Shown here in pieces: positions 1-40,422 of a stretch of 40,422 nucleotides of DNA. The stretch comes from Sphingomonas sp. (GTDB lineage: Bacteria; Pseudomonadota; Alphaproteobacteria; Sphingomonadales; Sphingomonadaceae): the NCBI GenBank assembly GCA_019744885.1, contig JAIETY010000169.1:1-40422 (forward strand), read 5' to 3'. Positions within the stretch are counted from its first letter, which is position 1. Each line of letters begins with the position of its first letter. The position numbers and the translations under genes were made by a program. Under the pieces are notes generated by a model. The model ran no database searches. It was given only the letters and a program-made list of their open reading frames with translations, and was not told the origin of the DNA.

Positions 1-62
1 ACCGCATCGATCGGATCATAGCCCGTCTGCGCCCGATAGGCTGTCATCTGCGGTCCCGCCAT
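1..62 (-). CDS. 5' end of an unidentified gene (cut by left edge)
   Basis: Reading leftward from an ATG at 62-60 gives an open frame to the window edge (MAGPQMTAYRAQTGYDPIDA...). A strong purine-rich ribosome binding site (GAGGGAGGG) lies about 5 bases upstream of that ATG, which is the main reason to believe it. A second in-frame ATG at 47-45 is possible. It is on the same strand as the LLM oxidoreductase and follows it after about 140 bp, so it may be the third gene of that unit. About 20 residues are too few to name a family. Confidence 0.45.
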   Translation of the reverse strand, partial: MAGPQMTAYRAQTGYDPIDA

Positions 63-201
63 TCCAACCCTCCCTCATTTGGCGTGCGTTTGCGTGCCAT
101 CAGCGTTGCAAATGATCTTATCACAATCCGGCCCATCGTAACGGTGCCGTGCTCATTTCGCCGCAAGAATGCGAAAATGGTGCGGCGTCGACCTATGGTC
201 G

Positions 202-1227
202 TTAGTGGCCACCGCGCTGCATCACCTGCGCCGCGAACCGCTCCATCTCTTCCGCCTGCGGGCTCATCTGGAGCAGCAGCAGGTCGAGACCGGCATCCTC
301 ATAGGCCTCGATCCGCTCACGCAATTGTTCGGGTGTGCCGACAAGATTGGGGCGCAAGCCACGGTTCGATACCGAATATTCATGGATTTTCATTTCTCGT
401 TCGAGCTGCGTGCCCGACAGCCATTGATCGAAATTATCGTAGCCGGCCGGCAGCTCGCTCACTTCGGTAATGCGCGCCAGCTCGCGCTGCGCTTCGGCTT
501 CGCTGTCGCGCACGATCGCATAAGCGGCCATGCCGTACTGCATTGGCGGCTTGCCGGTGGCTTCGCGCCGCGCGGCCATGTCGGCGATCTTGGGCGCAAT
601 ATTCTCAACCGGATCGCCGTGCATCACATAGGCGTCGCATTGATTGACGATCAGCGTCTTGGCGGCCTCGCTCTCGCCGCCGGCGTAGATGGTCGGATGC
701 TTGACCGGCTTGGGGCTACAAATCGCCTTGTCGGCGTTGTAGAATTTGCCCTGGAAGTCGAATTCCTCCTCCGACCACAGCCCCTCGACCATCGTCAGCC
801 ATTCGCTGGTGCGCGCATAGCGATCGTCGTGCTGGTCGAATTGCAGGCCATAGCGCTTGGCCTCATCGGCCCACCAGCTCGACACCACATTCAGCGCGAG
901 CCGCCCGCCCGCAATCTGGTCGATATTCGCGGCGGCCTTGGCGAACAGCGCAGGCTGGTGAAAATTGGGCCGCACCGCGACCATCAGCTCGAGCGTTTCG
1001 GTCACCGCCGCGAGCGCCGCCGCCGTCGACCAGGCATCGAGCGTCGGCGCACCGACGCCCTTGATGTCGTTCATGTTGAGCTCGGCGATCAACGACAGGT
1101 CGTAGCCGAGCGCTTCGGACCGCTGGGCGAGCGCCTTGGTATAGGCCCAGCTCGCATCCATCCCCTCGTCGGGCACATTGCGCAGCCAACCACCAAACAC
1201 GGGCATCCAGTAACCGTAACGCATCAC
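202..1227 (-). CDS. LLM-class flavin-dependent oxidoreductase (SsuD-like monooxygenase)
   Basis: A 341-aa protein of the bacterial-luciferase-like monooxygenase superfamily, closest in look to the FMNH2-dependent alkanesulfonate/sulfone monooxygenase group. Family-type segments seen are the N-terminal GYWMPVFGGWL strand, RPNFHQPALFAKAAANID near residues 85-102, NVVSSWW near 112-118 and a YAGGESEAA segment near 180-187. These enzymes use reduced flavin and O2 to oxygenate a substrate in the cytoplasm. Reduced flavin comes from a separate reductase, which is not visible here. The start ATG overlaps the stop of the ATP-grasp gene by 4 bases (ATGA), indicating co-transcription and coupling. The substrate cannot be inferred: there is no sulfonate transporter nearby, so a role in tailoring the product of the ATP-grasp enzyme is as likely as sulfur scavenging. 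Confidence 0.88.
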   Translation of the reverse strand: MMRYGYWMPVFGGWLRNVPDEGMDASWAYTKALAQRSEALGYDLSLIAELNMNDIKGVGAPTLDAWSTAAALAAVTETLELMVAVRPNFHQPALFAKAAANIDQIAGGRLALNVVSSWWADEAKRYGLQFDQHDDRYARTSEWLTMVEGLWSEEEFDFQGKFYNADKAICSPKPVKHPTIYAGGESEAAKTLIVNQCDAYVMHGDPVENIAPKIADMAARREATGKPPMQYGMAAYAIVRDSEAEAQRELARITEVSELPAGYDNFDQWLSGTQLEREMKIHEYSVSNRGLRPNLVGTPEQLRERIEAYEDAGLDLLLLQMSPQAEEMERFAAQVMQRGGH

Positions 1228-2132
1228 TTTCCTCGTTCGATTTCGGCGACCAGATAGTCGACGAGACGTTCGTGCGGGTCCCAGCCCAAGACGTCGAGCG
1301 GCTTGGCAACAAAGTTGGACAGCGCATTGATATCATAGAAGCGCGGGGTGCCGTCGCGGTCGTCGATCATCACTTCGACCCCGCCGATATCGAGCCCGGC
1401 CGCCGCTGCAATGCGTTCGGCGGCGTCGATCAGCGTCGCATCGGGGTCTACCTTCGTCATCGTGATCGGCTTGCCATCGGCGACGCAGGCATCGGCCGGG
1501 CAGAGATCGAACGCGCCACCCCCGGCGACATCAAGTGCATAGAGATAGCGCCGGTCGAGCGTTTCAATCCGGGTGATCACGCCGTCACGCGCGGGCACAT
1601 ATTCCTGCACCAGCAACACGCCGTCGATGCTCGTCGGCAGAAACTTGTCGGCGACGGCGACGGCGAGCTCGGCGGGGGTATCATAGCGCATAATCCCGGC
1701 GCCCGACCCGCCGACATTGGCCTTCACCACCAGCGGATAGCGGAGTTCGGCTGCCGCCGCGATGATGTCGACCGAACGGTGGACGACGCGCGTTGCGGGC
1801 ACCGCGAGCCCAAGGCTGGTGATGAGGGCGAGCTGTCGCGCCTTGTTCGCGTCGACCGCCAGCACATCGGCACCGTTGATCACGCGCGCGCCCTGCCCCG
1901 CCCAATGCGCGAACAGGGCGTGCGCGTAATAGATCGCGTGATCGGGCGAGCGCAGAAAGCTCGACATTGCGAGCCGACTGAACACCACGCGGGCGGGCGG
2001 TGGCGCGCCGGCGGGATCAAAGCGATGCCCCTCGATTCCGATGCGCACATAATCGACGCCCCGCGCATCAAGCGCCGCGAACAGCGACGCGAACCAGGCG
2101 GGATGTTCATAGAAAATCGCGAGATCGTGCAT
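1224..2132 (-). CDS. ATP-grasp domain protein (RimK/D-Ala-D-Ala ligase-like)
   Basis: A 302-aa ATP-grasp ligase. The ATP-binding lysine lies in PLVVKANVGGSGAG (residues about 133-146), followed by the hinge VLLVQEYVPA (about 172-181) and the Mg-binding segment RFYDINALSNF (about 264-274, with Asp267 and Asn269). ATP-grasp enzymes of this size join a carboxylate to an amine through an acyl-phosphate. The N-terminal third (HDLAIFYEHPAWFASLFAAL) looks like the pre-ATP-grasp fold of glutathione-synthetase/RimK relatives. It is first in a two-gene overlapping unit with the LLM oxidoreductase. The substrate is unknown; modification of a peptide, amino acid or cofactor are all possible. Confidence 0.85.
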   Translation of the reverse strand: MHDLAIFYEHPAWFASLFAALDARGVDYVRIGIEGHRFDPAGAPPPARVVFSRLAMSSFLRSPDHAIYYAHALFAHWAGQGARVINGADVLAVDANKARQLALITSLGLAVPATRVVHRSVDIIAAAAELRYPLVVKANVGGSGAGIMRYDTPAELAVAVADKFLPTSIDGVLLVQEYVPARDGVITRIETLDRRYLYALDVAGGGAFDLCPADACVADGKPITMTKVDPDATLIDAAERIAAAAGLDIGGVEVMIDDRDGTPRFYDINALSNFVAKPLDVLGWDPHERLVDYLVAEIERGK

Positions 2133-2262
2133 AAAATCCAGTTCAGCGGCGCCGTCGGTCAGGCGCGTTGATGATCCCCCGTCGCGCGGGATGTAGCGCT
2201 GTGTCTATGCCGTGCCATGTCGGCATGCAATCATCGCACGCGGGCGAGACTATGCCGCACGA

Positions 2263-4290
2263 TCAAGCCGTATTGGCGTCCGGCAGCGGCGCATCGATCG
2301 TGCAGACCAAGCCCTCGAGCCGGAAGTCGAGCTGGACTTCGCCTTGCAATTCAGTCGACAGCGCGCGCTCGATCATCAGCGAGCCAAAGCCACGACGGCT
2401 GGGCGCCACGACGGGCGGACCGCCCGATTCCTGCCAGCGCAGATGCAGCCGGTGATGCGCGCCGCGCTCGATCGACCAAGAGAGTGCAACCCGCCCCGAA
2501 TCGACCGACAGCGCGCCATATTTGGCCGCATTGGTGCACAGTTCATGCAGCGCCATCGCGATCGTCACCGCCGTCTTGGGCGCGAGCCGGAGCGACGGGC
2601 CGTCCATCGTGATCCGGTCAGCGCCGTCGAGATGCGGCGCGCAGGCCTCTGCCGCCACCGCCGCCAGATCGGCCGATTCCCAGCTTTCGCGCGTCAGCAG
2701 CCCATGCGCCTTGCCCAGCGCGGCCAGCCGCTGGTCGAACGCTTCGCGCGCCTCGATCGCAATGCCTTCCTGCCGAAAGGTCTGATAGGCAATGCCCTGA
2801 ACGATCGCGAGCGTGTTCTTCACGCGGTGGTTGAGTTCGTCGATCATCAACCGCAGGCGCCGCTGCGCGCGGCTGTGCTCGGTGACGTCGGTCGTGACGC
2901 CGACCACGCCGACAATCGTGCCGTCGCTGTCGCGCATCGGCGCCTTGGTCCCCTGAAAAATGCGGACCTCACCGTCGGGCGTCGTGAAATGCTCCTCGAC
3001 CCGGAGAATTTCGCCGCCGTCCATCACGGCGCGGTCATTGGTGATGATCGCGGTCGCCTCGTCCAGATCGTCGTGCCATTCGTCCTCGCGGTGGCCGATC
3101 ACCGCGTCGGCAGGCTTGCCGATCACCGCGAGCGTCGCCGAATTGGCATAGAGCATCCGGTGCGCGCGATCCTTGGCGAAGATCAGCTCGCCCGAACTTT
3201 CGCCGATCGCCCGCAACAGCCGCTCATTGTCCGCGAGCGCGCGGTGCGCACGGGCCGAAGCGCGCGCGGCGGCGGTACGTTCGGCGACATCGGCGATCAG
3301 GCTTTGCTCGGTCTCGCTCCAGCTCCGCGGCCCTGCGGCGACGACGAACATCAGACTGCGCAGCGCATTTTCGCGCCACAGCGGTACCACGACGAAGGCG
3401 CCGATTCCGGCCGCGACCAGCCCGACCCGCACCGGCGCCACGATTCGCTCTTCCTGCGCAACATTATCGACGACCACGGTATTGCCGCTGCGCAATTCAC
3501 CCGTCAGCGCTGGCCCGAAACTGATGATCCGGTGCCGCCCCGCCACCGTCCGCCCGCCGGCGCGGTGCCATTCATGCTCGATCGTCATCGAATCGGTGGC
3601 GAGATCGGCATCGATGAAGCCGACGCTATCGACACCGAGCCGCTCGCCGAGCATCGCCGAGGCCGTCGCGAGCACCGCGCCCGGATCGCCCACGTCGCGC
3701 AGGGCATCGACCAGCGATACGACAAACGCCTGCCGCTGTTCGGCCATCACCCGCGTGGTCGTTTCGGTGCAGATCACCAACACCCCGGCGATCCCACCCG
3801 GCGCGCTATCGTCGTCGATCGCGCTATAGCTATAGGTCCAATAGACATTTTCGTGGCGCCCGTGGCGCAGGATCGGGATCAGATGGTCCTGATGCCAGGT
3901 CGCGCCCTGCCCCTGCATCACGAGCGCAATCTCCGGGCCGATCACAGGCCAGATTTCGGCCCATGCCTGCTCCGCGCGAGCGCCGAGCATCGCCGGATGC
4001 TTCTCAGGGCCAAGCGACGCCCGATAGCCGTCGTTGTAAAGGCAAATGCCCTCGGCACCCCAGAAAATGAACATCGGGTGGCGCGTGCCCAGCATCAACC
4101 GCACCACCGTGCGCAGACTTTGCGGCCAGTCAGCAGGCGGGCCAAGCGGCGTCGCGGCCCAATCATGCGCGCGGATCAGCGCCCCGAGCGTGCCACCGCC
4201 GCGCAAAAAGGCCGGCGCGTCTTCGGTGCCCGCCATCGTCACGGCGTCATCGCGCGCGCTGTGCGGGTCAAAGGGGTCTTCCGCACTCAT
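2263..4290 (-). CDS. PAS-GAF-PAS HWE-family sensor histidine kinase
   Basis: A soluble sensor kinase of about 675 aa. Residues counted from the ATG at 4290: PAS-like about 35-175, GAF about 190-335, second PAS about 355-472, then an HWE kinase core about 478-675. The phospho-accepting His is in ELNHRVKN (His488), the N-box is HELCTNAAKYGALS (from 582), the family WxE motif appears as WQE (619-621), and RGFGSLMIER is the G-box. No transmembrane segment is seen, so it senses a cytoplasmic signal. HWE kinases usually feed single-domain response regulators or general-stress circuits (known for the family). No response regulator lies beside it. I prefer ATG 4290 (GGGA upstream); GTG 4314 is the longest option. 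It follows the lasso exporter by about 80 bp on the same strand, but any functional link is only inferred from position. Confidence 0.9.
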   Translation of the reverse strand: MSAEDPFDPHSARDDAVTMAGTEDAPAFLRGGGTLGALIRAHDWAATPLGPPADWPQSLRTVVRLMLGTRHPMFIFWGAEGICLYNDGYRASLGPEKHPAMLGARAEQAWAEIWPVIGPEIALVMQGQGATWHQDHLIPILRHGRHENVYWTYSYSAIDDDSAPGGIAGVLVICTETTTRVMAEQRQAFVVSLVDALRDVGDPGAVLATASAMLGERLGVDSVGFIDADLATDSMTIEHEWHRAGGRTVAGRHRIISFGPALTGELRSGNTVVVDNVAQEERIVAPVRVGLVAAGIGAFVVVPLWRENALRSLMFVVAAGPRSWSETEQSLIADVAERTAAARASARAHRALADNERLLRAIGESSGELIFAKDRAHRMLYANSATLAVIGKPADAVIGHREDEWHDDLDEATAIITNDRAVMDGGEILRVEEHFTTPDGEVRIFQGTKAPMRDSDGTIVGVVGVTTDVTEHSRAQRRLRLMIDELNHRVKNTLAIVQGIAYQTFRQEGIAIEAREAFDQRLAALGKAHGLLTRESWESADLAAVAAEACAPHLDGADRITMDGPSLRLAPKTAVTIAMALHELCTNAAKYGALSVDSGRVALSWSIERGAHHRLHLRWQESGGPPVVAPSRRGFGSLMIERALSTELQGEVQLDFRLEGLVCTIDAPLPDANTA

Positions 4291-4371
4291 CACTGTCCCG
4301 ATCATTCCCGGCACAGCGGCGTGCTGCCGCCAAACCCTAGCCTGTCACCGATGCCTTGTCATTGATCGGCA

Positions 4372-6096
4372 TTAAGAAACCACAACGCATCCCGCGTCCA
4401 AACGGACAACCCGATCGCAAAAAGCGAGCGTTTCGGCGCGGTGCGCGATCACCAGCATCGCCGGACGCGGCATTTGCGCGCGCAGGGCGGCAAAGATCCG
4501 CGCCTCGGTGGCGAGATCGACCGCGCTGGTCGCTTCGTCGAGGATCAGCAGCCGACCGCCGCGTAGCAGCGCGCGTGCCATCGCCAGTCGCTGGCGTTCG
4601 CCGCCCGACAGCAGCGCGCCGCGCTCGCCGACGATCGTCGCCAGCCCCTCGGGCAGCGCATGGACAAGATCAGCGGCGGCGGCGATTTCTAGCGCGGTCC
4701 AGATCGCAGCGTCATCAGGATCGCGCGCGCCCCACAACAGATTTTCGCGCACGCTCGCGTGAAACAGATAGGGGTCCTGCGCGGCATAGGCGATCTGTTC
4801 GCGCCAGGCATGCGCTGCCGCCCCGCTGATCGGGACATCGCCGATGCACACCGCGCCCGCCTGCGGCGCCAACAGCCCGACCAGCAAGTCCGCCAGAGTC
4901 GATTTGCCCGCGCCCGACGCCCCGGTCAGCCCCAGCATCTCGCCGGGGCCGATCGTCAGGCTCGCGCCATCGAGCACCGGCGCCGGACTTGATCCACAGC
5001 CACGCGCGGGATGCGCGAAATGGACGGACTCGATCCGTATCGGCGCGCCGTCGGGCAAGCTCGGCACCGGACCGGTCTCGGGCGGCGCCGGGACGATCGC
5101 ATCGGCCAGGCTCGTGAGTTGGGCATAAGCGGGCAGTGCGAAAAACAACTGCTGCATCGATTGCTGGATTTGCGACACCGGGCCGCCGAGCCGCGACAGC
5201 ACCAGCATCAGCGCGCCAAGCTGCGGGAGCGGCGTCTCCAGCCAACCGCGCCCGACCAATGCAATCACCGCGCCCACCGCCAGCGCAGCGCCCGACACGA
5301 TCAGCCGCGCGCTATTCTGCTGACGGATGAACTGCACCTGCTGCAACCGAACGGCCGCAAGCCCTGCTTCGAACCTTTCGACGAAGCTCGGTTGCAGATT
5401 CTGGCTCGCGGCGACGCGCAGCCCGCCCAGAAAGCGCGTCGATGCTTCGGCCAGCTCCAGATTGGCGCGCACCGCCAGCGTGCCGATATCCTGCGTGCGG
5501 CGCAGCAGCAGCGCGAGTGCGGCGCCGACCAGCACGAGCAAGCCGAGCGCAATCGCTGCCAGCAACGGCGCAAGCAGCACTGCCACCAGTGCGAACGCCA
5601 CCAGCATCACGCTCGCCACCGCAATCTGGACCAGCATCTGCGTCGCCTGCGAGATGCGCGCGATATCGCCGCCCAGCGCCTGGACGATCCGCGCATGCTG
5701 CATCGCTGCAACCTGCCCCCAGGGCGCCGCCGCGAGCCGCATTACGATCTGGCGCCGCCGGGCTTCGGCGAACCCCATCGTCAGCATCGCGAGCCGCATG
5801 TCGCGCTGCCACGCCAGCACCCCGCGCGCGATCCACAGCCCGCCGATCAGCGCAAGCAGGTACGCGAGCTGGGCGAAAGGCGTCGCAATTCCCATGCTGG
5901 CGAAGGCGCGCGTGAGCACCCGCCCCGGTAACGCCCCGCCCGCGAGCAACGCCAGCAACGGCGCAACCAGCGCAAGCGCCGCGCCTTCGGTCACCGCGGT
6001 CACGATCGAAAGCAGCACCGCGACCCCGCCGCCGCGCCCGGCGAAGCGCGCCACATCGCGCGTGAAGCCCAGCGCGGTCCCAGCTCGGTCCGTCAT
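4372..6096 (-). CDS. Lasso-peptide ABC exporter (D protein), fused permease-ATPase
   Basis: A 574-aa half-transporter that dimerises in the inner membrane. Hydrophobic segments fill residues about 20-320. The nucleotide-binding domain has Walker A GASGAGKST (392-400), signature LSGGERQ (496-502), Walker B RLLILDEATSA (515-525) and an H-loop His in AHR (about 551-553). There is no N-terminal peptidase domain, which fits lasso D proteins, where a separate B2 enzyme cuts the leader. It starts 10 bases after the B2 stop, so C-B2-D form one minus-strand operon. It probably exports the mature lasso peptide and may give self-immunity, as McjD does for microcin J25. Family membership is clear; the substrate is inferred from its neighbours. 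Confidence 0.88.
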   Translation of the reverse strand: MTDRAGTALGFTRDVARFAGRGGGVAVLLSIVTAVTEGAALALVAPLLALLAGGALPGRVLTRAFASMGIATPFAQLAYLLALIGGLWIARGVLAWQRDMRLAMLTMGFAEARRRQIVMRLAAAPWGQVAAMQHARIVQALGGDIARISQATQMLVQIAVASVMLVAFALVAVLLAPLLAAIALGLLVLVGAALALLLRRTQDIGTLAVRANLELAEASTRFLGGLRVAASQNLQPSFVERFEAGLAAVRLQQVQFIRQQNSARLIVSGAALAVGAVIALVGRGWLETPLPQLGALMLVLSRLGGPVSQIQQSMQQLFFALPAYAQLTSLADAIVPAPPETGPVPSLPDGAPIRIESVHFAHPARGCGSSPAPVLDGASLTIGPGEMLGLTGASGAGKSTLADLLVGLLAPQAGAVCIGDVPISGAAAHAWREQIAYAAQDPYLFHASVRENLLWGARDPDDAAIWTALEIAAAADLVHALPEGLATIVGERGALLSGGERQRLAMARALLRGGRLLILDEATSAVDLATEARIFAALRAQMPRPAMLVIAHRAETLAFCDRVVRLDAGCVVVS

Positions 6097-6106
6097 TAGC
6101 TGTGGT

Positions 6107-6640
6107 TCATTGCGGCGGGACGAACGCGCCGATTTCGGCGATACCAGGGGAGATCGGATAGCCTGTGACTTTCACGCTCGCAGCATCGAGCCACGCATGC
6201 GCGACCAACCCTCCCGCTTCGTCGCGGCCAGCGCCGTAATGGAGGACACTCGCCACGCCGCGCCGCGCCAGCATGCCGCGCGCGGCGACCGCCTGTTGGA
6301 TGCACATGGCCTTGAACGGCATCACCGACGCCGTCGCCGTGACGGCCCAGCCGATCGCGCGCGCCAGCTCGGCTGCATCGGCGGATGCCTCGGGCATCGT
6401 CAGTCGGGGGTCGCCCACCGGGATCAACGACCCCCAGCGCGCGGCCAGCTTGGGAAAGGGCACCGCGAGCAATCTGATTCGCGCCACCAGCAGCGCGAGC
6501 GCCGCTTCGGGCACCAGCCGCTGACGCGCCCAGCCGACCGACATCAGGGTGCGGGCGCGGCGCAAAGGGTGGTTTCCCAGCATCGTCGCCAACGCTAGGC
6601 GGCCAACCGCCGAGCGTCCACCGCGCGGACCGTCAGCCAT
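6107..6640 (-). CDS. Lasso-peptide leader peptidase (B2, transglutaminase-like)
   Basis: A transglutaminase-fold cysteine protease that removes the leader from a lasso precursor. The catalytic Cys is in MCIQQAVAARGML (Cys113) and the His in AHAWLD (His148), the two most conserved segments of lasso B2 proteins. The acidic third member of the triad is not obvious. I place the start at ATG 6640, which overlaps the cyclase stop by 8 bases and gives 177 aa. The frame stays open to 6757, but that would add about 39 poorly structured residues inside the cyclase gene. There is no N-terminal RRE domain, so the leader-binding function must come from the separate B1 gene at 9987-10289. This split B1/B2 layout is a known alternative to the fused McjB type. 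Confidence 0.88.
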   Translation of the reverse strand: MADGPRGGRSAVGRLALATMLGNHPLRRARTLMSVGWARQRLVPEAALALLVARIRLLAVPFPKLAARWGSLIPVGDPRLTMPEASADAAELARAIGWAVTATASVMPFKAMCIQQAVAARGMLARRGVASVLHYGAGRDEAGGLVAHAWLDAASVKVTGYPISPGIAEIGAFVPPQ

Positions 6641-8567
6641 TGCTCTGGCTCGCCTTGCGCAGGAAATGCCCCACCGAAACCCCGCGCAGCATTGCGAGTC
6701 GATAGCTTTCCGATACCGCCTCCGACCCCCAGCCGCCGCTCGGCCAGTCGCGCTCAAGCGCCATCAGCCGATCGATATCGAGCAAGCTGCTGGCGGGCGC
6801 GCAGGCAGCGATCCGCGCCAGTTCTTCGCGCATCGAGGCGCGTGCGGAATCGAACCCCAAATGCCAATCGGCGGCCTGCAAACCCTTGCGCGGCTCGTCG
6901 AGCACGGCGGCGGGCAAGCGGTCGGCGAGCGCGCGGCGCGGCAAGCTCCGGAAGCGTCCGCCCGTCACAAATTCAGCCATCGGCGCGGCCAGCATATAGT
7001 CGACCAGCCGCCGGTCGCTGGTCGGATCGCGCTGATCGACCCCCCAGCCGGCGATATAACCCGCGTAATAATTGCCCGGATCATGGCGACCGAGCACGAA
7101 CATCCGCATCGCAAAGCCGTCATGCCAGGGGCGATAGGCGATATCCATGCCGCGCGCCCGCGCGCGTCGCTCCAGCGCATCGTCGCGATATTGGGCACGA
7201 TTGATCGCGGTGTGCGCGAGCGGATCATGATCGAGCCGCCACCGCCGCTGGCGGATCGCCTGCTCGAACCCGCCCGGCAGAAACGGCAGCAACAGCCGCG
7301 ACGCCAGCCCTCGCCACCGTATCGACCCCTGCCGCACCAGTGTGCGGCTGACCCGCGCCAGTTCGATCAACCGCCCCTCGCGCAACAGCTGCGGCAGATA
7401 TTCCTCCCCCGCATAGCTGACCGACATATTGCCGACCTCGCCAGTGAGCATCACGCCGATAGATCGCCGCTTGGCCTCGCCAAGAATGCCATGGATCCAC
7501 GGCATGTTGCAGCGGTTGAGCAAAGGCATTTCGAACAGGAAGAAGTCGCGGTCGAGCATTTCGAGCGGTGACGTGCGGCCCGTGCGAATCAGGACATGCT
7601 CGATGTTCCGATAAAGCGCGGCGGTCTGCGCGGCGAGTGGCCCTTCATCGGCAAAACGCCAGCGATCCTCAACCGGCGCATGGTCTGCCTCAGGTACCGA
7701 GGTGAAGGCTGCTACCGATCCCTTGTCCGCCAGCAACCGCGCTGCCGTGGCGGCGACCGACGCGCTGTCCCATCCCGAGCTCAGATGCGCGCCCACCGTC
7801 GTCCCTGCCCCGCGCAACCGCGCAGCTACCGCTTGATCGAGATGATGCCGCAAGCCCTCGACATAATCGCGCGGTGGCGCGGCGCGATCGGGGCGCGCCG
7901 GCTGCCAATAGCGCCGTGACGCGATTGCCGATCGGGTGACCGACAGGATCGTTCCCGGCGGCACGCGCTCAATCCCCTGCCAGAAGCTCGGCGTCTCTGC
8001 AGCGGGCATCATCACCAGAAAGTCGGCGCTGGTCTGCAAATCGGGCGCATAGGGCACCTCGGCCAGCGCGTGCAGCCCCTTGGCCATCGACGCGACCGCG
8101 ATCATGCCGTCACCGCGGTGGAAATAGAGCGGGCGATTGCCGCGATAGTCACGCGCCAGCAGCAGGGTCTGGCTCGCCGCGTCCCAGCAAGCAAAGGCGA
8201 AATCGCCGATCAGCCGATCGACCGCGCGTTCACCCCAGTGCGCCAGACAATCGAGCGGCAGCGCCGCATCACAACGATTGGCGATGCTCCCCGTCGGCTG
8301 GCCGAGCGCGGCTACCAGTTCCTCGCGATTGTCGAGCCGGACATCGGCGACCAAGGTCAGTCGCGCGTCCGGGGTCTGCAACGGCTGGCGATCAAATCGA
8401 TCCTCGGGCAACGTCCGGTGGAGACACCGCCCCAAACCCACCGCGCCGTCGGCCCAGTCGGCGGTGTCGTGCGCACCATAAAGCCGCAGCGCCGCCAGCA
8501 TCCGCGCCAGATCGCGCGCAACCTCGCCTTGCCCTTCGAACCGCCAAAGTCCTGCAATCGCGCTCAC
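6633..8567 (-). CDS. Lasso-peptide macrolactam synthetase (C, asparagine-synthetase-like)
   Basis: A 644-aa asparagine-synthetase homologue expected to adenylate the ring Asp/Glu side chain and close it onto the N-terminus of the core peptide. The N-terminal glutaminase-like domain (about 1-200) begins MSAIAGLWRF, so the catalytic Cys2 of true asparagine synthetase is absent, as in lasso cyclases. The AMP/PPi-binding motif is seen as SSGWDSAS (263-270). It starts with GTG at 8567 after a GGGGTGA-like site. Its stop overlaps the B2 start by 8 bases. Missing Cys2 plus the B2, exporter and PqqD-like neighbours argue for lasso cyclase rather than an asparagine-making enzyme. Confidence 0.9.
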   Translation of the reverse strand: MSAIAGLWRFEGQGEVARDLARMLAALRLYGAHDTADWADGAVGLGRCLHRTLPEDRFDRQPLQTPDARLTLVADVRLDNREELVAALGQPTGSIANRCDAALPLDCLAHWGERAVDRLIGDFAFACWDAASQTLLLARDYRGNRPLYFHRGDGMIAVASMAKGLHALAEVPYAPDLQTSADFLVMMPAAETPSFWQGIERVPPGTILSVTRSAIASRRYWQPARPDRAAPPRDYVEGLRHHLDQAVAARLRGAGTTVGAHLSSGWDSASVAATAARLLADKGSVAAFTSVPEADHAPVEDRWRFADEGPLAAQTAALYRNIEHVLIRTGRTSPLEMLDRDFFLFEMPLLNRCNMPWIHGILGEAKRRSIGVMLTGEVGNMSVSYAGEEYLPQLLREGRLIELARVSRTLVRQGSIRWRGLASRLLLPFLPGGFEQAIRQRRWRLDHDPLAHTAINRAQYRDDALERRARARGMDIAYRPWHDGFAMRMFVLGRHDPGNYYAGYIAGWGVDQRDPTSDRRLVDYMLAAPMAEFVTGGRFRSLPRRALADRLPAAVLDEPRKGLQAADWHLGFDSARASMREELARIAACAPASSLLDIDRLMALERDWPSGGWGSEAVSESYRLAMLRGVSVGHFLRKASQSNG

Positions 8568-8677
8568 TGCTCGTCGTCACCCCGTCTGCGGTCGGCATAA
8601 ACCCGGCGCGCCGCCGTCGCACCCGCTTGGCGTGCGCGCCGCTTGCTGGCAAGAGGCCAACAACAAGGGAATATCGC

Positions 8678-9562
8678 TTGACGCAACATGTCTATACCGT
8701 CGCCGGACTGCGAGTGGTGAGCGACCTGCCGATGCCGGGCCTGCTGCCCGGGCCGTCGCTGGACGATCACCCAGGCGCCGCCGATGTAACCATTGCACGC
8801 GCGGTGCTGCCCCCGGCCGCGATGGCCAACGTCCATCACGAATTGAACTTCGAGATCGCCGATCTGATGCGCATGTCGATGCGGCATGGGACGACCATGC
8901 TCTACGATCCGCTGCCCGATGCGCTCGCCGACGATATGGCGCTCTACCTCGGCGGCACGGGCTTCGGTGCCCTGCTGCACCAGCGCGGCATGGTGCTGTT
9001 GCATGCCAGCGCCGTGCGGATCGGCGACGCAGCGGTGCTGTTCTGCGGCCCGTCGGGCGCGGGCAAGTCGACGCTTGCGGCGGCGCTGGTCGAAGCGGGT
9101 CATGATCATGTCGCCGATGATTTCTGCGCGATCAGCTTTGCCGCTGACGGCACGCCCATGGTCGCGCCCGATGGCCGCCGCCATAAGCTATGGGACAGCG
9201 CGATCGACGGGCTCGCCGCGCTCGATCGGCGCGGCGGCGCGGTAAGATCGGACATGGCAAAATATTACGTCGATCCGCGCCGCACGGTGGCAACACCCTT
9301 ACCGATCGCTGCGATCTTCGAACTCGCGGTTGGCGACGCCGTGGAAATCGCGCCGCTCGGCGGGTTAGAGCTTGTTCGCGTGATGCGCGAGCACGCCTAT
9401 CGACCGAATCTTGTCAGTTTGATGGGGCAGCATCGACCCTATTTCGAGGCTGCGACAATCATCGCCAAAAATAGCAAAGCAGCCAAGCTCATCCGCCCCC
9501 TGCAGTTTGACATGGTCGCAACAACGATCAGCACACTTGAGGGCTACCTGGATCAACAATAG
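8678..9562 (+). CDS. HprK-like lasso-peptide kinase
   Basis: A 294-aa protein with the HPr kinase/phosphorylase ATP-binding fold. LLHASAV (about 107-113) precedes Walker A GPSGAGKST (124-132), then HVADDFCAI (about 144-152), as in HprK-like proteins. The N-terminal part (about 1-95) is not the usual HprK regulatory domain. Homologues in lasso clusters of Paenibacillus, Thermobacillus and Sphingobium (PadeK, ThcoK, SyanK) phosphorylate the C-terminal Ser of the precursor. That fits the candidate precursor here, which ends in Ser. I chose TTG 8678 because AAGGGA lies about 8 bases upstream; the longer ATG 8627 lacks a clear site. It is divergent from the cyclase (110 bp between starts) and convergent with the precursor. 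Confidence 0.85.
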   Translation: MTQHVYTVAGLRVVSDLPMPGLLPGPSLDDHPGAADVTIARAVLPPAAMANVHHELNFEIADLMRMSMRHGTTMLYDPLPDALADDMALYLGGTGFGALLHQRGMVLLHASAVRIGDAAVLFCGPSGAGKSTLAAALVEAGHDHVADDFCAISFAADGTPMVAPDGRRHKLWDSAIDGLAALDRRGGAVRSDMAKYYVDPRRTVATPLPIAAIFELAVGDAVEIAPLGGLELVRVMREHAYRPNLVSLMGQHRPYFEAATIIAKNSKAAKLIRPLQFDMVATTISTLEGYLDQQ

Positions 9563-9613
9563 CCAATCAGGGACGCAGAAACTGTCGCCATCGCACCCGG
9601 GCGCGAATCGACC

Positions 9614-9754
9614 TCAGGATGTCGAAAATGCGCCGTCGGTCGTGGCCGGACGCGTGCCCACGTCGGCATCAGCGGCTGCCATTTTGACCACTTGGGGTGC
9701 CTGCCAAGGCGCGCGGCTCCCTACGATATCCGACCGCGTAGTGCCGCCTGCCAT
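9614..9754 (-). CDS. Candidate lasso-peptide precursor (A), 46 aa
   Basis: A short ORF with lasso precursor features. From ATG 9754 (GGAG 9 bases upstream) it encodes a 32-residue leader and a proposed 14-residue core, GTRPATTDGAFSTS (bases 9658-9617). The leader holds W-x-x-P-x-V (WQAPQV); with Gly as +1 these residues sit at -16, -13 and -11, close to the canonical Tyr-17/Pro-14/Leu-12 motif bound by the RRE protein. Gly1 and Asp8 would give an 8-residue macrolactam. The C-terminal Ser matches the lasso kinase next door. Against it: the usual Thr at leader -2 is Asp, and the tail is short (6 residues). Other in-frame starts are ATG 9778 and 9793. It lies alone between K and B1, on the strand opposite to both. 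No better precursor was found in the locus. Confidence 0.62.
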   Translation of the reverse strand: MAGGTTRSDIVGSRAPWQAPQVVKMAAADADVGTRPATTDGAFSTS

Positions 9755-9780
9755 AATCGGTTGCTCCGTCGGCGACATTA

Positions 9781-9834
9781 ACAAAATCCCCATGTTTGTT
9801 GCGCCGCAGTTTTTGCGGTCCCATTGGATTTTGT
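9781..9834. repeat. Inverted repeat around the precursor promoter
   Basis: A perfect 9-base inverted repeat, ACAAAATCC at 9781-9789 and GGATTTTGT at 9826-9834, separated by 36 bases. A smaller one is nested inside (CCGCA 9804-9808, TGCGG 9814-9818). The right arm overlaps the proposed -35 box of the precursor gene; the left arm abuts ATG 9778. It could be an operator or a hairpin, or chance in a locally AT-rich stretch. Confidence 0.4.
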
Positions 9835-9837
9835 CAA
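9808..9837 (-). promoter_or_regulatory. Candidate promoter for the lasso precursor
   Basis: On the minus strand a perfect TTGACA -35 hexamer (9837-9832) is followed after 18 bases by a weak -10 (AAAACT, 9813-9808). Transcription would start near 9800, leaving a leader of about 45 bases before ATG 9754. It lies in a locally AT-richer stretch. The weak -10 keeps confidence modest. Confidence 0.4.
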
Positions 9838-9986
9838 CCCGATTCGGCTCCGCGCAGGGGTAGGTAGAGTCGCGCGCGCCCTTGTTTTTGCGAGCCTTTG
9901 GGGCTCTTTCTGGCACCACTTTGCAGCGCTCGTCGGTCGCTTTTTGGGCTTCCAAGCGGGCAGCAATCGCATTATCGCCCAGCGTC

Positions 9987-10289
9987 ATGACCGCCGCTGC
10001 ACCGCCATCAATTAACGACCAGACCGTCATTGCCCGCAACAGCGGCATGATCGACGCCGAAATTGGCGGTGAGCTGGTCGGACTGCATCTGGAAAGCGGC
10101 AATTGCTATGGCTTCAATCCTACCGCGACTCGGATCTGGGCGCTGATCGAACAGCCAACCAGCTTCGGCGATCTCTGTGCCGCGCTCACCGCTGCCTTCG
10201 AGGTTGACGACGCCACCTGCCGCCACGACGTCGCGTTGCTGATCGATGAGCTGAGCCGTGAAGGCCTGATCACGCTCGACCCGGCCTGA
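9987..10289 (+). CDS. PqqD-like RiPP recognition protein (lasso B1)
   Basis: A 100-aa PqqD-family protein. It shows the family pattern: IGGELVGLHLESGNCYGFN, then TATRIWALIEQP, then a helical part ending HDVALLIDELSREGLITL. Such RRE domains bind the precursor leader and deliver it to the B2 protease and the cyclase. ATG 9987 is chosen because homology-like sequence begins soon after; the frame is open upstream to 9882 but that part looks non-coding. No strong ribosome binding site is seen. It ends exactly next to the stop of the HlyD-like gene on the other strand (10290). It is on the same strand as the kinase but 424 bp away, with the candidate precursor on the opposite strand between them. 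Confidence 0.85.
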   Translation: MTAAAPPSINDQTVIARNSGMIDAEIGGELVGLHLESGNCYGFNPTATRIWALIEQPTSFGDLCAALTAAFEVDDATCRHDVALLIDELSREGLITLDPA

Positions 10290-11585
10290 CTATTCGCGCA
10301 GCGCGGTGCGTCCCGTTTCGAGAATCGGCGACAACAGATATTCAAGAATCGTCCGCTTCTCGCCGAGCAAATCAATTTCGGCGATCATCCCCGGGCCGAT
10401 CTGGTGCATCTTGCCATCGACATCGGCGAGCTGGTTGACCTTGGTCTTGACGCGGATCGTGTAGAAGCTCTGCCCGCTTTTTTCGTCGACCAGCGCATCG
10501 GGCGAAATCGACACCACGACTCCGTCGAGCATGCCATAGGTTGCCCGGTTGTACGCCGTCAGTGACACCTTGGCTGGCTGGCCAATCGCGATCGTCGCAA
10601 TGTCCGACGGCGACACGCGTGCATCGATCAAAAGACGGTCATTGCTCGGCACGATTTCGACGAGCGGCTGGCCCGGCTGAACCGAGCTGCCCGCCGTCGT
10701 AACCAGCACGCGGTTGACCGTGCCGCTGACCGGCGCGCGAACGACCGTGCGCGCGGCGCGATTTTCGAGGGCGGGCAGCGTCTGCCCCCGCGCGCCATAT
10801 TCGGCCTGCGCCGCGACCAGCTCGGTGGCCGCTTGCGCGCGCCATTGCTGCAATGCCTCAGCACGAGCGGACCGGGCCTCGGCGATTTGCGCGCGGGTTC
10901 GCGCCAGCGTGGCGAGCGCTGACTGCGCGTCGGACCGCGCCGAATCAGCCGCTGCCTGCGCCTGGACAAGGCTCAAGCGCGGCTCGATGCCCTTTTCGAC
11001 GAGCGGGCCAATCACGGTGACTTCGTGCAGCTTTTCGTCGCGGATCAGCTCGCGCGAGCGGAGTAGCGCGGCCGCGCTCGCGGCTTCACGCTGGGCCGCA
11101 TCAAGCCGGGCATCGGCAACCGCCGTCGCATGTCCCAGATCGGCCATTCGCGCGAGATGCAGCGACCGTTCGACCGCGACCTGCTCGGCCAGCGACGGAT
11201 CAGCTACCGGCGGATAGTGCGGCTCGCTTCCCGCGACTTCCGCAGTGAGCCGCGCGATCTTGAGCTCAAGCGCGCCCAATGTCGCCTTGCCGCTGCCGAG
11301 TTCGGCGCGCATCTGGGTCCGATCGAGTTCGAGCAACGGCATCCCCTGGGTCACCGTGTCGCTCACGCGGGCGATGATGCGCTGCACGATCCCGCCTTCG
11401 GGGTTGGACACGACCTGAAGCTGCGTCGTCGGAATCACCCGACCGGTCGCGCGCACGGTGCGGTCGAGCTTGGTAAAGGCGGCCCAGATCACCGCAATCA
11501 CGAAAAAGGCCGCAATCGCCCAGAGCAGGACGCTTGAGCTTCGCCGCGTCACCGGGCGTGCGAACTCGGTCGTGATGTGGTTCAT
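10290..11585 (-). CDS. Type I secretion membrane fusion protein (HlyD family)
   Basis: A 431-aa periplasmic adaptor linking the inner-membrane ABC transporter to an outer-membrane TolC channel. A short cytoplasmic N-terminus precedes one membrane segment (about 17-38, SSSVLLWAIAAFFVIAVIW). Next come a barrel-sandwich half (VIPTTQLQVVSNPEGGIV), a long Ala/Glu/Arg-rich coiled coil (about 90-285), the second half (VRAPVSGTVNRVLV), and a C-terminal beta-barrel ending in ILEYLLSPI, typical of T1SS adaptors. Its ATG overlaps the ABC stop (TAATG), so it is the last gene of the TolC-ABC-HlyD operon. It most likely serves the two RTX proteins encoded upstream. Confidence 0.92.
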   Translation of the reverse strand: MNHITTEFARPVTRRSSSVLLWAIAAFFVIAVIWAAFTKLDRTVRATGRVIPTTQLQVVSNPEGGIVQRIIARVSDTVTQGMPLLELDRTQMRAELGSGKATLGALELKIARLTAEVAGSEPHYPPVADPSLAEQVAVERSLHLARMADLGHATAVADARLDAAQREAASAAALLRSRELIRDEKLHEVTVIGPLVEKGIEPRLSLVQAQAAADSARSDAQSALATLARTRAQIAEARSARAEALQQWRAQAATELVAAQAEYGARGQTLPALENRAARTVVRAPVSGTVNRVLVTTAGSSVQPGQPLVEIVPSNDRLLIDARVSPSDIATIAIGQPAKVSLTAYNRATYGMLDGVVVSISPDALVDEKSGQSFYTIRVKTKVNQLADVDGKMHQIGPGMIAEIDLLGEKRTILEYLLSPILETGRTALRE

Positions 11586-13309
11586 TACGCCGCCTTGTTC
11601 TGCATCGCAGCGCGCAGCACCTGATCGCGCGGGCCGTCGGCGGCGATCTTGCCGCCCTCGAAAACGATCACGCGCTGCACCAGCGCCAGCAATTGCGGCC
11701 TGTGCGTGATGATGATGACGGTGCGGTCGGCGATTTCGGCCTGGAGCCGCTGGATCAGCCCCATTTCGGTCTGATTGTCCATCGCGCTGGTCGGCTCGTC
11801 GAGCACCAGCAGCCGAGGCTTGCCCGCCAGTGCGCGGGCGAGCGCAATCGACTGGCGCTGGCCGCCCGACAGACCCTCGCCGCGATCGGCAAGCCGCAGA
11901 TCATAGCCGTTGGCGATCCGCCCAACGAACTCATGCGTGCCCGACAGCGTTGCGGCGCGCAGCATTTCGTCATCGTCGATGCCGACGCGACCGAGCGTGA
12001 TATTCTCGCGCAACGAGCCCGTGAACAGCACGCTTTCCTGCAATCCAACGCCAACCGACTGGCGAAAGCTTGGGTCGAACTGGCGGATGTCGGTGCCGTC
12101 GATCATTACCACGCCTTCTTCGGGCGGGTAGAGGCCGAGGATCAGCCGTGCGAGCGTCGACTTGCCCGATCCGACCCGGCCAAGCAGCGCGACGCGCTCA
12201 CCCGCCGCGATCTTCAGCGAGACGTCGCGCAACACCGGCTCGGGCGCGCCGGGATAGCGAAAGCTAACGCCGCGCAGCTCGATCGCCCCGGTGAGCTTGG
12301 TCATCTTCAGCCCGTCGCCCCGCGGCCCTTCGACCGGCTGCTCCATCAGCGCGGTCACTTGGCGATAGGCGGTACGCGTCTGTGCGAGGCGTGAGGCGAG
12401 ATTGGCGATCTGGCCGAGCGGCGAAATCGCGCGGCTCGACAGGATCGAGCACGCCGTCAGCGCGCCGATCGTGATGCCGCCATTGCCCGACAGCACTGCT
12501 CCCACGATCACTGTCCCGGTATAGCCGATTGTCCCTGCCGATCCGGCAAAGGTCGTCGCAATCGCGCCGATCAACCGCTGGCGCAGCGCGGTTGCGGATT
12601 GGTTGCGCACCGCGCGGCGCCAGCGATCGGTCAGCAGCGGCCCCGCCCCCGCTGCCTTGACCGTCTCGATCGCGCCAATCGTCTCGACGAGCACCGATTG
12701 CTTCGCATGCCCCTCGCGCATCGTGTCGGCGGCGAGCCGGTCCATCGCCGGCTGGGTGAACAGCCCGACCAACACAACCAGCGGCACCAATATCCCCGGC
12801 ACCAGCGCCACCCAGCCACCGATCAGTGCAATCAGCGCCAAGGTCAGGAAAATGAACGGCACATCAACAATCGCGACCATCGTCACCGAGGCGAAGAAAT
12901 CGCGCAACACTTCGAGTTCGCGCATCAGCCCGGTCAGCGCCCCGGTCGACCCTTTGCGCAATTCAAGCCGCATCTGCACGATCCGTTCGAACACGGTGTC
13001 GCCAACGTCATGATCGATGTCGGCGCCCGCAACATCGACGAAATAGGACCGCAGCAGCTTGAGCGCGAAGTCGAATATCACGACGATCGCCAGACCGATC
13101 GACAACCCGACCAGCGACGACATCGCGTTATGCGGAATCACGCGATCATAGACGACCATCGAAAAGATCGACGTCATGAACCCGAACAGGTTGACGAGCA
13201 CCGCCGCCACCGCAACTTTGACGTACACCGCCGAATTGCGGCGCATCGGCGCGACCAGCCATTCGGCGAAGCGCGGCCGCGGCGTTTCGATCAGCGTATC
13301 GCCCGTCAC
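11585..13309 (-). CDS. Type I secretion ABC transporter (LapB/HlyB-like, no C39 domain)
   Basis: A fused permease-ATPase of 574 aa from the preferred GTG start at 13309. That GTG overlaps the TolC stop (GTGA) and has GGAG about 11 bases upstream; an ATG at 13348 would overlap TolC by 43 bases. The membrane domain has the T1SS hallmark FSMVVYDRVIPHNA near the N-terminus and spans about 20-305. The ATPase has Walker A GRVGSGKST (about 376-384), signature LSGGQRQ (about 480-486), and Walker B PRLLVLDEPTSAMD. The C39-like peptidase domain of HlyB/LapB is absent, so substrates are not leader-cleaved. It sits between a broken TolC gene and an intact HlyD gene. Confidence 0.92.
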   Translation of the reverse strand: MTGDTLIETPRPRFAEWLVAPMRRNSAVYVKVAVAAVLVNLFGFMTSIFSMVVYDRVIPHNAMSSLVGLSIGLAIVVIFDFALKLLRSYFVDVAGADIDHDVGDTVFERIVQMRLELRKGSTGALTGLMRELEVLRDFFASVTMVAIVDVPFIFLTLALIALIGGWVALVPGILVPLVVLVGLFTQPAMDRLAADTMREGHAKQSVLVETIGAIETVKAAGAGPLLTDRWRRAVRNQSATALRQRLIGAIATTFAGSAGTIGYTGTVIVGAVLSGNGGITIGALTACSILSSRAISPLGQIANLASRLAQTRTAYRQVTALMEQPVEGPRGDGLKMTKLTGAIELRGVSFRYPGAPEPVLRDVSLKIAAGERVALLGRVGSGKSTLARLILGLYPPEEGVVMIDGTDIRQFDPSFRQSVGVGLQESVLFTGSLRENITLGRVGIDDDEMLRAATLSGTHEFVGRIANGYDLRLADRGEGLSGGQRQSIALARALAGKPRLLVLDEPTSAMDNQTEMGLIQRLQAEIADRTVIIITHRPQLLALVQRVIVFEGGKIAADGPRDQVLRAAMQNKAA

Positions 13310-14734
13310 TTCACGCGGTCTCCGGCTGGCACGTCGATCTGCAGACAATTCAGCAGACCACCGGTGCGCGCGAGCAATACATAGCGGTTCGTGTCCAGTT
13401 CGGACAGGCCCTGCAAATAGCCGACAGCAGCCTGGAACAATTCCTCTTCGCCGTTCAGCACCTCGAACACCGATCCGCGCGCCACGCGGAATCGCTCCGC
13501 GACGCCGTCGCGCGAAATGCGCGCTGCGACATACGCCGCTTCATATGCCGCAAGCTGTTCCTGCAGCGCGTTGACGTCGGACCAGGCGATCGCAGCATCA
13601 CGCCCGGCATCGCCGCGGATCTGGTTGGCACGCGCATCCGCCTGCCGCGCCCGAGCCCCCGCTTCGCGAATGCGCGCGTCGATACCGCCGAACAGCCGCA
13701 CGCGCAGATTGACGCGACCACGAACGTCATAGTCGTAGGGCGTTTCGAAAATGCCGTAGCGACCGGCGTCGATGCCTGCCGTCAGCAGCGGCCGCGCCTC
13801 GCGAGCCACCGCCCTGGCATCGCGCGCGGCTGCCTGCGCGGAAGCAGCGGCACTTAGCACGGGCGGGGCGTGCGCAGCCGCCGCAATCGCTTCGTCCTGC
13901 CCACCCTGGAACCCGCAAGCGCGCGGCACACGCTGGAGCCCGGGCGGGGGCGTGCGTCCCGTCAGCGCAACGAAGCGCGCCTCGGCGGCGTGCATCCGGC
14001 GATCATAATCTGAAAGCCGCGCCTTGTTGCGCGCAATCGCGCTGTCGATGCGCGCAAGATCGACCGGCGCCGCGACTCCGGCATCGATCCGCTGCTGGAC
14101 GGCGATGCGCGCGTCGACCTCGCTCGCCAGAAAGCCGCGCGCCAGCCCGCCGAGCGCGCGATAGGCGGCAACCTCATACCAGGCGACGACAACGTCGAGC
14201 GCGATTTGCGACGCACTGCTGTCGATATCGGCGATGCTCGCACTCACCCGCGCGCGCCGCAGCTTGCCGCTCACCGCCCGCACCAAAGTCGAACAACACC
14301 TGGTTGAGGCTGAGCGTCCCGTCGGTACGCCGCGACGGGCGTGTCCGTTCGAGCACATTGAGCGGATCGTTCGAAAAATCGCGCGAGATCACTCGAAAGC
14401 TCTGGATATTGATGTCGACCGTGGGTCGCCCTGCCTCGCGCGCGCCATCAAGCTGCGCCTCGGCTGCTGCGCTCGCGGCCCGCGCCTCGGCCAACGTCGG
14501 ATGCTGACGGACCGCATCGTTGACGACGGTGATGAAGGGCGCGCGCGACATCGCCGAATCGGCGAGCGACAGCACCGGGTCCTGCGCGCGTGAGTCTTCC
14601 AGTGGTTCGGCCACGCGCGTCGGCAACGCGATCGGCGGTATCGCCTGTTGGCCGACCGCCGTCGTAGGCAACAGGGCAATGCCGAACGCAAGCGCTCGCC
14701 ACCGCCTTCGCCCATCGCTGCTACGCATCACCAT
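13306..14734 (-). pseudogene. TolC-family outer membrane channel, frameshifted
   Basis: The two halves of a T1SS TolC-family protein lie in different frames. The N-terminal half (ATG 14734, AAGG upstream, signal peptide ending near TAVGQQ) runs to TLSLNQVLFDFGA; the C-terminal half resumes VSGKLRRARVSASIADID and runs to the stop at 13306. At the junction (14274-14281) the sequence GCGG occurs twice in tandem. Removing one copy restores a continuous frame of about 474 residues, a normal TolC length. Both halves contain the expected long helical segments, so the protein was recently functional. It may be a true mutation, an assembly error or a reversible slippage. The intact tolC at 38383-39915 could supply the missing channel. 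Confidence 0.85.
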
Positions 14735-14925
14735 CTCGTCAACCTTGGCCCCGCACGCAGCCCCCAACGCGGCCGCAACCCGTCACCTTCGGCACCCGCT
14801 GAACATGGCGCGAATCGACGACGAGACGCGATCCCTTTCCGCACCGCACAACCCGCTGTCAACGCCGTGCACGCCAGCAACCGGCTCCGGCGATCAACAG
14901 CGAAGCGCGAGACCTTTGGCGATAG

Positions 14926-14954
14926 TTGACGATTTTTCCTAGAGCGACTAAATC
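14926..14954 (+). promoter_or_regulatory. Possible promoter for the 251-aa gene
   Basis: TTGACG (14926-14931), a 17-base spacer and TAAATC (14949-14954), about 40 bases before the ATG at 14996. The -35 is good and the -10 is poor. The 14735-14995 stretch otherwise shows no gene. Confidence 0.3.
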
Positions 14955-14995
14955 ATTGGCTTAGTTCAACAACGCTTTGCCCGGGTGCGCCTGCG

Positions 14996-15751
14996 ATGTC
15001 GGCACGTTTGCTTCTCCCACTGGCCGACCGGTTCATTCTTGCTCCCGACACATTCGTTGGGAATCCCGGCATCTATGAAGGCAATCCGGGCGACGATTTC
15101 AACATCGCCAATCTTCTCCGCAGCGAGGATTTTGCGCGCGCCGCCGAAAGCGCGGATATCGCTAGTGGCTTGCCCCAGGCAGAGGCTGATAAAGCCGGGG
15201 CAGCCACCGAAATCGGGGCAACGTTGCCTCAACTGCCGCTCAGTTTTGACTTCACAGGGGAGGTTGGCGCGACGCCGGATCCCGTCATTCTCACCGGCAG
15301 CGCAGTTGCTTTAAGCTTTGCCGCGCAGGCGAGCGTCGCGTCTGACGGCGTAGGCAATTTGGCAGGCAATCTCGCCGGACTGTCGGCCTCAGCCGATGAA
15401 GCAGACGTTGTCCCGGTCGGACCAAACACGGCGGCGGTGGCCCCGGTCACGGCGCTCCAAGGCGGGCCGCTGATTGTCCAGATCGACCGGGTGGGGACCG
15501 CCACGACACCCGTCAGCGGTGCATCGCAGCCGATTGTAACGACGGAGGTCACGCAATCGGTCACCGCATCGATCCCCGGCTTTGCGCTCGAATGGGCGCC
15601 CTTGCTCGAAGCACACAGCGGTACCGCGACGGCGCATGTGACGCTCTTCGATACCAGCGGAACTATCGACGTCAGCTTGCTCACGGCGTTGCACGAGATG
15701 CCGTCGCTGCCGCCGATCACACCCCCGAATGGGGACGGCCTCGGCGCCTGA
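14996..15751 (+). CDS. Unrecognised 251-aa protein in the secretion locus
   Basis: Not recognised. An acidic, Ala/Thr/Val/Gly-rich protein with almost no Cys and few Lys, a composition typical of exported proteins. It begins MSARLLLPLADRFI without a Sec signal peptide; a VGNPGIYEGNPGDDFN segment lies near 21-36. Later parts read like beta-rich extracellular sequence (ASQPIVTTEVTQSVTAS) and it ends in PPITPPNGDGLGA. There are no RTX nonapeptides. Codon choice fits the neighbours, so it is likely real. It stands alone on the plus strand, divergent from the TolC-ABC-HlyD operon and convergent with the large RTX gene. It could be a small type I substrate or an accessory factor; this is inference from position and composition only. 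Confidence 0.6.
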   Translation: MSARLLLPLADRFILAPDTFVGNPGIYEGNPGDDFNIANLLRSEDFARAAESADIASGLPQAEADKAGAATEIGATLPQLPLSFDFTGEVGATPDPVILTGSAVALSFAAQASVASDGVGNLAGNLAGLSASADEADVVPVGPNTAAVAPVTALQGGPLIVQIDRVGTATTPVSGASQPIVTTEVTQSVTASIPGFALEWAPLLEAHSGTATAHVTLFDTSGTIDVSLLTALHEMPSLPPITPPNGDGLGA

Positions 15752-15841
15752 TCGCACTGCCGTTCATTCCCGGCAAGGGCTCAACCAATTGAAAGTCGGC
15801 GAGTTCGGCAACGACGCTGTCGCCTCACTCACCCTTTGTCG

Positions 15842-18800
15842 TCAGAGTGCGAACTGCGCCTCGAGCGGCTGAGCTCCCTGCGCCAGGATCTGGAAATCGG
15901 CGATCCCGTCGCCATTGACGTCGCCTTCGATCAGCCAGTCAGCGCCCGAGGCAATCACGCGAAGCTGACCCGCGACGTTGGTGAAGGCCCCCGCGCCGAT
16001 GAAGGCGAAGGCGGTGTCGCCATTGCCCGCATTGCCATCGGCATCGATCTGCGTGAGCTCGATCCGGTCGCCCGCCGCGAAATCAGTGATCCGGTCGCCG
16101 CTGCCCACCTGCGTTTCATTCACCGCAGTATAGCGGAACAGGTCATTGCCCAAGCCGCCGGTCAGCACATCCGCGCCGAGACCGCCGAAGAAGGTATCGT
16201 TGCCCGCGCCGCCAATCAGCGTATCGGCGACGCTGCCAGCAATGAAGCTGTAATTGCCGTCGAGTTCTGCGCTGGCATCAAGCTGAAGCGAAGTCACCAC
16301 GGGGAGCGCGAAGACGGTAAAATTCTGCCCCGCACCGACCAGCGAGTCAGCAAACTGAATATTGTAATTGGCAAAATCGCCCGCCACGCCCGCGAGCAGC
16401 GCCAGCACTTCGACATTGCTGAACTGCGTGCTGGTCAGCGTGCCGGTAAAGTTCCCGTCGAACGCGACCTGATCATTGGTCCCTGCCCCGCCATTGACGG
16501 TGTCGGTCGCGGGGTTGAAGCGACCGGGTCCGAAGTAGAAGCCGTCGTCGCCCGCGCCACCCCTGAAAGTGTCGATGCCGAGCCCGCCATAGATCCGGAC
16601 CGAGCCATCGGTCTCCGCCGAAGCGTCGACTGTAAAATTGTCGCCCGCGCCCAAATTAGTGCCAAAGAAGGTCAGGATCCGGCCAGCGCCGATATTGTCG
16701 TCGACCGTGGTGATCGAATAGCTGAACCCCGCCAGCACCGCGATGACTTCGACATTGCTGATCGTCAATGCGCCCAGGGTCAGTGCGTTGGCGCCGCTGT
16801 AATTGCCCTGCAGGCCGATCTGATCGTTGGCCCCGCCGCCGCCATCAACGCGGTCGGTCGCGGTGAACGCGGCCCCGAAGAAGAAGCCGTCGTTGCCCGC
16901 GCCGCCGTTCACGGTGTCATCGCCGCCTTGGCTGAAGTTGAACAGGTCGTTGCCCGGTGTGCCGACATAATTGTCGTTGCCGCCCGAGCCGGCAAAGCCG
17001 GTGTTGCCACCCGTATTGGCGACGAGCGACACGGCAGTGCCGCCACTGCCGTTATTCGCCAGGCTGAACGCGAACGCACCCAACCCGGTGCCGACGTTGA
17101 TCGTCGCTTGTGCCGTATCGCCAAAATCGATCAGCTTAAGCAGGCCCGTTGTCGCATTATAGCTCGCGATGACCGTGCCGGCGGCGATGCCCGTGAAGTC
17201 GAGCACATCGCCATCCGCGCCAAAGCCTGTGATCGCATTGCCTAGCGTCATTGCAACATCGGTGCCAAGCGCCGCATTGGCGATGCCCAGCGTCTGCGCC
17301 CCCGCGCCAAAGGTGATCGCCCCCGTCACTGCCACGTTCAAATTGAGCCGTCCGCCATTCAGCGCGACGCCGCCCGAATAGGCCTGTGCATCGGTGATCG
17401 TCCAGGTGCCGCTGGTCACCGTCAGATTTTCGAAGTTGATCACATTGGTGAGCGACCCGGTCGTGATGCCTGAATTTGCGCCGGTCTGGGCATTGCCCGC
17501 GACGCGATTGTCAAGCGCAAGCACCAGCGTGTCGGTGCCCGCACCACCGTCGATCCGCCCGTTGACACTAGAGCCGGTCCGCAGCGTCAGCTGGTCGTTC
17601 CCGCCTTCCAAATTGATCGCGCGACCGCTGTTGCCAACGATCGTTCCATAATTATCGATCGTGTCGACCCCCTCGCCGGTCTGGATCGCGGCGCCGTCGC
17701 CACGGATGAAGCGCGCCGCGCCCGCATTCGCGGCGGTATAGGTTACCCCGTCGAGCGTCCCGACGGCGCCCGGATCGGCGACATTGTCCTGCCGCAGCAC
17801 CGTGCCCGTCGGGACCGTCCCCGTGCCGGTGATCGTGCCGTAATTGGTGATCGCGTCATTATCGATCGCCGTCCCGGTCTTATTCTCCAGCCGGATCGCA
17901 AAGCCGGTGCCGCCGCTGATCGTGCCGCCGGCATAATTCAGGATCGTTGTCGCGGTGCTGCCCGAACGGCTGTTGTTCGCGTTCGAGTCATTGTTGACGA
18001 CGATGCCGAAGTTAAACCCTTCGATCGTCCCCTGATTGGTGATCGCCCCGCCACCGATCGAGATCGCTTCGGAGTTGTTCGCGCGACCGCCGCTATCGAA
18101 GCCGCCTGCGCCGGTCGAGCGGATGATGCCGCCGACATTATTGGTGATCGTCGCGCCGCCATCGATATCGACACCATCTCCATCGCCGTCGATGGTGACA
18201 TAGCCCGCACGATCGAAAGCAGGTGCATAATCGCCCCGGATCAGCCCGCTGTTGATCACCGTCACCGTGTTCGCAGCAGCGCCCGTCGTGTCGGCGCCGA
18301 TGCCCGAGCCATTGCGGCCGATGATCTGGCCACCGGCATTATTGGTGAAGATCAGGTTGGTCGCATCAGTGACGCCGACATCAAGGCCGTGCTGCGCGCC
18401 GGTGATCGTGCCGAAATTATTGACCGCGACTGCCGTTGCCGCACCCTGATTGACGCGCACGCCGCGCGACACGTCATAGGTTTGCGTGACAGAGGTGTTC
18501 GGATTGCCATTGGCGCCGTTGAACACGTTGTTGGTCGCCGCGTCGTTGACCGGTCCGTTGCCGTTGATCGTCCCGTAATTGTTCAACGTCTGATGCGCGC
18601 CAAGGCGGATTGCGTCGCCATTGTCGGCGCGGATCAGCGCGGTGGTGTTGCCGACGCTGCCGTTGTTGATCGTGCCGCCGGTGGTGAAGTCGGTCGACGG
18701 CGCGCCGGTCGCGCCGAGCGCGGCGTTATAGGTGATGGCAAAACCGGTGCCTGGATTGGTGCCCCCGACGCTCGGCGTGAAAGTCGATGCTCGCGCGATG

Positions 18801-21800
18801 ATCTGGCCAAGGTTGTTCAGGTCGATCTGTCCACGCAGCGACTGACTGCGGATCGTATCGCCATTGAGCGACTGGACGAGCCCGCTCGCCCCGACGCTGA
18901 TCGTGCCGTTGGCCGGGGAGTTTGTATAGTTGATCGCACGAAACGTGGGTGCTGTAACGTTGAGCGTGCCGTCTATCGTCACATTGATCGGACCGTTAAC
19001 CCCGCCGACGGACACGCCCGTGCCCCCAGCGGCGGTACGCGTCGTACCGCTCAGCAAGGTGAAAGTGCCGGGGTCTTGAATCACGAATGATGGGTTGAAC
19101 GTCCCCGCAGGAATGGTGAAGCTCGTAGTAAAATCGAGCGCATCGAGCACAATGCCGGCGAATGGAACGCCGGTACTGTTAAACAGAACTCCCGACCCGA
19201 TAATCACGTCATGGGCCGCCCCCGGACGAAGATCGATCGTTGGGTTAATTGTCACCACATTGCCAGTGATCGTCACTTGCGGGTCATTGATCGGGATCGT
19301 CAGATCAGCGCCGCTCGGGGGACGAATGATGATGTTGCCGGTGCCCTGAAAGACATCCTGGTCGAACGTCAGCACAATATTCGAAGCGACGGCGACATTG
19401 GTGGAGTTGTCGGCAGGGGTGCTGCTCACCAGCACTGGCGCCGCAGCCGAGTCGTCATTGCCGATCGTGCCCAGCCCCTGGCCATCAAAAACCGTGGCGC
19501 CGGTGACGTTGGTGACGTTGACGAAGAAGGTCTCCATGCCTTCAAAAACCGTGTCGCCATTCACCGTCACATCGAAAGTGTAGGTCGTCGATCCGGCGGG
19601 GATGGTCTGCGTCGTCAGTGTTCGCGCAACATAGTCGCTGCCCGCCGTTGCTGTGCCATTTGCAGTCGCGATATCGAACGTCACCCCGCCAGCCGGTGCC
19701 GGGCCGTTGAGCATCACGGTAAAGGTGAAGGTTGTCGTTCCGCTGTTGCCCTCGACGGCAAAAACATCATTGATCGAGAGGTTGGGCAATGGCGCAACAT
19801 CGTCATTGACAATCGTCGCGGTCGCGGTCGCGGTGCCGATTGTCGTTGAAGCGGCTTGGCTATTGCTCACCGATGACAGGGTGAAGGCAAAATTCTCGTT
19901 GTTTTCAAACTGGCCGTCACCCTGGACGTTGATCGTGAAGGTCGCCGATGCCTGACCCGCAAGAATTGTCCCGCTAACATTCGTGCCGAAGGTCGTGCTA
20001 ACGAAGTCATTCGCGCTGGTATCGACCGCATTGAACGTTGCGGTGAAATTCAGCGCCCCGGACGTGCCGCCGGTCCGTGTGACGGTGAAGGTATACGGCG
20101 TCTGGGTATTCAAAGCACCTTCATTCTGCGACGTCGGCGACACGGTGATCGACGCGACCTGGTTCTCGCCCGATGTTGGCGCAACATCATCATTGACGAT
20201 CGTGGCCGTCGCCGAACTCGCGCCGCCGGCCCCCGATACGAGAATGCCGGGGTTGGACAGCGATCCCAGCGAGTAAGAAAATGTCTCATCGCTTTCCGGC
20301 GTGGTGTCGCCCGCAACATTGACGGTGAAGGTCGTGCTTGTCTGCCCCGCCGCGATCGAGCCGTTGACCGTCCCGGGTAATGCACCACCGACGAAATCGG
20401 TCTCATTGGTGGTGCCATTCACAAAAAGGGCGCTGAACGACAAAGTCCCGCTCGTGCCGCCGGTCCGGCTGATGGTGAAGGTATAGGCGGTCGAACCAGC
20501 ATCCCCTTCGTTTTGCGAGGTCGGCGAAACGGTGATCGATACGAACTGGTTTTCGGGCAGCACGGGCGTGTCGTCATCGACAATCGTCGCGGTCGCCGTC
20601 GTCGTGCCGATCGTTGCCGATGCCGCTGTGCCGTTCGACACACTCGCCAAGCTGTAGGTGAAATTCTCGTTTGATTCCGGCGTTAGGTCGCCTGCCACAG
20701 ACACAGTGAAGGTCGCTGTCGCCTGCCCCGCGAGGATGGTACCATTAACCGTTCCGGGCAGCGTGCCTCCAGTAAAGTCCGCCGAATTGGTGCCGACCGC
20801 GCCGAAATTGGCGGTGAACGCTAGCGCACCGCTGGTCCCGCCGGTGCGCGTGACGGTGAAGGTATAGGCCGTCGAACCGCTATTGCCTTCGTTCTGCGAC
20901 GTCGGCGACACGCTGATCGACGCGACCTGGTTCTCGCCCCCCTGCGGCGCCAGCGCGACGCCGCGGAAAATCGTATTGGTCGCTGCCGTCGCCAATGTCG
21001 AAGCGGAGCCGAAAATAGCTGTATTATAGCCGCCGATGTCGGTGATCCTGATCAGCTGGTTGCCTGACGAATCAGCGGTCGTGGCATAGAGGGTCACATT
21101 GGGGCCGCCAGCCGCCACGCCGGTTAAGCCGCGCGCGCCAACAATCCCCGACCCGAAACCGCTGAAGATGCCATTGAGCACCCAGCTACCGCCAACCAGC
21201 GAAAATTTCGCAATGCCGCCGCCATTCGCCGCCGTGCGATCATCCGCGACATAGAGCGTATCGACACCGGCAATCGAGGTAGTCAAATCGGCAAAGAAGA
21301 ACTGATAGGGCGACGGCGTGCCCGTGCCATATGCCGGTGTAATCTGGGTGACGGTCTGGCCCGACGTCGTGGGCGTCCCGGTGCCGACCGTCGAAATCCC
21401 CGTAAACGTGCCCGTCGAACTGCTCGTGTAGAGCTGCCCGCCGAAGATCGCCACGCCGCGCACGTTGAGAGGGTTGCTTTCGACCTGAGTCGACGTCGTC
21501 GCCCCCAGCACCCCATAATGCACGCCGCCAAAGGACCCCGTGCCGGTGCCACCGGTGTAAACCGACGAACCGTCGACGCTGGCGGCGCCACGGATATTGT
21601 TCGCCGAATAGGCATCGCTCAGCGCCGTGGTGGAATCGATCGTACCGGCGGCGTTAACGAGCCCGACGACGCGCGCGACGCTAGCCGATGTCGTCCCTGC
21701 GATGGCGGCCGTCCCCGGGGCGGCATTATAGCCTGAGACAGCCAGAAAGCGTCCGTCGGCGCTGAGCGTTATCAGCCCTTCCGAGGTCGCCGTGCCGCTT

Positions 21801-22270
21801 GCTGTAATCGCCCGGTTTGCGCCCGACGTCGTGGTCGGCAGCGCGATCGACTGCACCAAGGTGTTGGTCGACGTATATTCGTCAAGGAAGACGGCCGTCG
21901 CCGCGCTGCTGAGCGCAGCCGTGCCATCGCCGACGCGGTACACCACGATATTGCCGCTTGAGAACGCCGCTTGCGACGATGGCGCCGTAATGTCGAAGCC
22001 GGGGGCCACCCCGCTCCCGAGCGCATCGGTCGGGCCGGTGTCACTCGGCAGCGTCAGCTCGTCGCCGCCGGCAAAATTACCCAGCTCAGCCGAAAAAGCT
22101 GTTGCTGTTGGCGCAAAGGGCGACGCGGTGCCGCCGCGATCGGTCACCGCGATGAGCTCACCCGCCTGCACTGCCGAGATATAGGCTTGATCGAGGAACA
22201 GCGACGCGGCTTTGCTGGAAAGGCCGCCCAGACCAAAGCCATCAACATTGGTCAGCAGTGCGCGCGCCAT
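15842..22270 (-). CDS. Giant mosaic RTX surface protein (Calx-beta, Ig-like, beta-helix)
   Basis: About 2,142 aa from ATG 22270 (GGGGA upstream; ATG 22282 also open). Regions in order, approximate residues: N-terminal motif KAASLFLDQAYISAVQAGE (about 20-38); a beta-propeller-like part with phrases such as DTLYVADDRTAANGGG (to about 440); Calx-beta domains from about 447, 572, 700 and 827, the first three starting with near-identical VSPTSQNEG; an SbsA-type Ig-like domain (about 943-1060, VLVSSTPADNSTNVA); a beta-helix-like stretch rich in NYGTI/NNGS turns (about 1060-1620); and RTX glycine-rich repeats with a repeated NDQ/NVEVLA module (about 1760 to the end). No Sec signal. Secretion is expected through the adjacent T1SS, with folding driven by extracellular calcium. 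Adhesin or surface-layer-like role is inferred. Confidence 0.85.
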   Translation of the reverse strand: MARALLTNVDGFGLGGLSSKAASLFLDQAYISAVQAGELIAVTDRGGTASPFAPTATAFSAELGNFAGGDELTLPSDTGPTDALGSGVAPGFDITAPSSQAAFSSGNIVVYRVGDGTAALSSAATAVFLDEYTSTNTLVQSIALPTTTSGANRAITASGTATSEGLITLSADGRFLAVSGYNAAPGTAAIAGTTSASVARVVGLVNAAGTIDSTTALSDAYSANNIRGAASVDGSSVYTGGTGTGSFGGVHYGVLGATTSTQVESNPLNVRGVAIFGGQLYTSSSTGTFTGISTVGTGTPTTSGQTVTQITPAYGTGTPSPYQFFFADLTTSIAGVDTLYVADDRTAANGGGIAKFSLVGGSWVLNGIFSGFGSGIVGARGLTGVAAGGPNVTLYATTADSSGNQLIRITDIGGYNTAIFGSASTLATAATNTIFRGVALAPQGGENQVASISVSPTSQNEGNSGSTAYTFTVTRTGGTSGALAFTANFGAVGTNSADFTGGTLPGTVNGTILAGQATATFTVSVAGDLTPESNENFTYSLASVSNGTAASATIGTTTATATIVDDDTPVLPENQFVSITVSPTSQNEGDAGSTAYTFTISRTGGTSGTLSFSALFVNGTTNETDFVGGALPGTVNGSIAAGQTSTTFTVNVAGDTTPESDETFSYSLGSLSNPGILVSGAGGASSATATIVNDDVAPTSGENQVASITVSPTSQNEGALNTQTPYTFTVTRTGGTSGALNFTATFNAVDTSANDFVSTTFGTNVSGTILAGQASATFTINVQGDGQFENNENFAFTLSSVSNSQAASTTIGTATATATIVNDDVAPLPNLSINDVFAVEGNSGTTTFTFTVMLNGPAPAGGVTFDIATANGTATAGSDYVARTLTTQTIPAGSTTYTFDVTVNGDTVFEGMETFFVNVTNVTGATVFDGQGLGTIGNDDSAAAPVLVSSTPADNSTNVAVASNIVLTFDQDVFQGTGNIIIRPPSGADLTIPINDPQVTITGNVVTINPTIDLRPGAAHDVIIGSGVLFNSTGVPFAGIVLDALDFTTSFTIPAGTFNPSFVIQDPGTFTLLSGTTRTAAGGTGVSVGGVNGPINVTIDGTLNVTAPTFRAINYTNSPANGTISVGASGLVQSLNGDTIRSQSLRGQIDLNNLGQIIARASTFTPSVGGTNPGTGFAITYNAALGATGAPSTDFTTGGTINNGSVGNTTALIRADNGDAIRLGAHQTLNNYGTINGNGPVNDAATNNVFNGANGNPNTSVTQTYDVSRGVRVNQGAATAVAVNNFGTITGAQHGLDVGVTDATNLIFTNNAGGQIIGRNGSGIGADTTGAAANTVTVINSGLIRGDYAPAFDRAGYVTIDGDGDGVDIDGGATITNNVGGIIRSTGAGGFDSGGRANNSEAISIGGGAITNQGTIEGFNFGIVVNNDSNANNSRSGSTATTILNYAGGTISGGTGFAIRLENKTGTAIDNDAITNYGTITGTGTVPTGTVLRQDNVADPGAVGTLDGVTYTAANAGAARFIRGDGAAIQTGEGVDTIDNYGTIVGNSGRAINLEGGNDQLTLRTGSSVNGRIDGGAGTDTLVLALDNRVAGNAQTGANSGITTGSLTNVINFENLTVTSGTWTITDAQAYSGGVALNGGRLNLNVAVTGAITFGAGAQTLGIANAALGTDVAMTLGNAITGFGADGDVLDFTGIAAGTVIASYNATTGLLKLIDFGDTAQATINVGTGLGAFAFSLANNGSGGTAVSLVANTGGNTGFAGSGGNDNYVGTPGNDLFNFSQGGDDTVNGGAGNDGFFFGAAFTATDRVDGGGGANDQIGLQGNYSGANALTLGALTISNVEVIAVLAGFSYSITTVDDNIGAGRILTFFGTNLGAGDNFTVDASAETDGSVRIYGGLGIDTFRGGAGDDGFYFGPGRFNPATDTVNGGAGTNDQVAFDGNFTGTLTSTQFSNVEVLALLAGVAGDFANYNIQFADSLVGAGQNFTVFALPVVTSLQLDASAELDGNYSFIAGSVADTLIGGAGNDTFFGGLGADVLTGGLGNDLFRYTAVNETQVGSGDRITDFAAGDRIELTQIDADGNAGNGDTAFAFIGAGAFTNVAGQLRVIASGADWLIEGDVNGDGIADFQILAQGAQPLEAQFAL

Positions 22271-22396
22271 ATCAGTCCCCATGAGCCGATTCAGAGCCCA
22301 ACCGGTCCGAATCTATCGCAAATTTTAATCATTGTTAGGTAGCTGCCATGACAGAAATATTGCAAAATCTGCAGAGCACTACAGCGCACCGATTCC

Positions 22397-25300
22397 TCAG
22401 ATAAAATCACCCGTCACAAGCGACGCGGGCGGGGTGGTGAGCTGGATGACGTAATCGCTCCCCGCCTGATACCCCGCGACGCCATTGGCATCGACCACCA
22501 GGAACGTCAGCCCCGCCAAATCGCCCGCATTGGCCTGGAACAACACGGCGTGGTTTGCCGCCAATTGCCCCGAGCCGATCACCGCTGCCAGATTGGCATC
22601 AAAGCTCGCCGTCGACAGCGTGCCCGCGCCAACCGTCGCGTCAACGCCCGTCACGGTGAAGTCGAAGTCGAACCGGTCGGTGCCCGACACGAAGCCCGTG
22701 ATCCGATCATAGGTCGCGCCGGTCGACTGGCTCACCGCGTCATAAACGAACGTGTCCGCCCCGGCGCCGCCGTTGAGAATATCCGCACCACCGCCGCCAA
22801 AAATCCGGTCCGCACCGGCGCCCGTCGCGATCGTCTCATTGCCGCTGCCGCCGAACACATTGACATTGCCATTGGTCTCGGCGGTGGCGTTGAGCGTGAA
22901 CCCGGTCTCGACCGCCAGCCCGAACACCGTGAACGTTTGCCCCGCGCCGATCAGGTTATCGGCCAGCGTGATGTTGTAATTGGCAAGATCGCCCGTCACG
23001 CCACGCAGCAGCGCCAGCAGCTCGACATTTTGAAGCTGCGTCGCGCTGATCGTCGCGGTGTAGTTGCCGTCGAGCGCGACCTGATCATTGGTCCCCGCGC
23101 CGCCGTTGACGAAATCGCCCGCGCTGAAGCGTCCGGGGCCGAAATAAATGCCGTCGTTACCGGCACCGGTGGTGATATTGTCGACGCCGAGCCCGCCGTA
23201 GACGCGGAAATTGCCGTCGGTTTCGGCCGATCCGTTGAAGGTCAGATTGTTGGTCGCGCCCAAATTGGTGCCGAAGATCACTAGTTCCTGACCCGCCGCC
23301 ACATTGGCGTCGATCGTGGTGATGTTGTAGCTGAACCCGGCGCCCGGCAGCACCGCGAGCACCTCGACATTGCGCGTCGAATTGGCGCCCAAGGTCAGGG
23401 CGGCATAATTGCCCTGCAGGCCGATCTGGTCGTTCGTCCCGGTGCCTCCGTCGACATTGTCATTGGCATCAAAGGCCGCGCCGAAGAAGAAGGAGTCATT
23501 GCCATCGCCGCCATTGACGGTGTCATTGCCGCCCTGGCTCAGGTCATAGCTGTCGTTGCCCGAGCCACCGGTGAACTGATTGTCGCCCGAATTGCCCGAC
23601 TGGTTCTGGTTCGCGGTGCCAGTGTAAACGAGCCGCTCGACATTGGCGGGCAGCACATAATTGGCCACCGAAGTCCGCACCTCGTCAAAGCCTTCGCCCG
23701 CATTCTCCGTCACCACGTCGTCGAGGCTGTCGACGAAGAACAAATCGTCACCCAAGCCGCCGATCAGCGTGTCGGTGCCGCCCCGGCCATCGATGATGTC
23801 ATTGCCACCAAAACCGTTGATCGTCTCGCTCGCCGCCGTGCCATTGAGTGTTTCGGCGCGCTGGCGATAATCCAGCTGGACCACTGCCGGATCGTGATCC
23901 GACAGCGCCGGGCTCGCATTGGCGCCAGTGCCGCTCGCATTATAGCCGGTGTTGATATGGACGACGTCATAGCTCGCAATGTCGGCGAGCTGCTGATTGA
24001 CGAGGATATGGTCGATCGCCTGGCTGCGCCCGTCAAAGGTGTAGGTGTAGCGTTCGGCCTCGGGAAGCGTCGTCGTCAAATTGGTCAGCCGCAAGCCGTC
24101 ATTGCGCGCGGTGCCATCGGCGTTGACATAGCCCGTTGCGGCTTCGAGCGCGCGGTAGAAGTAGAATTCGTTGTAATCGCCGCCCGAAATCACGCCGACA
24201 TTGGGCGAATTGGTCTGAATATAATTCAGCACCGTGTAGAGGTCTTCGGCCACCGCGTTGCGACGGTCGAACCCGGCATTGGTCGGGTTGCCGGTTTCGA
24301 GGCTCTGGTTGAACTGCCAGAAATTGCCCGACCCGCCCTTTGACGGGAAGTGATTGGCCGCGACAAAAACCGTCTCACCCCGGAAAGTGAACTGGCCCAG
24401 CAGCGAGCGCCGCGTGCCCGACCAATCGGCGGTGTTGATGCCGGTGACCTGATTGTCCGAATATTGGATCCGGTCGCCCGCATCGCGCACGCCGTCGCCG
24501 ATGCGGTCAGTGAACTGGCGCCGCTCGGCAATGGTCGCATTGGCGGCGAGATCGCCGAGCTGGACGCGATTGGTGTTGTAGAGGAAGCCGACGCGGATGT
24601 TGCCGCTCAGCTCACCACCTTCGGCATTGTAAACGGGCAGTTCATCGACCCACTGGTAATTTTGCCCGGTCGCGAAGTTCAGCGCGTCGACCAGCATCTG
24701 CCACGTCGTCGATGCATCGGTGCCGGTTGCATTGGTGCCGTCGCCGGCGGCTGCGCCGTTGTTGTCCTGGATTTCCTCGATCGACAGGATGTCGGGCGCC
24801 TTCAAATTGGTCGCGATCGCCTGAGCGAGCGCGGTGAACCGCGCCGCGCCATCGGTCGGGTCGAGGTTCTGCACGTTGAACGTCGCGAAGGTTAGCTGGC
24901 GGCTGTCCGGCGTGAAGGTCGCGACTTCGGGCGCGGGCTGACCGCTCGTCTGGATGCTCGCTGCGTCAAAGTTGGTGACGTACAGCTTGAGTTCCTGAAA
25001 GTCGAAATCGATGATGCCCGTGAGGTTACCGAGCCGGTCGCCGACCGTTGCACTTGTCCCGAGCCCGGCGGGAGCCGCCGTCGCGAAGCCCGTGAAATCG
25101 ACTTCGAAAATGTCAGGATTGGTATCGCCGTCGCTGAGCACCCGACCGCCCGTCAACACGTCGTCGTTAAGGCTCGGCGTGTTGGGCGGCGACAGCGCGG
25201 GGTCGCCCGCAATCGTATAGCCGCCGCGGCTGTTGATCTGTTCGGGATTGGCGTGATCTTCCGAATAGGCCTTGAAGAACGGCTGCCCGCCCGAGGTCGA

Positions 25301-27448
25301 CACAAAACCATCGGCGACGCGGACATTGGGGATCGAGACCAGACTGCCCTCAACCGTTTCCCAGAAAGAAATGCCGTAATTGGCGGCATCGAAGCTGTCA
25401 CCCGGATCATCAACCGAGTCAGTGAAGTCAGGCGTCACGCGCGTGAAGGACTGGTTCGGAATGTTGACCGACGCGTCGAGGATGATCGTTGGCAGCGTAT
25501 TGCCCGACGAATTGATCGTGATACTGGTCGGATTGACCAGCGCGGTGATCGGCAGGTTGGTATTAAAGCCCTGATATTCCTGAATATTGGCCGTCAGCGT
25601 CACCAGATCGCCCACGCGCAGCGTCGGTGCCACCGCCGACAGTGCCGAACCGACATTGCCGTCGGTGCGGGTCAGCACGAAAATGCCTTCCGACGTGAAC
25701 GGATTGCCGTCCTGATCGGCAAGTTCTTCCTGAATGTAGAAGCCCTGGCGATTGCCCACGCCGTCGAGCGCGGTGACGATCGCCTGCACCGTTACGGTGA
25801 AGCTCGACGCGACGTTGAAACCGCTGACCCCCGACGCACGCAGCAGCGGGCTGTAATAGCTGTCGCCCTGAATCTGGCTGATCAGCGTCAGGTCGTCGTT
25901 GGTGATCGTCCCCTGCCCCTGCCCGTCGGCAATGATGGTGGCATTGGTCGCGTTCGTCAGGTTGACGAAGAAGGTCTCGTTCGGCTCCGGCGCGGTATCA
26001 CCGTTGATCGTGATGCTGACTGTCTGGGTGTTGACGCCCACGCCAAAATTAAGCGTGCCGCTGGTCGCGACATAATCGCTGCCTGCGGTCGCGGTGCCAT
26101 TGGCGGTCGTAAAATCGACCGCGAAGGCACCGATGCCGCCGGTGCGGGTGACGGTGAAGGTCGCGATCGAGGTGCCCGCATTGCCTTCGACGATCGACAC
26201 ATCGTTGATCGTGATGCTCGGCGGGGTGGCATCGTCGTTATTGATCGTGCCGATGCCCTGCGCGTCGGTGATCGACGCTGAGCCGCTCGTGTTGACGAGG
26301 TTCGACAGATTGAGCTGGAAGGTTTCGTTTGCTTCGGGCGTGGTGTCGCCATTGATCGTGACGCTGACCGTCTGCGTCAGCGCGCCACCGGCGGTGAAGG
26401 TCGCCGTGCCGCTCGCCGCGACATAGTCGCTGCCCGCCGTCGCAGTCGCGTCCGCCGTTGCATAGTTGAGCGTGAAGGCACCCGCATTGTCCGACCGCGT
26501 GATCGTGAAGGTCAGCAGGCTGGTGCCGCTGTTGCCTTCGGTGATCGAGACGTCGTTGACCGTCACCGAGGTCGCGCCGGAACTGCTGGAGATCACGATG
26601 TCGTCGATGCCGACCCATTCATCATTGCCGACCGCATTGGTGGTGATGATGCGTACTTCGAGCTGCGACTGATTATTGGCGGCGCTCGGCAATATCACGC
26701 TGACATTGCTATCCGGACCTGCGATGTTCGGCCCGCTGGTCGCATCGGCAATATAGCCCCCGGGCAAATTGGTCCACGCGCCGGTCGGGTTGGTGCGATA
26801 CTGCACAGCGATCTGCTGGACTGCATTGTCGGCGCTCGTTTCAAGGTCGCGCGCGCGAAACGAGACGGTGATGTCTTGCCGGCCGGTCGAGTCGAGGTAG
26901 AACTGCAAATAGGGTGCAGATGCCGTGCCCGAACCCGCCAGCGCCACGACCGCATCATTGCCGACCAAGCTGCCGGTAAAATAGGTGACCCCACCAGCGG
27001 TAAAGGTATTCGGGTTGGTCTGGCCGACGTTGACGTCAATCACCGGCGTAGCGACATTGGCGGTCAGCGTTTGCGGATCGGTGCCGGTGGAGGCGGTAAG
27101 CCCGTCGCCACGATAGCCGACAATGCTGCCGACATTGCTCCAGTCGTCGTTGGCGAGAACGACGTTCGACCAGTTTTGCGTGAAGTTACCGCTCGCCAGC
27201 ACGAACCGTGTCGTGTCCTGCGGCGTCGGCCCGACATTGATGATGTCGCTGGCAATCGCGCCGCCCGCCAGGCTTTCGGGGCTCGGCACGCCGACCAATC
27301 CCGCCGTGTCCGCCACCGGCGGCGACTTGCCCGCTTCGAGCATCGCGAAATAATTGGCGTCGAGGAAAAGGTTGGCGCGGTTGTCGACGAGCGAGCCAGC
27401 ATCAACGTCGAGTGCCGCAAGCTTGCCGGTGCGTCCGAGATAATTCAT
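22397..27448 (-). CDS. ExeM/NucH-like extracellular endonuclease with RTX tail
   Basis: A 1,683-aa secreted nuclease; ATG 27448 has GGGGACA upstream. Approximate layout: N-terminal motif RANLFLDANYFAMLEAGK (24-41); a jelly-roll-like region (to about 290); two Calx-beta domains (about 290-405 and 411-515); an OB-fold-like region (about 519-640, GFYIQEELADQDGNPF); an endonuclease/exonuclease/phosphatase domain (about 850-1185) with TFNVQNLD, SIEEIQDN, NHFPSKGG, GDYNEF and a terminal SDHDPAV; then RTX repeats (about 1200-1683), e.g. GGNDIIDGRGG and GGGGADILNGGAGADTF. The catalytic Asn, Glu, Asp and His segments of the EEP fold are all present. It should degrade extracellular DNA, for phosphate or in biofilms, after export by the nearby type I system. 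Confidence 0.92.
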   Translation of the reverse strand: MNYLGRTGKLAALDVDAGSLVDNRANLFLDANYFAMLEAGKSPPVADTAGLVGVPSPESLAGGAIASDIINVGPTPQDTTRFVLASGNFTQNWSNVVLANDDWSNVGSIVGYRGDGLTASTGTDPQTLTANVATPVIDVNVGQTNPNTFTAGGVTYFTGSLVGNDAVVALAGSGTASAPYLQFYLDSTGRQDITVSFRARDLETSADNAVQQIAVQYRTNPTGAWTNLPGGYIADATSGPNIAGPDSNVSVILPSAANNQSQLEVRIITTNAVGNDEWVGIDDIVISSSSGATSVTVNDVSITEGNSGTSLLTFTITRSDNAGAFTLNYATADATATAGSDYVAASGTATFTAGGALTQTVSVTINGDTTPEANETFQLNLSNLVNTSGSASITDAQGIGTINNDDATPPSITINDVSIVEGNAGTSIATFTVTRTGGIGAFAVDFTTANGTATAGSDYVATSGTLNFGVGVNTQTVSITINGDTAPEPNETFFVNLTNATNATIIADGQGQGTITNDDLTLISQIQGDSYYSPLLRASGVSGFNVASSFTVTVQAIVTALDGVGNRQGFYIQEELADQDGNPFTSEGIFVLTRTDGNVGSALSAVAPTLRVGDLVTLTANIQEYQGFNTNLPITALVNPTSITINSSGNTLPTIILDASVNIPNQSFTRVTPDFTDSVDDPGDSFDAANYGISFWETVEGSLVSIPNVRVADGFVSTSGGQPFFKAYSEDHANPEQINSRGGYTIAGDPALSPPNTPSLNDDVLTGGRVLSDGDTNPDIFEVDFTGFATAAPAGLGTSATVGDRLGNLTGIIDFDFQELKLYVTNFDAASIQTSGQPAPEVATFTPDSRQLTFATFNVQNLDPTDGAARFTALAQAIATNLKAPDILSIEEIQDNNGAAAGDGTNATGTDASTTWQMLVDALNFATGQNYQWVDELPVYNAEGGELSGNIRVGFLYNTNRVQLGDLAANATIAERRQFTDRIGDGVRDAGDRIQYSDNQVTGINTADWSGTRRSLLGQFTFRGETVFVAANHFPSKGGSGNFWQFNQSLETGNPTNAGFDRRNAVAEDLYTVLNYIQTNSPNVGVISGGDYNEFYFYRALEAATGYVNADGTARNDGLRLTNLTTTLPEAERYTYTFDGRSQAIDHILVNQQLADIASYDVVHINTGYNASGTGANASPALSDHDPAVVQLDYRQRAETLNGTAASETINGFGGNDIIDGRGGTDTLIGGLGDDLFFVDSLDDVVTENAGEGFDEVRTSVANYVLPANVERLVYTGTANQNQSGNSGDNQFTGGSGNDSYDLSQGGNDTVNGGDGNDSFFFGAAFDANDNVDGGTGTNDQIGLQGNYAALTLGANSTRNVEVLAVLPGAGFSYNITTIDANVAAGQELVIFGTNLGATNNLTFNGSAETDGNFRVYGGLGVDNITTGAGNDGIYFGPGRFSAGDFVNGGAGTNDQVALDGNYTATISATQLQNVELLALLRGVTGDLANYNITLADNLIGAGQTFTVFGLAVETGFTLNATAETNGNVNVFGGSGNETIATGAGADRIFGGGGADILNGGAGADTFVYDAVSQSTGATYDRITGFVSGTDRFDFDFTVTGVDATVGAGTLSTASFDANLAAVIGSGQLAANHAVLFQANAGDLAGLTFLVVDANGVAGYQAGSDYVIQLTTPPASLVTGDFI

Positions 27449-27661
27449 GCCATGTCCCCGATTGCCCGCCGCGGCGGGTCGCGCGAATCCTTAATTTTCA
27501 GTCAACCGCGCTAGTGGTGGCTCGTGACAATCGGGTTACAGATCATCAATTAAGTTGGGGATTGCACGACAGCGGACGCCCGTCCGGCTGGCGGGATCGC
27601 ACCTTGAAAAGCCGCGCAAAACATCGCCTTGAAGCGACTCATTTGTCAGCGAATGGGAAAA

Positions 27662-27738
27662 TGGCGCACCCGGAGCGATTCGAACGCCCGACCCTCAGAT
27701 TCGTAGTCTGATGCTCTATCCAGCTGAGCTACGGGTGC
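27662..27738 (-). tRNA. tRNA-Arg(ACG)
   Basis: A full cloverleaf on the minus strand: acceptor stem GCACCCG/CGGGTGC, D-arm with AGCTCAGCTGGATAGAGC, anticodon loop CTACGAA (anticodon ACG, read as ICG for CGU/C/A codons), T-loop TTCGAAT, and an encoded CCA at 27664-27662. 77 bases. Confidence 0.97.
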
Positions 27739-27820
27739 GTGGAGGGACGCCCCTTAGAGGGCTAACCCCGATTGCGCAAGCCCGTTGCGCAGCGACGACG
27801 CCGAGCATAGAGCGGCGGCG

Positions 27821-28309
27821 ATGAAGCGATTCTTGCTCCTGTTGCCCTTGCTGGCCAGCTGCGCCCAGCCGTCGAGCCGGTTCCCCTCGCTGCTGCCGCG
27901 CGCGATCGAGACGCGCGACGATTCCGAACCGATGCCCGCCAGTCCGCCAATCGTCGCTGACCCGGTGCTCGACGCGCGACTGACGACCGCGCTGGCGGCG
28001 CTGGCCAAGACGCGCGCTGACTTCGAAACACAGGCCGCGCGTGCCGAAAAGCTCGTCAAGGCGGCGCAGGGGAAACCGGCAGGCAGCGAAGCATGGCTCG
28101 ACGCGCAGTCAGCGCTTGCCGATCTCGACGTCCTGCGTGTGCAATCATCGTCGACGCTGACCGATCTTGAACGCGATGCGATCGATCGCGCCGCCGAAGG
28201 CCATCCGTCCTATCCTGCGCTTGAAGCGGCGCGCGCGCAGGCGACAACCCAGCATGATGACGAGGGCGTGATCATCGAAACGCTGAACGGACAGCTTGCG
28301 CCCGCCTGA
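27821..28309 (+). CDS. Small lipoprotein of unknown function
   Basis: A 162-aa predicted lipoprotein. MKRFLLLLPLLASC is a signal peptide ending in a lipobox with the modified Cys at 14. The mature part is mostly helical, Ala/Asp/Glu/Arg-rich (about 50-160), with a heptad-like look (LDARLTTALAALAKTRADFETQAARAE in outline), so a periplasmic coiled coil is likely. I start at ATG 27821 because it opens directly with the signal peptide; the frame is open to 27785. It faces the spermidine-synthase-like gene tail to tail, 12 bases apart. No family recognised. Confidence 0.75.
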   Translation: MKRFLLLLPLLASCAQPSSRFPSLLPRAIETRDDSEPMPASPPIVADPVLDARLTTALAALAKTRADFETQAARAEKLVKAAQGKPAGSEAWLDAQSALADLDVLRVQSSSTLTDLERDAIDRAAEGHPSYPALEAARAQATTQHDDEGVIIETLNGQLAPA

Positions 28310-28321
28310 TCGTGTTCCTTG

Positions 28322-30535
28322 CTATTTGAGCAGCGGCAGGATGCTCGAATGATCGTCGGTCCACGGCGCGAAACCCGACCGACCCTGAAGCGGCACCCAA
28401 CCCGGATTGCCCTTGGTCAGCACGGCAAGTGTCGCCGCATCGTGGCTGAGTGCGATCCACTGCGACACGGTCTCGCCCTCGCGCGGCTTGATCGACGGGC
28501 GATAGACCAGCGCAGCGGCGTGCCAGCCATCGGCCTTGGCGTTGGCGGCAACGACCGGCTCGAGATCGAGGAAACGGTTCGAGATGTGGACCATCAACAG
28601 CCCGTTCGGCGCCAGCACGCTGGCGTAGCGCCGAAACGCCTCGCGCGTCATCAAATGCATCGGCACCGCGTCCGACGAAAAGGCGTCGAGCGCGAGCAGA
28701 TCGAAGCTCGCATTCGGCTGAACCGCCAGCGCCAGTCGCGCGTCGCCCACAACGATATCGGCGGCTGGCAGGCAGCGACGCAAATAGCCGAAGCGCGTTT
28801 GCGCGATCCTGACGATCGCGGGATCGATTTCGAACATCCGCCAGTGCTGCCCCGCTCGGGCATAGCAGCTCAGCGTTCCCGCCCCGAGCCCGACAACGCC
28901 GATCCGCGCCTGCGGACCAAACAGCAGCGGCGCCGCCAGCATTGCCTGGCCCACGCCCGAGCCCGGGACGTAATAGGTTGTCGGCGTGATCTCGCGCTGC
29001 GCCGACCCGATGAGCTCGGTGCCGTGCACGGTGGTGCCATGCGCGAGTTGCCGTTCGGTCGCGCTCTGCCGCACTGTATAGACGCCGAAATAGCTGCGGG
29101 TGCGCGCGTCGCCATTGATCGACAGCATCAGCGAGGCAAAGCCGCCGAAAATCGCGATGGCACCGCCCAGCACGATGATGAACGCGGCGCGGTGCCCCAG
29201 CACGACCAGGCCGAGGCCCGCGATTGCCGCGAAGACAATTCCCCGCTGGGCGCCCGCCCCCTGCCCCGCCGCATCACCAAGCGCGGCCAGCACGAGCAGC
29301 AGTGTCGCCACCGCCACCGCCAGCGTCATGATCCGGTGGCGCTGCGGCGTGGTGCCCCACGCCCCTGCCAGCGGCGCGATCGTGAGTGCTTGCGGCACCA
29401 GCAATCCGGCGAGCAGGATCAGCAGCGGATATTCCCACGTCCAGTCGAACAGCAGCGGTGCGAGCAGCCCTGAAAACACGCCACCCAGCGCGCCGCCAAG
29501 CGACATCGCGAGGTAAAAGCCCGTCAGCCGATCGGGCTCGGGCCGCGCGCGGTACATCGCCGTATGCAGCGCGACCGAGACCGTGAACAACAGAATCAGC
29601 GCGAGAATGGCGTTCAAATAGGCGCGCGATTCGAACCCGCTCACCATGATTCCGCCGAACAGCAGCACGACCAGCGGCGACAACCGGGTGATAAGGTCAG
29701 CCGCCGCGCGATTGCTGGCAAAAGCGATCGAGAAGCTCAGCAGATACAGCCCGAGCGGGATCACCCACAGCAGCGGCATCGCGACGATGTCGGTGGTGAT
29801 GTAAGTCGTCGCGGCGAGCATCAGCCCTGACGGCACGAACGCCAGCAATACCCAGCGCGCAGTTGTGGCGCGGCTCGGTGCAACACTGGTCGGCTTGGGC
29901 GCCGCGCCCACCGCCGCCCTGGGCAGCATCAGCGCGCAACCCGCGACGAGCAGAATCACCACGCCATAACCCGCGCTCCACAGCCAACGCGGCGCCTGCA
30001 CGGCGAGCAGTGGTTCGACCAGCAGGGGATAAGCGATCAGCCCGCCGAAACTGCCGAGATTGGACGCGGCATAAAGCGCATAGGGATCACGCCCGCCACT
30101 CGCGCTTGAATACCAGCGCTGGAGCAGCGGCGCCTGCGCCGATACGGCGAAAAACAGCGGCCCGATCGACATGCCGAGCAGCCACGGCACCCAGATCGCG
30201 GGCTGCGCATTGGCCGGCAAATCAATCGCGATCAGCCCGATCGGCAGCCACAGCGCAGCCACCAGCAGCACGCCCAGATGCACCCCGCCTTGCGCGCGTG
30301 GGCTCAGCCGACCGAGCGCATGCGCATAGCCATACCCGCCGAGCAACAGTGCCTGATAGACCAGCATCGCCGAATTCCACACGCTCGGCGCACCGCCCAG
30401 CTTGGGCAGCGCCATGCGCGCGACCATCGGCTGGACGAGGAAGAGCAGGAACGAACCGGCAAAGATCGCGGCGACGAACGCCGTCGCCGTCGCGCGACGG
30501 GGTCGCCCGGCGGTGATCGTTCCCGACATGTCCAT
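28322..30535 (-). CDS. Fused membrane protein / spermidine-synthase-like protein
   Basis: About 737 aa. The N-terminal two thirds (to about 500) is a multi-helix membrane domain starting FVAAIFAGSFLLFLVQPMVARM, a pattern seen in the 'fused MFS/spermidine synthase' family. The C-terminal part (about 540-737) is a Rossmann methyltransferase-like domain with GVVGLGAGTLSCYA, the acidic FEIDPAIV, VVGDARLAL and LDAFSSDAVP, resembling the aminopropyltransferase fold. Whether it makes polyamines is uncertain; many members have no proven reaction. I prefer ATG 30535, preceded by GGGGGCG, over a TTG at 30547. It is a single gene, convergent with the lipoprotein gene. Confidence 0.85.
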   Translation of the reverse strand: MDMSGTITAGRPRRATATAFVAAIFAGSFLLFLVQPMVARMALPKLGGAPSVWNSAMLVYQALLLGGYGYAHALGRLSPRAQGGVHLGVLLVAALWLPIGLIAIDLPANAQPAIWVPWLLGMSIGPLFFAVSAQAPLLQRWYSSASGGRDPYALYAASNLGSFGGLIAYPLLVEPLLAVQAPRWLWSAGYGVVILLVAGCALMLPRAAVGAAPKPTSVAPSRATTARWVLLAFVPSGLMLAATTYITTDIVAMPLLWVIPLGLYLLSFSIAFASNRAAADLITRLSPLVVLLFGGIMVSGFESRAYLNAILALILLFTVSVALHTAMYRARPEPDRLTGFYLAMSLGGALGGVFSGLLAPLLFDWTWEYPLLILLAGLLVPQALTIAPLAGAWGTTPQRHRIMTLAVAVATLLLVLAALGDAAGQGAGAQRGIVFAAIAGLGLVVLGHRAAFIIVLGGAIAIFGGFASLMLSINGDARTRSYFGVYTVRQSATERQLAHGTTVHGTELIGSAQREITPTTYYVPGSGVGQAMLAAPLLFGPQARIGVVGLGAGTLSCYARAGQHWRMFEIDPAIVRIAQTRFGYLRRCLPAADIVVGDARLALAVQPNASFDLLALDAFSSDAVPMHLMTREAFRRYASVLAPNGLLMVHISNRFLDLEPVVAANAKADGWHAAALVYRPSIKPREGETVSQWIALSHDAATLAVLTKGNPGWVPLQGRSGFAPWTDDHSSILPLLK

Positions 30536-30579
30536 ATTCGCCCCCAAGAACGCGGCGCCAAACAGGCGCGCGACCCTCT

Positions 30580-31128
30580 TCAGCGAAGATGGTTAACAAA
30601 AGGTCGATCGATCCAATAGAGGATGTGGCGCTTGAGCGGGCTGCCGTCGGGCACACCGGGATGGTCGAAGTCCTGATCGGCCAGCCGCCGCATCCCAATC
30701 CGCTCCATCAACCCCCAGCTCGCAGTGTTGGCCGGCACCGTCATCGAGAACAAGCCGGTGATGGTCAAATTGGCCCAGGTCCAGTCGAGACACGCCAGCG
30801 CTGCTTCGCGCGCGTAACCCTGCCGCCAATAGGCACGCGCCAACCGCCAGCCGATCTCCAGCCCGCCCTCCAGCGGCGTGCCCACCGGACCGGCATTCAG
30901 GCCGCAAAAGCCCAGAAAGGCGGCATCGGCACGCTGCTCAACCGCCCAGAGGCAACAGCCATGCTCGGCCTGCATCGCGATCATGCGGTCGATCAAGCCA
31001 TCGCTCTCGGCGCGCGACCGCAGTGGCCCGACAAAGCGCATCACTTCAGGATTCTGCCCCATTGCCGCAAAGGGCGCGCGGTCGCGCTCGCGCCAAGGGC
31101 GGACGATCAGCCGTTCGGTTTCGATCAT
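30580..31128 (-). CDS. GNAT family N-acetyltransferase (tandem copy 3)
   Basis: A 182-aa RimJ/RimL-type GNAT that would transfer acetyl from acetyl-CoA to an amine. It starts MIETERLIVRPWRERDRAPF; the acetyl-CoA binding region is EIGWRLARAYWRQGYAREAA (about 90-109), followed by VPANTASWGLMERIGM. Its ATG overlaps the stop of the preceding GNAT gene by 4 bases. It is very similar to that neighbour, with WRERDRAP, REAA and NTASWGLMER shared exactly, so the two arose by tandem duplication. Substrate unknown. Confidence 0.9.
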   Translation of the reverse strand: MIETERLIVRPWRERDRAPFAAMGQNPEVMRFVGPLRSRAESDGLIDRMIAMQAEHGCCLWAVEQRADAAFLGFCGLNAGPVGTPLEGGLEIGWRLARAYWRQGYAREAALACLDWTWANLTITGLFSMTVPANTASWGLMERIGMRRLADQDFDHPGVPDGSPLKRHILYWIDRPFVNHLR

Positions 31129-31649
31129 GGCCGGTCAATCGCGTAGGTAATGTGCTGCCTGAGCGGGTCACCTTCGGGCAGTTCGGGATAATCGAAGTCG
31201 CCGTCGGGTACACGCTGCATGCCGAGCCGCTCCATCAGCCCCCAACTTGCTGTGTTAGCGGGTACGGTAATTGCGTAAATCGCAGGAGCGGACAGATTGG
31301 CCCAGCCCCAAGCGAGGCACGCCTCCGCCGCTTCGCGCGCATAACCCTGCTGCCAATATGCCCGACCCAATCGCCAACCGATCTCGACCTTCCCCTCGAT
31401 CGGCGCTTTGCCGGACAGCAGGCCACAAAAGCCAATCAGCGCACCATCGCCGCGTCGATCGAGCGCCCAGAAGCAATGGCCGTGCGCGGCCTGTGCCGCC
31501 TCCTGACGGTCGAGCGCGGCGTCGGACTCGGCACGACACTGCGCAGGTCCCAGATAGCGGCGCACTTCGGGATCGGCATTAAGCGCGAAATAGGGCGCGC
31601 GGTCGCGCTCGCGCCAAGGGCGGATGATTAGCCGTTCAGTTTCGATCAT
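31125..31649 (-). CDS. GNAT family N-acetyltransferase (tandem copy 2)
   Basis: A 174-aa GNAT of the RimJ/RimL type. The acetyl-CoA segment EIGWRLGRAYWQQGYAREAA and the downstream NTASWGLMERLGM are nearly the same as in the next gene. It ends with YAIDRP, as does copy 1. It overlaps both flanking GNAT genes by 4 bases (ATGA), so all three are probably translated as a coupled set. The target amine is not predictable from sequence. Confidence 0.9.
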   Translation of the reverse strand: MIETERLIIRPWRERDRAPYFALNADPEVRRYLGPAQCRAESDAALDRQEAAQAAHGHCFWALDRRGDGALIGFCGLLSGKAPIEGKVEIGWRLGRAYWQQGYAREAAEACLAWGWANLSAPAIYAITVPANTASWGLMERLGMQRVPDGDFDYPELPEGDPLRQHITYAIDRP

Positions 31650-32173
31650 GGCCGGTCAATCGCGTAAGTGACCATCGCGCGCAGCGGATCGCCCTCTGCG
31701 ATCAGGGCGTGGTCGAAATCACCCTCGGCTAGCCGGTGCATGCCGAGCCGCTCCATCAGCGCCTGACTCTTGCGGTTGACCACCGAGGTGATGGCGACGA
31801 TGCGGGGCGTGTCGAAATGCCCCCAGCCCCAATCGAGTGCGGCGATCATCGCTTCGAGCGCATATCCCTGCCGCCAATAAGGCCGATCGATGATCCAGCC
31901 CGCCTCGATCTCGCCCGCAATCGGATTATGCGCGTCGCCGCGCTTGAGCCCGCAAAAGCCCAGCACCGCGCCATCGGCCTTCCGCTCGACCGTCCAAAAA
32001 CCCAGCCCTTCGTGGCGATAGCCGTCGTGCTTGGCGAGCGCGGCATCGCTGGCAACCGCGTCTTTCACCGGCCCGAGCTCGGCCATCACCTCAGGGTCAG
32101 CCCACATCGCATGCTGCGCCGCCCGATCGCGCGGCTCGGGCAGGCGCAGGATCAGTCGCGCCGTCTCGATCAT
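31646..32173 (-). CDS. GNAT family N-acetyltransferase (tandem copy 1)
   Basis: A 175-aa GNAT and the most divergent of the three. It shares MIETxRLIxR, the GFCGL strand, YWRQGYALEA (in the acetyl-CoA loop), ALMERLGMHRL and the YAIDRP end. It starts 13 bases after the hemB stop and overlaps copy 2 by 4 bases. The hemB neighbour reflects operon position rather than a haem-related role. Confidence 0.9.
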   Translation of the reverse strand: MIETARLILRLPEPRDRAAQHAMWADPEVMAELGPVKDAVASDAALAKHDGYRHEGLGFWTVERKADGAVLGFCGLKRGDAHNPIAGEIEAGWIIDRPYWRQGYALEAMIAALDWGWGHFDTPRIVAITSVVNRKSQALMERLGMHRLAEGDFDHALIAEGDPLRAMVTYAIDRP

Positions 32174-32186
32174 CGCGCCCGCCGGA

Positions 32187-33176
32187 TCAGCCGCCCATCA
32201 GCCGCGCCGCGTGCAGCGCGTGATAGGTGAGCACCCCCGAACACCCCGCGCGCTTGAACGCCATCAGCGTTTCCAGCACCATCGCATCGCGCTCGGCCGC
32301 GCGTGCTGCCACAGCGGCTTCGATCATCGCATATTCGCCCGACACTTGGTAAGCAAAGACAGGCACTTCGAACGCGCTCTTCACGCGGACGATGATGTCG
32401 AGATAGGGCAAGCCGGGCTTGACCATCACGCTGTCGGCGCCTTCGTCGAGGTCGAGGGCGACTTCGCGCAGCGCCTCTTCGGCATTGGCCGGGTCCATCT
32501 GGTACGTCTTCTTGTCGGCCTTCAGCAGCCCGCGCGAGCCGACCGCATCGCGGAACGGGCCGTAAAAGGCGCTCGCGTACTTCGCGGCATAGGACATGAT
32601 CTGGACATTGACATGGCCCTCGTCTTCAAGTGCTTCGCGGATCAGGCCAATGCGCCCGTCCATCATGTCGCTGGGCGCGATGATGTCGGCCCCCGCCGCC
32701 GCCTGATTGAGCGCCTGCGCGGTCAGCACTTCGGCGGTGTCGTCGTTGAGGACATAGCCCTGCGAGTCGACCAGCCCGTCATGCCCATGCGCGGTATAGG
32801 GATCGAGCGCGACATCGGTCAGCACGCCGATACCGGGGACATGATCCTTGATCGCGCCAATCGCGCGGCACATGAGGTTATCGGGATTGAGCGCCTCCGC
32901 CCCGTCGTCGGTGCGCAGTTCGCGCGGCGTGTTGGGGAACAGCGCGATGCACGGGATGCCCGCCGCCAGCGCTTCCTTCGCGCGCTCGACGATCAGGTCG
33001 ACCGACCAGCGTGACACGCCCGGCAGGCTCGCGATCGGCTCCTCGACCCCTTCCCCGGCAGCGATGAACAGCGGCCAGATCAGATCGGCGGGAGTCAGCA
33101 CCGTCTCGGCATGAAGCCGACGGCTCCACGGCGCTGAGCGGGTACGACGAAGGCGAAGCGCGGGATAGCTGGTCAT
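32187..33176 (-). CDS. hemB: Delta-aminolevulinic acid dehydratase (porphobilinogen synthase)
   Basis: Joins two 5-aminolevulinate molecules into porphobilinogen, the second common step of haem synthesis in the cytoplasm. 329 aa from ATG 33176 (RxRRTR start, normal length); a GTG at 33194 would add six residues. Catalytic lysines are in MSYAAKYASAFYGPFRD (Lys199) and VMVKPGLPYLD (Lys253, Schiff base). The metal site reads DVALDPYTAHGHDG, with Asp where zinc enzymes have Cys, so this is the Mg-dependent alphaproteobacterial type. It follows the MATE gene by 39 bases and precedes three GNAT genes. Confidence 0.97.
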   Translation of the reverse strand: MTSYPALRLRRTRSAPWSRRLHAETVLTPADLIWPLFIAAGEGVEEPIASLPGVSRWSVDLIVERAKEALAAGIPCIALFPNTPRELRTDDGAEALNPDNLMCRAIGAIKDHVPGIGVLTDVALDPYTAHGHDGLVDSQGYVLNDDTAEVLTAQALNQAAAGADIIAPSDMMDGRIGLIREALEDEGHVNVQIMSYAAKYASAFYGPFRDAVGSRGLLKADKKTYQMDPANAEEALREVALDLDEGADSVMVKPGLPYLDIIVRVKSAFEVPVFAYQVSGEYAMIEAAVAARAAERDAMVLETLMAFKRAGCSGVLTYHALHAARLMGG

Positions 33177-33215
33177 GCGCGGATTTTGGTCCACCGCTTG
33201 GCAGCACGCAAGCCC

Positions 33216-34670
33216 CTAACCCACCGGCTTGAAACTCCCGCCCGGCTCATCGACGATGTGCGCATGACAGTCGGTTTCGTGCGCGCTCGGCACGGTTAGC
33301 TTCTCGCGCCGCCATGGGCCGTAGCGATAGAAGAGCGCGGCCAGCGTCACTGTGGTGATCGATCCGACGGGGAATGACCACCACAAAGCGTCGACCCCCA
33401 GCATCGGTCGCGCCAGCGTCGCAAAGCCGAGCCGCAGCGGGAACATCGCGACGAACAGAATCGCGAGCGGCCCCAGCACCGCGCCATTCGCGCGCACGAC
33501 GCCGAAAAACACCATCGTCATCCCAAACAGAAGGAAGCCCCAGGTCGCGATCAACTGGATATGCCGCGCGATCGGCAGTGCGGCACTGTCGCTGCCCAGA
33601 AACAGCGCCATCACCGGTCGATCAAAGGCGATCAACGCCAGCACCATCGTGCCGGTGATCACGATGTTGAACAATATGCCCGATCCGGTGATCTTCTCCA
33701 CCCGGTCCCATTTGCCCGCACCGATATTTTGCGACGCCATCGCGCTCACCGCCGCGCCGATCGCCATCGCCGGCATCTGCACATAGGCCCAGAGCTGCAG
33801 CGTCACGCCAAACGCCGCGCTGGTATCGACGCCCTCGCGGTTAACCAGCCCGAACATGGTGAGCCCGGCGATCGCGATCACGATCATCTGCGCACCGATC
33901 GGCACGCCTTTGCTGACAATCGCCCACACAACATCGCGCGCCGGGAAGAGATAGGACAGCTCCGCCCCGCGCAGCCGGATCGGCAAATCGCGCGCATAGA
34001 CAAAAACGACGAGCCCGACAGCCGCCGCCAGATTGGCGATCAGCGAAGCGGTCGCCGATCCGCCAATGCCCATCGCCGGAATCGGCCCCCAGCCCAGGAT
34101 AAACAGCGGGTTGAGCCCCACATCGAGCACGGCGGCAAAGGCCGTCACGAACAGCGGCGTCATGGCATCGCCCGCGCCGCGCAGGCCCATCGTCATCAGC
34201 ACGATCAGCATTGCGGAGGGCAGGCCGAGGAAACTGATCCGCAAATAAATCAGCGCGAGCGGCATCGCATCACCCGGCGTCGCGAGCAGATAAAGAATTT
34301 CGCGCGCAAACACCCAGCCGAGCGTCGTCACGATCACCGCGCTCCAGAACACCAGCCCCACCGCCGATCCGAACGCACGCCGCGCGCCATCGATATCGCG
34401 CCGCCCAAAGCTCTGCCCGACCAGAATCGTCGCCGCCATGCCGAAGCCGAAGACGGCGGCGAACATCAGGAACATGATGTTGTTGGCGTTCGACGTCGCC
34501 GCCAGCGCACTTTCGCCAAGCAACCGCCCAACCCAGATCGCGTTGATCGAGCCGTTAAGCGACTGGAGGATGTTCGACGCCAAAGTCGGCAGCGCGAACA
34601 TCAGCAACGTCGGGCCAATCGGGCCGGTGGTGAGGTCGCGCGCGCCGGGTCGGGAAGGTGGTTGGGCCAT
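33216..34670 (-). CDS. MATE family efflux transporter
   Basis: A 484-aa inner-membrane antiporter with about 12 hydrophobic segments arranged as two similar halves. It begins LTTGPIGPTLLMFALPTLASN, typical of MATE proteins, with MTMGLRGAGDAMTPLFV and ASQNIGAGKWDRVEKI matching family loops. Such proteins export cationic drugs or metabolites using H+ or Na+. The ATG at 34670 overlaps the valS stop (TGATG), so it is translationally coupled to valS. The C-terminal tail (about 455-484) is hydrophilic with two His (CHAHIVD). Confidence 0.93.
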   Translation of the reverse strand: MAQPPSRPGARDLTTGPIGPTLLMFALPTLASNILQSLNGSINAIWVGRLLGESALAATSNANNIMFLMFAAVFGFGMAATILVGQSFGRRDIDGARRAFGSAVGLVFWSAVIVTTLGWVFAREILYLLATPGDAMPLALIYLRISFLGLPSAMLIVLMTMGLRGAGDAMTPLFVTAFAAVLDVGLNPLFILGWGPIPAMGIGGSATASLIANLAAAVGLVVFVYARDLPIRLRGAELSYLFPARDVVWAIVSKGVPIGAQMIVIAIAGLTMFGLVNREGVDTSAAFGVTLQLWAYVQMPAMAIGAAVSAMASQNIGAGKWDRVEKITGSGILFNIVITGTMVLALIAFDRPVMALFLGSDSAALPIARHIQLIATWGFLLFGMTMVFFGVVRANGAVLGPLAILFVAMFPLRLGFATLARPMLGVDALWWSFPVGSITTVTLAALFYRYGPWRREKLTVPSAHETDCHAHIVDEPGGSFKPVG

Positions 34671-37600
34671 CAACCGAGCCGCGCCAGCGCCGCCGCGAGC
34701 CGTTCGGCCTCGGCGGCCTTGTCGGCGTGGTCGGCGCGCGCTTTGTCGACGGCCTCGGGCTTGGCGCGCTCGACGAAGCTGGGGTTGCCCAGCCGTCCGG
34801 CGAGGGAGTCGCGCTCCTTTTCGGCTGCGGCAATGCCCTTGGCCAAGCGCGCGCGTTCGGCGTCGAGGTCGATCACCCCTTCGAGCGGGATGATAAACGT
34901 CGCTTCGTCGACCACGAGCTGGGCGGCGCCACCGCTCGGGGCGTTGCCCGCCGCAACATCGACTCGCGCCAACCGCGCGAGCGCCGATTGCTGGCGATCG
35001 ACCCGCGCCAAGGTCTGCGCGCCTGCATCGCGGGGATGCAGCGGCAAGCGCACGCCGGGGGCAATGTTGAGTTCAGTCCGCGCCGCCCGAATGCCACTGA
35101 CGAGCCTGATTAGCCAATCAATTTCCTGTCCGGCCTCGGCATCGATCGCGACGGCATCGACTTGCGGCCAGTGCGCGACAATCAGCTCATACTCCCGCAC
35201 GCCAAGCTTCGACCACAGCTCTTCCGTAATGAACGGCATGAACGGGTGGAGCAGCACCAATATCTGGTCGAGCACCCAGCCTGCCACCGCGCGGGTTTCG
35301 GCGGCGGCGGCGTATTCGGCGCGCGTGACATCGTTGGCGCGGTCGACTTGGTCGGCCTGCATTGCGGCCCAGCCTTCGGCGTCGTCGGCGGAAAAGCGCA
35401 TTTCCTCGATCAGTTCGGCAGCGACGGGCTCCGGCGTGCCGCCGCTTTGCAGCACCGGCTTGATCAGCTCGAGATACCAGTCGCAGAAGCGGCTCCAGAC
35501 GAACTGGTAGATCGCGTTCGCGGCGCCGTCGAAGCGCAGATCGGCGAGCGCGGCGTCGACGGCACGCACCGTTTCGACCACTTCGCCGATGATCCATTTG
35601 TTGACCGCGAGCGTCGCTTCGGGCGGCACGACCGAAGCACTCGCGCCGATACCGTTCGACTGGCAGAAACGCGCCGCATTCCACAGCTTGGTCGCGAAGT
35701 TGCGATACCCCTCGACACGCTTCTCATCCATCTTGATGTCGCGGCCCTGGCTCTCCATCGCGGCCATGAAGAAGCGCAAGGCGTCCGCGCCATATTGGTC
35801 GATCAGCCCGAGCGGATCGACGGTATTGCCCTTCGACTTGGACATTTTCTGCCCGTCGGCGGCGCGGACGAGGCCGTGGAGGTAAAGCTTGCGGAACGGC
35901 ACTTTGTCTTTTGGGTCGCTCCGCTCCGGGCCCATGAAGTGCATCCCCATCATCATCATCCGCGCGTCCCAGAAGAACAGGATGTCAAAGCCGGAGAGGA
36001 GGACGTCATTGGGGTAGCGCCCGTTGAGTTGGGGGGCGGGGTTAGCAAGCCCCTCCCCTTCAGGGCAGGGGTTGGGGTGGGGGCTGTCCCCAAGTGCGTC
36101 GGTCTCGGTGAGACTGAGAGTCCCCACCCCCGCCCCCTCCCCTGAAGGGGAGGGGCTTGGCCCAGCATCACCCGGCCACCCCAAGGTCGCAAACGGCCAC
36201 AGCGCCGAGGAGAACCAAGTGTCGAGGACGTCGGGGTCGCGAAACAATGCTATTCGTCGCCCAGCGAGAAAATCTTCGCCGACGTCTGAGGCCAAGGTGG
36301 CATTGACCTCGTCTCGGCTATCGCAAAAGACGAGCTGTTCTTTTTGAAACTCGCGTCCGTATTTTTCGGCTAGCGCCTTCAGCAAATGAGTCTCGTCTAG
36401 CGCGACCAGAAGCTCATTCGCCCAGACCGTATTGCTATGCTGACTCCACTGAACACCGGAATAGAAAAATTTCCCCTCAAGCATGACCGGACCAAACCAA
36501 GCCGGTATCCTATGCCCCCACCATAATTGCCGACTCACGCACCACGGCTGGATATTCTCCATCCAGTTGAAGAACGTCTTCTCCCAGCTCTTCGGCACAA
36601 TCTCGATCGCGCCCGAGCGCACCGCCTCAATCGGCCCCTTCGCGAGCGTCGCGGCATCGACATACCATTGATCGGTCAGCCACGGCTCGATCACCACGCC
36701 CGAGCGATCGCCGAATGGCGTCTGGATCGTGCGCGGTTCGGCGTCGCGCTCGACTCCCTCCTTGTCAGTGAAGGGCACGAGGCAGCCGAGCTCCTTCATC
36801 CGCGCGACCACCAGTTCGCGCGCGCCAGCCATGCCGTCGGTCTTGAAGCGCGGCAGGCCGATGAACTCCTTCGGCACCAGCCCATCCGCCGTCTGCACAA
36901 CCTTGGCCTTGGCATCGAGCATGTTGAGCATGTCCGCCGCCTTGATCCCTGCCCTTTTGCCGACTTCGAAATCGTTGAAGTCGTGCCCCGGCGTGATCTT
37001 GACCGCACCTGATCCGAGTTCGGGATCGGCATGGTCGTCGGCGATGATGGGGATGCGCCGTCCGGTGATCGGCTGTTCGATAAACTTGCCATTCACGCTC
37101 TGGTAGCGCGGATCGGCGGCATTCACTGCAACCGCCATGTCGGCGAGCATCGTTTCGGGGCGCGTCGTTGCGACAACAATATGGTCGCGGCCATCGGCCA
37201 GCCGCTCGCCGTCCGCCAGCGGATAGCGGAAATGCCAGAAGCTTCCCCGCACTTCCTGCGTCTCGACCTCAAGATCGCTGATCGCGGTGCCGAGGCCGGG
37301 ATCCCAATTCACCAGCCTTTTGTCGCGATAAAGCAGGCCCTGATTATAGAGGTCGACGAATACCTTCAGCACTGCCTTGCTGAAGCCCTCGTCCATCGTG
37401 AAGCGCTCGTTCGCCCAGTCCATTGAGCAGCCGAGCCGCCGCAGCTGACGCGTAATCTCGCCGCCGCTCTCACGCTTCCAGTCCCAGACCTTCTCGACGA
37501 AATCTTCGCGCGAATAGTTGGTGCGCTTGTCCTGCGCCGCCGCCATTTGCCGCTCGACCACCATCTGCGTCGCGATGCCCGCGTGATCGGTGCCGACCAC

Positions 37601-37831
37601 CCACAACGCATCCTTACCGCGCAGCCGCTCATAGCGGACCAGAATGTCCTGCAGGCTATTGTCGAGCGCATGGCCGATGTGGAGCGACCCAGTCACATTG
37701 GGCGGCGGATTGACGATCGTCCACGGCTCGGCGCCGGGGCGGTCGGGGCGGAACAAGCCCTTTTCCTCCCAATGCGCATACCAGCGGGATTCGATTTCGG
37801 CGGGGTCAAAGGTCTTGGGAAGCTCGCTCAT
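34670..37831 (-). CDS. valS: Valyl-tRNA synthetase with in-frame insertion
   Basis: Charges tRNA-Val in the cytoplasm; essential. 1,053 aa, longer than most bacterial ValS. HIGH motif at 51-54 ([10 protein letters not shown]), editing domain with [23 protein letters not shown] at 662-666, anticodon-binding domain after about 720, and a C-terminal coiled coil (about 985-1053, [19 protein letters not shown]). Two oddities fall between [12 protein letters not shown] and [15 protein letters not shown]. About 40 residues (about 556-597) are encoded by a GC-rich inverted repeat, and residues about 447-534 come from DNA of distinctly lower GC. The frame stays intact through both, and all catalytic motifs are present, so it is probably functional. 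Confidence 0.95.
36046..36160. repeat. GC-rich palindromic element inserted in valS
   Basis: Two inverted arms of about 40-45 bases, 36046-36090 and 36117-36160, roughly 90% identical when one is reversed, with a spacer of about 26 bases. Each arm contains CCCCTCCCCTTCAGGG, itself nearly palindromic. It resembles the REP/small palindromic elements common between genes in proteobacteria, whose translation gives PHPNP-PEGEG and [15 protein letters not shown] peptides, exactly what appears in ValS here. It is a multiple of three in effect and leaves valS in frame. Confidence 0.85.
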
Positions 37832-37892
37832 CGCCCCCGTCTAGCGGCGCGGGCGCGCTTTCGCCAACCCCGTAATGGCGCTGCGGTGCCGA

Positions 37893-38357
37893 TCAGCGGC
37901 CCTGGCTGATCCGCTCGATTTCGCGCTGGACCATCGTCTCGACGATCTCGGGCAGATGGGCATCGAGCCATTCGCGCAGCATCGGGCGCAGCATTTCGCG
38001 CACCAAACCCTCAAGCGTGCCATCGTTGGTCGGCTCGGGCTTGACCATCAGCCGCGACAACGCATCAAGCGCGCCCCGGCTCGCTTCGGCAGCGCGCGGC
38101 GACACGATCGGCTCATCGGCTGGCATTTCGACGGCGGCAAGAGGCGCAACAACCTTGACGACGGGCGCCTCGGGCGCCGCATCGGGAATCTGGTCACGCA
38201 GTTCGAGCACTTCATGCGCGGGTTCGGCAACAGCGCGCGCGGCGGGACGACCGGCGGCGCGCTTGGCCCGCGTCGCGGTTTCGCCTTCCTCGGCGATGAT
38301 CCGCTTGATCGACGACAGAATGTCTTCCATCGACGGTTCGGCGCTCAAATCCCCCAT
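37893..38357 (-). CDS. DUF2497 / PopZ-like polar organising protein
   Basis: 154 aa from ATG 38357 (GAGG about 10 bases upstream). It has the two conserved ends of the family: an N-terminal helix SMEDILSSIKRIIAEEG (about 9-25) and a C-terminal helical block LEGLVREMLRPMLREWLDAH plus LPEIVETMVQREIERIS (about 114-151), joined by a Pro/Ala/Glu-rich disordered linker. In Caulobacter PopZ the C-terminal part oligomerises at the cell pole and the N-terminal helix binds clients. A polar scaffold role here is inferred. It lies between tolC (25 bases) and valS (about 60 bases). Confidence 0.88.
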   Translation of the reverse strand: MGDLSAEPSMEDILSSIKRIIAEEGETATRAKRAAGRPAARAVAEPAHEVLELRDQIPDAAPEAPVVKVVAPLAAVEMPADEPIVSPRAAEASRGALDALSRLMVKPEPTNDGTLEGLVREMLRPMLREWLDAHLPEIVETMVQREIERISQGR

Positions 38358-38382
38358 GTTGATGCCTCGCACTGCGATCACT

Positions 38383-39915
38383 CTATTTCTTGGGAACTGG
38401 TGGCGGATTGACCGGGGTGCTGTCAACCGGCGTCGCAGTCTTCGGCGCACCCAGCAGCGGCTCAAGCGGCGTCGTCACTTTCGCGTTCTGGGCCGGCGTG
38501 CCGTTGGTCGATGACGCCACCGGCTTTGGCGTGGGGTCTTCGTCCCAATCGATGAAACGGCCCTGCACGCGGTTGTAATTTGCAACGGGGTCATAAAGCG
38601 GGCCATGGTCCAGCCCCAGATCCTTGGCTTCGGCATGGCCCATCGCCGCCAGCACGGCGAACCCGGCGACATAAGCATCGCGCCGCGCGGTCACCAGCGT
38701 CACTTGCGAATTGAGCAATTCCTGCTCTGCGTTGAGGATATCGAGAATGGTGCGGTTGCCCACGCTGTTTTCCGCCCGAACCCCTTCAAGCGCGAGCTTG
38801 TTGGCACTGACCGCTGCCTGCGCCGACTGGATGACTTCGAGCGAGGAACGATAGGAGGCAAAGGCAGAGCGCGCCTGCGACACAATGGAGCGTTCAGCCT
38901 CGGTCACACGCTCGATCGCCTGGCCCTGCCGCGCCTGGGCCTGGCGCACCTGCGCTGCCGGTCTGCCGCCCTGATAGAGCGGCAGCGTCAATCTCAGGCC
39001 GAATTGGGCCGTGCGATCGAACTGCGGCGGCGCGGCATTGTTGCCGAACGAACCCAACGTCCCGAGGAAATTGGTGTAATTACCCTGCGCAAAGGCATCG
39101 ATACGGGGCTTTTTCGTCGCGCGCGCGACCTTCACGTCGATACCGCTGGCCTGCAAATTCTTGTGCGCTGCAAGCAGCACGGGATTTTCTTCCAGCGCCA
39201 CCTTTACGGCGGCGTCGGGATCATTTGGCAATGTCGGCAAGGGTGGCGGCGTCTCAAGATCGCCCGGCGGCGAGCCGACCAGGCGGATGTAATTCTCGCG
39301 ACTGCCAATCAAGCGAGCCTCGGCCTGCTGCAGCTGGCTGCGGGCAAGCGCGAGCCGAGATTCGGACTGGGCGACATCGGTGCGGGTGATGTCCCCCACC
39401 TGAAAACGGTCGCGCGATGCTTCGAGATTGACGACGAGCACGCGCAGATTCTGTTCGTTCAGCTGTACCAGCGCGCTGTCGCGCACCACATCCATATAGG
39501 CAGCGACAACGGCCGTGAACAAATCGGCTTCTGTCCCGCGCAGGGTATCCCTGCCGCCCTCGACCCGAATCTTGGCCGCAGTAATCGCGTTCTTCACTGC
39601 GCCGCCAGCATAAAGCGGATACGTCAGGCTGGCCGATGTCTGCGACGTGCGCGACGGCGCGGTAAAGGCAGTGATCGGCAGCACCACATTCTCGCTATAG
39701 GTGCTTTGCAGCTGGACGGCGGGCAGACCATCCGCACGCGCCAAAGGAACGCCCTCATCGGTCACCATCAAGGCCGCGCGCTGCGCCGAAAGCGTCGGAT
39801 TGGTCTCATATGCTTTGATCAGCGCCTCGCGCAGTGTTTCGGCCGCCGCCGGGGTCGCCAGCGCTACAAGGCTCATGCCACCCAGCAAGGGGGCCAGGAA
39901 AGTCGGTCGGGTCAA
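38383..39915 (-). CDS. tolC: TolC family outer membrane channel
   Basis: 510 aa. A signal peptide ends at about 26 (ALATPAAA/E), then two TolC repeats with long helical hairpins (AQSESRLALARSQLQQAEARL; AQVRQAQARQGQAIERV) and the second-repeat motif VGNRTILDILNAEQELLNSQV. The C-terminal tail is Pro/Thr-rich (about 460-510). It forms the outer-membrane duct for efflux pumps and type I secretion. The start is TTG 39915, which overlaps the pcm stop (TTGA) and is preceded by GGAT; starting at the next Met would cut the signal peptide. It is intact, so it may also serve the type I system whose own TolC gene is frameshifted. Confidence 0.93.
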   Translation of the reverse strand: MTRPTFLAPLLGGMSLVALATPAAAETLREALIKAYETNPTLSAQRAALMVTDEGVPLARADGLPAVQLQSTYSENVVLPITAFTAPSRTSQTSASLTYPLYAGGAVKNAITAAKIRVEGGRDTLRGTEADLFTAVVAAYMDVVRDSALVQLNEQNLRVLVVNLEASRDRFQVGDITRTDVAQSESRLALARSQLQQAEARLIGSRENYIRLVGSPPGDLETPPPLPTLPNDPDAAVKVALEENPVLLAAHKNLQASGIDVKVARATKKPRIDAFAQGNYTNFLGTLGSFGNNAAPPQFDRTAQFGLRLTLPLYQGGRPAAQVRQAQARQGQAIERVTEAERSIVSQARSAFASYRSSLEVIQSAQAAVSANKLALEGVRAENSVGNRTILDILNAEQELLNSQVTLVTARRDAYVAGFAVLAAMGHAEAKDLGLDHGPLYDPVANYNRVQGRFIDWDEDPTPKPVASSTNGTPAQNAKVTTPLEPLLGAPKTATPVDSTPVNPPPVPKK

Positions 39916-40422
39916 AATACGAATCCTGTAGCTACGGCGAACCCGGGCAGGTGCGCGGCATCGAAATCAACGAAATCGGCCACGCCGAAACCGCCCGTGC
40001 TGCGCGTTCCCAGCGACAGGCGACAGACACCACGATCGATCACGCCCGCCACCAATCGGCCGCCGACCGCGAGCTGATCTACCAGCGCTTGCGGCACTTG
40101 TTCGATCGCGCCATCGACGATGATCGCGTCATAGGGAGCGCCAGCCGAATAGCCCGCCTCGAGCGGCCCTTCGACCAAAGTCACGTTGGGCATCGCCGCG
40201 AGGGCGGCGCGCGCCAGTGTCGCCAGCGTCGGATCGCACTCAACCGCAACCACCGCGCCCACCAGCCCGTCAAGCACCGCCGCCGTATAGCCGCCCGCCG
40301 CGCCAATCAGCAGCACCCGGTCGCTTGGCTTGAGCACGGCCTGAGTCAGCAATCGTCCCGTCGCCACGGGCAAATTGGTCGTCCGGGCGCCGACGAGCGG
40401 CAGCTTCACATCGGCATAAGCG
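39912..40422 (-). CDS. pcm: Protein-L-isoaspartate O-methyltransferase family (5' end cut)
   Basis: The C-terminal 170 residues of a PCMT-family SAM methyltransferase; the frame runs off the right edge (AYADVKLPLVGART). The SAM-binding motif is VLLIGAAGGYTAAVL, followed by VVAVECDP and the YDAIIVDGAIEQVP segment typical of alphaproteobacterial members. True PCMTs repair isoaspartyl residues; the alphaproteobacterial group next to tolC is often divergent, so the activity is not certain. It is the first visible gene of the pcm-tolC-PopZ-like-valS run. Confidence 0.88.
   Translation of the reverse strand, partial: AYADVKLPLVGARTTNLPVATGRLLTQAVLKPSDRVLLIGAAGGYTAAVLDGLVGAVVAVECDPTLATLARAALAAMPNVTLVEGPLEAGYSAGAPYDAIIVDGAIEQVPQALVDQLAVGGRLVAGVIDRGVCRLSLGTRSTGGFGVADFVDFDAAHLPGFAVATGFVF

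What the first reader, a model, noticed from the sequence alone, without database searches (positions are those of the whole stretch)
9614..9754. Unannotated-size lasso precursor with Gly1/Asp8 ring and C-terminal Ser
The sequence shows a 46-aa minus-strand ORF with a WxxPxV leader motif at the expected distance from a core GTRPATTDGAFSTS, in the middle of a locus with B1, B2, C, D and a lasso kinase. The core would form an 8-residue ring and a 6-residue tail ending in Ser. The usual Thr at leader position -2 is replaced by Asp, which would be an unusual recognition sequence. I know of no described lasso peptide with this core, but could not search.
Basis: partly seen in the sequence, partly recalled or inferred. 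Interest (0 to 1): 0.85.

Follow-up and report, generated by a model that had tools for sequence, protein, structure and literature searches.

The report
Kinase-tailored lasso peptide with shifted boundary
A small conserved gene of a likely sphingomonad bacterium sits among a full set of lasso-peptide genes and is predicted to make a knotted peptide whose last serine is likely phosphorylated; comparison with relatives suggests that the enzyme would cut one residue earlier than first thought, after an unusual recognition sequence.

Summary
The ORF is real. Its C-terminal part is conserved as GTRxxxxDGxFx[TV]S in the window and 10 homologues; window, L033, L034 and L144 share the same B1-A-K-C-B2-D arrangement; it evolves like protein (dN/dS 0.25 against L033, 0.10 over the last 32 codons). 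The start is probably 24 nt upstream: 54 aa, 9614-9778(-). The locus has an HprK-like kinase with intact His-Lys-Asp-Asp, B1, B2, C and D, so a C-terminally (poly)phosphorylated lasso peptide, known from paeninodin and SyanK, is the likely product.

In the window's 23-row cyclase clade the residue one earlier is Ala, Thr or Ser (19/3/1), as at a usual -2 site. B1 carries Cys where Thr(-2) systems mostly carry Tyr. A new variant of a known kind; all chemistry is predicted.

The parts
9614..9778 (-). lasso precursor A, probably 54 aa MSPTEQPIMAGGTTRSDIVGSRAPWQAPQVVKMAAADADVGTRPATTDGAFSTS (46-aa version 9614-9754)
   Evidence: 54-aa length and W25 also in L033, L034, L144, P0002-P0004; dN/dS 0.25 against L033 over 54 codons, 0.10 over the last 32
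   Evidence: Register comparison over 20 clade rows and 44 Thr/Ser(-2) rows; boundary inferred, not measured
9689..9706 (-). WQAPQV, WxxPxV motif that B1 proteins bind
   Evidence: W, P and a V/I/L at these places in the 11 close family sequences
9787..9791 (-). GGGGA, likely ribosome-binding site, 8 nt before the 54-aa start
   Evidence: GGGGATTTTG before the start also in L033 and L144; AGGGG in L034
9832..9837 (-). TTGACA, promoter -35-like element upstream of A
   Evidence: GGTTGACAAA in 4 of 4 loci including the window; the consensus scan found no full sigma-70 site
8678..9562 (+). lasso kinase K (HprK-like); TTG start inferred, ORF 8627-9562
   Evidence: His-Lys-Asp-Asp motif intact
9987..10289 (+). 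B1, discrete RRE (PqqD family), motif GNCYGFN with Cys at the Tyr33(FusE)-equivalent position
6633..8567 (-). C, lasso cyclase (asparagine-synthase type)
6107..6640 (-). B2, leader peptidase (transglutaminase-like); start inferred, ORF 6107-6757
   Evidence: NF033537 64.8 bits, PF13471
4372..6096 (-). D, ABC exporter
   Evidence: PF00005, PF00664

Best explanation
Window 9614-9778(-) holds a conserved, probably 54-residue precursor that would be bound by B1 through WxxPxV, likely phosphorylated on its C-terminal serine by the neighbouring kinase, likely cut by B2 after Asp39 (Ala at -2), and closed by C into a predicted Val1-Asp9 lasso ring with tail GAFSTS. D would export the product. In this clade the B1 residue thought to contact Thr(-2), usually Tyr, is mostly Cys, and the leader mostly has Ala at that site instead of Thr. 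Shown by sequence: the ORF, its conservation, the gene set and order, the kinase motif, the B1 Cys. Inferred: every reaction, the cut site, the ring, the phosphorylated residue and export.
For: Conserved frame and purifying selection. Homologues L033, L034, L144, P0002-P0004 and P0006-P0009. Gene order with A inverted between K and B1 in the window, L033, L034 and L144. HprK-like kinase with the HKDD motif, needed for C-terminal Ser phosphorylation in paeninodin-type systems (PMC9266682, passages read). Register: the residue 13 after W is A19/T3/S1 in the 23-row cyclase clade (rows, tree); rings of 8 (12), 9 (6), 7 (1), 10 (1) in 20 rows, against 8 (19), 9 (20), 10 (3), 7 (1), 11 (1) in 44 Thr/Ser(-2)/Tyr rows. 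The nearest sister, L142, has Ser and L208/L209 have Thr at that site. Glu, the commonest next residue in the clade (15 of 20), is a frequent -1 residue (9 of 44).
Against: Val/Leu/Ile as residue 1 falls on 9 of 20 rows in this register but on 2 of 44 in the comparison set, and PMC12670498 names Gly, Cys, Ser and Ala as observed residues 1 (and adds Asn). Sister loci L182-L185 have Thr one residue later; most of their precursors have the window's distance to the ring Asp. L223 and L237 would need 10-residue rings. Seven-residue rings are known (PMC13352647 passage). BsfK phosphorylates Ser3, not the C terminus, and accepts Thr there (PMC10368454); in the favoured register position 3 is Thr, so the site is not certain. 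No expression data.
Confidence: 0.64

Rival explanations
1. One reading: B2 would cut after Val40 of the 54-aa precursor, with Asp at -2, Gly1-Asp8 ring and tail GAFSTS; everything else as above.
For: Gly stands at that site in all 11 close family sequences and is residue 1 in 12 of 20 clade rows; Gly-Thr-x5-Asp-Gly also fits the experimentally studied BsfA core (sequence); sister loci L182-L185 have Thr at that -2 slot, as has L069, whose B1 has Cys.
Against: The -2 residue would be E15/K2/D1/N1/Q1, a set with no precedent in the passages I read; 13 of 20 rings would have 7 residues against 1 of 44 in the comparison set; Thr or Ser stands one residue earlier in L142, L208, L209 and L237.
Confidence: 0.26
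2. Val(-2) register like the published Ile/Val(-2) Sphingomonadales precursors: cut after Gly41, Thr1-Asp7 ring.
For: W would be at the usual -17 and Val/Leu/Ile at -2; Ile/Val(-2) is reported for Sphingomonadales (PMC10368454).
Against: 10 of 20 clade rows would have 6-residue rings only; L086's precursor would start with Pro; B1 has Cys, while 13 of 13 Val/Ile(-2) loci have Phe.
Confidence: 0.03
3. A linear phosphorylated RiPP (LPP-like) and not a lasso: the precursor would be phosphorylated and cut but not cyclised.
For: LPPs share a YxxPx leader motif, RRE and kinase (PMC13381572, passages).
Against: LPP clusters are described as lacking a macrolactam cyclase and using a signal-peptidase-like enzyme; this locus has C and B2, kept in L033, L034 and L144.
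Confidence: 0.03
4. The ORF is not translated and another peptide is the substrate.
For: No transcript data; G000 is 83.6% complete.
Against: Codon-position bias and dN/dS; conserved ribosome-binding site; only one convincing copy in the genome.
Confidence: 0.02

Closest known systems
SyanA/SyanK of Sphingobium yanoikuyae (polyphosphorylated lasso precursor)
   Same: Sphingomonad lasso kinase acting on a precursor with C-terminal Ser (PMC9266682 passages)
   Different: A proteobacterial kinase cluster is given the order A-B1-B2-C-K-D (PMC5067487 passage); here A is inverted between K and B1. The SyanA sequence was not seen.
Paeninodin (PadeA/PadeK, Paenibacillus)
   Same: Kinase with HKDD motif and precursor with C-terminal Ser
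   Different: Firmicute order C-A-K-B1-B2-D; the cores were not compared
BsfA/BsfK/BsfB1/BsfB2 of Bradymonas sediminis (Ile at -2; PMC10368454, abstract and five sections read)
   Same: Kinase-type locus with a non-Thr residue at -2
   Different: Ile(-2) and phosphorylation of Ser3; here Ala(-2) is favoured and the C-terminal Ser is the likely site; B1 has Cys, BsfB1 keeps the Tyr
Ile/Val/Ala(-2) precursors predicted by Kretsch et al. 2023 (known only from mentions in PMC10368454 and PMC10885120)
   Same: Ala(-2) had been predicted before
   Different: Whether they include this clade or its B1 Cys could not be checked; the paper is not held

Membership tests
Lasso peptide biosynthetic locus | Precursor plus B1/B2 leader peptidase and asparagine-synthase-type cyclase C | tested here: met
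   C and B1 match the lasso models NF033535/NF033536 below their curated cutoffs, B2 above its cutoff
Lasso peptide biosynthetic locus | [Y/W]xxPx[L/V/I..] in the leader | tested here: met
   WQAPQV; kept in the close homologues
Lasso peptide biosynthetic locus | Thr at leader -2 (usual, not defining: Ile/Val exceptions are published, PMC10368454) | tested here: not met
   No Thr at any of the three possible -2 sites (Ala, Asp or Val)
Lasso peptide biosynthetic locus | Asp/Glu at ring position 7-9 | tested here: met
   Asp48 of the 54-aa form is position 9 (favoured), 8 or 7; present in 11 of 11 close family sequences
Lasso peptide biosynthetic locus | Threaded, macrolactam-closed product | not testable with these tools
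   Needs mass spectrometry or NMR
Kinase-tailored (paeninodin/SyanK-type) lasso subgroup | Kinase with His-Lys-Asp-Asp | tested here: met
   PF07475 at 32.1 bits, just below the gathering score of 33.3
Kinase-tailored (paeninodin/SyanK-type) lasso subgroup | C-terminal Ser in the precursor | tested here: met
   Ser in window, L033, L034, L144, P0002-P0004, P0006-P0009; the wider scan required Ser and so cannot test it
Kinase-tailored (paeninodin/SyanK-type) lasso subgroup | Phosphate on the C-terminal Ser | not testable with these tools
   No experiment
Ile/Val(-2) lasso class | Ile or Val at -2 | tested here: inconclusive
   Only if the cut is after Gly41, which gives 6-residue rings only in 10 of 20 clade rows
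Linear polyphosphorylated peptides (LPP) | No cyclase; signal-peptidase-like leader peptidase | tested here: not met
   C and B2 present

The most novel reading that the evidence does not exclude
A third leader-recognition class of lasso peptides: B1 has swapped the Tyr that reads Thr(-2) for Cys, the leader has swapped Thr for Ala, and the cyclase has come to accept bulky residues such as Val, Leu and Ile as residue 1. With Tyr/Thr and Phe/Val as the other two classes, one B1 residue would report the -2 residue and thus locate the cut site in unannotated precursors.
Probability: 0.42. Interest if true: 0.6.

Novelty: new variant of a known kind. Interest (0 to 1): 0.46.

Why it matters
A Thr at -2 is used to place the cut site of lasso precursors (as in PMC12670498), which is no help where it is missing. 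The 23-row clade found here has mostly Ala there, mostly a changed residue in B1 and, if the favoured boundary is right, uncommon first ring residues. That makes the proposed B1-Tyr/Thr(-2) contact testable by swapping one residue on each side, and adds a set of likely phosphorylated sphingomonad lasso peptides that my searches did not find described.

Tried and rejected
It lost ground when the genus-wide cyclase search brought loci with Thr (L208, L209) or Ser (L142) one residue earlier and ring acids mostly one residue closer. The Val(-2) register was dropped because of 6-residue rings and a Pro1. The second genome hit (contig C53, E 0.086) lies antisense inside a 1000-aa ORF. No relatives of the precursor on plasmids; the 9 plasmid records with a kinase match were all under 60% identical. 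The promoter/terminator scan of 8500-10400 found nothing. Precursors were not found for L178, L187 and L214-L217 although B1 has Cys. The B1/-2 association is strong by count (44 Thr/Ser with Tyr, 29 neither, 4 exceptions of 77 rows) but rests on 5 independent pairs, 3 in agreement, none opposed, 2 without difference, p 0.25, and my choice of -2 is part of it; I do not claim it as proven.

Rows dropped: 150 locus scans (149 loci, L142 twice), many without a lasso C or B1, gave the 80 rows; precursors and their -2 residues were picked by eye. In one search, 11 of 75 loci with B1 and C had no assigned precursor; of the 36 loci, 17 were used and 19 not (no precursor, no B1, or ambiguous). L155 and L225 come from overlapping stretches with the same C. 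The automatic B1 reading was wrong for L083 (H; Phe; corrected) and unusable for L223. One search ended in a script error after printing the tree; one search did the counts.

Full report
OBSERVATION. It ends 51 nt from the end of an HprK-like kinase gene on the other strand and lies upstream, on its own strand, of C, B2 and D; B1 diverges from it on the other side. Profile support is clear for B2 and for the PqqD domain of B1, and partial for C, for B1 as a lasso B1 and for the kinase, whose scores are below curated cutoffs although lasso or HprK models are the best ones.

THE GENE IS REAL. A scan with the kinase found two related records, L033 (Sphingomonas sp. MAG, kinase 86%) and L034 (Sphingomonadaceae MAG, 64%); both encode the precursor at the same place and strand. 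A later genus search (57 of 295 genomes, the window's own included, with a kinase match at E <= 1e-15) added L144 (precursor). The gene order, with A inverted between K and B1, is the same in the window, L033, L034 and L144. Protein searches added P0002 and P0003, P0004, P0006-P0009 (P0006 and P0007 have the same core). In these 11 sequences the C terminus reads GTR[PA]x3DG[AQS]F[SA][TV]S. Between window and L033 the differences fall 8/4/18 on codon positions (46 codons); dN/dS is 0.25 over 54 codons and 0.10 over the last 32.

START. An in-frame ATG 24 nt upstream gives 54 aa, the length of L033, L034, L144, P0002, P0003 and P0004, with W at residue 25 in all (the P0006-P0009 entries are 52 or 69 aa). 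GGGGATTTTG stands before it in window, L033 and L144 (AGGGG in L034), and GGTTGACAAA further upstream in 4 of 4. The shorter start has GGAG in the window but GGAT in L033. I take 9614-9778.

KINASE. The kinase keeps His, the P-loop Lys and the Asp-Asp pair. PMC9266682 (passages read) reports that such kinases act on the linear precursor's C-terminal Ser, with up to four phosphates for ThcoK and SyanK. PMC10368454 (abstract and five sections read, with passages) reports a kinase acting on Ser3 instead, and accepting Thr there in a variant. The window's core ends in Ser and has no Ser at position 3 in any register; position 3 is Thr in the favoured one. The C-terminal site is therefore more likely but not certain. 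This is inference.

WHERE IS THE CUT? Counting W as 1, the candidates are: register A, after 16 (Asp15 at -2, Gly17 first, ring to Asp24 = 8); register B, after 17 (Val16 at -2, Thr first, 7); register C, after 15 (Ala14 at -2, Val16 first, 9). Loci were gathered from the kinase search of 199 family genomes (178 with a match at E <= 0.001, many of them weak), the genus kinase search, and C searches at E <= 1e-70 of 397 family (12 with a match) and 295 genus genomes (34 with a match). Precursors were picked by eye from pattern hits and tabulated for 80 loci. In 44 loci with Thr or Ser at -2 and Tyr in B1, rings (first acid from position 7 on) are 8 (19), 9 (20), 10 (3), 7 (1), 11 (1). In 20 clade rows (17 with B1 Cys, L069 left out, plus L142, L212, L223 without a usable B1), register A gives 7 (13), 8 (6), 9 (1); register B gives 6 only (10), 7 (8), 8 (2); register C gives 8 (12), 9 (6), 7 (1), 10 (1). 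In the cyclase tree (quick method, SH-aLRT) the window, L033, L034 and L144 (100) join L142 (97) and lie in a 23-row clade (96), which adds L232, L233 (B1 Phe) and L237 (B1 Tyr) to the 20. In the rows position 14 of this clade is Ala in 19, Thr in 3 (L208, L209, L237) and Ser in 1 (L142), the residues that the Tyr-type loci also show at -2. Position 15 is Glu in 15 of the 20 rows, and Glu is also common at -1 in the comparison set (9 of 44).

AGAINST THIS. Residue 1 would be Val, Leu or Ile in 9 of 20 clade rows, against 2 of 44. PMC12670498 (passages read) names Gly, Cys, Ser and Ala as observed and adds Asn. Sister loci L182-L185 have Thr at position 15, most with the ring Asp at 24, and L069 with B1 Cys has Thr15. 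The distance from W to Thr/Ser differs between loci (position 15 in 23, 14 in 16, 16 in 5 of 44), so spacing alone decides nothing. L223 and L237 fit register C only with 10-residue rings. Seven-residue rings are structurally known (PMC13352647 passage), and the published Val/Ile(-2) reading would itself give 7-residue rings in L064, L070, L077 and L083 (read by hand's sequences). My weights: C 0.70, A 0.27, B 0.03.

B1. PMC10368454 states that Tyr33 of FusE is suspected to contact Thr(-2) and to form part of the S2 pocket. The aligned residue is Tyr in 44 of 47 Thr/Ser(-2) rows, Phe in 13 of 13 Val/Ile(-2) loci and Cys in 17 of the 20 rows of the 23-row clade whose B1 could be read (Phe in 2, Tyr in 1). 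Of 77 rows, 44 have Thr/Ser with Tyr, 29 have neither, 3 have Thr with Cys (L069, L208, L209) and 1 has Ala with Tyr (L154). Relatedness leaves 5 independent pairs: 3 agree, 0 oppose, 2 show no difference (p 0.25), so the association is suggestive only. In the tree Val/Ile with Phe occurs in two separate groups (L060/L074 and a 10-row group). Kretsch et al. 2023 used covariance data to explain the invariant Thr (as reported in PMC10885120, passage); whether they saw this pattern I could not check.

NOVELTY. The 14-mer core was in no held paper. Listings for lasso kinases, penultimate residues, RRE and peptidase terms showed no paper on this clade by title or start of abstract (15 of 19 listed, 8 of 8, 4 of 4, 10 of 23, 15 of 56). 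Phosphorylated sphingomonad lasso peptides and non-Thr(-2) leaders are known, and Ala(-2) has been predicted. What I did not find described is the clade, the inverted A gene, the B1 Cys and the shifted boundary.

Noticed in passing
window 10290-14358(-): A type I secretion operon (HlyD, LssB-type ABC, TolC) abuts B1. A matching HlyD/LssB pair lies within the fetched stretch in 5 of 22 clade loci (L033, L034, L144, L180, L220) and in 0 of 76 other loci; whether it serves the lasso peptide is unknown.
   Followed up: partly
window 15842-22282(-) and 22397-27448(-): Two very large ORFs (2146 and 1683 aa) follow the secretion operon and may be its cargo; not analysed.
   Followed up: no
window 202-4314(-): Luciferase-like monooxygenase, RimK-like ATP-grasp protein and HWE histidine kinase beside D; ORFs of matching length (341, 302, 680 aa) lie at the same places beside D in L033, not compared by sequence.
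   Followed up: no
L180:3122-3322 and 7351-7551 (+): Two precursor ORFs of equal length, identical over the residues printed, about 4.2 kb apart in one locus.
   Followed up: no
L076:741-1661(-): Three precursors in a row with Ile at the likely -2 site and different cores in one kinase-type locus.
   Followed up: no
B1 proteins of L060/L074 and of the 10-row group with L057, L064, L067, L070, L072, L073, L075, L076, L077, L083: Phe in place of the Thr(-2)-contacting Tyr goes with Val/Ile(-2) in two separate parts of the cyclase tree.
   Followed up: partly
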